From positions 7,472,566 to 7,536,565 of the forward strand of contig OX422195.1 of NCBI GenBank assembly GCA_949130485.1: a stretch of 64,000 bases of DNA, written 5' to 3'. Below the pieces are notes generated by a model, which was not told where the DNA came from, did not search any database, and saw only the letters and a list, made by a program, of their open reading frames with translations. Source of the DNA: Agelas oroides. Taxonomy: Eukaryota > Porifera > Demospongiae > Agelasida > Agelasidae. Shown here one piece after another: positions 1 to 64,000 of the stretch. The position numbers and the translations under genes are program-made. Every line of letters begins with the position of its first letter. The stretch's first letter is position 1.

Positions 1-33
1 AATTATATCAATATTACATTCTGATAAGTCATA

Positions 34-105
34 CTCAAATTTCTAGTCTCGTTCCTCCTGCTAAGGAGGGGGGGAGCCTGGGAACTAGACTAGAAATTTG
101 AGTGC
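34..105. repeat. Imperfect palindrome, TAGTCTCGTTCC-type ends
   Basis: Two arms reading CTCAAATTTCTAGTCTCGTTCC-like inward face each other across a G-rich centre. The ends resemble the 9-bp-duplication MITE family found throughout the window, but no clear target duplication is visible. The rest of 1-800 holds another copy of the family (219-291) and the upstream region of the zinc-finger gene; I see no other gene there. Confidence 0.55.
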
Positions 106-218
106 GGATCTCCCCCTCCTTAGGAACAAGGCTAGAAATTTCTACATAGCACATGAAACTCTACCAGGAGTCACCAGACCTGGGCGTGATCAAAGGCACA
201 TATGTCCTTGGCGTGATA

Positions 219-291
219 TAGCCTTGTACCCAGGCCACGTGGGAGGAGGGAAAAGTTTTCCCTCCTCCCACGTGGCCTGGATACGAGGCTA
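219..291. mobile_element. Short-TIR MITE (family M1), 73 bp
   Basis: Near-perfect palindrome starting TAGCCTTGTACCCAGGCC and ending with its reverse complement. It is flanked by the perfect 9-bp direct repeat GGCGTGATA at 210-218 and 292-300, which shows insertion by a transposase that makes 9-bp duplications (Mutator-like enzymes do; assignment is inference). Confidence 0.85.
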
Positions 292-694
292 GGCGTGATA
301 CTAAAATGCTGGGGTTGGTCGGGTCTAGCTTGTGCTTTATGTGCAAGAGTACCTGGGTCTGGTCCCTTCGGAAGACCAGCTGCACACACAGTCTGGTTCG
401 GGCAGCCCTGACATGTAGACGCCTTTCCAGCCTGCTGACTCTTTGTCCCAGGACAGTCTACATGTATTATGGGTGAGTGTGTGTAGGGAGATAGGCTGGA
501 GTTCTGGAAGCTGAATCTAAAAAGTAGCACATAAAATTAATGGAAGCAATTTACTACCTCTTTCAGCAACTTATACCCCACTTACCATCAGGCACATTCT
601 CTGGCACGTCTGTCATTTTTCAAGCCTTCTCTACTCCTTCATGATGCTTGCTGAGCACGCTGAGTTTATGTAGCCATAAAAGTGCACAGCTCAT

Positions 695-724
695 GCGGCC
701 ATTTTCCCGCGGCGCACGTGCGCC
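695..724. promoter_or_regulatory. Probable promoter of the zinc-finger gene
   Basis: A GCGGCCATTTTCCC block (reverse of a YY1-like AAAATGGCCGC site) is followed by a GC-rich palindrome centred on CACGTG (GGCGCACGTGCGCC), about 100 bp before the first ATG at 822. No TATA box is seen. Motifs are visible; promoter function is inferred. Confidence 0.4.
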
Positions 725-821
725 GCCGTTCCTTGCATATGCTTCAAGTGAAAAGCCAAAAGGTCGTCCATTTTCATATGGTTGAGCGGTTCTCGTCCTT
801 CTGTTGCTTCCAAAGCTAACT

Positions 822-2433
822 ATGGAATCTCTGAGAGAGCAAGCAGACCTTGAGGGTTTGCTTTATCAGGAAACATCCCAGCCTGCGCCGCCTCTCGCCC
901 TCAAACAGGGCGTAAACCTCGAGGCAAGCTTACCAGAAACGGCGCCAGTGAACGTTGACACCCTTTCGGAGCCCAAACAGCTCGAGGAAGGCCAAACAGA
1001 ACAGCTGATGACAGAAACGGGTGAGAGCGAGAGCGAAAACACGCTGCAGGCGGGCGCAGAGGGGCCGGCTTCAGCGGGCTCTGCGCCAGCAGACCAAACA
1101 AGCCAGCTGGAGGAAACCCGCATGATTCTGAGCAGCGGCGCCCTTGACATCGCCGCGCGTCGCTCGCTGCTGCTGGGTCGCACGAAGCAGAGATACGTCT
1201 GCCAAGTATGCAATCGGGAGTGCCCCAGCAAGCACAAGCTCAAGCGTCACCTCTCCACACACTCCCAAGATCGCCCCTTCAGCTGCCACGTCTGCGGAAA
1301 GTGTTTCAAATGGACAGAGTACCTGCAGAAACACATGCGGCAGCAACACCCCGGAGTCGCGGTGGAAGGTAGGCATCCTAGCTGTTAGATTTTTGGAATT
1401 GCTGTAAATGGAGTGCTTGTGATTTTCATAATTTGAGTGCCAATTTGCATGACACTGCCTCTCTCCCCTCCCACCCTCTCTCCCCCTCCCTCTTTCTCCC
1501 CCCTCCTCCCTCTCTCTCCCCCTCCCCTTCGCTCTCTTCTAGTGATACCAGCTAATGGAACCACAGTCCTCACGCCCTCGACCAACTCCTCCTCGTCCTC
1601 TCCTCCTCCCTCCTCCCCTATCCATACCTCACAACATTCCGCCACTTCAAGTGTGAGCGTCAGCACTGACCATGGAAACAATATGGATGTTACTATGGAA
1701 ACCATTGCTACTTCAGTTGACCATGATGCAATGGACGATAGTTCTGGTACGTTGCTAACTACACCTGCATCAATTACATCATCAGTAATTTTTATACACT
1801 CAAACTTGCATAAAGACAGTATTGTAATGAAGATATAATATCTTTGCCAAATTTTAACACAAGATAAAAAAGTCAAGTGTACAGATATTGCCAAATAGCA
1901 AATAAGTGTTCATCAGTATCATACAGTGGCCCCACAGATCCGTGTTTGTGTAGTGATTCAGCTCAGCAGAGCATTGCATCCTATTCCACACATACTAAAA
2001 GCATTTTTGCATGCTGAGATCATATCACCATGGAAGCTACTATCTGTCTCCAACATGGCAGCTGTTTTTTTCATTTGCCTTGGTATATGTTAAAGTGGTG
2101 ACATTGTATTTAATGACTTGGACATAATTAATTGTTACCTGCTGGATCTCCTGTTTGACTGTTTTGTCTTGTTTTGACCTCTGGAATATAATAATAGTGA
2201 ATTTCATGCTTATCAGTACATCTCATGATGTGTTGCTTGCATACAGAGCTCTTAATAGCAAGGTACATCATACAGCTGTTTAAGGAGGTTACTGTTAAAT
2301 GACTCATCATCATGGGTGAAAGTGCACCTGCAATTTTGATGATACATTTCGTGTTCGAATCCACAAGCTTTGCTGTGTTCACCTTCTTCATGAAGTCTAT
2401 TGGCTTTGTCTTTCGGACTTCACCCTCTGTCTA

Positions 2434-2464
<31 letters not shown>

Positions 2465-5400
2465 GTCTGTCTTTCTGTTGGGGAGAGCTCTGTATACCGC
2501 AGACTCTGGTTAATAAGCGTATGCACTTATAAGTGTAAGTGGTAAGCATATATGCGCCTAATAGAGGATATGCGCTAAATAAGGGATGCAATGAAAACCA
2601 TGCCCTATAGGCAGCTTAGCGCTATGATGCAGTAGATCGTTAATGGATGCGCGTTCACCTGCCGAGTATCGACGTAAAATCAGAAGACTCCATCCTCCTC
2701 AAAGAGACCGTGATTCGCAGCCATTGTATATTCAAGGAGATGCAGGGCTTCACGCGTCGTACGGGAATTTTTTTTACTATAATTATTCGGTAGTACAGTA
2801 GCTCGTAAGGTGCGAAGGATGTGGCTTGCAAGCTTTGTATTTTTCAGAAGCAGGAAGAGCCTGTGTATCTCTTCTTTGGTTGACTTGAGGATGACCATCG
2901 ATGTGCTGCTGTTCTTGATGCCATGGTTTTCACTCGACATCTCGCCGCCAGTGTGCACTCTATTTAATGCACATGCGCTTAATAAATGATGCCGTGTACC
3001 AGGAAGGAAGCGTGCGCCTAATAAATAATATGCGCCTAACAACCAGAGTTTGCAGTACTTACGTTATTGCACCCTGGACCCTTGCTATTTTACAGTTTAT
3101 TTATACTATCAGGCGATAATGGAAGATAATTAGAAAGAGCATATGGCCAGTGTAGTAACGGTATACTTATGTGGTTTTCACAAGGTAGTATTTTGTTATT
3201 GCAAGTACAGTCACTAACAATGGGTCTTTGTCAGGTGTTCCCTGCTGTTCCCCTGGACAACTGGCAGGTCATATTACACCCTCAAGAAGTGGCATGCCTC
3301 ACTGGAATACAATTAGTCTGAAAAGAATTCCCAGAAGTTGGATATTCCAAGTGTGACAGTTCCTTCAAAATGGTATTACATACCAAAAGGTCAATAAGCC
3401 CTTTCATGTACATAGCTACAAACTGTAGCCTGTCTCTGTCAGATGTTAGCAAGACTGGTAGAAAGTGAAGTGTGTGGCTCAATACATCTGACAACATGAT
3501 TGGGCTGTAGCAAGCACCCATTCTTGTGCAAGTTCCCACCTCCTAATTTTGACAGTTGTATGGTTTTGTAGGGTCATCTGCCAGTAGACTAGTTACATAC
3601 TACCGCCTCCTCCTGGTGGCGCAGGCTGACAACGCGACTGTAATGCTTTAGTACGTGAGAAACCTTTTGGTTCTGACCTTTGTGAACATGAGTTTCATTT
3701 TTTGTGATCTTAGTATGAAACAATACCAATCAGCTAAAATTTTACTGCCAGGCTATATAGCAAAATGTTCATTCGCTCAAGATGCACCCACTAACCACTC
3801 CCATAGGTCATTATGTTTAGCTAATGCAATCACAATGCTGTATGTAAACACTTGCTATGTCCACAAAAGTAAAGTGTATGACATATAATGCTACAGCATT
3901 ATGGTACCAGCTGTATTTCCAGAGGGGTAGCCATCCAACCCGTATCTACAGATGATATTTTCCTTCCCCCTCAGTGTTTGTCCAACACAACAGTGCCTCC
4001 ACACAAGAAGAAACCAACAACCCTCCATCCCACCCGTCTCCATCCCCAGACCTCCTGTCTCAACCACAGTCCATTCCACCACCAGAAATGGTTCCAGTCC
4101 AGCCCACTCCACCCGACCCCCTCCCTGACCAACCAGTTCAAACTACTTCGGAAGTAGTTGCACAGTTATCGCAGTTTGGGATCTCCCTTCCTGTCTCCAG
4201 TGCTGCACTGGCTGGATTCAACCCCGAGACCACCACGTTACAACAGTCTACCGCAACCTTAGGTCAGCAGATTTCCAACTACTCTATGATGTTGAACAAC
4301 ACGCAACCCATAGCCCAGATGAATGACGTCCTTACTAGCATGGAAACTTGCTTGTTTAATGGACACCAAGAAACGGCTCATGGTGTGCCCAACTACCAGC
4401 ATGGGCAACAGCTTGACGCAGCCGACTTGGCTGCTGCTTTTCAGCATCAGTCCTTACCCCCACCCCACGAGGTTGCCCAGCCCACCATGGCTATGGCTAC
4501 TTCCATGTACAACGACACTACTACTACGACTGCCTATAGTAGCAATGCTCCTGCTTCAACTCCATCGACCATTATCATTCGTGAGGATATGAACAGTGGG
4601 GAGGAGAGGCCGGCGAAACGACCGAGGAAGGAATCTATTGATATTGGGATTCAGTGTGAAGTAGGTCATGAAACTCTGGTGGCATTGCGAGAAGAAGAGG
4701 AGCAGGCTCAAGCAGAAGAAGGCGGGGACACGTACACCCAAACTGGGTTGGAAATTGGTGCAGATGCCCTCCATGTTACTGATGACAGCGACCAACAAAT
4801 ACTGCTGCTCCAGCAAGGTGGTTATCACGAGGGAGGTGGAAGGCAGTATGCGACGGAAACTGAAAGGGCAGTGATGATGCCATCCAATGGCAGTGTTCCT
4901 GCTGAGGCCCTCCTGAGTCCAACGGATCCACTCAGAGACGACAAGGTGATCCACAAGTACCCCTGTGAAGTGGACAACTGCGCAAAGGCCTACATTCATC
5001 GCAAAGACCTCATCAGACACATGAAAATAAGACATGGCGTCTCACCAAAGAAACTAGAACCAATAGCAATGGAAACACCTGAAAAGCCATACATCTGCTC
5101 GGTTGGGTTCTGTGGTCGTTCATACTTCCACATGAAGGATCTACGAAGACACCAACGCCAGTGTCACACTGTAGGTCTGAGTGCCTTTGAGGACACTTTA
5201 CCAGACAGTATGCTGGACACGGGGATGGAATCTAAGAGCCAGCTCAGGTACCCCTGTGACTTCCCTGGCTGTATACGATCCTATGTTCACAAGAAAGACC
5301 TAGTTCGCCACAAGAGGCTGTACCACAAAGACAGCTCGAGCAAGCCAAGTGTACCATTTCCCATACGATACTCGGAGACAGAATTGAAGCGAATCCGACA

Positions 5401-6160
5401 GGAAGTCAAAGTGGAGATAGACAGAATGGTTGATAAGATCAGGCTTGATAGCACTGGCTCCACCGCCAGCACCGCAAGTGGAGGGGAAGACCCTCCTAAT
5501 TCTGCACCTGTGATGGAAACTGAAGTGAATGAGTCGGGATTGGCTTCTTCTGTTAGCTCTCCTCAAGTGATGGAAAGCTTGAACAATGCCAGCATGTCGA
5601 ATGCAGTAGGGGGGTTTCACCCAAGTTCCCTCATCTCAAGTGTAGCCAATGCCATCATTGGCACAGTGCCTCTAAGCAGTACTTCCACTGTCGTCTCGCA
5701 CTCAAGAGAAGCCACGGCTGTATCAAGTCTCCCTTCGGCCTCTGACCTCCTAGCATTACAGGAAGCAGTCTCTCAAGAACAGCATCAACAGATTCTGCAA
5801 TCCTTGAGCGAAACCCCAGCCCAGCTTGTGTCAAAGGTATCCATGCCTCAGCAACAACAGCAACTAGTCCTTGGTACATCATCAGGCATCTACTCGACTA
5901 CGGGGTACAATATTGGCGGCACCTTTACGCATGAAAATGGTGTGTACACGGACTCCCACTCCCTGTCAAACTCCCAGTACCCTCACAACCACCAGAATAC
6001 ACCAAACAGTACTGATCAGTACGACCCCACCGCTGTTCTAAACACCTTAGCGGCTAGTAGCTCAAACGAGATGCAAACAGACTCACTGCACAGTGTCACA
6101 CAACTTTTGGCCGCCCCCACTGTCTCAGAGACCACTGAACTCACACAGGGATCCTTTTAG
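822..6160 (+). CDS. Five-finger C2H2 zinc-finger protein, 978 aa
   Basis: Three coding exons keep phase: 822-1368, 1543-1746, 3975-6160. The start is the first ATG after the GC-rich promoter block. The N-terminal part is acidic and Ser/Glu-rich. Fingers 1-2 (about residues 125-176) are classical CX2C...HX3-4H. The middle is a long Gln/Pro/Ser/Thr region with a basic nuclear-localisation-like cluster (RPAKRPRK). Fingers 3-5 (about 579-605, 622-648, 676-702) have the CX4C spacing of GLI/ZIC-type fingers and share a Y-H-x-KDL-RH pattern. The tail is Gln/Ser/Thr-rich. The product is most likely a nuclear DNA-binding regulator. I do not recognise an orthologue. Intron 2 (1747-3974) carries a pogo-like repeat; a small unseen exon there is possible. 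The gene converges on the SDR42E-type gene 228 bp downstream. Confidence 0.85.
2425..2478. repeat. (CTGT/CTAT)n microsatellite
   Basis: Simple CTGTCTGTCTAT repeat in intron 2 of the zinc-finger gene. Related CAGA tracts lie at about 8646-8705 and 17993-18016. Confidence 0.9.
2493..3057. mobile_element. pogo/Tc1-like element remnant, about 565 bp
   Basis: The left end reads TACCGCAGACTCTGGTTAAT and the right end, inverted, TACTGCAAACTCTGGTTGTT. Subterminal motifs such as ATGCGCCTAATA recur. TA-type flanks and CAG-like starts suggest the Tc1/mariner-pogo group (inference). An open minus-strand stretch (2680-3042) could be a transposase C-terminal fragment, but I see no catalytic motif. Confidence 0.5.
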
Positions 6161-6387
6161 AATAATTATTGATTTTGAACATCTTGTAAATCTTTGTGAG
6201 CTTTAAGCTTTTATAAGATTTGAGGGTTACGTATGTTGACTTTTGTATCACGATATTTGATACTGATGCATCCTTGATATATACATGTACCTGTGTTTGT
6301 ACAAATAAGGTAGTGTGTAAGATCTAAAATACTACCCAGTGCAAATTATAATAATTTTTTCTTCAACTTACATAATTACAAATTTCT

Positions 6388-9300
6388 TCAGTATGCCACA
6401 GGAAGAAGTGCCATAAAAACGAGAAAGAGGGCTAAGACAAACAGAACATAAATCAGTACTGATGTCGGCCAGCTACGTCCTGTTCTTGCTCTCTTTCTCC
6501 TCCCGTGCCCCCTTTCCCTAAACCATTTCACAACACCCTCCAGGTTCCTGGGTTCAGGGACGTAGCCAAAGTCCTGCTTTGCTGCCTCCATGCTAAAGTA
6601 ATGTGTCACACCCGTCTTGAAAACCTGCAGCAGTGATAGAGAAGCAGCATGATGGTCCCAGTGTGTGCTATGATCTTTATCTTCTCTACTTTGCTGGGAT
6701 TAGGTGGCCTACTGCTCTCACAACACTAATTGTGATGTGTAGTCTCATGGGCCAGACTCTCACGCGGGAATTGAGGAGAGAGTCGGGCCAATTCCCATCA
6801 TTGTCTCGTGCCTAACACGCCAAGAATTTCTTGGCATGTTAATTGGCTTAGTGACGAATGGAGGCATGAGCCTTTTTTGGCATGTTGCTTCGGCATTTTA
6901 ACGGAAGTCCTGCCTTTTCAGAACACGTCCCAATTTATGTTAATTCACACCTCCTTCATAGGTGCCCTGCTGCTGAGTATGCAACACAAAAGCCTGATGG
7001 GAATTTGACCAGACTCTCTCCTCCCTGAGTGAGAGTCTGGCCTGCGAGACTATACCATGCACACTTTTGCATGCAATGACATAACATTACATAACATGCA
7101 ATCATGACACCACAGGGAGGGAGGAATAATACACAAACAGCCCGATATCTACCTCGGCACGTGTGAGAAAAGGCTGAAAGTTGTAGACGTACTTGGCAAC
7201 AATTCCATGTATCATCTCTGTTAAGAATGCTGTGGTGTGTACGTGTGTGACAAAGGATAAAGATACAGGAGGAGATAGCTCCTATTAAGAGTGCATAAGA
7301 ACGGGTGGCTTGAGTAAGAGTGTGTAATTACCTCCAATAGAAGTTGGTAGTCCGATCAAAATTATCGAACCATACTAAAAATAGAACACCCGGTCACGTG
7401 CTTAGCAACAATGGCTTATGTCTACGTAGCATGTGCAGTACATATTACTATTATAGTACTGGTGGTAAATTCCGACCGGTTTCATATTTTACAGAGTTAC
7501 ACACTCTTACTCCAGCCGCCCGTTCTTATCCGCTCTTGCTCCTAATAAGGATAATAGATACTCTGTTTGCACTGACCAAAAAAGTACACGAGGGAGAGAG
7601 GGAGTCTGACCCATGGGTAGGAGTACCCTAACCCTTCCACCTAGAGATAATGGCAGACGATTAATGAGGGAGATATTGCAATGCAACTGCGAAAACTGGA
7701 AGCAGGGATATGGCCTGTGAAGGAGGGTAATTCGTACCAGTGGCTTGAAGAACTCAAAGTTATTGATTGGTTTTCCGTCAGAAATGAAGTAGGCTTGTCC
7801 ATGCTGCAGGAAGATAAGGAATTAAAAATATTGCTGCTGTGCTCTATAAAGTAACCCCGCCCTTCCTCCCTCTCGTACAACTGGAGACTCCGGTAATGTG
7901 CAGGTTTCAGCAGCTTTGATGTGGGCCTGGCAAAAGTTGTCAGCATGGAGGAACTCAACCAGACTGTCGCGGGCACCATAGGTGAATTTGAAGAAGCCAC
8001 GTTCAGTGTATGCCTGTAAATAAGAGAAGTAACAAATATCTAGCCTCATTCCCAGGCCTTCCCACCATCCAGTTTTTGATCGCTTGCAGTATGCAAAAAC
8101 GGAGGGGGAAGGCCTGGTCCATCTTATCATGTGAATGACATCAGTGTCTACTTTGGTAGACAGAGGGCGTGAGGGGTCCCCAATTGAAAGAACAAGCTTG
8201 AGGCCTTTTCTTTGTAGGTTCTGTTCAAGCACTCGAGTTCGAACATTTGTGAAGTGGAAAATGTAGCATTCCTTGTTCAGGACAAAGAATGTGTGTGTGA
8301 AAGGCGTTCTTTTACTCAGAGACTCTTCTCCCCCTTCGTCAACCAAGGTAGACACTGACATCATTCACGTGATAGAATGGACCGGGCCTTCCTCCTCCAT
8401 TTTTGCATACTGCAAACGATCAAAACTGGACAGTGGGAAGGCCTGGGAACGAGGCTAACAAAACGTATTGGTAAATACACAAGGTTGAAGGTACAGTTGA
8501 GCCCTTCTATTCCAAACCTCTTAAATGAGGACAGCTCGGTATTCAGGAGACTTTAAACACACGTAAAGTAAACCCTGAAATCAGGACACTTTTTGGGTCC
8601 CAAGGTGTCTGGAGTACATTCCATTGTACCTTAGGTGGTATACTTCAGACAGACAGACAGACAGAGGGGTAGACAGATTGACTGACAGACAGACAGACAG
8701 ACAGAGAGGTAAGGATAGCCGACATATAGAGACCCACCACTATTCTTGGCAGATGCCTCTGTTCCCCCTCGCCATATATTCCAGCACATCTGAGGGCACA
8801 TGTCCTCAGCCTCTTACCTCCACCCCCCACTGTCCTCCCATTAGCACCCAATACCTCCTGTTCTGCGAGGGACTTTGTCCTGGAGTAGTGGTCCACATGC
8901 TAATGGACAGATGAGTTCAACATTGCTTGGTGTCAGAAATGTGTTAAATAAGAACACAAATGAGGTACTAATTGTACCAGAATGTTCGTTACAATACCGC
9001 TTCATTATCTCTTGGCCTCCACCCAGCATCTTGCCACCTGTAGCACTGACTTGTGAAATAGCAAACATCCCAGGCCTTCCCTGGAGGAGTTCACTTTCTT
9101 TTAACTGATCTTGCATGCACAAAAGCATAGTCTTGTTCCCAGGCCTCCCCTGTTTTTACCTTCCATTTGCATTCACAATAATACACGGGAGCAGAGGAAT
9201 GCAAACGGAAGGTAAAAACAGGGGAGGCCTGGGAACAAGGCTACAAAAGCATGAAGCGGGATAAACGACTGCATTGTGTTTTATCAGAACAAACCTGGGA

Positions 9301-11579
9301 ATGAGGCTAGGAATTGCTTCTGCTTCATGGATAGGTTATATAGCATCCCTATTGGTATAGCACCATACAAACCTTGTCTAGTGGAAAGTAGGGGATTGAT
9401 TGGTCTCCGTTCCGTATCTCCTGTCCCCCGAACACAACATTGTACGTGCTCGTGTACACCAGGCAGGTAACACCACACTTCACACAGGCTGGGGACGCAG
9501 CAAGACATAGAGTGTATTCATAGTCTATGAATACCTTTACACAGTTCAAACTTTGAACTTTAATGTTTACGTCAGGAGCTACTTTCAATTACCACTAAAT
9601 TGCAGAAGCATCTATGGATTCCTACAAGCTGCTTCTGTGTGTTCTGTTGTCTTGCATTGCAAGTAATTACAGTTCCAGCTCCAGTGGTGCTGGTGTAGCC
9701 CCACAAACATGTGGAACCGACCGCTTCTACTGTCAATACAGCGCTCAGCAGTGTCTACCTCGTACACAGCGCTGTACTGGAAGCAATGTTTGCAACAACC
9801 CCAATACAGGTGCCGAGGAGCTGTGTAATGAAGACCCTCAGAATCCAAGACACTATTTTGTACAGCTGGCTCATGCTAATCTCGGTTCCTCAGGATCAAG
9901 AAAGAGATCATCTGGTCTGAATTTGAGATTTGAACACCAGTTCATCACGTATCGAGGTTTCACCTACGAATTTGGAAGCTCATATGGAGTCCAGGTACTA
10001 GACATTGCTGACCCTATTTACAAGTATGCAGGTGGTAGGGATGTGAAACGTACTGAAATAGTTGGCTCAAGCAGTTGTACCATGGAGGATGCAAATACGT
10101 TCGTTGAATACTGGAGGAATGACAAGGAGTATAACCTTATCACCAACAACTGTCAAGATTTTGCTTGCGCACTGCAAGACACTCTTCTCTATGGCCCATG
10201 TGCTCAGAGTCGCAAACGCAGGCAAGTTGACAACAGTGATTTAAGGCAGTACATTGATAAACAACTCCGAAACTGTTCGCTTGTGTGCTGTGAAGAACGT
10301 TCGTACTCTTCCCAACTAACCACAGATGGGTTTATGACTACGACTGTAATGATTATGACTCTTCTCATAGTGAGTCAGTAAATTTGGATGCTTTTGGTCT
10401 TTAGTTGTTGTCAGTATGACACGGGTAATGTATATAGTAATGTTCATTTTATCGCTGTTGTTGCTATACTTATTCCAAACTTGATTGTTGTGTAAAACTT
10501 TTTGTATCCTTTGGATGTAAATATGAGCAACTTTAGTAGAGTTACAACAAGCTAAAGGCGTCATCAGTGGTTAATGGGTTAATACTTATGTGTTTAGATT
10601 CATGGTTGGCATCGACCATAGAATTACAAACTTTTCCCCATCTACATATCCGAATGGTAGACCAATGCAGTGATATATTCACCTTCAATAACGTTTTTTG
10701 TTCCACCAATGTTGACAGCCTCTATCAGCTCTGTGTTGAGCTACAAAGAGTAGAAGAGGGAGGTTGCAATTTCATACCACTTTAACGTACCAAGTTTTTC
10801 CTATTACGGAAACATCCTTTCTCCTTGCATTCAACGCTCATTTATGTGGAAAGTGAATAAATTATGCGTACCAAGTTCCTACAACAGCCAAGCCTAGGCT
10901 CAACTAGAAACAATAGCACTGCTCTTCATTAGCCTCGAACCCAGGCCGGATTTTGTCTCGCAGCTTTGGAGAAAATCCGGAACGGAAAGCCTGGGTTCGA
11001 GGCTAGCTCTTCATCTCCCCTCTCATCATGCCTAATACACCAAATAAGGTAATAACCTCAGACCCGCAAGCTCTTGCCCCCAATACAGAAGCGTCTTTCT
11101 TCTTGCTTCATGGAATGTTTCATTCAAGATGGTCATGGATTGTTACAACGTACTAAGTTCTCACAACAGCCTATCCTCATCCCCAGGCTGAAATAGTGAT
11201 GAGCGTGGCCTCGGAATGAAGATATAGAACTTTCATAAATATCCATAACACACAACTCACCATCTCCCTTCCCGACATGCCATAGGACGCAATATGGAAG
11301 ACAATGTCTGCCGTAGACTCTCTCAGTGCCTCCGCCACCGCGTCTTTGTCTCTGAGGTCACCCTAAGATGCATGCAATACCAGTGCTAAACTCGTGCATG
11401 ACTATTTTCTATGCTTCACACACTTGTACTTGGTGGATGGAGTCGTTGCCATTCTCCTTTGTCAGATAACGTAGATCAAAGGCGGTTACAGTGTATCCCC
11501 TCGCTGCTAGGGCCTCACAGAGACGGTTTCCAATGTACCCTCCACCGCCAGTCACGAAGGCCCGTTTGCTCGAAGTCAT
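6388..11579 (-). CDS. SDR42E1: SDR42E-type short-chain dehydrogenase/reductase, 386 aa
   Basis: Ten exons keep phase: 11424-11579, 11261-11362, 10683-10740, 9373-9488, 8738-8899, 7879-8013, 7738-7803, 7577-7640, 7153-7217, 6388-6624. The protein aligns along its length with what I remember of vertebrate SDR42E1 (393 aa), a 3-beta-hydroxysteroid dehydrogenase-like member of the extended SDRs. Visible marks are the TGGGGYIG dinucleotide-binding loop (residues 10-17), the [11 protein letters not shown] block, catalytic YSRTK (Y149, K153), [15 protein letters not shown], and a hydrophobic C-terminal anchor after a basic stretch, implying the ER membrane. Substrate is inferred to be a sterol or similar alcohol/ketone. 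Intron 3 contains a separate plus-strand gene, and several introns carry MITEs. The paralogue choice (42E1 or 42E2) is not settled. Confidence 0.9.
6740..7052. mobile_element. Inverted-repeat element with TAGTCTC ends, about 313 bp
   Basis: About 55-bp terminal inverted repeats: TAGTCTCATGGGCCAGACTC at the left, its inverted relative at the right, with AATTCCCATCA inside both arms. It lies in the last SDR42E intron. No clean target duplication. The TAGTCTC start resembles family M1. Confidence 0.65.
7287..7537. mobile_element. MITE family M2 copy, 251 bp
   Basis: Ends AAGAGTGCATAAGAACGGG and its inverse; the interior reads CACCCGGTCACGTGCTTAGC. The flanks (CTCCTAT / CTCCTAA) look like a 7-bp target duplication with one change. 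In the intron between SDR42E exons 8 and 9. Sister copies are at 25080, 27846, 52696 and 55684. Confidence 0.75.
8041..8457. mobile_element. Longer element with M1-type ends, 417 bp
   Basis: Starts TAGCCTCATTCCCAGGCC and ends with the inverse. Terminal arms of roughly 120 bp contain a pair of ATCAAAACTGG / TTTTTGCATACTGC blocks shared with the copy at 38774. The centre is unique. Located in the intron between SDR42E exons 5 and 6. Confidence 0.7.
9129..9243. mobile_element. Short-TIR MITE (M1), 115 bp
   Basis: Hairpin with AGTCTTGTTCCCAGGCCTCC ends and a spacer around CACAATAATACACGG. Flanked by CAAAAGCAT (9120-9128) and CAAAAGCAT (9244-9252), a perfect 9-bp duplication. Lies in the intron between SDR42E exons 4 and 5, so the copy at 26658, which has a related interior, is a sister insertion. 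Confidence 0.85.
9614..10381 (+). CDS. Secreted LDLa-like plus NlpC/P60- or LRAT-like protein, 255 aa
   Basis: Single open exon nested in SDR42E intron 3 on the opposite strand. The ATG at 9614 is followed by a hydrophobic signal peptide (about residues 1-20), then a six-cysteine block (CX6CX6CX6CX5CX10C) like a small LDL-receptor class A module. The main domain has [15 protein letters not shown] and, later, [16 protein letters not shown] histidine before a short hydrophobic strand and a later N-C-x-x-F cysteine is the pattern of circularly permuted NlpC/P60 folds (LRAT, PPPDE and related peptidases or acyltransferases). A basic cluster (SRKRRQ) resembles a furin site, and a short hydrophobic tail could be a GPI signal. 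A possible splice acceptor (ATTGCAG) lies just before the ATG, so a 5' noncoding exon may exist. The enzyme class is inference; secretion is well supported. Confidence 0.7.
   Translation: MDSYKLLLCVLLSCIASNYSSSSSGAGVAPQTCGTDRFYCQYSAQQCLPRTQRCTGSNVCNNPNTGAEELCNEDPQNPRHYFVQLAHANLGSSGSRKRSSGLNLRFEHQFITYRGFTYEFGSSYGVQVLDIADPIYKYAGGRDVKRTEIVGSSSCTMEDANTFVEYWRNDKEYNLITNNCQDFACALQDTLLYGPCAQSRKRRQVDNSDLRQYIDKQLRNCSLVCCEERSYSSQLTTDGFMTTTVMIMTLLIVSQ
10930..11005. mobile_element. Short-TIR MITE (M1), 76 bp
   Basis: Begins TAGCCTCGAACCCAGGCC and ends with the inverse. Perfect 9-bp flanks GCTCTTCAT at 10921-10929 and 11006-11014. In SDR42E intron 2. Confidence 0.88.
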
Positions 11580-11843
11580 GCTCACGTTACACAACCACTA
11601 GCGGCTACCCCAAAGCTCGCATCGACCGCAACAAACTTCCACGCGAGCCCTCACTCAATAAAGGCGTGGCTGATGTGCAAATGACCTTTGAACTTATACA
11701 CAGCCATACAGTCATACATAAACACAGTCACTTGGTTTCAGGACCCGGACATGTCAGCGAAGTATTCTCAGTGATATTTTAGCCAACCTGTAGAAAAACA
11801 AAAATAACTGGTTCGTAGCAGCAAAGGCTTCAGGGGGAGAGTC

Positions 11844-13502
11844 CTAGCTAGTGAAAGGTGAAATCAATGAACAGAACTCGCCTAGTGGACACTGGCAAAT
11901 ATCCCTGGCTACCATGCAACATATCTGATCGGGTCCTTCACCTTCTGATCTATATTTCTTGAATGCCTTCATGTAGTCCTCCACCTCCTGTCTGCACCTC
12001 TGTGGGTGGTTCACCTCTTCTCTTCGCTGGCACTCCATCACCCTCAACCGTAGTAGTTTGAGCTCCTCAAGGTCTATCGCCCTGGAGAGTTGTAGAGTTA
12101 GTGTAAGCCTATCAAAGAGCACAATTATTTCAAGTTCACATCTGACAAGGACATGAGCCTAGCCTTGTACCTGGCACATACTGCAAGATGTTGGGACTCA
12201 GAACTCTAGTTCGCAAGCAAGATGGATTGCAGGGTAGGCTCATTGTAGGAGGTACCTCAGCCTTTAGTCTCCCATGCACAGTTTCCAGAAACGATTTGAA
12301 AGCAAATTGTCTTCCACTCTTATACCCCAGCTTCAGACTGGTAGGAGTAGGACTAGTCTGGATCCCAGACGCTTCTGACTAGGCGAGGGAAAGTCTGGGG
12401 AATAACCTTGCTCAGAAGTGTCTAGGTGGAATGCCATGTTCTTTAAATGCTGCAAACTTTGCTCTCAGATCTGCGACGTGATTGGTCAGGTATGTACTAC
12501 TCCAATTTCAAATATTTCCATGTTCTATTGTATATTTACTTCCTGCCATTACTAGACCTCGAATGTTGGTTGGCTGGTGGTGTTCTTTCCCTCATCAACA
12601 CCGACAGGAACATTCCAGCACTCAAGACACTTCCTGGCAAGGTTTTTCCACCACACTCTTCCTCGCCTGGCTAGAAGGGTTCTGGGATCCAGACTAGAGC
12701 AGGACTATTTGGATAGCAAGAAGAAACTACGGTACGGAGCTATATTATCTATGCTGAAAGGCTTCATCACTCAGTACATGTCAGTAGTCTTGATGACTGC
12801 TTTATGTGCAGTATTTACTGCACGCCACCTCAGCGGGAAGGAGGTAAGATGGTATCTCAGCACACCCTTCCCCCTTACTGCCTTGGGCAAGTTTCTTCAT
12901 GCTATCCAAATAGTCCTGCTCTAGTCTGGATCCCAGAACCCTTCTAGCCAGGCGAGGAAGAGTGTGGTGAAAAACCTTGCCAGGAGGTGTCTTGAGTGTT
13001 GGAATACGGAAACTATATTATCTATGCTTTCAGACACCATACCACCTAAGAAGTTAATGCGCCTATCAATGTTACGCCCCACTACCCCCTGTACGGGCTA
13101 TAGTGGGGCAAGGTGGGGATTTGACTAATTTAAATATCAATTGCCCCAGTATACGGGACATACCCTATAATCAAATCCCCTTGCAGAAGGTGGGGGATTA
13201 CTGGGGATTTGACACACACAGTGTAACTGTGCAGTATACGGAGACCATTGCCGTATTCAAGATGTCTTCAGCGGTAATCAAATGCCCGACTATAGGGGCA
13301 GCCTCCTTCGGTCAAAGCCCCTATATTGCCCGCCATCTGCCTGTACGGGGGGTAGTGGGGCATAATATTGATAGGTGCATAATACTTACCTGTCTCTGAC
13401 CCACTGGTGTCTGGCCTTGGTGAATGCAACAAAGTCGTTGGGGTCCACTTCATGCACACTTGGAACCCTCTCGTAGTCTCTCGGCCACTTGGATCCCGAC
13501 AT
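11844..13502 (-). CDS. NDUFB10: NADH dehydrogenase 1 beta subcomplex subunit 10 (PDSW), 116 aa
   Basis: Two exons, 13390-13502 and 11844-12081, joined in phase 2. The product aligns without large gaps to the core of human NDUFB10 as I recall it: VPSVHEVDPNDF, HQWVRDRAIDLEE, RLRVMECQRREEVNH, CRQEVEDYMKAFKKYR. These keep the cysteine-bearing helices of this accessory complex I subunit of the inner mitochondrial membrane. It is shorter than the human protein (172 aa), lacking the N-terminal extension and the charged tail. It is head-to-head with RPL3 (962 bp between ATGs) and its stop lies 264 bp before the SDR42E start on the same strand. The intron carries two inverted-repeat elements. Confidence 0.85.
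12611..13010. repeat. Inverted repeat pair, arms about 112 bp
   Basis: The left arm (about 12611-12722) is the reverse complement of the right arm (about 12899-13010), including CTAGTCTGGATCCCAGAACC and CTATCCAAATAGTCCTGC. A related fragment (TAGTCTGGATCCCAGACGC) lies at about 12354. Foldback or MITE-like, inside the NDUFB10 intron. The rest of the intron shows nothing else recognisable. Confidence 0.7.
13056..13384. mobile_element. MITE with about 45-bp TIRs
   Basis: The left end reads CCTATCAATGTTACGCCCCA and the right end is its imperfect inverse. The interior has repeated ATTTGAC/CCCCAGTA motifs. In the NDUFB10 intron, close to exon 1. The flanks ATGCGC / GTGCAT do not give a clean duplication. 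Confidence 0.6.
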
Positions 13503-13597
13503 GCCGAAAAACAACTCCAAACTTTGGTGTGCTTTAAATAGAATGAGCGTCCTCGGTACAGTACAAAATTCTGCGCATGCTCAGTACCGTTGTCGGA

Positions 13598-14401
13598 GTG
13601 AATAATGTCCCCCCGTGAATAATGTCCCCCCGGACATTATTCACTAGTGAATATTGTCCCCCCGGACATTATTCACCGGTGAATAATGTCCCCTTTAGTG
13701 CATAATGTCCCCCCTCGTGCAAGCGCTTCCAATGTGGTCCGCGGGAAAGGTGGTCCGCGGGAAAGGTGGTCTGGCATTTTTATTTGCTAAGTTCAGAGCA
13801 TTACAACTGGCAGCCGTGAACACGCATGGACCTGACAACAGCAGCGCGACCCACAATCCAAGGTGAACTACAGCTCGCAAGGTTACGCAGGGTAAGTCTC
13901 GCGTGACCAGACCCCACTGCAAGACTAGACACTCTTAGCCTCGTACCCAGGCCTTCTGGACTTGTGTTTGTCATGCACGGAAGCTTACTTCTTTCCCTGT
14001 GCTAGCACTGCAAGAGACCAATGGTGGGGTAAGAACGTCCAGTATAAGAGTCTAGGAGGCACTCGACACTGCGTAAATCATTCCACTCCACAATGCATAC
14101 TCGAGTGTGTGCTAAGACGCCGTACTCATGGCTCCATAGTCTCGCAGGCCTGTGTGGCTTGTGAGGCCACTCCAAATTACTTGCTTGTTTCAAAATGAAC
14201 TCGTCTTCCCACCTACTAGTGCCTGAATCCCCGCAGATGACAGTTCTCAACCTTGTTCTAGGGGGGACAATATTCACTGAGGGGGGACATTATTCACCGG
14301 TGAATAATGTCCTAGGGGGACAATATTCACTAGTGAATAATGTCCGGGGGGACATTATTCACCAGTGAATAATGTCCGGGGGGACATTTTTGGGGGGGAC
14401 A
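13598..14401. mobile_element. Foldback-like element with tandem palindromic ends, about 0.8 kb
   Basis: Both ends (13598-13717 and 14261-14401) are arrays of GTGAATAATGTCCCCCC in alternating orientations, with CACCGGTG or CACTAGTG at the palindrome centres. The two arrays are inverted relative to each other. The 543-bp centre has no convincing ORF; it contains a duplicated GGTCCGCGGGAAAGGT and a lone M1-type end (TAGCCTCGTACCCAGGCC). Tandem, inverted subterminal arrays are the hallmark of foldback elements. It occupies almost the whole interval between the NDUFB10 and RPL3 starts. Confidence 0.7.
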
Positions 14402-14431
14402 CTGTACACTATGACACCGTCATCCAGCACG

Positions 14432-14464
14432 TGTCCCCTCCTTTTCGCTGCGCGTGTCGACAAG
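14432..14464 (+). promoter_or_regulatory. RPL3 start region with TOP-like pyrimidine tract
   Basis: CCCCTCCTTTTCGCTGCGC lies within about 30 bp of the RPL3 ATG. Ribosomal-protein mRNAs begin with a C followed by a pyrimidine run (5' TOP), which mTOR/LARP1 controls. The tract is visible; the exact cap site is not. Confidence 0.55.
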
Positions 14465-17400
14465 ATGGTAAGATGTAGCTGCAGTTTTCCTCTCTAATCT
14501 GCGTTTTCTTTTCATCTTTTTGCCTTGTAACTAGAGATTTGCATTAATCGTTCTTTTCTTTTGCTATCTACAGTCGCACAGAAAGTTTTCGGCCCCGCGT
14601 CATGGCTCTCTGGGGTTTCTTCCCCGAAAAAGAGCTAAGCGGCATCGTGGCAAAGTGAGGACCTTCCCCAAAGATGATCCATCCAAGCCTTGTCATCTCA
14701 CCGCCTACATGGGCTACAAGGCTGGAATGACCCACATTGTGCGAGAAATGAACCGTCCCGGATCAAGTAAGCTGTAAGATAAGCGAGGTCCGAGTATTTT
14801 TCTGTTGGTTTAACATCTTGTCCACTTTTTCTACTTTCAGAGAGCCATAAGCATGAAGTGGTGGAGCCAGTGACCATTATCGAGACACCGCCACTGATGG
14901 TGGTCGGGGTGGTGGGTTATGTGGAAACTCCTCGCGGCCAGAGGCCCCTGAAAACCATCTTTGCCCAGCACCTGAGTGATGAGTGCAAGAGACGATTCTA
15001 CCTGAACTGGTGAGAGGGTGATTCCTCCTCTCCTATTCTCTACTCTTTTATCTCTTTCCTTCTTATTCTCCCCTCGCTCTTCTTTCTCCCTTTCTCTTTC
15101 TTTTTCCTTCCTTGCTGTCTCCCCCCCCCCCCCCCCCCCCCTTTCTCAAATTGACATGCGATTGTTCCGCACTCCTAAGTACTTGCTTGCAAACAGCTCT
15201 GAAACTCCTCTCACTTTGCTGATGAGTTTCGGGCATCCCCTTTCCTCCCCTTTCCTCCCCGTTCTCTCCCCCACCTCTACATGTTACCTGAAGGTACCGC
15301 TCAAAGAAGAAGGCGTTCACAAAGGCATCTGAACGCTGGAAGAGTGAAGTTGGAGTGAAGACCATCGATGATGATTTTAACAAGCTGAAGAAGTATTGCA
15401 AGAAAATCCGGGCCATCTGTCACACCCAGGTTTGTGGATATCGATTCTATCTTAATGGAACTTTACACTACTACTTGAATTCTCTGCTCTCACACTAATC
15501 TACAAAACACATTCCATGTGTTAGTCTTGTCCCCAGACCAAATTTTTCATGCGCACCCTGCGGCCTCGTCAAAAACTTAGATCTGGATACCTTCACTGGT
15601 AAACTGGAGCGTAATTATACGAGTTGCACCAATCAGATGGCTCAAGGAAGTAAATTACGTGTATACGTCATCAATTAGCACCTACAACTACTGATGTCAA
15701 CTGGCCCCAGTTTTCATAGTGAAGGTGTCCAGACCCTATTTTTAGATGAAAAGGCACTGAAGTGCCAAACCCTCGGCGCAGCAGTGCATGTGATTGTACT
15801 TGTGTGTTGACTAGAATCGATCACTGTCTAGTGAACAATAGAAGCTGTCATGCTTGCCAGATGTGTTTGGTTCTGTTCTTACCTGTGCAAAGTCTGCTCA
15901 CGTGTTTCAGAAGCTCTCTTACTCGTTTTGCGGACTTTGTCTCTCTCTTTCCCCACTAATAACCCTTCCTCAGACAGTAAGGCTTTTCTACGTTTCATTG
16001 CGTTCTCAGGCTCCCCAACAGCAGTACACTGTGCTTTCCTTTCTTCGATGCGAAGGCATGGCCACAGTCACAAACTGATCTCTTCACGTGCACAACGGTA
16101 TTACACTGTCCACATACCTTTCTCAGACGCATAGACCTATTGCACTCCATTGCATGCACTACGGTATTACACTGTGGGCATACCTTTCTGAACCTCTCGT
16201 AAAAGACAGTCACAAACGTTCGACGGAAAACGCTATACCGCGTGCTCCAAGTCACGTGATCACATTACCGCTACGTACGTGTTACGGAGAGGTACAGTGG
16301 AACCAGCAAAGAGAGCAAAAAGTGCTTTTTTTGACTTTACAGGCTCATATTTTTAAAAGTAAACATGACACAAGAAATACAAACACATTTTCATGATCTC
16401 CAGGAAAAACTGAGTAAGACGGGTAGGTGCAAAGGCATCATGTGACAGTCATGTGACAGTACATGGCGGGGAAACAACCCTAGGTCAAAAAGTGATTTTT
16501 AGCATGGGATTTGTCAAGCATTGCAATTTAAGGTCCCAGACTACTGCCATTGGAATCTCACCCAGGTAAGGTCCCTTGAACCGCACAAAGTATTCTTAAC
16601 TGTCAGCACTTTCAGAGAGCAGGGCCAAAGTAGCCATTTTTGAGCCCTCCAAGCGTTAAGCATGGTATGCGTGCAAACATACGAGTTAAGGTCTGAACTT
16701 TCAGTTATCGAACACAAAGTCTTTATATTTTCAGGAACTAGTGACAGGGAACACTTCTCCGCGGCCAAATCCGAGAAACGCAGCCTTGTGAGCGCGAACG
16801 CGACTTTTCGACGGCCATCTTGCTGTTTTGTGACGTAGGGCTTGTCACGCGAAATAATACTAAACGTAACGAGGTCACGTGTATCGTTATTAACAATGGC
16901 GACTAACCGTGTGCTGTTGGCGTTCTTTACCTGTCACTGCCGGGGGGTAAAGTTTTATGACTTGGCAGAGGTAGGCGCTAGGCAGGGGAGCAAAGTCAGA
17001 TTCGTCAGGGACCCTGGCAATCCCTATGACACCAACTGTGTCGAAGTGTGGCTGTGTGAGGATGGTAGGAGGCAGAAGTTGGGGCATGCGGCTAAGGAAG
17101 CAGCAGAGTGGCTTTCTCCGATGCTTCTGAAAAGAACCGGTGGGTAGTGAAGAATTCGAAGTATTCATCGATAGCCAGCGCTCGAACACGAAAGATCTAG
17201 CATTACGTAATCGTATGTCGTGACGTCACAATCGCGATTATCTTAAGTACAGTGGTAACGCAGTAGCGCTAAAATGGCCGTCGAAAAGTCGCGTTCGCGC
17301 TCACAAGGCTGCGTTTCTCGGATTTGGCCGCGGAGAAGTGTTCCCTGTCACTAGTTCCTGAAAATATAAAGACTTTGTGTTCGATAACTGAAAGTTCAGA

Positions 17401-19565
17401 CCTTAACTCGTATGTTTGCACGCATACCATGCTAAACGCTTGGAGGGCTCAAAAATGGCTACTTTGGCCCTGCTCTCTGAAAGTGCTGACAGTTAAGAAT
17501 ACTTTGTGCAGTTCAAGGGACCTTACCTGGGTGAGATTCCAATGGCAGTAGTTTGGGACCTTAAATTGCAACGCTTGACAAATCCCATGCTAAAAGTCAC
17601 TTTTTGACCTAGGGTTGTTTCCCCGCCATGTACTGTCACATGACTGTCACATGATGCCTTTGCACCTACCCGTCTTACTCAGTTTTTCCTGGAGATCCTG
17701 AAAATGTGTTTGTATTTCTTGTGTCATGTTTACTTTTAAAAATATGAGCCTGTAAAGTCAAAAAAAGCACTTTTTGCTCTCTTTGCTGGTTCCACTGTAT
17801 ACAGAAACATTGCACGTGAAGAAAATGGCTGACTTAGTCACGGTATACGTAAGTTTATAACGCTTCTAACTTTTGAACTGAGCAATTTTAGTGAAAACGG
17901 CTTTTTAATTTTACTGCATTTTCCACGCTGTACCCGCTGATACCTCTTGTTGGACGCCTAAAGGCGCGAGAAGGCAGAGTAGAGAAAACGGACAGATAGA
18001 CAGACAGACAGACACACAGGACAACTACCGTAACCCTCGCTGCGCATGCGCGCCGAGGGTTAATAAGGCCACAGGACGTGTGCAGAAAATTTGGTCTGGG
18101 GACAAGACTATCCACATGTATGCTCACACACACACAAACACACACATGCACTTATGAATAAACTTTGTGTTCACAGCTTAGCCTTGTGCGAGGGTTGGAA
18201 CAAAAGAAAGCTCACATCATGGAAGTACAAGTCAACGGAGGAACAGTGGCTGACAAAGTACGTTTGAACATACGATATAATGTTTGGAATTGGATGTGAA
18301 GGTTATTGTATGCACAGGTGGAGTGGGTGAGGGCACACATGGAAAAAGCTGTCCCTGTGAAGGACGTCTTCCAGCAGAATGAAGTGATTGATGTGGTTGG
18401 AGTCACCAAGGGCAAAGGGTTCAAAGGTCAGTCATACTGTCTGAAGGAGGAAACTGAAGTTATCCCCATGCTTTCTCCTCCCTCCTACCTCTTCCTCCCA
18501 TTTCTCTTTTCCCACTCAAGTAACATTACAGATATTTCATCTTAAATTTCTCCTTGTGTGCAGGTGTCACTTCGCGTTGGCATACCAAAAAGTTGCCTCG
18601 CAAGACCCACAAGGGTCTTCGCAAGGTGGCCTGTATTGGAGCCTGGCATCCCAGCCGTGTGCAGTTTTCTATAGCACGTGCAGGACAGAAAGGGTATCAC
18701 CATCGTACGGAGCTGAACAAGAAGATCTACCGCATAGGGGAGGGAGATGACAAGGCTAATGCCTCCACCAGTTTTGACCCTGGAGACAAGAAGATTACGC
18801 CCATGGTAAGCAGTAGCGAACAAGTGATAATTATAGAGTTGAAGATTCTTTGGATCTTCAAAGCTAGGGATTCTGTACTCCTTTTGGATGAACTTAGTAC
18901 TGAGATTTACTAGTAAGATCCTGGGGCAAGCCTGAGCGATTAGCAAATTGCATTTGAATGCCCACACAGACATGCAGTTATTTGTCCAGACTGAGATTTA
19001 TTAATGCCCCAAGTTTGGTTTCTCTTTGTGCAAACGATTCCTTTTGCTTTGTTCAATTGCTGTGTTGAATTCTGCTTGACATGGCAGGGTGGGTTCCCGC
19101 ATTATGGCACGGTGAACAGTGACTATGTGATGCTGAAGGGAAGTGTAATGGGACCCAAGAAACGCATCGTCACCATGCGCAAGGTAAGTTGTGCTCCAGA
19201 AAAGCAGCACCTAAACCTTTTGTGTACAGACTTTTACTGTGTTCCCTCTTCTTCCCTCCTCTTCTTCCCCCCTCTTCCCCTCTTCCACTCACCCTCAACA
19301 GTCGCTGTTAGTGAACTTCAGCCGTAAGAACCGTGAGGAAATTACTCTCAAGTTTGTGGACACTTCCTCAAAGTTTGGCCATGGTCGCTTCCAGACGCCA
19401 AAGGAGAAGTCGCAGTTCATGGTACGTGCAAGATACCGAGTTGGCTAGACTTCATGGTGACGCTATTGTGGTGTTGTTTACTTGTCTTCTTGCTGTTTTA
19501 TGTATCTGCTGCAGGGCAAGCTCAAGAAAGACTTTGACAGGGAGCGTAAAGCTACAGCGGACTGA
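14465..19565 (+). CDS. RPL3: 60S ribosomal protein L3 (uL3), 399 aa
   Basis: Ten exons keep phase: 14465-14467 (ATG only), 14574-14766, 14841-15009, 15294-15429, 18177-18257, 18318-18426, 18564-18805, 19088-19183, 19302-19421, 19515-19565. The product matches uL3 end to end (human 403 aa): [69 protein letters not shown], and [11 protein letters not shown], the universally modified loop near the peptidyl-transferase centre. Intron 4 (15430-18176) is far larger than the others because of nested mobile elements. A 20-C run at about 15121-15140 lies in intron 3. The short C-terminus lacks the acidic tail seen in vertebrates. EME1 starts 227 bp downstream on the same strand. Confidence 0.97.
16295..17797. 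mobile_element. Long-TIR element (524-bp arms) carrying a HIRAN ORF
   Basis: The left arm 16295-16818 and right arm 17274-17797 are reverse complements with only a handful of differences seen by eye. The ends read CAGTGGAACCAGCAAAGAG and are flanked by TA on both sides, as for Tc1/mariner-pogo elements. The 455-bp core contains one ORF (16896-17147). No transposase is present, so the element is non-autonomous. The arms contain a mirror-image 75-codon open frame (16541-16768 minus, 17324-17551 plus) that looks incidental. Confidence 0.85.
16896..17147 (+). CDS. Stand-alone HIRAN-domain ORF, 83 aa
   Basis: The frame begins [20 protein letters not shown] and contains [19 protein letters not shown] and [17 protein letters not shown]. 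The order G-V-x-F/Y, a basic strand, R-x-P-x-N-P-Y-D-x-N and a final G-H-x-x-x-x-A-x-x-L-x-P-x-L matches the HIRAN fold, which binds 3' single-stranded DNA ends in HLTF/Rad5 and occurs as a small domain elsewhere. The first ATG after a GC-rich stretch was chosen. The 3' end (ACCG|GTGGGT) could be a splice donor, so this may be a captured exon rather than a complete gene. It lies between the 524-bp inverted repeats in RPL3 intron 4, in RPL3's direction. Expression is unknown. Confidence 0.65.
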   Translation: MATNRVLLAFFTCHCRGVKFYDLAEVGARQGSKVRFVRDPGNPYDTNCVEVWLCEDGRRQKLGHAAKEAAEWLSPMLLKRTGG

Positions 19566-19792
19566 AATGATTTGGCATGATTGGCTTTTATATGATGAAC
19601 AATCATCAATGAACAGTATCTCTGTTTTTTTGTGATCAAGATGTATATGGCCTACCCGGATGGGTCCTGGCTACGCGAGACTAAAATAGGTTGGGAGTGG
19701 CTGGGAACTCTCACACTGGTTGGTCAAAGGGTAGAGGTCAAAGTTTACCCACGTGATGCATGAAAACGGCGGTACCCATGCTGTAAGAAGCG

Positions 19793-22700
19793 ATGACGGA
19801 TTCTTCAGAATCAGAGGATGGTCTACCCTCTTTCAATCTTAAAGGTATTCTGTCTGGAAAATTAATTTTGCGAATGTACACTGTTTGCAAGTGCCTTCAT
19901 CTGCATAATTTACCTCCACAGACTCTTATTCTAGAGCCAAAATAAGGAATGAGCCCAAGTGTGACACAGTAGTTCTCAGTAGCGATAGTGACTGCAATGA
20001 AACTGCAGTGTACAGAGCAACTAAAAAGCCACGGCACAATCCGTCATCCTCTTCCTCCTGCCTCCAGACCAGTACATACACCAGAAAACCACATTCACAA
20101 GAACTTGGGGCTCAGGGTCAGCACAAAACAGTAGCAAAATCCTCCTGTCAGATAAAAAGCAGCTGTTACAGTAGCATAGCAACCTTAAACTTGATTGACA
20201 ATTCTGATTCTGACCCCTGTGAACAATTTGAGATTCAGTCGCAACAGTTCCGGTCTCCAGTCACAGTGTCTAGTGCTTCTAGCTCCCAGAGTCAGCTGAC
20301 ACAGGAATCTGGGATGTCACTAGATTCAGCAGAGATGCCAAGTGACAAGGAACTGCAGAGGGAGATGAAGAAGAGGCAAGCAGAAGTGAGCAGAACAGCT
20401 TCTCTTTCTCACCTTGCAAGCATGTCATTTCTGTTTGCTAGACTCCTTTATGAGCATTCTGCATACCTACAGTTTCCATGGTATTGGAGGTCAAACAACA
20501 TCACATGATCACATGAGCATTTGAAATTCACAAGGATCTTGCGCTCTTGCTTCCAATGAGACATGCTACCATGAAAACCAGGATCCATACCTAGCCAATT
20601 CTTATAGAGGGCGTCCATGTTCGTAATCGGATCGTAGTAACCGTTGCTACGCCGCCATCTTGATTGGAAAATGGACGGTTTTTAATTGACTTATGTACTA
20701 GTGCATCGAACTATCCGCACTAGCAACAATTCTACAAGTAGCATTCCTTTCTTGTGTTAACTCTCATGACTAGCCCTTTGCATACTATAAAGTTGAAGCT
20801 AAATGCATGCTCTGTACCTCGAAGCAAGCACGTAGAACAGGGCTTGCCGTACAATTTTCCTATTCATTGCCTCTCAAGATGGCGGTGCATATACAGAAGT
20901 ATGCGGAAATATGCAGCAATTGCCTACCGATGACATCACATGCACGCCCTCTATTCCAAACCTATGAGGGTTTTAAAAAGGGCCTGTTAGTGGGAAGAAT
21001 GAAAAATATGGCTGGCTGCATGTTGATCTCAGAATGTTTCGGTGTACTACAAGACACTCCACCTGCATGACACCTCCCTCAGGCCCGGAAGATGGAGAGG
21101 GAGAGACAGAGAGCTGAAAAGAGGCACCAGAAAGTCATGCATAAAGCTATTAAAAAGGTCAGTGACGTCTTGCTTAGCAACAGTAATACTAACAAGTAAC
21201 CTGTAGTATCATTCTATACTCTAGGTGTGCGTAGTGTTAAATCTTCTATACTCTAGGTGTGCGTAGTGTTAAATCTTCTATACTCTAGGTGTGCGTAGTG
21301 TTAAATCTTCTATACTCTAGGTGTGCGTAGTGTTAAATCTTCTATACTCTAGGTGTGCGTAGTGTTAAATCTTCTATAGAGCTCCCAGATTTTATCTTGT
21401 AGCTGTGGAGAAAACAGCTGTGAGATAAAATCTGGGAGTGGCCTGGGAAGGAGGCTAAAATCTTCTATATAATATAGAGCTGCCATGCATCATTCTCCTG
21501 TAATTATTACTGGGTTCTACATGTGTAGTTGTTATACAAAGTGTGTTGTAAATACAGGTTCTACATGTGTAGTTGTTATACATTGTGTACTGTAAACACA
21601 ATTTTGACAGGGTTTTATATGTATTCAGAATAAATTGCTTACCGCACTAATTTCCATACAATACAAGATATTACACTCATGCAGGGATGTATTTTCACTC
21701 ATCCTTCGGACTCGTGAAAATACATCCCTGTACTTATGCAATATTCTCCCGTAGTTAGAGCACACTTTGTTGGCACTGAAACTGCTGGCTCCATTGAACT
21801 GTCAATCTCTTGACCCAGGCTGCATCAGAGGCAAGCAAGGAGGGCAGACAAGGGGAGAGGGTGAAACAAATGGTCGTCATTCTGGATACTGTTCTCTCAG
21901 AGAATGCTCAGTTCATGGCAGAGCTTGCTGGGGAGCTACAAGCCCTGGGAGTGATGTATCGTGTCAGCCATGACTTGTTTCCTGGCAGTGTCCGCTGGAA
22001 GAGGAGTATGTCAGAGAGAAGTGTTACTGATGAAGCGCAGGTGTGTGGAGGAAGAGGGGGGAAGGGAGGAGGGGGTGGGTGGGGGGAAGGTAGGGCACAA
22101 AAAGTTTTGCCTTTAAGTGCCAACTTGGTATGCTAGCTTCTCCATCAGTTTTTAGCAACATGGTTATCACAAAGTGCGTAATTATTGTCATCATTTTTTG
22201 TTTGTTTGTTTGTTTGTTTATGTTTGGAGATTATCACAAAGTGCGTAATTATTCTTTTGTTTGTTTGTTTATGTTTGGAGATTATCACAAAGTGCGTAAT
22301 TATTCTTTTGTTTGTTTGTTTATGTTTGGAGATTATCACAAAGTGCGTAATTATTCTTTTGTTTGTTTGTTTATGTTTGGAGATTATCACAAAGTGCGTA
22401 ATTATTCTTTTGTTTGTTTGTTTATGTTTGGAGATTATCACAAAGTGCGTAATTATTCTTTTGTTTGTTTGTTTATGTTTGGAGATTATCACAAAGTGCG
22501 TAATTATTCTTTTGTTTGTTTGTTTATGTTTGGAGATTATCACAAAGTGCGTAATTATTCTTTTGTTTGTTTATGTTTGGAGATTATCACAAAGTGCGTA
22601 ATTATTCTTTTGTTTGTTTGTTTATGTTTGGAGATTATCACAAAGTGCGTAATTATTCTTTTGTTTGTTTATGTTTGGAGATTATCACAAAGTGCGTAAT

Positions 22701-25700
22701 TATTCTTTTGTTTGTTTGTTTATGTTTGGAGATTATCACAAAGTGCGTAATTATTCTTTTGTTTGTTTGTTTATGTTTGGAGATTATCACAAAGTGCGTA
22801 ATTATTCTTTTGTTTGTTTGTTTATGTTTGGAGATTATCACAAAGTGCGTAATTGTTTTTTGTGAGGGAGACGGAGATGCTATAATGTTTGCAAAAGTAA
22901 AGTACATGCGAAACATTGTACCATTACAGCTAGATTCCTCTCATCAAGAAGCGGATAAGACACAATCAGTTCATCCCTGACTCTTGATTTCACCTCTCAG
23001 ATTATCCACAATGTCACTGAGAAGGATGAAGACGAAATGCTTGTGACGTTAGATGCACAGGGGTTTGTGGGACTAGTCCACTATACCAAACAGGTACCTG
23101 AAGTTTAGCCTCATGGCCACATTACTTCTTGTTTAGCCACCTCATACATTTACATGACATAGTGACCGCCTGCCGATTTATGGTGAAGTAGAATGCTCTT
23201 TGGGGGGGCCTAGGGTGGGGCTGATGTTTACATGCAAGTTCTGTTTAGCTAGCCTTGTCCCCAGACTCTCTGTCATGTGAACTCATATTGCCTAAAAGCT
23301 GAATGCTGGCCTAGGGAATGGGTAGCCTCGTTCCCAGGCCCCGCCCACTTTTCCGTCGCATGCAGGGAGAGCCTGGGAACGAGGCTAGGGAATGGTTTTA
23401 CCTCCAGTTTGTTTCAGGTTTGCAAAGGGGTGTGGCTTGTGACAAAGGGGTGGGGTACAAGATTGGCTCGTTTCTGGAAGCATGCATGGGAGAGGGCTTA
23501 GGTTGGAGCACGCTAGTCTTGATTCTCCAACTTAGAATGGTGGGTACACAGGGTCATCAGTTTTCTTGCCATTCACAGGTCCAGCTAGGTGCCTCTCTTC
23601 CTCCCGGGACACAGACCTTGCAGCAGTTTGTGGAGCGATTGCAACATGACTTCCCGGGCATGAAGCTGACCCTTGCAGTTGAGGGTGTTGATATATTCTT
23701 CAGGTAGGAGTGAGTTCACTGGAGCTCAAAATGGTTGACAGCTTAGTTTCAAGCATTGGGTTGTCCAGTGTTGCCTTCAAATGTCACAGAACAACCCAGG
23801 ATAACCCAGGATGTCTGACTAACCCTACGTTTAAGTCTGAAAAAGAAGGGAAAAAACCCATCCCCTGGCCCTAGCCCTAACCCTAACCCTAACTGTAACA
23901 CTAGGCCCTAACCATCTGGCTACAAGCCACTGCTGCCAACTGCGGTACACTGCACTGTCTTTAACACACCAACATTACACAAGAGCATCCCAGGATCATC
24001 CCAGTATCATCCCAGGACAATTGAAGGCAACACTGGACACCAGTGGCATTGTCTTCACTGGCTATGAAAATGGCCTCGAGTAGTTTCTAATCTGAAAGCT
24101 TGAGATTACATGTGTGCATGTTCAATGGTATGTGACAAGTAGAAGAGCGAAAGCTGGCAATTTCTGAGAATAATGCTTCCCCCCCCCACTTTTTTTTATC
24201 TCAGTCTGTGTGTGCAAAGGACAGACAGAAATGGACCATTCTATACGAATCTATAGCGGAAGCAGCCAGTTGATGTTACTCTATTCTCGCACACAGGGGT
24301 AACAAGACCCGGCTGAATCGGCGGTTCCGCAATGCTGTGCTGGCCACTGACCCCGCCTCCTCTGCCCGCAATCCCAATCCGGCTGCTAGTGACAGCAGAC
24401 TCTTCTCTGATGTGACAAATGTGGACTGTGAGGAGGCATTGGTGGGGCTACAGCTAATGGTGGGGTGTGGGGTGAGGCTGTGTGCCGATGGGGCCCAGCT
24501 GGCTGAGTACGTGGTCACCATCACTAAGGCTCTGGCTGAAGTACCGTACAGGTCAGCGGCTTGAGTGGCTTGGAGGAAAGATACAGTCCAACAATCATTA
24601 GCTATTGCTATCGTAACATCTTTTTTAATGACTTTCTAGAAAGAAGGGCTGTATATAGCTCCATTTCTGCATATACACTTCCTCAGGTTCAAAATGCCCT
24701 GTATTTTCACTGACTGAGATGTAGGGCACTTTAAATGTTAGCCTTCATATCCTGTGGATACTAGGGCTGCCATGACAAGGCTAAATTTTAATGTCATGTA
24801 AATCTATATCGTGATATGACGATATATGTCATGACATGAGGTTCATTTCTGAAATTGTAATCTATCACTGCATGAAAAAGGTCATAAGTGACTCATTAAC
24901 TTAGTATGCTAGTGTTTGGTAAGTTACGAGTACATGTGACCTTTCACAAGTAGGAACATAGGTCTGTTGGTTCAAATTTCCTACATTCTGTGTCAGCTTC
25001 TTGTGTGTTTAGGTAAATCCCAGCTAAGTAATTATGCAAATGCACACTGTTTAAAATTATCGATACAGACTTGGCTTATCAAGAGCGCATAAGAACGGGC
25101 GGCTAGAGTAAGAGCGTGTAACTACGTAAAATTTGAAACCGGGCGGAATTTACCGCCAGTACTAAAAATAGTAACACGCCCTGCGCACGCTACATTGACG
25201 TAGGCCCTTATGCATTGTTGCTAAGCGCGCACGTGACCGGGTGTTCTATTTTTAGTACGGTTCAATAATTTTGCCCGGACTATGAGCTTCTATTGGAGTT
25301 ACACGCTCTTACTCTAGCCACCCGTTCTTATGCGCTCTTGGGCTTATGTCATATCATGTCAAGACTACTTTATGTCATGACATAACGACATACGATATAT
25401 CGTGGCAGCCCTAGTGGATACATATGATTGTGTTGTTCGTGAGTCTCAAGTCAACATTGTTTCTCTTGATGCTTTTCAGATGCAGTAACCCATTTTCATT
25501 TCACTCAGAGCCCGGCTCTGGTGCTTCAAAGAAGGTACACAATCAAAACTAGTTCCATTCACAAGGCTCTTTCCTCACAGTAATTTTGAATCTGACCAAT
25601 CAGATAGTGGATTACATATGTGTAGTTAAAAATTGGGAATGCCGGAAAACGAGGCTAGTTAAACAATTTTCATGCAAATTAATATTCTCTACATGGAGAT

Positions 25701-27082
25701 TCTGGGAGTATTACAACTCCTCCCCTCCCTTCTCTCTCCTCCTTCTCCTAGGTCCTCCAGGAGGCTGAGAACAAGGTGGCTGTGCTGTGGAAGCACCAGC
25801 TGATGCAGCTCAACAACATGTCAGACATCATGGCTGCCGCTGTCGTAGCAACTTATCCCTCTCCCGCCCACCTTCTGGCTGTAAGACCTCCTCTAGCCTC
25901 ACTCCCAACCTCTGATACCCTCAGCTTACTGCAAGCGATAAAAGCTGGGAGTGTCAGAGGCTCATTTCAAGCCTCTCACACCTCTGTCATGTGATAAAAG
26001 CCACTCACACCTCTGTCGTGTGATAAAAGCCACTCACACCTCTGTCATGTGATAAAAGCCACTCACACCTCTGTCGTGTGATAAAAGCCACTCACACCTC
26101 TGTCATGTGATGAAAGCCTCTCACACCTCTATCTTTCATCACTTACTGCATGCGATAAAACCCATTAACGTAACTTACAAGAGAAACAAAAGTAACGCAT
26201 GAGCACACAAGTGATAAAACAGGCTGGGAGTGTGGGAGGCTGGGAACAAGGCACACAAGTGATAAAACAGGCTGGGAGTGTGGGAGGCTGGGAACAAGGC
26301 ACACAAGTGATAAAACAGGCTGGGAGTGTGGGAGGCTGGGAACAAGGCACACAAGTGATAAAACAGGCTGGGAGTGTGGGAGGCTGGGAACAAGGCACAC
26401 AAGTGATAAAACAGGCTGGGAGTGTGGGAGGCTGGGAACAAGGCACACAAGTGATAAAACAGGCTGGGAGTGTGGGAGGCTGGGAACAAGGCTTTGCAAC
26501 CATTAACCCTGTTTGGTATTACACAACTTTGCAACTGGTTGTATTTCTACCTGCTCAGGAATATGAAGCTTGTACTGACGAAAAGAGTGCCGAACTCTTA
26601 CTGCAGAATATCATGGTTAGCACCTCTTACGCATGTCCTCAACTTTCAGCACTTTCATAGCCTCGTTCCCAGGTCTGCCCTATTTTGTCCTCCGTTTGTG
26701 TTCACAATAACACGGAAACTGAAGAGTGGCACTTTGTGTATTATTGTGAACACAAACGGAAAGTGAAATGGGGCAGGCCTGGGAACGAGGCTATCTTCAA
26801 CTTGTCATTAATTTTAGTACTTTGTTCTGGTTTCAAAGTCAATTTGGTTGTCCAGGTTTGTTGAATACTTGGGGGTTGCACTCTATCCTCGTTTCCCAGG
26901 CCTCTCCTTCAGTTGTATGTATAGGATCAAGTTACAACTATACGAGTAATGTAGCATGCTGTTTATTTCAGGTGCGGAGGGGAGTCGGTACTGTGGCTTC
27001 CACCAGGAGACTGGGGCCAGTGCAGTCAAAGAGGATCTACACACTGCTGACCTCCAGAGACCCAAACCTCACCCTCGTGTAG
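19793..27082 (+). CDS. EME1: Crossover junction endonuclease EME1, 545 aa
   Basis: Eleven exons keep phase: 19793-19844, 19922-20385, 21083-21157, 21819-22040, 23001-23093, 23579-23703, 24297-24551, 25480-25534, 25752-25880, 26559-26615, 26972-27082. EME1 is the non-catalytic partner of MUS81, cutting replication forks, 3' flaps and Holliday-junction intermediates in the nucleus. The N-terminus is Ser-rich and disordered with acidic patches (VVLSSDSD, NLIDNSDSD) that resemble SUMO-interacting motifs. A basic coiled region (MERERQRAEKRHQK) precedes the ERCC4-like nuclease fold (VVILDTVLSENAQF, VDIFFRGNKTRLNRRF). The C-terminal helix-hairpin-helix end RLGPVQSKRIYTLLTSRDPN closely resembles vertebrate EME1. 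Length is near human EME1 (about 570 aa). Introns 3-9 are packed with repeats, including a hAT element and three minisatellites, without breaking the frame. Confidence 0.92.
20604..20957. mobile_element. MITE with TAGAGGGCGT ends, about 350 bp
   Basis: Short inverted ends (TATAGAGGGCGTCCATGT and the inverse ACATGCACGCCCTCTAT) in EME1 intron 2. The interior includes GTTGCTACGCCGCCATCTTG and CAAGATGGCGG, YY1-like sites in both orientations. Confidence 0.5.
21212..21376. repeat. 32-bp tandem repeat, about five copies
   Basis: Unit CTATACTCTAGGTGTGCGTA plus AGTGTTAAATCTT-like remainder, nearly identical copies, in EME1 intron 3. A hairpin with ATTTTATCTTGTAGC arms and an M1-like end (GCCTGGGAAGGAGGCTA) follows at 21385-21461. 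Confidence 0.9.
22160..22865. repeat. 51-bp minisatellite, about 14 copies
   Basis: Unit built of TTATCACAAAGTGCGTAATT followed by ATTCTTTTGTTTGTTTGTTT and ATGTTTGGAGA. Some copies lack one TTTG. Because 51 is divisible by three, several frames stay open on both strands (22130-22699 plus, 22145-22543 minus), giving spurious ORFs. In EME1 intron 4. Confidence 0.95.
23323..23387. mobile_element. Short-TIR MITE (M1), 65 bp
   Basis: TAGCCTCGTTCCCAGGCC ends around a short spacer. Flanks GGGAATGGG and GGGAATGGT match at 8 of 9 positions. In EME1 intron 5. Confidence 0.85.
23762..24039. mobile_element. Short-TIR element containing telomere-like repeats
   Basis: TGTCCAGTGTTGCCTTCAA at the left and its exact inverse at the right, with CCCAGGATAA / CATCCCAGGA repeats inside each arm. 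The centre has CCCTAACCCTAACCCTAAC (about 23874-23893). In EME1 intron 6. Confidence 0.65.
24762..25413. mobile_element. hAT-type element, 652 bp, with a nested M2 MITE
   Basis: Ends TAGGGCTGCCATGACA and TGTCATGACAT...TGGCAGCCCTA. The perfect 8-bp flanks GTGGATAC (24754-24761 and 25414-25421) are diagnostic of hAT transposition. No transposase ORF. The M2 copy at 25080-25340 inserted into it later. In EME1 intron 7. Confidence 0.85.
25080..25340. mobile_element. MITE family M2 copy, 261 bp
   Basis: CAAGAGCGCATAAGAACGGG ends and their inverse; flanked by GGCTTAT on both sides (7 bp). Nested in the hAT element. Confidence 0.82.
25978..26130. repeat. 30-bp tandem repeat, about five copies
   Basis: Unit CACTCACACCTCTGTCATGT plus GATAAAAGC, alternating CATG/CGTG, in EME1 intron 9. 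Confidence 0.85.
26206..26491. repeat. 48-bp tandem repeat, six copies
   Basis: Unit contains GTGATAAAACAGGCTGGGAG and GGCTGGGAACAAGGC. The last part resembles the M1 end (GCCTGGGAACGAGGCTA), suggesting that a MITE end was captured into a minisatellite. The period is a multiple of three, so all frames are open (26199-26660 plus and three minus frames); none is a gene. In EME1 intron 9. Confidence 0.92.
26658..26793. mobile_element. M1 element, 136 bp
   Basis: TAGCCTCGTTCCCAGGTCTG at the left and the inverse at the right. The arms continue into CCGTTTGTGTTCACAATAA-like sequence shared with the 9129 copy. No clear 9-bp duplication. In EME1 intron 10. Confidence 0.75.
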
Positions 27083-28481
27083 CAACATGACTGTCAACCT
27101 TCCCTCTTCAGATTCAGTTCTTCATCAGAACACACAAGGCCACCGCAATCGTTTTATCAATCTTTCCTCCGCTCTCTTCCTCTATGGATGATTGATTTTT
27201 ATCCCATGCATACATGCGTGAGGTGGGTTTAAGCAACTGCTTTTGTTTGTCAAATTTTGAAATTAGCTCATTTACAGGGTTAAACAATTGCTGAACCCAA
27301 CAGTGTTCAACAATGAAGTCAAAAATATTAATTTGCATGTACCGGATGGAGACCAGAGAGGTACTCTTTATGACGCAGTGCCAACCAAGGCCTTTCTACA
27401 GCCAGCCAAAATAACTACCTTGTGCACGGCACTAGCACAAAACTATCTCCAAAGCGGATTGATAACATGCAATCAAAATCAGATGACAAGTTTACTCAGC
27501 ACACCGAACAAATGCATTGAAGCAAGCGGTATTAAGTAGAGCTAAACACCTGTACGAAAACAGCAAACCCAAAAAAGCACAACAATCACAATGAAAACAG
27601 CAAATACACCCAACACAGCAATTAAACTTTATCGTACACCAATAAACACAACAGTGTTGACTGTTGCCAAAACACCACTCTCATTCCCAGGCAGTTACAA
27701 AATGGCCTGGGTAAGAGACAGTGCTGAGAGGCTACTAAAAGTCTGGTTTTGGCCGGACCAGTTTTTATGGTCATTTTTGGAACTGCGCATGCGCAGATAA
27801 TGAAATTTTCGCACTTGTGCAGCTGCACCGAGCAATAACTTGTGCCAAGAGCGCATAAGAACGGGCGGCTAGAGTAAGAGCGTGTAACTACGTAAAATTC
27901 GAAACCGGGCGGAATTTACCGCCAGTACTAAAAATAGTAACACGCACTGTGCACGCTGCGTTGACATAAGCCCTTATGCATTGTTGCTAAGCGCACACGT
28001 GACCGGATGTTCTATTTTTAGTACGGTTCAATAATTTTGCCCGGACTACGGGCTTCTATTGGAGTTACACGCTCTTACTCTAGCCGCCCGTTCTTATGCG
28101 CTCTTGCTTGTGCTCATACCACGGCTAACATACATGTATTGCAAACTCAATATAGGTAAACAAATGCAGCATAGCCAAGATGTTGGTTTCATAATTAGTT
28201 TTGACAAAAACAACAGTTGCCATGGAAATCTACTGTAATAGGAGATAGGGTGAAAACTGTGGTGAAGCATCACAAGGCTTCGGAGCCACTTATGTGGCAT
28301 CCTGCACATGTATATGCTTACAAAAATCAGCACTACACATTTACACTCTGCAACAAATCATGTGAAAAAACTATTTAGCTACAGGGTTAACCCTACATCT
28401 GTTTAGATAGCGTAAGAGGACAGGGTTAAAGCTCTATGTTACAGATTGCTAGTACAAATTGTCTCCACGTGAGAATATATC
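27083..28481. other. Intergenic region with one M2 MITE
   Basis: Between the convergent EME1 and the minus-strand membrane-protein gene. Besides the M2 copy at 27846-28106 (flanked by the 7-bp repeat CTTGTGC) I see no coding exon, RNA gene or strong promoter. The ORF-like stretches are short and unconserved in appearance. Confidence 0.6.
27846..28106. mobile_element. MITE family M2 copy, 261 bp
   Basis: Almost identical to the 25080 copy over its whole length. Flanks CTTGTGC / CTTGTGC. Confidence 0.82.
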
Positions 28482-30827
28482 TCAGGGTAGCGGCGTATAC
28501 GAGGCAAGGTGGGGACTAGACCTCCGCCAAGGTACAGTGAGGTTGAAAAATCCTCTCCCTCGATGACATGGCACGGTGCCATACTGATGGGTATTCTTGA
28601 ACCCTTCTGTCGCATTCCATCCCTCTCCTTCTATCCCTCCTACCCCCTTCACCACCGACCCAATCACAGTAATACCTAGAGTTGGGAGGAGTGTGGTGAT
28701 GACTGCTGCTACACTCGCTGTATCAATGCTGGTCATGATGAGCGGAAAGTAGAGTATAGTTCCAAGTACAGCCATGAAAGAAATGAGAGCTAGAACAGTC
28801 AGCAAAAGTAATACCTTGCAAACGTTCTTATTGTTGCTCCGCAACTGTGTAGGGATGCTAATGACAACTGCTACAAAGGCCATTACACAGAAGAGGGTGG
28901 CAAAGGTGGATGTGAGCAGAAAGATCACCCGCAAGGGAAGCACAAAGACCCAAATAACTGTCGGTAGAACGGCCAGGGAGAGGAGGTGGACAGAGTATGT
29001 GAAGCTCCAGAGGACCAGGAAACGAATAGCAAATGGACATGCACCTGTACGTAGTTTGAATGATATTGAATTTGGAGCCTCTTGTGCAGTGTGTGAAGAT
29101 TCCGGGGGCTGGTCATTAGTCTCAGTTGCAGTGATGCACTGTGCAATTATCATGTCCAGTAGGCAGACGAAACCCACAAGCACAAGCTTGATGATAGAGA
29201 ATGGGTTTAGGTTATTGGATGATATACCGTCAACAAAGAACTTGATTTCAAAAGCCAGAATAGAAGCATTACACCCAGCAACTACAAGAAAAGCAGCCCA
29301 AAAGAACGAGTGCCACCACCACTGGTTTTGCTCATTGTCCGTCTTTTCAACAAGCCACATATAACAATCTGGAGCCAAGTAGCCCATGGCAACAGCAACC
29401 AGCAAAGCACCAAGGATGTAGATGGCACATAAGACGATCTTTCTGAGGTCATCGGTTCCTTTAATGTTGCTGTACCCCTTGTATATTGAGTACTCTGCCA
29501 CTGTTGTGTTGGACTGGGCTATTGCATATGCCTTCAGCTACATGGAGGAGGGGGGGAGGAATTTGGTTAAAACTTGGCTGCCATACAAAAATCAAAACAA
29601 AAGCATTAGTATAGTACACCTGAACAAAACTGCAGTAGGAAGTCACTTATCTGAACTTTAGTTATACAAATCGTGACTTTAGCCCCCCAAAAGAATGATT
29701 TTGCTATGCATTAAATGGATGCATTCAAATAGTATTGTTTCACTTATCCAAAAACATTTCAGTTATCCGAACACCCTATATGGTCCTAACATGTTTGGAT
29801 AAGTGACTCCCTACTGTACTCGTTTGAATCTGTCTTCACCCTCTTCAATTATAATTGACTATAAGAAGTGATGCCCATGCAATCTTTCATATACCGGTAC
29901 TTGCATGTGTACTTGCACCTTGTTATATTGCAGGTCTTCTGACTTCTAAACTGCAATTAACATTCACATGCAACTGCATGTGTGTGTGTTCAACTCAATT
30001 CTCTGTTGCTATGGATTAAATTAGCCTCGTTCCCAGGCTCTCCTCACTAAGGAGAGCCTGGGAACGAGGCTAGGATTAAATCACATATTCATTCTAGCAA
30101 TGCAGCTCTGGCTCTTAAGTACTACTAGGCTATTAAGACTTAGTGGAGAGGCCGGGTGCAACTTCTAATGTTGCAAGTGAAAAGAATTGCCAAATGATTT
30201 TCATGCTTGTGACCTCATATCAAACAAGTGGGCATGTACTTAACTGCAACCTTAGTTTTCTAGCCTTACCCATGATGTTAGATCTGCTAGCACAGCAAGC
30301 ATTTGATCTTCTGACAGCACACATGGTAGCTCCTCCTGCAACTCCAGAGTCAGCTGGAGGTGGACATGCATGGATGGTGAGCGGTATTGATTCCCACAGT
30401 CACTGAGACTAACAGCTGCTGCCCCTGCATTCTGAAGCAACAGGTCCAGTATGTGTAGCTGGAAACTGTTCAGGAACATGGGGTCAATGTAGGCAAGTAT
30501 TGCAGAACTACTCCAGGAGATGCATCTTGAGTGTTCTATAGGCACTTGAGGCAACTTGACATTGTCTTCATCACAAGCAGGAGTAGTGTTGTACCAATCG
30601 TGTTTTTCTATGTTGTAATGGATTACATAACCAATATGACCGTAAACAGGTGGTGACTTTGAGCTTGGGAGGTATTCTTCACGTAGCTTGTACCGGTTCT
30701 CAGAGCTAGCAAGGAGGGCACGCTCAAATGCTTCGTAAAGTTGGTAGCAAGTTTCATATGAGTACTTCTCAGGACAGTGGGCAGTAACAGGTAGCAATGT
30801 AGCAAGCAGAAGAATCAGAAGGAGCAT
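28482..30827 (-). CDS. Unrecognised multi-pass membrane protein with cysteine-bearing ectodomain, 537 aa
   Basis: Two exons in phase 0: 30270-30827 and 28482-29537. The chosen ATG opens a clear signal peptide (MLLLILLLATLLPVTAHC); an in-frame ATG at 30845 would add six residues. The ectodomain of about 165 residues has scattered cysteines (HCPEKYSYETC, ACDEDN, RCISW, DCGNQY, PCVLSED) and an N-glycosylation site. The second exon encodes roughly seven hydrophobic segments (starting IVLCAIYILGALLVAVAMGY and ending near TLLPTLGITVIGSVV) and a short soluble tail. The topology (signal peptide, ectodomain, about seven spans) recalls a receptor or channel, but I see no GPCR DRY/NPxxY motif or other family signature, so no function is assigned. 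The intron holds a pogo-like MITE and an M1 copy. Confidence 0.7.
29633..29818. mobile_element. pogo/Tigger-like MITE, about 186 bp
   Basis: CAGTAGGAAGTCACTTATCT at the left and AGATAAGTGACTCCCTACTG-like sequence inverted at the right, a CAGTAGGGAGTC-type end typical of pogo-group elements. In the intron of the membrane-protein gene. Confidence 0.6.
30022..30072. mobile_element. Short-TIR MITE (M1), 51 bp
   Basis: Near-pure palindrome with TAGCCTCGTTCCCAGGCTCT arms. Perfect 9-bp flanks GGATTAAAT at 30013-30021 and 30073-30081. Confidence 0.9.
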
Positions 30828-30905
30828 GCAGTGACCTGGAAACATATTCAACAACTGTGTGCAGTAGAGTGAGATATGTGTCAACATTTGAAAGCTACAC
30901 AACAA

Positions 30906-32582
30906 CCCTAACTCAAACCACTTAACTAGTTTTAATTTCTGTGTATTGTAAATCAGAACATTTCGGTCTTAAATTATTTTGAACAGCAACAATAAATGTT
31001 AAAAATCACGAAAATGTTTACTGGCGGGACACTCACCAGCTTATTGAAGCTACAAAATGAGTTACCTCATCCTACATGTTGACTACTGTCCCTGCTTTAT
31101 GTGTTCAGTAAGTTTTGTTGTGGTGGATTGAGGCTATATATATAGGGCGCTTTTGTTTTGCAATTCAATTCAAAGCTACGACAGTGAACAAGTTGTCATC
31201 TATACTCGTCTGCCTTCGCAAGCAAGCTTGCAAACAAAGTCTATCAATGGTAGCCAGCAACTGACTACTCCATGCTGCGGGCAGTCCAACCACAGCTGAA
31301 TCTGCGCTCGATGCTTGAGTGACACTTTGCAAAAAGCAATATATAGCTACAGAATTAAGCAATCACAACTAGCTACCCTTTTCAAAAATGTTTGATAGTG
31401 TATATGAAAATTTCCTTTGCTATTTAGGGATTAGGGATACACATGTGCACAGCATGCCTTGTGCCTGACCTCTGAACTTTGTACAGATGAGGAGGGGCTA
31501 TTTGTTGATGTGGTAAAGCACTTTGTCGCCAACATTCTGCTGATCAAAGACAATTTAGCCATGTACCCAGACTCCTCCCCTGCAGAAAACCCCCCGTTTT
31601 TCTCATCATGCAAGGGAGGAGCCTGGGTACATGGCTAAGACAATTCACAATACATTGCTCTCTTGCATGCCTTTTGTAGGACCTTGCTCTCAAGGTCGCC
31701 GTAACGCTTGCTGCTGCTCGCGGGGTCTGGGGTCGCCGACTGGTGCAGCTAGTTGACGGCATCTTCATTCTCCGCTGTCTCAGTCATTGTTTTGTTTTGC
31801 GGACCACCATTCTCGCTGTATCTATGACTCCACACTGTCGCTTGCGCCGAAGACTGTACGAAAAGACCTACTGCGCAGCGAGAAAAATGGCGGCGTGCGA
31901 CTGTTGTTGACGGGACTCAACTGCATGTACGGATTCGATTATGTAGACACAGAATCAAGATAAGCTTGTAGCTAAGTCCTCCTAGCGAACGAGCGATATA
32001 GTCTAAGTGAGTAGTCTAAGTGAGGTTTCGGCGAATGAGATCCGTCCCTGACGAAACATTCCGAAATTGCGCATAGCCGCTTACACGTACTGCAGATATG
32101 CTGCAAAATCAGTAGTCGCAGCTGCAAAATCAGTAGTCGCACGCTATGGCACTCGGCGATGAGCAAATGCAGTTCAAAATGGTCACTCACCTTCACAGTA
32201 TAATGGCCAGCAGTCACAAGTTCTATAGTGTTACCGCTTCGTGATAAGTGTTGGAAATTGGATAATTAGCTAGTCTAGCTGTTTTTAGCTGTCTTGGAAA
32301 AAGAACAAGTCCCCGGTATTTCCCCCATGTAGTCCACGATCTAATCCGATTTAGCAAATTACCACTAAAATGTTAACTGAATTCCACTACAGTCTTGTCT
32401 TACCTGTAACCACAATGTACAAAGCCTAGCTGCATGCACAAATTGCCTGTACGGGTTATTGCAGGTTGGCTGAGGGAATGGCTGCAGAGTTGATGTCTAA
32501 TAATTGTCACTTAGACTTTAGTTAGAAGTCATTCTGCAATCTGATTGGTCAATTGCTAGTACTTTAAATAGAACACTATTAT
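30906..32582. other. Intergenic region with possible unassigned minus-strand exons
   Basis: Contains a TATA-like run (about 31130-31142), an M1 copy (31556-31637) and a GC-rich patch with AAAAATGGCGGC (about 31882, YY1-like). On the minus strand, exon-like stretches with splice signals lie near 32188-32260 (ending TVK before GTGAGT), 31681-31760 (SSSKRYGDLESK before GTCC) and 31480-31530 (NVGDKVLYHINK then stop). I could not join them into a convincing gene or name a family. Confidence 0.35.
31556..31637. mobile_element. Short-TIR MITE (M1), about 82 bp
   Basis: TAGCCATGTACCCAGACTCC with its inverse. Flanks AGACAATT on both sides (8-9 bp depending on where the last base is placed). Confidence 0.8.
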
Positions 32583-32793
32583 ATGACGTTTAACTCAGTT
32601 AAACAAGGTTAACATTCAAGGCGTAGACATGGGGCGGGGTAGCCGGGGCTGGATGAGCGGGGCCTGGGGTCGAGCGAGATGCGCATGCGCAGTTCAGCTC
32701 CACCTAAGAAGAGCGTAGCAACACGGTTGTAGCAACAGTTTTTCGCAGTAGCAAGCAGCTGTGGGCAGGATATCAAGCTGGTTAAGTATTTTG
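32583..32793 (+). repeat. Repeat A1 of the DIRS-like element
   Basis: 211 bp beginning ATGACGTTTAACTCAGTTAA; repeated at 38053-38263. Contains a short GCGCATGCGC palindrome. Confidence 0.9.
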
Positions 32794-33537
32794 ACGTTAT
32801 TTCCAAGTGGAGTCGTTGAACGGAGCTCGAACTCAACGTACAAAAAATTGCTGGTACTTCGAAAACCCGAATTTGATAGTTCTCACGGGAGTATGGAGGA
32901 ACACCATGGGCAGGACCACAACGAGCGTGAGGAGAGCAGCGGGAGCCAAAGAGGAGCTGAGCAGCCAATATCGAGCACACTGATAGACACGTTGGTGGAA
33001 CGGGTTGTCGAGAGGGTTCGGGAACAGCTGGCGCCGCCGCCGAGTAGAAACCCAGCGATCTCCTCTGCCTCGCCAGTAACTTCAGAAGGTATGACTGGTA
33101 CAATATTCGAGCACTGTGTTCCAGGAAAACGGCTGCTATGCATTGGCTACGTACATTTGCAAGGGGCAAATGTACGAGGAAGGGCGTTAATGTAGTTCAC
33201 TGATTGAAGAGAAACTATATATATGTTTTCTGGTTTTGCAAGAAACGGCACATGCAAATTGACACGGGGTCGTTTGCACGTCAGAAATAACTGGTTGCTG
33301 CATATATCCCGCTTGGCAAAGGGCAAGTGAAGGGATTAGTACAGCTTGCCTGACTTGGTTTATTTTCATGGGCTAAGGCACGGGCTGGGTGGCAATGCAT
33401 GCAGTCATGCAGGGTCTGCAACATATATTGTCATTGTTGTGGTGTCAATAGCAGTCATAGAATAAAACAGAGTGCCTAGCTGGCTGAGCTGGCTGGGGCT
33501 GCTGCTGCATCTTTTATTTGGTTCCTTTTGATTACAG

Positions 33538-34472
33538 GTTTAGTCCTGGGTAGAGTACCCCCATCATTGGCTCTGCCAATCCTCCCTGCATTCAGCACAG
33601 GAAGTAGTGCCAGTGGGGCACCGATTACCACTTCAGCGGTCATCAGTGTGGCATCTGCAATGGGCAGTGCATCATCAGCTGCATCAGGGTCAATAATGAG
33701 TCTAATTCTACCACAAGTAGAAAACACGGCAAGGCAACCAAAAGTCTGGGTGGGTGATGGGCTGCCTCCAATTCCTAAGAAGTTACATGAAAGGATCTTA
33801 AAGTGGGAGTTCATTGAGCTGTCAGAATTGCTTCCTCCTGGTGCTCTGGAGAAAATACAGCCTGAGTTGGAGCCACAAAAGTTCATCATCATGCCTGGAT
33901 TGGAGGTGGCCCGGCCACGGAAAAAGCCAATTGAGTCAATTACGCAGTGGATCCGGTGCTTTGCTGTTTATGTGGCAGTGTTGGCCACTGAGTTTCCAGA
34001 TGCTGTTCCGGATCTACTCGCATATATGCTGGCCATCATGCGAGCACAGGCAGAGTACGAAGAGCCAGCTTGGAGATTGTATGATGAAGCCTTCAGGGAC
34101 AAGGCTGCTTCAACTGGGAATCGCAAATGGGCTTTGCTGGACACCCATTTATACAATCAACTCTTTACAGGGAGAGCCAGAAGAGCCATTGTCAAGAAAA
34201 TTGCATCACAGGATGATGAGGTGGAGTTGGTCCCACCTCCCAGGAAGAGATCGGCAGTAGTAGCAGGGTATGCAGGCCCTTCAAAGCCAGAGAAATCGAC
34301 AGTGTGTTGGCAATTTAATAAAGGGAGATGCACATTTGATGTGTGCAAGTTTCGCCATATGTGTTCCATTTGCTCTGGCCGTCACCCGGCTGTCCACTGC
34401 TCAGCTATGCAGGGGCAGGGCCCAGCAGGTGGGTTGGCAAGCACGCCTGGGAAAAGGCCCCAGGTGGGATAG
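33538..34472 (+). CDS. Gag-like ORF of the DIRS-like element
   Basis: Open frame ending in a cysteine/histidine cluster (CWQFNKGRCTFDVCKFRHMC then CSICSGRHPAVHC), the nucleic-acid-binding end typical of DIRS gag proteins. An upstream coding stretch (from about 32893) ends at a donor-like site, and an acceptor-like site sits at 33537; DIRS-like elements are known to carry introns, so this is probably a second exon. Confidence 0.7.
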
Positions 34473-34890
34473 CAGGGGCCAGCAACCACGGGATGACCCA
34501 GGGTGCCCCAATCGCAGGGTTATCAGAAAACTGGCATATGACAGTGGTATGAGTCTCATTAGTAATATCATGTATCGATAGCTGTTTAGCTCTGGCAACA
34601 GTCATTGTATATCCATGTTCATACTGTTTTCATCCAGCTAAGTGATAAAATGACAGCAAAAATAATAAATAAAATTTTAAAATGTGGACTGGGCATTAAG
34701 GATATTTTACCTTTAACAGTCTATAAGGGGGAGAGTACAGTGTTCAAATACCATCTGCTGGGGGTGACTGCTCTCCACTCGGCAGGGCTGAGTGTGAACT
34801 TCGCTGTCGGCAGGTAGTCACCTGTAGTGGAGGGGGAATGGCACTGTTACTCTCCCCAGTTTTAAACTTGTAGCAATCGTATTATTAATA

Positions 34891-36741
34891 TTGGCAACCA
34901 TCAGTTTCAGAATAGTAACTATTCCCATAGGACTCACGTCATGGGACGAGAATGATTTAGAGCCGGAGATCATGACGGAGAACACGGGAGGGCCCATACC
35001 TTGCCAGTCAGATCAGGCTTGTAAGGAATACACAAGTGACCTGCTTCAGCTGGAACAATGTGTACCGTTGGTAGCGGAGGTGATTACAAGCCCACTAGCC
35101 ATGGTGAACTCACCTCTGAGAGGTGAAAAGTGGGAGGCAGCATTGCTTTCTCATCCAGATTGTGCATTTGTTTCTTACTTGCTGAGGGGCATGACCTGGG
35201 GTTTTCGGATTGGAGTGGATAGGCACACCCAAAGATGCAAACCATGCCGCAAGAACATGATGTCGGCAAAGCAGTACCCTCAGGTGGTTGAAGAGTACTT
35301 GGCTGAGGAGTTGGAAGCAGGGAGAGTGGTTGGTCCGTTGGATCTACAGAAGTACCCTCAGGTGCAAGTTAGCCCATTTGGTGTGATTCCAAAAAGTCAT
35401 CAGCCTAATAAGTGGCGGCTCATAGTGGATCTCTCCTCACCTGAAGGAGAGAGTGTGAATGATTGCATCGATAAATCATTGTGTTCACTGTCATACGTGT
35501 CTGTGGATGATTTGGCAGAGATCATTCGGAGGGTAGGCCACAAGGCATTACTGGCGAAACTAGACGTAAAATCTGCTTATCGCATTGTCCCAGTACATCC
35601 AGAAGATCGCCAGTTTCTAGGCATGCAGTGGAAAGGAAAGTTGTTCATCGACACAGCTTTGCCTTTTGGTCTGCGATCAGCCCCAAAGTTGTTCAACGCA
35701 CTGGCAGATGCACTGGAATGGATCATGCGGAGCAGGGGGTTGCGGCATGTAGCACACTACTTAGACGACTTTATCACAGTGGGATCTCCGGAATCAGACG
35801 AGTGTGCTCACAATCTTCATGTGGCATTGTTGACATGTGAAGAGTTGGGTGTTCCGGTGGCTGGTCACAAGTGCGAAGGTCCTTCCACATGTTTAACATT
35901 TTTGGGAATTGAGGTGGATACAATGGCCATGGAACTGCGGCTGCCTCTAGACAAGTTGCAGCGTTTGAAGTTGCTAGTAGCTGAGTGGCGCCATCGTAAG
36001 AGTTGCCTGAGAAAGGAATTGGAATCTTTAGTCGGGCATTTGAGCCATGCTTGCAAGGTGGTCAAACCAGGAAGGAGGTTTTTGCGGGGCTTGATTGGGA
36101 GGTTAGCAGGAGCAAAAAGGCGTCATTTTCATATCCGGCTTAACTCAGAGTTCAGAGCAGATTTGGAGTGGTGGCACATTTTCCTGGGTTCATGGAATGG
36201 CACCTCGTTATTGCGGCAGGAACATTTGCAATCTCCAGACGCTACCATTTGGAGTGATGCATCAGGCTCGTGGGGTTGTGCAGCAGTTTGGGAGAACCAG
36301 TGGTTTCAGGTAGGCTGGCAGAAGTTTGAAGAATTTTCTGAAGCCTCCATTGCAGCAAAGGAGATGCTTCCAATTTTGGTGGCAGCAGCGGTATGGGGCC
36401 ATCGGTGGGTCGGTTCCACTGTTCTGTGCAACAGTGATAATGAGGCGGTGGTGGCAGTATTGCGATCGGGATCAGCGAAAGATAAGAAGTTGGCTCACAT
36501 GCTGAGATGTTTATTTTTTCTTGAGGCGAAGTTCCAATTTACCATGGTAGCTGCTCATATTCCAGGTGTTATGAATGTGAGGGCAGATGCTCTATCCCGC
36601 AACCATATCGATGTCTTTTTTGCCTCCTTTCCTCAGGCATGCCACATTCCACATGCAGTTCCTCAAGATCTGGTATGGGGCTTAATCCATCCACAAGCGT
36701 GGACATCGCCAGAATGGACCAGCTGGTTCAGTACTATTTAA
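34891..36741 (+). CDS. Reverse transcriptase/RNase H ORF of the DIRS-like element
   Basis: RT core marks LLAKLDVKSAYRIVPVHPED, LPFGLRSAPKLFN and HYLDDFITVG (YxDD box), followed by an RNase H region beginning TIWSDASGSWGCAAV. The frame is uninterrupted and overlaps the recombinase ORF by about 100 bp, as in many DIRS elements. Confidence 0.88.
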   Translation: MATISFRIVTIPIGLTSWDENDLEPEIMTENTGGPIPCQSDQACKEYTSDLLQLEQCVPLVAEVITSPLAMVNSPLRGEKWEAALLSHPDCAFVSYLLRGMTWGFRIGVDRHTQRCKPCRKNMMSAKQYPQVVEEYLAEELEAGRVVGPLDLQKYPQVQVSPFGVIPKSHQPNKWRLIVDLSSPEGESVNDCIDKSLCSLSYVSVDDLAEIIRRVGHKALLAKLDVKSAYRIVPVHPEDRQFLGMQWKGKLFIDTALPFGLRSAPKLFNALADALEWIMRSRGLRHVAHYLDDFITVGSPESDECAHNLHVALLTCEELGVPVAGHKCEGPSTCLTFLGIEVDTMAMELRLPLDKLQRLKLLVAEWRHRKSCLRKELESLVGHLSHACKVVKPGRRFLRGLIGRLAGAKRRHFHIRLNSEFRADLEWWHIFLGSWNGTSLLRQEHLQSPDATIWSDASGSWGCAAVWENQWFQVGWQKFEEFSEASIAAKEMLPILVAAAVWGHRWVGSTVLCNSDNEAVVAVLRSGSAKDKKLAHMLRCLFFLEAKFQFTMVAAHIPGVMNVRADALSRNHIDVFFASFPQACHIPHAVPQDLVWGLIHPQAWTSPEWTSWFSTI

Positions 36742-37679
36742 AGCACTCATTGGCTCCATCCACATTGCGTTCATATGGTGCAGCGAAAAAACGGTATGTA
36801 CAATTTTGCCAGCGTCTGAATATTGTCCCTATCCCAGCAACAGAGACAACCTTGTGCCAGTATGTGGCTTGCCTGGCAAACAGCAATTTAAAACACCAAA
36901 CAATCAAATGCTACTTATCTGGTGTACGTCATCTGCAGATAATAGGAGGTTTTGGTGATCCATTTGAGCAGTCGTTGCCACTGCTGGAATATGTCCTGAG
37001 AGGGATAAAAAGTGACCAAGCAAAAAGAGGAACAACTGTTCGCACTCGGCTTCCGATTACTCCGTCCATATTGCAGCGACTGCGGTTGGTGTGGGAAAGG
37101 GACCCTGGGAATAGCGACCATATAATGTTGTGGGCGGCATGTTGCACTTGTTTTTTCGGATTCCTTCGTTCTGGTGAGATTGTAGTCCCATCAGCAGGGG
37201 AGTATGATCCTGGTGCCCACCTCAGTTATGGGGATGTAACGTTGGATACTCGGGAGAGTCCGTCAGTGGCACAAGTGAACATCAAGGCTTCAAAGACTGA
37301 TCCTTTTCGAAAAGGTGTTTCCATTTATATTGGACGGACCAATAATGGCTTGTGTCCGGTAGCAGCTTTAGCTGCTTATTTGGCTTCCAGAGGTAGTGGG
37401 CCAGGCCCATTTTTTCGATTTAGCAACGGGAGCCCGTTAACCAGAGAATCCTTTGTGACAAAAGTCAGGGATGCATTGCTGGTAGCCGGTATTGAGAACC
37501 CGTCACACTATGCGGGCCACAGTTTTCGCATCGGTGCAGCGACCACAGCTGCGGCGGCGGGTGTTGAGGATTCGATCATCAAAACCCTTGGTCGGTGGGA
37601 GAGCTCCGCTTATTTGTTATACCTACGTATTCCACGGGAAAGACTGGCTGCTCTGTCAAAACTGTTATCTGTGTCTTGA
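36639..37679 (+). CDS. Tyrosine recombinase ORF of the DIRS-like element
   Basis: SAM-like N-terminal part (LAPSTLRSYGAAKKRYVQF) then a catalytic domain with FFGFLRSGEI (first Arg), HSFRIGAA (H-x-x-R) and a Tyr after GRWESSAY. This enzyme replaces an integrase and explains the absence of target duplications. Confidence 0.88.
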   Translation: MPHSTCSSSRSGMGLNPSTSVDIARMDQLVQYYLKHSLAPSTLRSYGAAKKRYVQFCQRLNIVPIPATETTLCQYVACLANSNLKHQTIKCYLSGVRHLQIIGGFGDPFEQSLPLLEYVLRGIKSDQAKRGTTVRTRLPITPSILQRLRLVWERDPGNSDHIMLWAACCTCFFGFLRSGEIVVPSAGEYDPGAHLSYGDVTLDTRESPSVAQVNIKASKTDPFRKGVSIYIGRTNNGLCPVAALAAYLASRGSGPGPFFRFSNGSPLTRESFVTKVRDALLVAGIENPSHYAGHSFRIGAATTAAAAGVEDSIIKTLGRWESSAYLLYLRIPRERLAALSKLLSVS

Positions 37680-37789
37680 CTTGTGATTTGTAAACGGTAA
37701 CGCTGTGATAGTTTATCAGTTACTTAGTGGTGCGGTTTGTCGTCACTCTATATAGAGTAGGGTGTTTGGAGGAGGGACTGCGTCCTCTG

Positions 37790-38052
37790 GGCCAATGTTG
37801 GGGGGTATTCCACCAACATTGCTCCCCCAAACACATGGATTACGATATAGCTATGTGCTTTAAGGGGTTGATGGGATGTTTGCATACGCATGAAGGAGGG
37901 AGAGAGAGGTGGGCTCTCGCATGGTGACCAACAGTTCACTGTGCAGAGCAGTGGGTGCCTGCATGTCCCCGACTCATCCTCCATGAACCTTGGTGGGACA
38001 TCATGAGGTTGGTCATGATAAGGAGAGGTATGTTCGAGCCACAGAATGTTAA
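37790..38052 (+). repeat. Repeat B1 of the DIRS-like element
   Basis: 263 bp starting GGCCAATGTTGGGGGGTATT, repeated at 38390-38652. It abuts A2, giving the B1-A2 junction expected of split direct repeats. Confidence 0.9.
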
Positions 38053-38263
38053 ATGACGTTTAACTCAGTTAAACAAGGTTAACATTCAAGGCGTAGACAT
38101 GGGGCGGGGTAGCCGGGGCTGGATGAGCGGGGCCTGGGGTCGAGCGAGATGCGCATGCGCAGTTCAGCTCCACCTAAGAAGAGCGTAGCAACACGGTTGT
38201 AGCAACAGTTTTTCGCAGTAGCAAGCAGCTGTGGGCAGGATATCAAGCTGGTTAAGTATTTTG
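38053..38263 (+). repeat. Repeat A2 of the DIRS-like element
   Basis: Second copy of A1, placed internally between B1 and a 126-bp unique stretch (38264-38389). Confidence 0.9.
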
Positions 38264-38389
38264 CCCACCCAACCCACCCGTTTGGCTATATGAAGTAGCT
38301 GTGCTAGGATGTACGTTAATTTGTATCTCCATCAGGTGGTGCATTTTCACCTGATGTGATCATGAGTCGGGTGGTACATGTACGGCTTT

Positions 38390-38652
38390 GGCCAATGTTG
38401 GGGGGTATTCCACCAACATTGCTCCCCCAAACACATGGATTACGATATAGCTATGTGCTTTAAGGGGTTGATGGGATGTTTGCATACGCATGAAGGAGGG
38501 AGAGAGAGGTGGGCTCTCGCATGGTGACCAACAGTTCACTGTGCAGAGCAGTGGGTGCCTGCATGTCCCCGACTCATCCTCCATGAACCTTGGTGGGACA
38601 TCATGAGGTTGGTCATGATAAGGAGAGGTATGTTCGAGCCACAGAATGTTAA
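38390..38652 (+). repeat. Repeat B2 of the DIRS-like element (right end)
   Basis: Second copy of B1, ending CACAGAATGTTAA at the element's right boundary. Confidence 0.9.
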
Positions 38653-38773
38653 TAAACAACTTAGAACACTAGTCAATTTTTCTCAAACCACAAAACCTGC
38701 AATATGGAATGTCTCTTGTGTAAGCTCGGGTTTGGAGCAGGATTTCTATACTCTTGCTTTGGGATGCAGATAG

Positions 38774-38899
38774 TAGCCTTGTTCCCAGGCCATTCCCGCC
38801 TCCAGTTTTTGATTGCTTGCAGCATGCCAAAACTGGAGATATTTTTGCTTACTGCAAGCAATCAAAACTGGAGGCGGGAATGGCCTGGGAATAAGGCTA
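38774..38899. mobile_element. M1 element, 126 bp
   Basis: TAGCCTTGTTCCCAGGCCAT ends; the arms continue to CTCCAGTTTTTGATTGCTTGC, related to the interior of the 8041 element. The flanks share only TGCAG. A poly-A run (38960-38981) follows; the rest of 38653-39108 is empty to my eye. Confidence 0.75.
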
Positions 38900-39108
38900 T
38901 GCAGTAAATTTGATGTCACACCCAAGATGCAAGTTGCATCCCAAGTGAAAAATAAACCCACCAAAAAAAAAAAAAAAAAAAAATCTGGAGTTTCTGGGGG
39001 GATTTATCACAAACACATGCACATAGATGTAGATGTATAAACATTTTCATCATTTACACAAGACCAACAATATCGTAGTATTATATCATCTTTCATATTA
39101 TCCATTTG

Positions 39109-41315
39109 CTATCTCTCTTCTTCTGTGATTGGTTCTTCCAACTGTTCTCCAACATTTTGTATGTGTACCAGAGGTACTGTAGTCAACTTGGACATTGATG
39201 TCCTTCTCCAGAATTTCTGTATCCTCTGGGCAGCCTGTCTTTCCTCTTGTACCTTCTTTTGCCAAGTACGGAACACCTGAATAATTGTATGATCATCATA
39301 CTAAGGAGTATACTTGGCCTTCAGAAGAGTATGGTTAATGTTTGTTGCTATAACTAGTAGTACACAGCTGATTAGATGACTTAATAACTTATACAGCAGG
39401 GTGTATCTACTTACATGGATCTGTTATTGATTTTGGTACAAGGCTGGAATCGGTTGCATGACTGCATGGGCCATGTTGACCATGCCCTGCATTGCCATGT
39501 CAGGTATGGTTAACCCTAGCCTCATACCCAGGCCGTTTTTCCTAATTAACGGCCTGGGTACGAGGCTAGGTTAACCCTTGTTGCTAATTGACCTTGGACA
39601 AGATACGATTGGCCTGTACCTTGATTTGAAAAGTTAGACCTCTTTCAGTGAAAGCCAAGGAAATGTTGTTCATGTATATAGAACTAGTTGATTACTTGAG
39701 TCAGTGGGAAGGAGGCAAGGTCCACTACACAATACTACAGACCGTAAGGTACTAGAGAAGGTGTGATGAGGCGCACAAAGCATTAAGGTTGAATCATGAC
39801 CTGGATGGTGGATTCCCTGCGAACCAAGTAGCCTCTGAAGTAGGACTGGATGAGGATGGCTGCCTCTGTCTCTGTAAGAGTGGCCGATAAGGGGAGAGGA
39901 GGGCGGGGACTAAATGTGTGTGTGGGAGGGGAGGGGGGGGGGGAGGGAGAGTAGAAATAAGGAGGCTTTTCACTTACAATTATGTGATGCCTTGAAGTAT
40001 TGTGAAAATTGCATAGAATGTACCATGATTGAAGGCTAGTTTTGGAGCCCTAGAGGCCAGAACCCTCCCCCATTGTTTACCTGAAGTATTAGCCCCGCCC
40101 TCAACTTACTTTATGGCCCACTCTTCCTTGACAAAGGGAATGTCTTCAAAAGCAACGTTCTCACGACCAGAGTGGTGGTGGGGACTGTGCCTGCACAGAC
40201 AAACCAAGGTTTTAATACTGCAGCTGTAGTCTCATTCCCAGACTACCACCCAGGTTTCCATTGAGCTATTTCATTAGGATACAACCGTACTGACGACATA
40301 GGTAGTTGCCTACAGAAAATCTTCTACACCATGTGACACACATTAGTATAGACGAATCACAGAAACTTTGCTGAAGTTTGCAAGACAATGTTTAACTCCC
40401 ACTAGTACCGTATAGCGGGAAATTTTCGCTGGTGCAAATTTTCGTGGAAAACGTCCTGACTCTTCAGAAGAAATTTTCGCGGTTTTTATTTTCACGGAAC
40501 GCGAAACGCTCTGACCACACCCCTACCGGTTGATGCGACATCTTCGGACCGTCTCTTACGGTTTCGTTGGTATTTTGTACAGTAGCAGGCTGATTCTTCT
40601 TTACAGCAACCATTTAGAGGGCAGACAGACTGTAGAGAACCATCTCGTTCACATGGGTACTCAATGTACGCACGTAATGACGTCATCAATTTCCATCTTA
40701 GTTCATTTTTTTGCGGTTTTTATTTTCGCGGAAGTAGGTCTGTCCGCGAAAATCGCGAAAATTTGCACCCAGCGAAAATTTCCTGCTATACAGTAACTGC
40801 TGGTAATCGGTAGGGTTGTATGATAAGTGCACAAAGGCGGCCATTCTGTGTACACTATAGTGTATTGCTTTCATCTACATGTGTGAGAGTCTGCAGTTGA
40901 GGTTACTGTAGCTACATACTTTTGTTATTGTTGTTTTATAGTGGATGTAACTGTTGTACCTGTACAGATATGCTGAGAGGTAATCCAGTGGATTGAAGCA
41001 TTTTCGTCTCTGCAAATTTAACAATAGAATTTCCACTTGGGTAATGGTGCCGGAGAGAGTATATCACTGTGTGTGTGTTGGGAGGGAGAGGGGGAGGCTT
41101 ACTTCTGTCCTCTTTGCAAGCTGCAGTGTTTCCTCAATCCCGGGCAACAGTATTGGCAAGATGTGTTTTTCCAGATATGATTTCGGAGTTTCTTTTCCTG
41201 TAGAAAATATTTGCAATCTCTCAAGCTAGAGCAGTTTAGGCAGCAGGTCTGGCCTGTGTCATAGATCATCTGGACTACTAGATTATCTATGCCTCTCACC
41301 TTGTGTTCCAGTCAT
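39109..41315 (-). CDS. IQCK: IQ domain-containing protein K, 172 aa
   Basis: Six exons keep phase: 41300-41315, 41103-41197, 40960-41009, 40110-40190, 39801-39909, 39109-39276. Segments match remembered human IQCK in order: PKSYLEKHILPILLPGIEE, RKCFNPLDYLSAYLY, ENVAFEDIPFVKEEW, NPRPPLPLSATLTETEAAI, then IQ motif IQSYFRGYLVRR and a second AAQRIQKFWRR. IQ motifs bind calmodulin; the LLPG block is shared with adenylate-kinase/DPY30-like ciliary proteins, and IQCK is associated with ciliated or flagellated cells (family knowledge). It is shorter than the human protein (about 287 aa) because the N-terminus is missing; the six-codon first exon was chosen by phase and an upstream exon may exist. Intron 3 contains a MITE. 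Confidence 0.82.
39517..39568. mobile_element. Short-TIR MITE (M1), 52 bp
   Basis: TAGCCTCATACCCAGGCCGT and inverse. Perfect 9-bp flanks GGTTAACCC at 39508-39516 and 39569-39577. The target is itself near-palindromic. In IQCK intron 5. Confidence 0.9.
40406..40795. mobile_element. MITE with TATAGCGGGAAATTTTCGC ends, about 390 bp
   Basis: The left arm TATAGCGGGAAATTTTCGCT and right arm AGCGAAAATTTCCTGCTATA face each other, with GCAAATTTTCGCG repeats subterminally. A smaller relative is at 48471-48656. In IQCK intron 3. Confidence 0.75.
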
Positions 41316-41498
41316 GATGCCCTGATGAACCCTCGAGCTCCAGGTTTGTTGGTGGTGGGTTGCCAAGCCGACGAACTTCCAGCGCCCACATCCCAGCTCT
41401 CTAGTCTTGGAACGAGACTACAGGTTTACACTCGGCACACTGCTGACCTCGTACCCAGGCGGTTCATTAAAAAATGGCTTGGGAACGAGGGAACAAGG

Positions 41499-41881
41499 TA
41501 GCCTCGTTCCCAGGCTCCTCCGCTCCGGAACGCGATATTGAAGTTGTACACGAGGAGAGAGCCTGGTATTTATTCTCACGTGAGAACCCTCAAAGATAGA
41601 ACGGAGGTACAGGTAGAACGACCTTAATTGCGCGTGGGCGTACCCGAGACTCAGAACAGGAAAAAGAGTGAAGGTAGCGGCCAACTTACTACATGTATCT
41701 AGTTATCGGGGGTTGAATATCATACACACCGAGCGTTGAACGCACAGTTGGTTGAAAAACGCGCAAAACGTTGCCTTTCTGTTTTAGTCCTATTTCGATT
41801 ACGTCATGCCTACGTAGAATAGATACCAGGCTCTCCACGCGTGTACAACTCGCGTTCCGGGAGAGCCTGGGAACGAGGCTA
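41499..41881. mobile_element. Long M1-type element, 383 bp (first of an inverted pair)
   Basis: Starts TAGCCTCGTTCCCAGGCTCC and ends GAGCCTGGGAACGAGGCTA. Perfect 9-bp flanks GGAACAAGG (41490-41498, 41882-41890). The terminal arms contain a second inverted pair (GCCTGGTATTTATTCT against AGAATAGATACCAGGC). No ORF of note. Confidence 0.88.
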
Positions 41882-41903
41882 GGAACAAGGCTAGGGAGGA
41901 GCC

Positions 41904-42258
41904 TAGCCTCGTTCCCAGGCTCTCCCGGAACGCGAGTTGTACACGCGTGGAGAGCCTGGTATCTATTCTACGTAGGCATGACGTAATCGAAATAGGACTA
42001 AAACAGAAAGGCAACGTTTTGCGCGTTTTTCAACCAACTGTGCGTTCGACGCTCGGTGTGTATGATATTCAACCCCCGATAACTAGATACATGTAGTAAG
42101 TTGGCCGCTACCTTCACTCTTTTTCCTGTTCTGAGTCTCGGGTACGCCCACGCTCAATTAAGGTCTCTCGTTCTCACGTGAGAATAAATACCAGGCTCTC
42201 TCCGCGTGTACAACTTCAATATCGCGTTCCGGAGCGGAGGAGCCTGGGAACGAGGCTA
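41904..42258. mobile_element. Long M1-type element, 355 bp, inverted copy of the preceding one
   Basis: Reverse complement of 41499-41881 with small indels and substitutions. It has its own perfect 9-bp flanks GGAGGAGCC (41895-41903, 42259-42267). The two insertions are 22 bp apart and together make a palindrome of about 0.76 kb just upstream of TMEM104 copy 1. Confidence 0.88.
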
Positions 42259-42436
42259 GGAGGAGCCGGGAACAGGGCTATGTGCTTGTGGTTCATTATT
42301 CCGCTGTTTTGCGGGCAACAGCAATTACTGTATTAGCATACTTTTCGATACGCGCGGTTGTTAACGTTTGCGTTTGCTGCAACAGTTTGCAGTTGTGTAA
42401 CCTGTTCTATCTTTCGCTGCATCTGTAGACAGGACC

Positions 42437-43912
42437 ATGGGAGAGGAGGCCAAGCCGCAGGAGAAGGAGGGAAGCACTTACTCTCCCGCCGTACGTCGCA
42501 AAACGAGCTATAAAATTTGCTTGTATACGGAGAATTACGGAACGTTTACAAGATAATACAAATTTCCTTGTCACTCAGGGGTGTATCAATGTATGCTGGA
42601 GTGCTGATTGTATAGGCTGGATTTTTTTACACACTTGTTTATAGTTTTACATTTATGCAAACACTATTTTTGAAAGCAATTTTGAGGACTAGCCAGGTTT
42701 TTTAAGATTGCACCCTGAAATCTCTGTTGGAAATGTGTGTGAATAAAACCTTGGTATGCATGCAGTCCAGCACTTTTTAACTGCTAGGGTACCAGCAACC
42801 TTGTTAGCCCCAGAAACAGTTCATGTTCCTCCTTCCTCCAACACATGCACATGGTCACAACCAGTTTGTCTTCATCTACCTGTTCAACCTGCACATTGGT
42901 ATTGGTTTACTGGCACTCCCCAAAGCCTTCAGCGAAGCCGGTATGGCATTAGGGTCAATCCTCCTCGTCATTCTTGCCTTTGTGGGCTACATGACTGCCA
43001 CATACATGATTGAAGCCATGGCTGCAGCCAATGCCTATGTTAAGTTGGAACAGAGGGAGAAGAAGCACTCATCAGAGAAAGAAGGTTCCAGTGATGTACA
43101 AAAAATTAATCAGGTACATGTAGGATTTACTCATTCTAACAAGTGTGATATATACTCTACTCTCCCCGCACACTGCGATTCCTGGAAACAAAGCACTCCC
43201 CCAGACTAGATTAGAGCTTGAAGAATGTTCCAGGCTTCTTGGTGGTTTTAGTAAAGCCACATCACCTGATTGTTGTAGCTTTGATCATCCTAATCTACCA
43301 GACTTTAGAGCTGTTAAGGCTTGAGTTTGCCCACTGCTTGGCGAAGGCAGAGGAGTAGCTAAGCCTGGTACATGGCGTGTGTTTGGTGCTGATCATGACA
43401 ACATGAAGCTCACTGCAACAGAAGCATGACACTACCAATTGAGAGGTTGGTCTTTCCTTTCAGAAGACCTGTAAACCAGAAAGGGGGTTAGCATTGCTCA
43501 AATAGATTTTCTGAGAACAAAAAATGGCCTAAAGAAAAAGCTCCTAGTGTATTGTCCAAAAAGTTCCTCAACAAATTTTTAGAGAAAACCTCTTTGATAG
43601 TATTCCTTGGTGAAACCTGGTTCAAGTGTTTTTATGGTGCATTCAATCTTCGCTTTCTCTTACATGATGTTCTGTGCTCCGTTGTGCAAAAATCATGTAT
43701 CTCAATGTGTGTACCAGGCTTCTTCAACTTGATGCATTAATGTTCTGATTAGCTGACAGGATATAATATAGGGACTAGCTACACATTGGTACATTCAAAG
43801 ATGAAAACAGAATTTGTTGTTGATATAGCAACTGCTTGTTATATTTTCTGCAGTCATCTTCAGATAGAAAGCCTCTCATTGAGACGACTCCTCTCATGCT
43901 GTCACCATTGCG

Positions 43913-43958
<46 letters not shown>

Positions 43959-46474
43959 GGGGTGACTATAGATCGCTTTCATAAGACACGGCTTAATGTA
44001 CTATAAGTATGCACTTACAGAGGGCAACAGGCAGGATTATTTGCATGCTACGTTGACCCTGGCAAGAGAGCTTCTATGAAGGCAATTGGTTGGTTGTAGC
44101 TACTGCTATCCCTTGATTGTGCAGTTGCCCTCCCGAAGCGGTTAGGCCTGCCCATTTGGAAACCGTCTATAGCTTGAACTGAAACTCAATCTCTAATGTG
44201 TGTTAGACATGCAGACCCCCTTATAAACGTAAGGCTTCTGGTCCCTCATAGACATTGCCACCATTCAAGATGAAGAGGTCCCTTCTCCAGATGACTACAA
44301 GATTGAGAAGAAATTTGAAATGGTGACCATGACTACCCCTCTCTCCCTCTCTCGCTCTGCTTGTATTTGGTAGATGTTGATTACTATTGTACATGTGTAG
44401 TGTGGTAACTGTGGTAACAGCAATCTACTCTCTGCAGGGTACCATGGCAAACATGTTCTACCACCCCATTGGGATTGTCCTCTATTACATCTGCATCTGC
44501 CTCTACCTCTATGGAGACCTGGCCATTTTCACTGTTGCCATACCAAAATCTTTTAGAACAGCTGTGTGGTAAGTGGCTCATCCATCTCAATCATTTAAGA
44601 TACAGCAGTATGATGTTCCATCTGCCTATACTGCAAAGAAAGAGAGTACATTCCACACTCTGTAGTGCAAACCTCATTGAGAACCAATAGTATGGGTGTT
44701 CTTATTTCAGTTTACGTACAGTTGAATGTAGCTATCCATGCCAGCCATTACCAGGTTTGCTACTTATCTGTGATTGAAATATTTTGAGAGGCAACTTGGT
44801 TGATGTGAAAGCAGGAAAAAAAAAAGCTCTAGCAAGCACTAAAATGTGGCAGTAAAAGTATCTACCTTGATCTACTAAGCAACGCCATTGATACTGTAGG
44901 CTGATTTACTACCCTATCTTTTAATTTCTCCACCCCATGCAGTAAAACAGTGTCAGGGATTGCCAACATGACAGCAAATGTGACAATAAACATGACAGAT
45001 CTCTTAAATAGCTCCAACATCTCCAGTAACCTTACAGAAGACATGATAGACCTCTCGAGCTTTGCAGATCCCTCTAATATGACAGATCCCTCTAACGGCA
45101 CCATGGAATACTTCTGCTTTGGGCATGTCACTAAAACACAGGCATATTACATTTTCCTGGTAAGAGAATTCAATTTGTAGTAATGTAGGTTGTAGAATAA
45201 GTGCCTATCAGAGTTCATTCCCAGTCACACAAAACTTGCTCCCTTCCCTTCCCTCTCCCCTCTCCTCCCCCTTCCCTTCCCTCTCCCCTCTCCTCCCCCT
45301 TCCCTTCCCTTCCCTCTCCCCTCTCCTCCCCCTTCCCTTCCCTCTCCCCTCCCCTTCCCTCTCCCCTCCCCTTCCCTCTCAACATCCTCAGTCCATCACA
45401 GTGGTTTTGTTGTGTCCCTGGACTTTCTTCAACCTGACAAGATCCAAATATCTCCAAATCGTCACAGCCATACTTAGGAATATGGGTAAGATGATGCCTG
45501 TAGCATATGTATTTCATTGTGTGTTAAAACAAAGCTGCTTATAATGTTAACAATGGCATATCAGTATTTTTACATATGTGCATCCTAAACATATTGCCGT
45601 ACACACACACACTCTCACATACGCACACACACATGCACACCACACACACCACACATTCTCATACACAGCAATCACCCTGATGGTGGTAATAGCCATTGTC
45701 CAATTGGGCCAGGGGGACGTCGCCAACCCCCTCCCCCCTGCTGCCACACTCACAGGATTCCCGGTGCTCTTTGGTGTCAGTATCTATGGCTTCATGTGCC
45801 AGCATTCTCTGCCAGGACTGATCACCCCAATGAAGTCAAAGAAAAACGTCCTGATACTCGTAGCGACTGAGTTCATGCTGAGTCTTACTTTGTACCACTT
45901 GGTGGCCTTCACGGGAGCTTATCGATTCCCCCTGAGAGAACTTCATGACCTGTACACGATTAACTTTTTTACTGTCTCAACTCTTTCCGCTGGTGAAACA
46001 GCATTGACCGTGATTGGGTATTATTTGGTACTGTACCCTGTGTTTGCATTAAGCACGAACTTTCCAGTTGTTTCAATCACACTTCGTGAGAACTTGAAAG
46101 GATTGGCAAGATTCATTGCAAGGCGCTGGATCAAAGACAAGCCCTTTCCTCTGTTGATCGATAGGGTTTTATTTCCAATACTTGCGATTGCACCACCCAT
46201 CATTATTGCCTTTGCAACTGAAAATATTGAAATTCTTGTCAGTATCACCGGCTCCTTCCCTGGGATTGGTGTCCAGTATGTGATTCCAGCGACACTCGTT
46301 TTAGCCAGTCGATATGCTATAAAACGAAAGTATGGCAAGTATGACAACGCACACAAGTCACCCTTTGGCCACATTTCATTTTTCATTGGTATATTTATAT
46401 GGACAGTTGTGAGCATTATTCTAATAATAGCTGATGATGTCCTCAATATTGTGAAAAACAAATTCTCTTACTAA
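42437..46474 (+). CDS. TMEM104: Transmembrane protein 104, copy 1, 560 aa
   Basis: Eight exons keep phase: 42437-42490, 42865-43113, 43854-43914, 44252-44322, 44438-44568, 44943-45159, 45392-45485, 45669-46474. TMEM104 is a member of the amino-acid/auxin permease superfamily (relative of SLC36/SLC38) with about ten or eleven spans and no settled substrate. Family blocks: LPKAFSEAGM, YMIEAMAAANAY, YHPIGIVLYYICICLYLYGD, FGVSIYGFMCQHSLPGLITP, FALSTNFPVVSITLREN, GVQYVIPATL, HKSPFGHISFFIG. Exon 6 encodes a large loop with many Asn-X-Ser/Thr sequons (NMT, NVT, NSS, NLT, NGT), clearly luminal or extracellular. The exon 7 acceptor follows a very long pyrimidine tract. Intron positions equal those of copy 2. 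Confidence 0.92.
43914..43955. repeat. (GT)n microsatellite
   Basis: About 20 GT units starting at the exon 3 donor of TMEM104 copy 1, so the splice donor is itself part of the repeat. An (AC)n tract lies at 45600-45660 before exon 8. Confidence 0.9.
45236..45391. repeat. Polypyrimidine minisatellite before TMEM104 copy 1 exon 7
   Basis: Irregular CCCTTCCCTCTCCCCTCTCC units running to the exon 7 acceptor; no purine-rich break. The paralogous intron of copy 2 (50340-50565) has a different pyrimidine repeat (CCCT)n with CTCTGACCT interruptions. Confidence 0.85.
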
Positions 46475-46575
46475 ATATATATTTAGTAGTTTCATTTTAA
46501 GTGTTATGAGTTGTATAGTGAATGGAAGATCATGACAACAGCTGTAGATGTTATGCTTGACGTAACAACCAAACA

Positions 46576-46988
46576 TGGCGTCCCGAGTGCGAGCAGTGAC
46601 AGTGTTGTGGAGAAGGAGTACCTGCCTCCTCACTGCTCGATCACTGCACAGCTGTCCACCCTGGGCTCTCCTGCCGGCTGCCACCGGCCCACATCACCTG
46701 GTGCCTCAGTGATCGCAGCCAGCAGACAGATGTCTCCCCTGCCCCCACACCAGCTTCTCGAGGAAAATTTGACCATGCTACGGAATTTGTGGTCACCAAG
46801 CTGGATGAAGTTGTGAATTGGTCAAGGAAGGGTTCTCTCTGGCCAATGACCTTTGGTCTGGCATGTTGTGCTGTTGAAATGATGCATGCAGCTGCCCCAA
46901 GATATGACATGGATCGGTTTGGGGTGGTGTTTCGAGCAAGCCAGCGCCAGTCTGACTGTATGATTGTGGCAGGAACCCCGACCAACAA
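46576..46988 (+). pseudogene. NDUFS7: Truncated NDUFS7 copy
   Basis: Starts with an ATG and a typical mitochondrial presequence ([20 protein letters not shown]), runs into an in-frame TGA at about 46711, and changes frame. It then reads [40 protein letters not shown] and [20 protein letters not shown], which is the N2 4Fe-4S cluster region of complex I subunit NDUFS7/PSST (the CC pair is visible). It ends abruptly there; the cluster's remaining cysteine motifs and the C-terminal third are missing. No introns and no poly-A tail are visible, so it may be a 3'-truncated retrocopy or a shuffled fragment. It sits 184 bp before TMEM104 copy 2. Confidence 0.85.
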
Positions 46989-47171
46989 GATGGCACCTGC
47001 TTGGAAGACCAGGAAGTCATGTGATGATTACATAATGCCTGATGGTATACGATATAGCGCATATATCGCGCGAATGTGACCTCGTGCGTGCAACTATTTA
47101 TGGTACATGGTGCCGCAACTTGCGATCCGCCGATCGTCTAGTCTCTCGTCGCACTTGACAGAAGTTGAACG

Positions 47172-50100
47172 ATGGGAGACAAGCCGTCGGAGAAGGAGGG
47201 AGGCACTTATTCTTCAGCCGTAAGTCGAGACAAAAAAAATGAACGTCTTAGGCGAATACTAAATCCCTCTACAGCGACTACAGTCAGGCCTAGCTAATAG
47301 GCTATGTTGTGCTGATGTGTTGTTCAGCTGATAGTAGTATAAGCAGTGTTGGTTTAGTATCCACCCTTCCCCATTCCCCTGATGATGTGAACGTTCATCT
47401 CAAAACTTTGAAGTAGAAGAACTGGTTAGAACATGTGGCGTGCTGGTCTCCAGTCCAACACTTTAAGGACTAGAAGAACTGGTCTAGTTTGGTTAGAACA
47501 TGTGCTTGTCAACAGTCCAACACTAGGTCACCACTAACCCTTATAGTTTGTTTATTCCAGTCATCCATATTTTCTACTTGTGAAGTTCATATTTCATGTT
47601 GACAACCCTACACTAACCTTGTTTATTCCAGTCACCACGGAGACACTGTTTCCTTTTCTCCAACAACGCACACATGCTTTCAATCAGTTCGGGTTTGTCT
47701 ACATCTTCAACCTAATCATTGGTGTTGGTGCACTGGCACTTCCGAAGGCCTTCAGTAATGCTGGTCTGGTGCTAGGGACAATTCTCCTCATCCTCCTTGG
47801 CTTTGTGAGCTACATGACGACCACATACATGATTGAAGCCATGGCCGCAGCCAATGCCTATGCTAAGTTGGAACAGAGGAAGAAGCGCTCATCAGAGAAT
47901 ACCTGTCCCAATGACATACAGAAGATCAATCAGGTATGAAGCTTCAGAGATCAAGTAAGCCGACAAAGTATAATGCCACTCCAAATTGATTCCATTTCCC
48001 GCCCACGTGTATATACCTCACAATTTTGTTTGATTGCATAATTGATTCGGACAAGTTAAATGTGATTGATAAGTTAAATATGATAATATATGTTTGTCAG
48101 GTTTGGAACACTTTCAGTCACTGCATGCAGTACCTAGTCACACTGTCAAATATGCTAGTACTGGGATGTTAAAGTGACAGGCGATGCTTTCATGATTCTC
48201 GACACCAGTAATGATAAGAATAACAAACTGTCCATTTGCATGCTTAAGAAATTTCTCTGCAAAGAAATCAACTTGGAGTGTGCTAATGGTGTGTGCATGT
48301 TGTGTTTTTTTTTTAAATCTGGGAAGACCTACTAACACTGTAGAGGACAGACATGAGACCATATGTGGTTATTTCTAACCTGCTTGTTGCAATAGTAACT
48401 AACATCTGTGTAGATAGTGGACACTCAGTGACAACAGAGGAGTAGGCATGGCATGTGTATGGTTTTGAAGTGCCGTAGATTGGGAAATTTTTGCCGTTAA
48501 AATATTTTTGCCAGAGTGACGAAAATTAAACGTGCGAAAATAAAATACGTATACATGCTACATTGCAGCGGAACCATCGAGCAACAAAATGTTTTTAACC
48601 CAAAAATTTAAAACGCAAATTATTTTTACTGCGAAAATTTCACGATCTACGTACAGTAGATGTAACTTCAAGCTCACAGCCAAGTGGACCCCACTTCACG
48701 TCATCTTGTGCTCCAACATGCAGAATCATGGAGTGTCTGCAACATGGTTTTCATGTGGTATAATACTACCTGTTAATTGTTTGAAACTCTAGCAACTAAG
48801 TTTGTGCATTCAAAGATAGAAAGGGAAGGCAGTCCATATCTGAAATTGTTGATAGAAATTGATGTATTCTCTGCAGACATGTTCTGATTGCGATTCAGTC
48901 ACTGATGTCGAAGAGACGACTCCTCTCATCCTAACATCGGTGGAAGGTATGAACCAGAGTACATACAAGAAATTAATCCCTTGGGGTTGGGGGGGGGGGG
49001 GGGGGGGCTAGCTGGAGATAACTTTGATGTGTGTACAACACACATAACTGGTCCCTTGTAGACAAGACCACAGCTGAAGATGATGATGATGTTCCTCCTC
49101 CAGATGACTATGAGATTGAGAAGAAGTTTGAAATGGTGAGTACCTTCCCCCCTCTCCCCAACCCCCTCTCTCTCTCTCTCTCTCTCTGAATAAAGGTACC
49201 TTGCTCAAGGGCAGATCTGATGGGACTAGAGAGGTGCTAGCGGCACTGACAAAAGCATTTATAGTGGCATCATGTCAACATTTACTTTGCTATACATGGT
49301 ACTCAAATGTATTGTAACTCGTCCCCGAAAAGAGCATCTGCCACTTGGTTGCTAACCCATGGAACATGTAAGGTACTTTGACAAGGGCCCAAGTTCAGAA
49401 ATGCCTTCTCCAAGACCTTACAGATACACCCCCTTCCCACTTCCTCCCCTTGTGGGTTGCTGGTCAATTCGACTTCACATTCTTCATCAGTTGAGCTCCC
49501 CCTCCCACTTTCACAATCCTGAATCTATGCATGCATAGTTATGTGTGGTGCTGGTGCATGTTAATCACAGTCTACTCTCTGCAGGGTACCATGGCAAACA
49601 TGTTCTACCATCCCATTGGGATTGTCCTCTACTATATCTGTATCTGTCTCTATCTCTATGGAGACCTGTCCATCTATGCTGTCGCTATACCAAAGTCATT
49701 CAAAACAGCTGTGTGGTAAGTGGATCATCCATGCTGTCGCCCTTCTTTGCATTTCTGGACAGACTCGCACAGTAATGGATTATTATTTGAAACTCTTAAG
49801 AGGAGAAAAGCATAATTAGTGCACCTGCAATGTTATCCTCTGCTTAGCTTCATCTAACATAGTTGATACTACTGGTTGATTAACGACTGTTACCTTTTCT
49901 TCTTCCCATACAGTAAACATGTGGTCATCAATTCCACCAACACAACGGGAAACATGACGGAAGACATGATTGACCTCTTGAATAGCTCCAATAACTCCGT
50001 TGACACAAACTGCTTCGGACAGGTCACACAAACACAGGCTTATTACATTTTCCTGGTGAGAAATTTACTGTGTAGCTTCTGAAGCAAGAGATGTCCAGGA

Positions 50101-52609
50101 TCACCATCAAAGGCTAAGTAGTAGTGGCTTTGATCTCCTTTTGTTCTTTCTTTGTTCCCTAATCCCAACCCTAACCCTAACCCCACCCCCTGGACATGTA
50201 ATGAGAAGCCCTTCATAAGTTTAGAGAAGAGTGCCAGCATGATGGAGTTACATTTCCAGGACATATGAACAACCTTGAAATGATCTGGCATGCAAGCCAC
50301 CTAGTGTATAACAAACCTGTCAGTAACAAGTATCACTCCTTTTCCTCCCTTCTCTCCCTTTGGGTTTCCCTCCTCTCTCTGGCCTCCCTCTGACCTCCCT
50401 CCCTCCCTCCCTCCCTCCCTCCCTCCCTCTGACCTCCCTCCCTCCCTCCCTCCCTCCCTCCCTCCCTCCCTCCCTCTGACCTCCCTCCCTCCCTTTGGCT
50501 TCCCCTCCTCCCTCTGACCTCCCTCCCTTTGGCTTCCCCTCCTCCCTCTGGCCTCCCTCCCTCAGGCCATCACAGTGGTTTTGTTGTGTCCTTGGACCTT
50601 CTTCAACCTGACAAAGTCCAAATATCTGCAGCTCCTCACAACCATCTTGAGGAACGTTGGTAAGATGATGCATGTTGTTCAAGCTTTTCTACTCGGCCTA
50701 AGCTAATTATTCACATCACCTCTCCTATTATTTCGAGGATGAACCTGAGCGAGCCTCTCACAAGCGTGACTGCATTGCGCATGCACATGTTAATGCTGAC
50801 CACTTACCATAAATTTCAAATGAGCGCATTCAAATACTTCACAAAACTTGCGTTTCCATGTGGTTGCGTGCACAAATTCACTTCTGCTTAGCGAGAGAGT
50901 GTGAATGCCAAATGGCTACTGCCAGACTGTATTGTGAGTGTGAAAGAGACCATGAGTGAAGACAATTGAAATTGAACTACACACGGTAACTTCTTGCTTC
51001 TGCATGCTACCTGAACTTGGTATATCTGTGAAGACAGGCTTTCAGTCAGTCAGACATGGTGGTTGATGGAGGTAAAGTGTCCTGCATGAACAATGCTCAT
51101 TCATGGCAAAGACTCAGCTCATGATTTGAGTGTGAACCTTTAGCCCATGCCAGTGTAGCTGCCCTGGCTAACAAACACTGCTACTCATCATGTGTTGTCT
51201 GTGTGCCATGAACTGGTGGTGCGCTGCTCGCTCAGGCTCACCCCACAATGATCAAGCATCTGCCTAGTATAAAATAATTGGGGACGTTGGTATAAACTTA
51301 TTTGTCAAAAATAAAACTGGCTTCACAAAAAGACTGTGGTTTCAACAATGGAAAACCACGCCCATTTCTTGTCCCAAAGCTAAATGACAACGTGGTGAGT
51401 GTGTTCATTGGTTAAGTGCATGCAGGATGCCATTGTTGCTGAGGAGAGCTTGAGAGATCGAAAGCAAGCTTGAGTTGGGCAACAGCTTGGCATTAGTGCC
51501 CTCGTCAGTGAGCTGGTCAGCCATTATTTTTACATTTCACATGGTTCGAACTTTTGCAAATTATGCACAATGTGAGAAAATCCCTACTATGCTACAAAAA
51601 TATGCATGCATAATTAGAACATGCCCATTTTCCACACTGTCCACTTACATTAAGTCATATTCTCCCCTTGCCACACACATACACACATACCAACACTATG
51701 GCGGGATCTCCTTGCCACACACATACACACACACCAACACTATGGCGGGATCTCCTTGCCACACACATACACACACACCAACACTATATTGTACTACACA
51801 CAGCCTTCATCCTGATGGTGGTAATAGCCATTGTCCAATTGGGACAGGGGAACGTCGCCAACCCCCTCCCCCCTGCTGCGACACTCACAGGATTCCCGGT
51901 GCTCTTTGGTGTCAGTATCTATGCCTTCATGTGCCAGCATTCTCTGCCAGGGATGATCACCCCAATGAAGACAAAGAAAAACATCTTGGTACTGACGGCA
52001 GTTGATTTTGCACTAATTCTTGTTTTCTACCTTCTATTGGCCTTTACGGGAGCTTTTCGATTCACCTACGGACAACTAAAAGATCTGTACACGTTGAACT
52101 TTTTTACTGTCTCAACTGCTTCCGCTGCTGAAACGACATTGACCGTGATTGGGTACTATTTGGCGCTGTTTCCTGTGTTCACGTTAAGCACAAACTTCCC
52201 GATTATTTCAATCACACTTCGTGAAAACCTGAAGGAACTAGCAAGACTCATTGCAAGGCGCTGGATCAAAGACAAGCCCTTTCCTCTGTTGATTGATAGG
52301 ATTTTATTCCCATTAGTTGCGATTGCACCACCCATCATTATTGCCTTTGCAACTGAAAATGTAGAATTTCTTGTCAGTATCACCGGCTCCTTCCCTGGGG
52401 TTGGTGTCCAGTATGTGATACCGGCGACACTTGCTTTTGCCGGTCGATATGTTATAAAACGGAAGTTTGGCAAGTATGACAACACACACAAGTCACCCTT
52501 TGGTCATGTTGTATTTTTCATTGGTATTCTTATATGGACCGTTGTCAGCGTTATTCTAATAATAGCAGACGATGTCCTTAAAATTGTGCAAAACACGTTT
52601 TTTGATTAA
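47172..52609 (+). CDS. TMEM104: Transmembrane protein 104, copy 2, 536 aa
   Basis: Eight exons with the same boundaries and phases as copy 1: 47172-47219, 47688-47933, 48877-48946, 49062-49135, 49585-49715, 49914-50055, 50566-50659, 51804-52609. Exon 8 and exon 5 are very similar to copy 1 (LPPAATLTGFPVLFGVSIYAF, RLIARRWIKDKPFPLLIDR), while the acidic N-terminal loop (exons 3-4) and the glycosylated loop (exon 6, with about five sequons instead of about ten) have diverged. This is a DNA-level tandem duplication since introns are shared. Both copies look intact. Intron 7 (50660-51803) contains CACACACATACAC-type repeats near its end and nothing else recognised. Confidence 0.92.
48471..48656. 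mobile_element. MITE with CCGTAGATTGGGAAATTTTTGC ends
   Basis: Short inverted ends (GTAGATTGGGAAATTTTTGC and GCGAAAATTTCACGATCTAC) and GCGAAAAT motifs inside, related to the 40406 element. In intron 2 of TMEM104 copy 2. Confidence 0.6.
50340..50565. repeat. (CCCT)n pyrimidine tract before TMEM104 copy 2 exon 7
   Basis: Runs of CTCCCTCCCTCC broken by CTCTGACCT and TTTGGCTTCCCCTCC, reaching the exon 7 acceptor at 50565. CCCTAACCCTAACCCC, a telomere-like scrap, lies at about 50169-50186. Confidence 0.88.
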
Positions 52610-52695
52610 TTTTGTCTCCATGTTGTGCACAACTGTTTGTTTGTAATGGAAAATGATGTTTCACAAACTGACATTGTGTCTTTAGTTACTTCACC

Positions 52696-52949
52696 CAAGA
52701 GCGCATAAGAACGGCGGCTTGAGTAAGAGTGTGTAACTCCAATAGAGGCCCGTAGTCCAGTCAAAATTATTGAATTGTACTTAAAATAGAACACCCGGTC
52801 ACGTGCTTAGCAACAACACTTATATTTATGTCTATGCAGCATGTGCAGTACATGTTACTATTTTTAGTACTGGCAGTAAATTCCGACCGGTTTCAAATTT
52901 TACGAAGTTACACACTCTTACTCTAGCTGCCTGTTCTTATGCGCTCTTG
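52696..52949. mobile_element. MITE family M2 copy, 254 bp
   Basis: CAAGAGCGCATAAGAACGG ends. Located 87 bp after the TMEM104 copy 2 stop. The flanks do not show a clean duplication. The remainder of 52610-53108 is featureless. Confidence 0.75.
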
Positions 52950-53108
52950 AATTCAGTTGCTTGGACTGGCTGGAATTAAGGCAAGAATTCAATGCTAGCT
53001 ACAAAAGCATGATCGTGACTGTGAATAAACTATATCGATAGGATTAAAAACTGAACACACACTGCTATAACATGCAACAAACTTTCATACAACCTTTCAC
53101 AACAGATG

Positions 53109-54523
53109 TCATGCCAGCCTTCTCAGTATTGCAACTGCACGTCTGTACTGTTTCTTGGAAACTTCTAAAAAGAGAAAATTAATCAGTAAATTTCCGCTTC
53201 ATTCCCGATAGCAAAATCATGTGTCATTGTGTAAGCATATGCTACGTATTCTTTAATGTTCAAACTCTTTTTATGAAATACAAGCTGGTGACCACCTATA
53301 ATTTTATAGGGACTTTTTCAGTTGCGGCATTCAACACACAAGTAGCACAACTGTGACTACAACCCTCCAACTTACTGAATCCACTTTCCAATTTGTCTCT
53401 ATCGTATCCTTCAAGCATTTCCTGGGCCTTCTCCACAGCCAGCCGCCTCTGGTTGCCCTGCAAGCCTTCCAGGTACCTCAGTAGAACCTTGAACTCTGGT
53501 TTTGGGACCTACACACAGCATAATTCAATACAACATGTATCAAGACCTGTGCAGCAACCTGTACAAAAAGCATCTAGGCTTTTTTTTTTATTAGGGAGAT
53601 GTGGTTCATTGGTTGTTCATGCAGATCCATAAACAGTTTCATGCCAAGGTCGTTGCTAGCTTTGTAGCCACTTGGGTTCCATCAAGAGTTCATAACAGTA
53701 AGAGTGTGCAACTCCCATATGGTTTCTATATTGGCTATCTGGACACAATATGACGTAGGCTATCAGCACTGAATATTGCAAGATGTGAAAACAGCAGCAA
53801 AGAGGCGGGCTTTTGCTAGACTGTTCACAGTTTCATGCTAAGGTCATTCCTAGCTTCCATTTGGGTTCCATCCATGCTTTCTCACAACAACAGGTGATGA
53901 AAAGCCAAATGGAGGCCTAGAAACAAGGCTATATATTGCTGTCTAAATTTCAAGAAACTTATAATGCCACTAAGTTAGCACATTGTCATAACCTGGTCTT
54001 CCTCATACATGTTCTGCAGTAGCCAGAACTGTGCCTTCTTCCTGAAGCACCAACAGCTTCTGTTATTGTCCCAGAGGTGGAGATACTGCAGGGCAGCCTC
54101 TTTTCCCACTCCACTCTTCTTAGCCTGTAGTCCCTTCTTTCCCTTTTTGCTCTTAGAATTTCGAGTTCCTGTCATTTCTTGAGCTCCATTTAGGCCCAAA
54201 GATTCCTCTGATTTTTTCTCACAGCTTCTTTCCTCCTTGTCCACAGGACATCTTGCACTCTCTTGCTTCCTGGAGTTAGCTGAGTCCTCAACTTGTAGAC
54301 CGACTTGCAATGAAGCAGTGATCTTTCTCTTCTTGTGTTTCTGTTTAAGAGAGTGGCTTTCTTTGTCAGTACCTGCTGTCCTACAGCCCAAGGTATCCCC
54401 TGCTCCTATCTCTTGACCAAATACCTTTCTCCTCTGCTTTGCTTTTGGGTACATCTCCCTGCCATTATTCTGAGGATCTCTGTCTGAAAGCTTTCGCTTG
54501 TACTTCTTCTTGTTAACATCCAT
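53109..54523 (-). CDS. C7orf50: C7orf50-family protein, 239 aa
   Basis: Three exons keep phase: 53993-54523, 53376-53508, 53109-53164. The N-terminal two thirds are Lys-rich and disordered (KKKYKRKL, KHKKRK, SKSKKGKKG), suggesting nucleolar localisation. The conserved C-terminal part reads ALQYLHLWDNNRSCWCFRKK, QFWLLQNMYEEDQ, LLRYLEGLQGNQRRLAVEKA, matching the DUF2373 region of human C7orf50 (WKF domain) as I recall it. Function is poorly known; RNA-binding and ribosome-related roles have been suggested for the family. It starts only 50 bp after the OXLD1 stop on the same strand. Confidence 0.85.
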
Positions 54524-54573
54524 TTATTGTAGGTACAAACACAAAGAAAGTTACGGACACACGGAACTGATTC

Positions 54574-54939
54574 CTAATCGTCCTCTTTACTGCTAGGTAA
54601 CTTTTCTCTGAGTTCCAAACTCAAGAAAATCTTTAGGCTCGGATCTTCGATTGTCTTCATAACCTTTTCAGCAGCCTTACCACCATCTCTGTATAAAACA
54701 GCGAGCTCCTGTGCATACTCAATCCACACACAGTTAGCACAGCCACTCATACAACAGGTGGTAGGAGGATCTGGAAGTTGAATATTATCTTCAGCTTCGC
54801 TTTGTGTTGGGGGTGAAATGTGGAAGAAGGCAAACTTGGACTGAATGAGACGACACACTCCTCTGTGGATATTTCTTTGTGTATGTATCCGTATACCTGT
54901 GAGATGATGGAGCCTTTGTGACCAGAGACGGATGCTCAT
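54574..54939 (-). CDS. OXLD1: Oxidoreductase-like domain-containing protein 1, 121 aa
   Basis: Starts with a basic, Arg/His-rich presequence (MSIRLWSQRLHHLTGIRIHT) that fits mitochondrial import. The C-terminal half has LPDPPTTCCMSGCANCVWIE, the CC-x3-C-x2-C motif that defines the oxidoreductase-like N-terminal domain, then EYAQELAVLYRDGG and LKIFLSLELREKL as in human OXLD1. Molecular function is not established. A possible acceptor (TTTTCAG at about 54987) upstream suggests a 5' noncoding exon. OXLD1 diverges from CCDC137 (321 bp between ATGs) and is followed almost directly by C7orf50. Confidence 0.88.
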   Translation of the reverse strand: MSIRLWSQRLHHLTGIRIHTQRNIHRGVCRLIQSKFAFFHISPPTQSEAEDNIQLPDPPTTCCMSGCANCVWIEYAQELAVLYRDGGKAAEKVMKTIEDPSLKIFLSLELREKLPSSKEDD

Positions 54940-55156
54940 ACCCCCAAGGTCAGAGTTTGAGCATTTAAGATGTAGCCAGCGCTGAAAAGGGACACACACA
55001 CACACACACACACACGTTAAAAACATGGAATGAATCGCCAATTACATTCTGACAAAGCGTTGATATGGACACAGTACAGTGAACAGACGTTACAGAGTAA
55101 ACTCACCAAATAAGTGAATAGGCGTGGCCAAAATAGGCATTAATTAGACGACTGCG

Positions 55157-55187
55157 TAGTCTCGTTCCCAGATTGGGTACGAGACTA
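55157..55187. repeat. 31-bp M1-type palindrome
   Basis: TAGTCTCGTTCCCAGATTGG then GTACGAGACTA: two M1-like ends back to back, in the OXLD1/CCDC137 divergent promoter. No 9-bp duplication visible. Confidence 0.6.
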
Positions 55188-55260
55188 CCACGTGTGTGCA
55201 CAGTGAGTAGTTCTACTCCACTATGGTGTAGCCACTGTAGGTGCAAGTGATGATCAGAAG

Positions 55261-57904
55261 ATGGGGAGAGTGAGTAGATACAAGAGAGTCAAATCCTGTG
55301 ACCCCTTCTACAGAGGACCTAGAAGAAATACTTCAAGGTAATCTCATGGAATACTGTGTCTATATGAGATGTACTGGTAAAGTTGGATAGTTGAGACTAT
55401 TTATAAAGTGCTGTACTTCTCTAGCTTTAGAGGAAACTGCAAGCGCTTAACGTAAGCTGAACACTGAAAATTTTAGGGAAGTTATCCACCATGGTGCACC
55501 TCATTCCAGCTTCCATGGTAGTATCGTCACTTGAGAGATCAATCTTGCAAGTCAAGAGTTGATGTGAGTGACATGAACATGTTCTGTTTGAAAGGGCCAG
55601 TAGTACAGGAGGAAGACATAGCTCAGGATTGCTGAATGAGTTTTACATGTGATCACAACGTCCTCAACCTCCATTATGATGTACAAGAACACGTAAGAAT
55701 GGCCGGCTTGAGTAAGAGCGTGTAACTCCAATAGAAGCCCATAGTCCGGTCAAAATTATTGAACCGTACTAAAAATAAAACACCTGGTCACATGCTTGAC
55801 AACATCTATGCAGCATGTGTTTCTATTTTTAGTGCTGGCGGTAAATTCCGACCGGTTTCAAATTTTATGGAGTTACACGCTCTTACTCTAGCTGCTCGTT
55901 CTTATGCACTCTTGGATGTAGTATCATGGAAATAGATGCTCAGAAAATGGTCATTAGCTATTAGTCTGTAGGGTGCTTCCTGAGAAAAAAATGTGAAATC
56001 TTTATAGATAGTTTCCCAATGTCAATTAAGCGTCTTTCTCCGGAGGGCAAGCACGCAATCAAGAGGCAGCTGTACAGCGGACCTTTCACCTTAAGAGAAG
56101 CAGCTTGTTTTATCTTTCGGTACTAATGGTAAGGGCTCGATTTAGCACTTACTAGCCTGTGTTTTGCACACAGCTGCACTGAACACAGACCCCAACTCTT
56201 GCCCTCCGGAAGTGAAGCCACACCCCATGAAAGCCATCTACACCATCTAGAAACACTTTACCTTACTACGTGAGACAGTAGGCTCAACTTGTGACACTTT
56301 TTATGTTATGGGAGAGAGTGAAATGACTCCACAGTGAAACACAGATGAGTGGCTTGTTTTCAAACTTTAATTAATTTACAGGCTAGTTGACCAGCGACCA
56401 GAAAACGAGGAGGAGCAACCAGTGCCCAAGTCTCTCGTCCGCCTGATGAAGAGTACACAGGATGTACCAAAATTGAAACGAAAACGAAATGGTAAGTTTT
56501 AACACAAACATAGCACAGATTATATACCAGTAACCAGATAGTACTGTGTCCCAAAGCAGTTGCCTGTCCTACCCACTGCACTCGGCATCTGGAGTAACTT
56601 GGCTCACAATTCCTTCACATATCTCACTTTCCAACTCAAGTTACAAGATTTTTTGCACTTTACACGTGGGTACAGTTTTCACAGGTGTATATATGCACTC
56701 CCCTAATTTTCCACTGTGAGTCACCTCAATTTTCCAATTATAAAATCTCATGCCAACATTTTTTCCGTGAAGCAAACCAAACTGATTCACTCTATAGGCA
56801 AAGGCTGGGGTAGCAAGCCTGCAGCCACGCTGATGCCAACTAGTGAAGAAAGTAGGACCTCCCAAGAGACGGAGAGTGGCCTCACATTCCAACGTCGTGA
56901 GGGAGAGACCTTGAAGGCCTACCTGGAGAGAATTGATGTTGAGAGTAATGCACGCATCATGGAGTCTTTCCGGAAGAACAGGAGAATGAGTGACAGAAGA
57001 AGAAGGTGAGGGAACTATGTGATGCTAACTGTTCATCTGGTGGTTCTGCATTGTGGGTTCTAATTTGGATGCTGCCTGACTCCAAAGTTGTTTTTTTTAC
57101 TTTGTGCGGGCTCTGTACTCAAAGACAGCTACGTACTATCAACAGCCATTAGTTCTCATGCATAGACAGGTAGCAGCCATCTTTGAGAACAGAGCGTAGA
57201 GCCATGGTAGAGTGAGCTAGAGCCAAGCAGAGCCATGGTAGAGTGAGGTAGAGCCAAGCAGAGCCATGGTAGTGTGTAGTAGAGTGAAGTAGAGCCATGG
57301 TAGAGTGTAGTAGAGTCTAGTAGAGCCAAGTAGAGCCATGGTAGAGGGAAGTCGAGCCAAGTAGAGCGATGTTAGTATTATGAACTAGGAGTCATCGTAG
57401 AACTGGAAAAAAATTGTAATCAAAATAACTACACACTGCACATACATTGAGGAGTTGATTTTGACCAGACCAGCTAATTACCTGCTGTGTAGATATCTGG
57501 AAAAAAGGAGGAAGAAGCGAACGGGCAAAACAGCCGACGAAGACACTTACATTGAGTTCAGTGATCTGAAAGGTACTACTGTGAACTATATATATATCCT
57601 TGTGAGCGTCTTGATCTACACACCTGTTTTTACCTCAGATGAGATCAAGTTTGGAGAAGTAGTTGGTGCACCTCCAAGACTAAGTGCCAAACCCAGGGGC
57701 TGCCACAAGAAAACACAAAGACGAGAGAAACAGCGCAAGTTGCTTCTTCAAGAGAAACTTGAGTCTAGTGTCTCAGTTACTACAGTTGCTAAAAGACCAA
57801 AACAACCTGTGGGCCTGAAGAGAAAGTGGGACATTGAAGCAGAGAGGGACAGAGCTATACAAATTTACAGACAGACAAAAAAGTTAAAATTGAAGTCAAG
57901 ATAG
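55261..57904 (+). CDS. CCDC137: CCDC137-like nucleolar coiled-coil protein, 246 aa
   Basis: Five exons keep phase: 55261-55337, 56382-56491, 56798-57005, 57493-57572, 57639-57904. Very basic throughout. Segments match human CCDC137 in order: EEEQPVPKSLVRLMKSTQDV, QRREGETLKAYLERIDVESN, KRRKKRTGKTADE, DEIKFGEVVGAPPRLSAKPR, and a final AERDRAIQIYRQTKKLKLKSR-like helix. Family knowledge: a nucleolar/chromosome-associated protein (also called RaRF) that sequesters retinoic acid receptor and is targeted by HIV-1 Vpr. Intron 1 carries an M2 MITE, and intron 3 a degenerate minisatellite. Confidence 0.85.
55684..55915. mobile_element. MITE family M2 copy, 232 bp (diverged)
   Basis: Ends CAAGAACACGTAAGAATGGC and inverse, with an internal deletion relative to the others. 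Flanks GATGTAC/GATGTAG (6-7 bp). In CCDC137 intron 1. Confidence 0.75.
57195..57372. repeat. Degenerate GAGCCATGGTAGAGTGnnGTA minisatellite
   Basis: Repeated AGAGCCATGGTAGAGTGAG and GTAGAGCCAAGCAGAGCC units of variable length in CCDC137 intron 3. Confidence 0.85.
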
Positions 57905-58262
57905 AACCTGTTTGTGTGTAAGACAACAATGTGAGTGCCTATTTATTAATATTGTGTGAAAGAAAATGTGTTCACCAAGGCTTTGTTTGCTGGTCTGCGC
58001 TCTGGTGTTCGGTGATCTCCTATTCTGCTAGTGGCAAGCGACGAACGCTAGACGAGGCTAAATACGTGGGTGGGGCTAAAACTATGGAAAGGCAGTCTCG
58101 TTCCCAGATCACAGACCGCCGTGTGATGTAGTCCTGTTCCCAGGCCACAGGTGTGGTGTACACAGCCAAAAATTTTCTGACCCGATACAGTTCCGTTGCC
58201 AAAAGTTCTGTTACGGGCGTATTTTCGGAACTGAACCAGTACCGCAGTAGCATCAGGACAGT

Positions 58263-58294
58263 TAGCCTCGTCCCCAGGCCTGGGGACGAGGCTA
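58263..58294. mobile_element. Minimal M1 insertion: bare 32-bp palindrome with 9-bp duplication
   Basis: TAGCCTCGTCCCCAGG joined directly to its reverse complement, with no spacer at all. Perfect 9-bp flanks CAGGACAGT at 58254-58262 and 58295-58303 show that it arrived as an insertion. Upstream of the POT transporter gene. Confidence 0.9.
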
Positions 58295-58542
58295 CAGGAC
58301 AGTATCAGATCAGTACGCACATATCTGTATCAGACCTGTACGAACAGCATGTCTTAGGGCTGTTTTTGCTGAACTGATACAGAGCTGCAGAACTGATACA
58401 AATCCGATTTACAGTTCGGTATCAGACCCATTGCCAAAAAGTTCTGTTGCGTTCCTGGGTACAGATCTGGATCAGATTGGTTCCACTTCTGATTCAAAAC
58501 GTACGATTTTGCTGTGTAGTCCCGTTCCCAGACCATCCCGAA

Positions 58543-61411
58543 ATGGTTGACAAGGCTGTCCAAACTCCAGCTGGAAGCAGGGAAAGGCACAGTCTACTTC
58601 GAAATCCAGCAGGCAGTGATGATGAGCAAGAAATAGTACTGACAAGAGCACATCCCAGAATGGACTCAAGCAGTTTGCCGTCTCAAGGGAGTGACTATGG
58701 TAGTATACAACAACCTCCTGTCTTGGAGCGATACCGAAGAAGAGTCAGCTGTCGGCGTTTTTGCTGGAATCGTCTTCCCAAGGGAAAGGGCTTTGTGCTT
58801 GTTTTTGTCATAAACATACTCGAAAGTATAGTCTTTTTTGGTGCGGCGAGCGCAATACATCAGCTACTTCTTGGGAACGAGAAGAATAACAAAAGTTTAG
58901 GTTTTTTCGTCTACATAGGGCTGAAGTATTGTGCTGGAAGAATATTTTATCCTGTTGCTGGCCTCTTAGCTGATGTCTACTTTGGAAGATACAAACTTAT
59001 CCATATTAGCCTGTGGCTTTTGTGGACGGCATTTGCGCTTTTTACTTTGGCGTTGTCACTGTACCCAATAAATGTCCTTCCCGTTGCACTAACAAAGTAC
59101 GTTGTGCCCATCATGGCTTTCATTCTTGTAAGTCTAGGGACAGGTGGGGTTGAAGCTACAATAATCCCATTCGGTGCCGATCAGCTCTCACAGGGGGCTT
59201 CATCTGACGAACTTAGCTCCTACTTTTACTGGTATTACTTTGGAAGACAGGCTGGAGCTCTAGGAGGTACCCTGTTATTTTTTGCATTACTCCTGCCAAA
59301 ATATGTAGCTGGTGATGACAAGTCCGTGGAGAAGTTCAATCTTCAAATTGCGAATACAGTCCAACCTGTTGTTGTAGTACTTGCAATGACAATAGCTATC
59401 ATTCTCCATGTGTCTCTCAAAGGTTGGTACTTCAGGAACAAACAGCGAGAAAATCCACTGAAGTTAGTTATTAATGTACTGTACTATGTTGCCACAGTAA
59501 AGCGGCACGCTCCCCAGTACCGAAGGGCATTCAGATATGGTGAACCATGGAAGCCAAGAATAGAGTTGGCCAAAGCAGAATACGATGGCATCTTTACCAG
59601 TGAAGAGGTCGAAGATGTGAAGACATTTCTCCGCATTTTGCTCATTTTTTTCCCACTGGCTGGCTTTTTTGCTGCTTATAGTGGGGTAAGGTTTTTGCTT
59701 GCTGCAGCTAGTTTATACGAATTTCTCTCTGCAGAGTGTATATTAATGAATTTTCTTTCCTGCAGGCATACACAATGATCTCCTACCAAGTACGCAACTT
59801 CACCTTAGTTGCAGAAGGGCTCCACAAGCCCACAATTAATCAGACTTATCTCACAGGAAACCTACTCACCATCTTCAACACAGTAACCATCCTCTTCTGC
59901 TGTCCTTTACTGAACCACCTGATCCTTCCCTGCCTGCCTTCTACTAGCATGAAGAAACGGCTTGGCCTTGGAATTCTGTTGAATGCTGTAGCCATTGCAG
60001 TTGCTGCAATCCTGGAATTTGCTACTTTCAACCATGATGACGCTATGCAGCGTGTACTATTGCTTATGATTCCAGCTCTACTGATATCTGTTGCGGAAGC
60101 ACTTGTTTTCATTACTGGTAAGCTTGGACACATTGAGGATTAACAACTCTCCTATAGGCAAGCACTTTTTATGTGTTGTACCTCAATGACTAACCTATAC
60201 ACTTACTTCAACTACAGTATACATGTGCACATTTACATACTGGGATCACTTATATATTTGTGAAATCATAGGGTAGTCTAAAGCTTGATACTTGAAACTC
60301 AACTCGAAATTGTTTTCTACTTAGGGATGTAGCAACCACCACATCTGCTGAGTACCTGTCCATAGACAGACAGAAAATTGTAGCTGGCAGTCACACCTGA
60401 TTATCAAGTACAACATCATCACTAGCCTGATTTTGCAAGTGCCAGTTATTTGTGAAATGACAGTTGCTGACTAATTCTCAGACACAAATATTACGCCACC
60501 ATTCCTTACAAAGACATCCATCCACCAGAGATGAGAACCATCATAGGATAGGCTAAAGCTTGATACTTGAAATTCAACTCAACAATATAGTTACCTTTCC
60601 TTTTCAGAGAAGGTGCAAAAGATCATGCTAGTTTTGCAGCATAATTTCAAACATAATCAATGATATATAGAGCCTAGTCACGTAGTAACATATCTAAACA
60701 ACCTAGAAGTTGTAGGTGAAATGATTGGAATATGCAGTAGGACTCAAGGAAAGCATTGACCGAAGTTTGTGTATGTCCGAAATTTGATTTTGTTCAAGAA
60801 ATGGTTCCTCCACCTACTACAGTAATTCTCTGGTATCAAAAGCCATCACAACTGCTATCGCTAACTTGCTGCTCTGTGGATCTAGCACGGCAGCTTTTGT
60901 GCTTACACTTTCTAGTACTGGAGCTCCACTTGAATGTCTGAGAATAAGGATAGGGCCAGCCATTTTTATCCTTATTTATTTATTTTTGTTTGTTTATTTT
61001 TTTTCCATGAGATAATAGTCTCTCTCTCTCATGGTAACGCACACTTGTTTGCATGTCTTCTTGTTCATGGGTACATGCAAGTCATGCCATTGTTATCATC
61101 TCACAATTCTAGGGCTGGAGTTCATCTATGCTCAATCTCCTGAAAGCATGAAGGGTCTTCTAACAGGACTGTTCTACTGCGTGTTTGGTATCTTCAGTGG
61201 AGTGGCAGTGTTGGTTTTTTACAAGTTCCCTAAGTCTACTCTCAATGGAACCAGCACTATTTTATGGTTTTATGTTACTTTTACAGTGATTGGCTCACTG
61301 GGTTTTGTAGGCTACGCTGTTGTTGCCTTTATGTATGTCAACAGAGTGAGGCCTGCTGGTGGCCCTGAGGAAGAGATCCAGGGTAGACTTGAGCGAGGAC
61401 TGTACACATGA
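58543..61411 (+). CDS. Proton-coupled oligopeptide/histidine transporter, SLC15 (POT) family, 597 aa
   Basis: Three exons keep phase: 58543-59685, 59766-60117, 61113-61411. The ATG opens a soluble N-terminus of about 80 residues with an acidic-dileucine-like stretch (ERHSLLRN, DDEQEI), compatible with endolysosomal sorting. The transporter core has FVINILESIVFFG (the position of the family E-x-x-E-R motif, here weakened), AGRIFYPVAGLLADVYFGRY, VEATIIPFGADQLSQGAS (POT signature), YFYWYYFGRQAG, TSEEVEDVKTFLRIL and GLEFIYAQSPESMKGLLTGL. The closest remembered relatives are SLC15A4/A3 and the broader PTR group; substrate likely di/tripeptides or histidine, coupled to protons (inference). About twelve spans. 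Intron 2 (60118-61112) contains nothing I recognise. Converges on the LRR-kinase-KEN gene 492 bp downstream. Confidence 0.85.
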
Positions 61412-61557
61412 ATATGTTTTGTATGGCTGGAATTTTTTTGTATGGCTAAGAGATATAAACTTTTTTTTTTTTTACTGTATGTACCCGTAACAGTATGTGA
61501 CTACTAACTCAACAGCTATACAGAATCATGAAGCTTGCAAAAACACTGCTATAGTAT

Positions 61558-61622
61558 TAGCCTCGTACCCAGGCCGTTCATTAACAAAAGTTTCTCCCAC
61601 GAATGGCCTGGGTACGAGGCTA
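61558..61622. mobile_element. Short-TIR MITE (M1), 65 bp
   Basis: TAGCCTCGTACCCAGGCCGT with its inverse; flanks CTATAGTAT / CTATATAAT match at 7 of 9. In the convergent gap between the transporter and the kinase-RNase gene. Confidence 0.8.
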
Positions 61623-61903
61623 CTATATAATTATAGTATGGTTTCACAATTACTTGGGTAGTACTAAATAGTTATACTGCACGCTAAAGCAGTGTTACAA
61701 AATGGGTATAGTCCATGCAGCTATCACTACTGTGATACTTATGGAAGGAAAAGTTAAGGAAATCTCCCAGCAAACCTTCTGTGATGTCCCTGTGGCACCA
61801 TGCCACTCTCCCTACAAAAAGCAGGTGTTGCAAAAACTTAGCTGCTGCACCGAATATAATGGAAGATACCTAATGTACATTTTATGAAGCAAATTACAGT
61901 GTT

Positions 61904-64000
61904 TCAGGTTTCTGAATCTGTTTCATGTGGTGAAATGTTCTGTGAAACTTGCTGCTGTGAGCTGATCTCTTCTGCCTCTTTCTGTACCCTGTACGCATAC
62001 AGTAAAAGTTTTGGAAAGAGCCTGTTGTAGAAACACACAACACCTTCTGGACTGCCGTTATAAATAGCCTTGAGCTCTGGTCTAAGTTTGCTAAAATGCT
62101 CCATTTTGTTACGAATCACTCTCAGCAACCCGCATATACTTGTTTGCTGCTTTTTGAAACCATCGACATCCTTTCTTACGGCTTTAGGCAGCCTCTCCAT
62201 CCAACTACCCTCAAACACCTCTTCACTCTGCTGTTCTAACTGCTGCACCAGTTGACTGGAGTACTTCTTGCTATCCAAAAGATTGCCTATCTGGTGATAG
62301 AAAGTGACTTGCTTGTCAATCGTCCATAAAAGTGGATGTTGCTGGACACAAACGACACTAGGTCTTTTTTCAGCGTTGTTTTGAATCATGGAACCAATAA
62401 GATCGATAGCTATGTGTTCTACAGAGCCATCACAGTGTTCAAACAGGCTCTCCAGACTAAATTGATCGTTTCCAATATTTTCTTGCAGCTCTTCAACAGT
62501 GTTGCTCACTGATGAAGCAAATGGATGCCCCCCTCTTGTGAGCACGTAGAAAGAAACACAACCAAGGGAAAAGATATCAACAGCACTTGTTCTTTTTCCT
62601 GTTCCCCAGAGTTCAGGAGCACTCCAACCCTCTGAGCCATAACATGGCCTGTTTGAGGATTGTTCTCCAGAATAGCGGCCCAAATCCAAGTCAGCAACAA
62701 TGAACCTGTACTCGCCAGAGCTATCCACATCCCAGAGGATGTTTGATGGCTTTATATCCCGGTGCTGTACCTTGTTTTTATGCAGGAAGGCTAGTCCACG
62801 TGTTATCTGCTGGAGACATTGCTGACAAGTTAGTTGGGAAAGAACATCCGCATCTCTATCGGACACAGCACCTCTCAGTAGATCTCCTAAGTTGCCTTTG
62901 TACAATGCCAGTGCAATGTAAGTCGCATTATTGTCCTTCTCCATGAGCAGATACTGAACAACATTTTCATGAAATTGATTGGTTTTGGACAAGTGCAGAA
63001 GTTTATCCAATTCGTTGCATCGTTCTTTACGCATATGTGAAATCACCTTAACTGCAGCATCACGTCCATCTTTCAGTTCTCCCTTAAACACATTTGGGCC
63101 GAGGGGGTCTTTGGTGCTGAATATAATTTGACCACATTCGACTATTGATTTGCGTCTGAAGCGCTTCCAGAGTATGTGCATACATATACCACTAATCAAC
63201 GATAGCAGAAAGAGACCAGGATATTCCAACAGAACCAAAATTGACTTCCAGATATAAACAGGACAGCAATGTTGGAAATGAGTGAAATTGAGTTGATGCA
63301 ATAAAGTGCCATTCAGTTCTGGAGGATAGCGACACACAGCAAGACTGGAGAACTTGGACTTATCCAACAATAGAATCCATTCCATGTCACACGAACAGTT
63401 CCATAAGTTGCCATCCATTGCAAGCCATTTTAGTGATGGGAGCTGAATAATATCTTCTCCTGAAATTGTTTTCAGAAAGTTGTAGGATAAGTCTAGAGAT
63501 GTAAGCCGTGGAAGGTTATAAAATGCTCCTGAATGAATTTCCATAATAGAATTTCCAGTGAGGTTGATGACTTTTACTTGGGGTAAAGATTTGAATGCAC
63601 TAGTTTCAATCACATCCAGGAGGTGATTTTGAATCAACAATAACTCTTCTAAATTAACAAGTATTGAAAATGTCTCCTTCCCAATTTTGTAAGACTTCAT
63701 GAAGTTGTTGCTGATGTTAACCCTTTCAATGGAATAATACATTTTGCCATCAAAGGCGCCTGGCAACAGGTCCAGTTGCATACAATCATGGATAGTAAGA
63801 TTTATCAGAAGAGGGTGTAAGATGGATTGAAATAAAACTGTACCAACATTGAGAGATGGAAATTTCCAGAAAACCAAATCTGTTGTGTTGCTTGGTATCT
63901 GTTGGGCCACATCTACATAATCAACTTCATATTGATGCCACCAGCTTAGATCCGAGTGTTTGCAAACCACCACAAAATGTTTGTTCGTAGTGTCATTTTC
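61904..64000 (-). CDS. LRR-transmembrane-kinase-KEN ribonuclease protein (IRE1/RNase L-like effector), partial at the N-terminus
   Basis: One open exon of about 698 codons that runs off the right edge, so the true start (and any signal peptide) is outside. Residues are numbered from the GTG at 63973. Order: LRRNT-like segment and about five leucine-rich repeats (30-185; NLTGNSIMEIHSGAFYNLP, LDLSYNFLKTI); LRR C-terminal cap with NLWNCSCDMEWILL (189-236); a membrane span (about 243-269) then basic KRFRRK; protein kinase domain (282-550) with K309, HRDIKPSN (404-411), D428-L-D where DFG is expected, and YGSEGWSAPEL, the IRE1-type activation-loop end; then a KEN domain (about 555-665) with LLRVIRNKMEHF (R621, N622, H626 at catalytic positions) and FYNRLFPKLLLYAY. 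IRE1 normally has a beta-rich lumenal sensor and RNase L has ankyrin repeats; here the sensor is LRR. N-glycosylation sites lie only before the membrane span. Confidence 0.9.
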   Translation of the reverse strand, partial: ENDTTNKHFVVVCKHSDLSWWHQYEVDYVDVAQQIPSNTTDLVFWKFPSLNVGTVLFQSILHPLLINLTIHDCMQLDLLPGAFDGKMYYSIERVNISNNFMKSYKIGKETFSILVNLEELLLIQNHLLDVIETSAFKSLPQVKVINLTGNSIMEIHSGAFYNLPRLTSLDLSYNFLKTISGEDIIQLPSLKWLAMDGNLWNCSCDMEWILLLDKSKFSSLAVCRYPPELNGTLLHQLNFTHFQHCCPVYIWKSILVLLEYPGLFLLSLISGICMHILWKRFRRKSIVECGQIIFSTKDPLGPNVFKGELKDGRDAAVKVISHMRKERCNELDKLLHLSKTNQFHENVVQYLLMEKDNNATYIALALYKGNLGDLLRGAVSDRDADVLSQLTCQQCLQQITRGLAFLHKNKVQHRDIKPSNILWDVDSSGEYRFIVADLDLGRYSGEQSSNRPCYGSEGWSAPELWGTGKRTSAVDIFSLGCVSFYVLTRGGHPFASSVSNTVEELQENIGNDQFSLESLFEHCDGSVEHIAIDLIGSMIQNNAEKRPSVVCVQQHPLLWTIDKQVTFYHQIGNLLDSKKYSSQLVQQLEQQSEEVFEGSWMERLPKAVRKDVDGFKKQQTSICGLLRVIRNKMEHFSKLRPELKAIYNGSPEGVVCFYNRLFPKLLLYAYRVQKEAEEISSQQQVSQNISPHETDSET

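Follow-up and report, generated by a model that had tools for sequence, protein, structure and literature searches.

The gene described here, at one end of the 64,000-nucleotide stretch of Agelas oroides DNA that was analysed (the window), combines in one reading frame leucine-rich repeats (LRRs), a membrane span, a kinase domain like that of IRE1 and a KEN ribonuclease domain. We consider it reasonably probable that the product is an LRR single-pass membrane receptor in which a ligand would drive dimerization and the KEN domain would cut RNA near the membrane. Binding of the ligand to the LRRs would pair two chains; the kinase domain, having neither the glycine loop nor the αC glutamate, would, as in RNase L, scaffold the dimer instead of working as an enzyme, and the paired KEN domains would cleave RNA close to the membrane, with broad RNA decay rather than sequence-specific splicing as the likely output. 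The gene itself could have arisen when an IRE1/RNase L-type kinase–KEN module was joined to an LRR receptor ectodomain. As the preliminary description suggested, such a protein may serve an immune or stress pathway of ligand-driven oligomerization and RNA cleavage. Among animal KEN proteins, the best known respond to unfolded protein (IRE1) or to 2-5A (RNase L); a KEN module under an LRR ectodomain, if true, would make RNA cleavage the output of a receptor, with no adaptor or transcription step in between.

The frame lies on the minus strand, which the preliminary description of this DNA had left unstated, and runs for 698 codons without an internal stop from position 64000 to 61907, followed by a TGA stop at 61906–61904. 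It is still open at position 64000, in agreement with the earlier remark that the N-terminus is cut by the window. By eye only, residues 1–60 resemble the last part of an N-terminal LRR cap, so that perhaps little coding sequence is missing beyond position 64000. The arrangement first described, with repeats, C-terminal cap, membrane span, kinase and KEN domains in one uninterrupted exon, was recovered in the same order and in a single frame. The profile searches that had been proposed for LRR, Pkinase and Ribonuc_2-5A gave matches above the curated Pfam cut-offs for all three, with E values (LRR_8, 4.8e-29; Pkinase, 1e-33 for residues 304–557; Ribonuc_2-5A/KEN, 2.3e-23 for residues 565–677) that exclude a chance origin. 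Feature positions are summarized in Table 1.

Table 1. Features of the LRR–KEN gene, with positions in the window and residue numbers counted from the first visible codon
Feature	Residues	Position	Strand	Evidence or remark
Open reading frame		61904..64000	-	698 codons + TGA; 5' end cut by the window
Leucine-rich repeats	39–201	63398..63886	-	LRR_8 4.8e-29; PDB matches to TLR9, TLR13 and LRIG1 ectodomains
Cysteine-rich C-terminal LRR cap	202–246	63263..63397	-	C202-x-C204, C223, C245/C246
Single membrane span	253–276	63173..63244	-	Hydropathy; basic stop-transfer stretch after the span
IRE1-like kinase domain	284–554	62339..63151	-	Pkinase 1e-33; human IRE1 match; alignments
KEN ribonuclease domain and C-terminal tail	555–698	61907..62338	-	Ribonuc_2-5A 2.3e-23 (565–677)
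Catalytic motif R630-N-K-M-E634-H635 (R-x4-H, HEPN superfamily)	630–635	62096..62113	-	Alignment

The domain junctions are tight: repeats and cap extend to residue 247, the span covers residues 253–276, homology to IRE1 begins at residue 284 and the largest insertion relative to human IRE1 in the alignment is five residues. Such contiguous homology, with no gap between the domains, leaves no space in which an intron could hide, and the original argument that the lack of an intron between the domains speaks against chimeric assembly holds for one frame that passes through all of them. A chimeric assembly, or a gene-model error fusing two genes, could draw on the truncation of the gene at the window edge and on the failure to find a relative of the same architecture in the viral and prokaryote collections searched. 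We regard it as very improbable, given that the window contains no N, that all domains share one frame without a gap for an intron and that the join falls at the membrane span, with fitting flanks, and not inside a domain. As judged from its sequence, the locus is a well-formed LRR–span–kinase–KEN gene; a tblastn search of the protein against the 64-kb window found no second copy.

The ectodomain contains about six repeats, counted by eye, and ends in a cap that is covered, to residue 247, by the PDB match to Reticulon-4 receptor-like 2 and that gave no match to Pfam LRRCT at E values up to 1. The sole strong hydrophobic peak of the protein is located at residues 254–274 (mean Kyte–Doolittle value of 2.03), with no 21-residue stretch above 1.6 elsewhere, and the basic stretch WKRFRRK follows it. 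Eight of the 11 N-glycosylation sequons fall within residues 1–250 and three within the inner 414 residues (285–698). From the hydropathy peak, the basic stretch and the distribution of sequons, we infer that the LRRs lie outside the cell (or in the ER lumen en route) and the kinase–KEN half in the cytosol. Predicted extracellular LRRs with a C-terminal cap and a single span are also the plan of Toll-like receptors (TLR9 and TLR13 among the PDB matches); unlike these receptors, the sponge protein gave no Pfam match to a TIR domain at E values up to 1 and carries the kinase–KEN module inside. Ankyrin repeats gave no Pfam match in the residues scanned, the N-terminus being cut by the window, and owing to their absence the visible part holds no 2-5A sensor. 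The ER-lumenal sensor domain of IRE1 is also absent from the visible part, where the LRRs occupy the place before the span.

The kinase–KEN half (residues 284–674) matches human IRE1 in the PDB with an E value of 5.8e-54. The VAIK-like lysine and the HRD motif of the preliminary description were located as AVK with Lys318 and at residues 413–415, respectively. Lys318 aligns with Lys599 of human IRE1, which forms a salt bridge with Glu612 (PMC4536996). The αC glutamate is lost in the sponge protein, with Leu aligned to Glu612, and the glycine loop, on which the preliminary description was silent, has a five-residue deletion around residues 300–305. The DFG position (residues 437–439) reads DLD and thus retains the first Asp; in IRE1 the DFG Asp is Asp711 (PMC4536996). 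The suggestion that DLD is nearer to the DFD of RNase L than to IRE1 is borne out by the PDB chains of RNase L, which read ADFD. Asp505 of RNase L has been named as an uncommon DFG substitution, and RNase L has been called a pseudokinase, with a kinase domain that is thought to scaffold dimers (PMC4718504). The segment GSEGWSAPE, which had been described as IRE1/RNase L-style, is present from residue 455, but in the alignment it is a feature of IRE1 that is absent from RNase L.

Owing to the deleted glycine loop, the lost αC glutamate and the change from DFG to DLD, the kinase domain is probably a pseudokinase scaffold for which phosphorylation is unlikely. With Lys318, the HRD motif and the first Asp of the DFG position kept, kinase activity may still be present. 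A probably non-phosphorylating kinase makes an RNase L-like route, in which the domain would scaffold a dimer, likelier than an IRE1-like route through autophosphorylation.

The KEN stretch alone matches IRE1 with an E value of 3.5e-17 and RNase L with an E value of 0.0013. The R-N-x-x-x-H residues claimed for it earlier are present as RNKMEH at residues 630–635, so that the catalytic pattern of KEN and HEPN proteins (R-x4-6-H) appears as R630-NKME-H635. R630, N631 and H635 occupy the alignment columns of R905, N906 and H910 in human IRE1, for which catalytic roles have been described; the KEN histidine acts as general base, and when it is lost from yeast IRE1 the cost exceeds 300,000-fold (PMC9472280). 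The general-acid residue Tyr892 of IRE1 aligns with Gln618, and both RNase L sequences (human and pig) have Lys in this column, in a region where the alignment is loose. In yeast IRE1 the cost of the Y1043F change is only about tenfold (PMC9472280).

These features bear on whether the nuclease is still active. An LRR receptor with an RNase-dead kinase–KEN half that would scaffold signalling or act as a decoy, or a gene in decay, would fit the degenerate kinase motifs, the change of the general-acid Tyr to Gln618 and the lower identity of the KEN domain to human IRE1 (34 of 120 residues) than that of yeast IRE1 (48 of 121). We consider this quite unlikely, since the 698 codons are free of stops, the active-site Arg, Asn and His are retained and the LRR_8, Pkinase and Ribonuc_2-5A matches lie well above the Pfam cut-offs. 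In the preferred reading, a ligand-driven receptor with active KEN domains, the dimer interface suggests the kind of cleavage. At the columns of RNase L N601 and E671, which were picked after the alignment had been seen, the sponge protein has N573 and E634, whereas both IRE1 sequences, human and yeast, carry D and H. Bonding between the nuclease protomers of the RNase L dimer involves N601' and E671, and the alignment of these protomers has been compared with that of a yeast Ire1 double mutant of promiscuous activity (PMC8104961). With the residues of RNase L in place of the D/H pair of IRE1, the putative nuclease would be expected to favour broad decay over specific splicing. AlphaFold2 models predicted from the single sequence had mean pLDDT values of 34.4 for the kinase–KEN half and 33.6 for the whole protein, with all residues below 50.

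In overall similarity, IRE1 is closer to the kinase–KEN module than RNase L is. The kinase domain has 102 of 253 aligned residues identical with human IRE1 and 43 of 199 with human RNase L, and the KEN domain 34 of 120 and 29 of 125, respectively. The protein could be an IRE1 paralogue kept in the ER membrane, with lumenal LRRs that sense folding stress or cargo and with an IRE1-like way of working; the identities, the start of the homology directly after the membrane span and the retained HRD and GxEGWxAPE motifs are in keeping with this. Set against it are the visible part, which has LRRs directly before the span and no IRE1 lumenal domain, and the loss of the glycine loop and the αC glutamate, and we judge such a paralogue to be unlikely compared with the ligand-driven receptor.

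A tree, which had been proposed for the KEN domain, was built from five sequences (the sponge protein, human and yeast IRE1, and human and pig RNase L) with 309 gap-free columns. It joins the protein to RNase L with a local support of 0.987 (0.933 for the kinase alone and 0.874 for the KEN domain alone). Twelve splitting sites pair the protein and RNase L against both IRE1 sequences, with two and four sites for the other two pairings. In alignments simulated under the rival tree (the protein with human IRE1), the RNase L pairing came out on top in 18 of 60, and none of the 60 attained the 10.6 log units by which it leads in the real data (largest lead, 3.6); under the RNase L pairing this lead was attained in 30 of 60. 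All 13 topology tests ranked the RNase L pairing first, with rejection (p-AU < 0.05) of the human IRE1 pairing in five and of the yeast IRE1 pairing in ten; six of the 13 tests use one and the same alignment, two of these six also use the same model, and two of the 13 used 1,000 resamplings, which is below the number advised for the program. With the gap-flanking columns dropped (223 columns), the lead over human IRE1 was 2.2 log units (p-AU of 0.315). The very long branch of RNase L and a convergent decay of two pseudokinases, which lies outside the simulation model, could mislead the tree. We lean, not decisively, towards a grouping of the protein with RNase L rather than with human IRE1.

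More tentatively, and in our view less likely than not, RNase L may have a membrane-bound sister in this protein: in an early-branching animal, a Toll-like LRR receptor would be coupled directly to a pseudokinase and nuclease of the RNase L type. The RNase L effector module would then have existed, attached to a pattern receptor, beyond the ankyrin/2-5A system and in animals for which an absence of RNase L is reported. OAS without RNase L has been reported for four sponges and eight other invertebrates (PMC6307210). If the present genome is among those with OAS and no RNase L, an RNase L-like effector may exist under another sensor, and the gene is a concrete, testable candidate that bears on the origin of RNase L.

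Compared with known systems, the protein has in common with IRE1 (ERN1; yeast Ire1), its best overall match, a span followed at once by kinase and KEN domains, the HRD, GxEGWxAPE and R-N-x3-H motifs, but it differs in its LRRs in place of the lumenal domain, its missing glycine loop and αC glutamate, DLD for DFG, Gln at the position of Tyr892 (in a loose alignment) and dimer-interface residues as in RNase L. With RNase L, its nearest (although not decisively) neighbour in the five-sequence tree, it has in common DxD for DFG, equivalents of N601 and E671, a probable pseudokinase and R-N-x3-H, but it possesses a membrane span and LRRs, shows no ankyrin repeats in the visible part and keeps both HRD (HQD in RNase L) and the GSEGWSAPE activation segment that RNase L is missing. 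Plant LRR receptor kinases also combine LRRs, one span and a kinase fold; the sponge kinase differs from theirs in being of the IRE1 type and in being followed by a KEN domain.

A survey of legumes gives Ribonuc_2-5A among the extra domains of predicted receptor kinases (PMC7333395), and these proteins may be plant IRE1, perhaps without LRRs. In the table of a 2013 HEPN survey, an animal HEPN-fold domain is fused to an LRR in some lineages (HEPN-LRR, the DZIP3/hRUL138 family), but this is another HEPN family that is listed there without kinase–KEN; the KEN row contains kinase, ankyrin, CCCH, UBI and BRCT fusions and no LRR (PMC3710099). For the TLR-like receptors of sponges, immunoglobulin domains are described in place of LRRs, and in Halichondria panicea some LPS-responsive kinase genes carry LRR domains (PMC8242945); these could include relatives of the present gene. 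No LRR–KEN protein is named in the titles and abstract openings among the matches listed from the open-licence PMC literature. Judged by its parts, the gene belongs to the IRE1/RNase L kind, in a form that may be previously unreported; the eukaryotic proteins compared were PDB chains.

Relatives were also sought in viral and prokaryote collections, which are not meant to hold animal genomes. The protein query gave two pattern matches in viral contigs, and a query with a two-sequence alignment gave 82 in viral contigs and 187 in prokaryote genomes, none of which was confirmed by tblastn. Eight of 50,697 phage records matched in tblastn, all with less than 60% identity and confined to the kinase part, and we take these matches to be ordinary protein-kinase similarity. 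The 12 NCBIfam families matched, 11 of the kinase type and one with LRRs, were all far below their cut-offs.

Rfam and tRNA scans of the 64-kb window found nothing. Plus-strand frames at 58378–60140 match the POT transporter family, and a frame reaching 61408, without a Pfam match, may be the end of this POT gene, which would then face the LRR–KEN gene. A C2H2 zinc-finger frame is present elsewhere in the window. Two successive sets of frames matching Aa_trans (amino-acid transporter), at 42808–46471 and 47547–52606 on the plus strand, are apparently the result of a tandem gene duplication; between the two copies, a plus-strand stretch at 46600–47076 matches NDUFS7 of mitochondrial complex I (5.7e-40) and ends within the domain; it may represent a single exon or a retrocopy that has decayed. 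At 34828–37676 on the plus strand, a reverse transcriptase frame (1.9e-14) overlaps another frame, whose match to tyrosine recombinases is weak (6.4e-4, below the cut-off), an arrangement that we take to be that of DIRS-type retrotransposons.

A repeat resembling AGCCTCGTACCCAGGCC occurs in 31 copies in the window at up to three mismatches, compared with 0.02 expected (for example at 61555–61625), and 26 of the 31 copies can be read as neighbouring inverted pairs, the members of which are separated by 13 to 398 bases. From this layout, the repeats are a putative family of short foldback elements. Inverted-pair repeats of this kind are associated with sponges. The repeat pair was found 0 times in the viral and 0 times in the prokaryote collections, and one 17-base form of the repeat had no mention in the open-licence PMC literature. 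The window also contains two minisatellites, one at 22205–22863 with a 51-base unit (13.1 copies, 97% matches) and one at 26203–26492 with a 48-base unit (6.0 copies, 100% matches).
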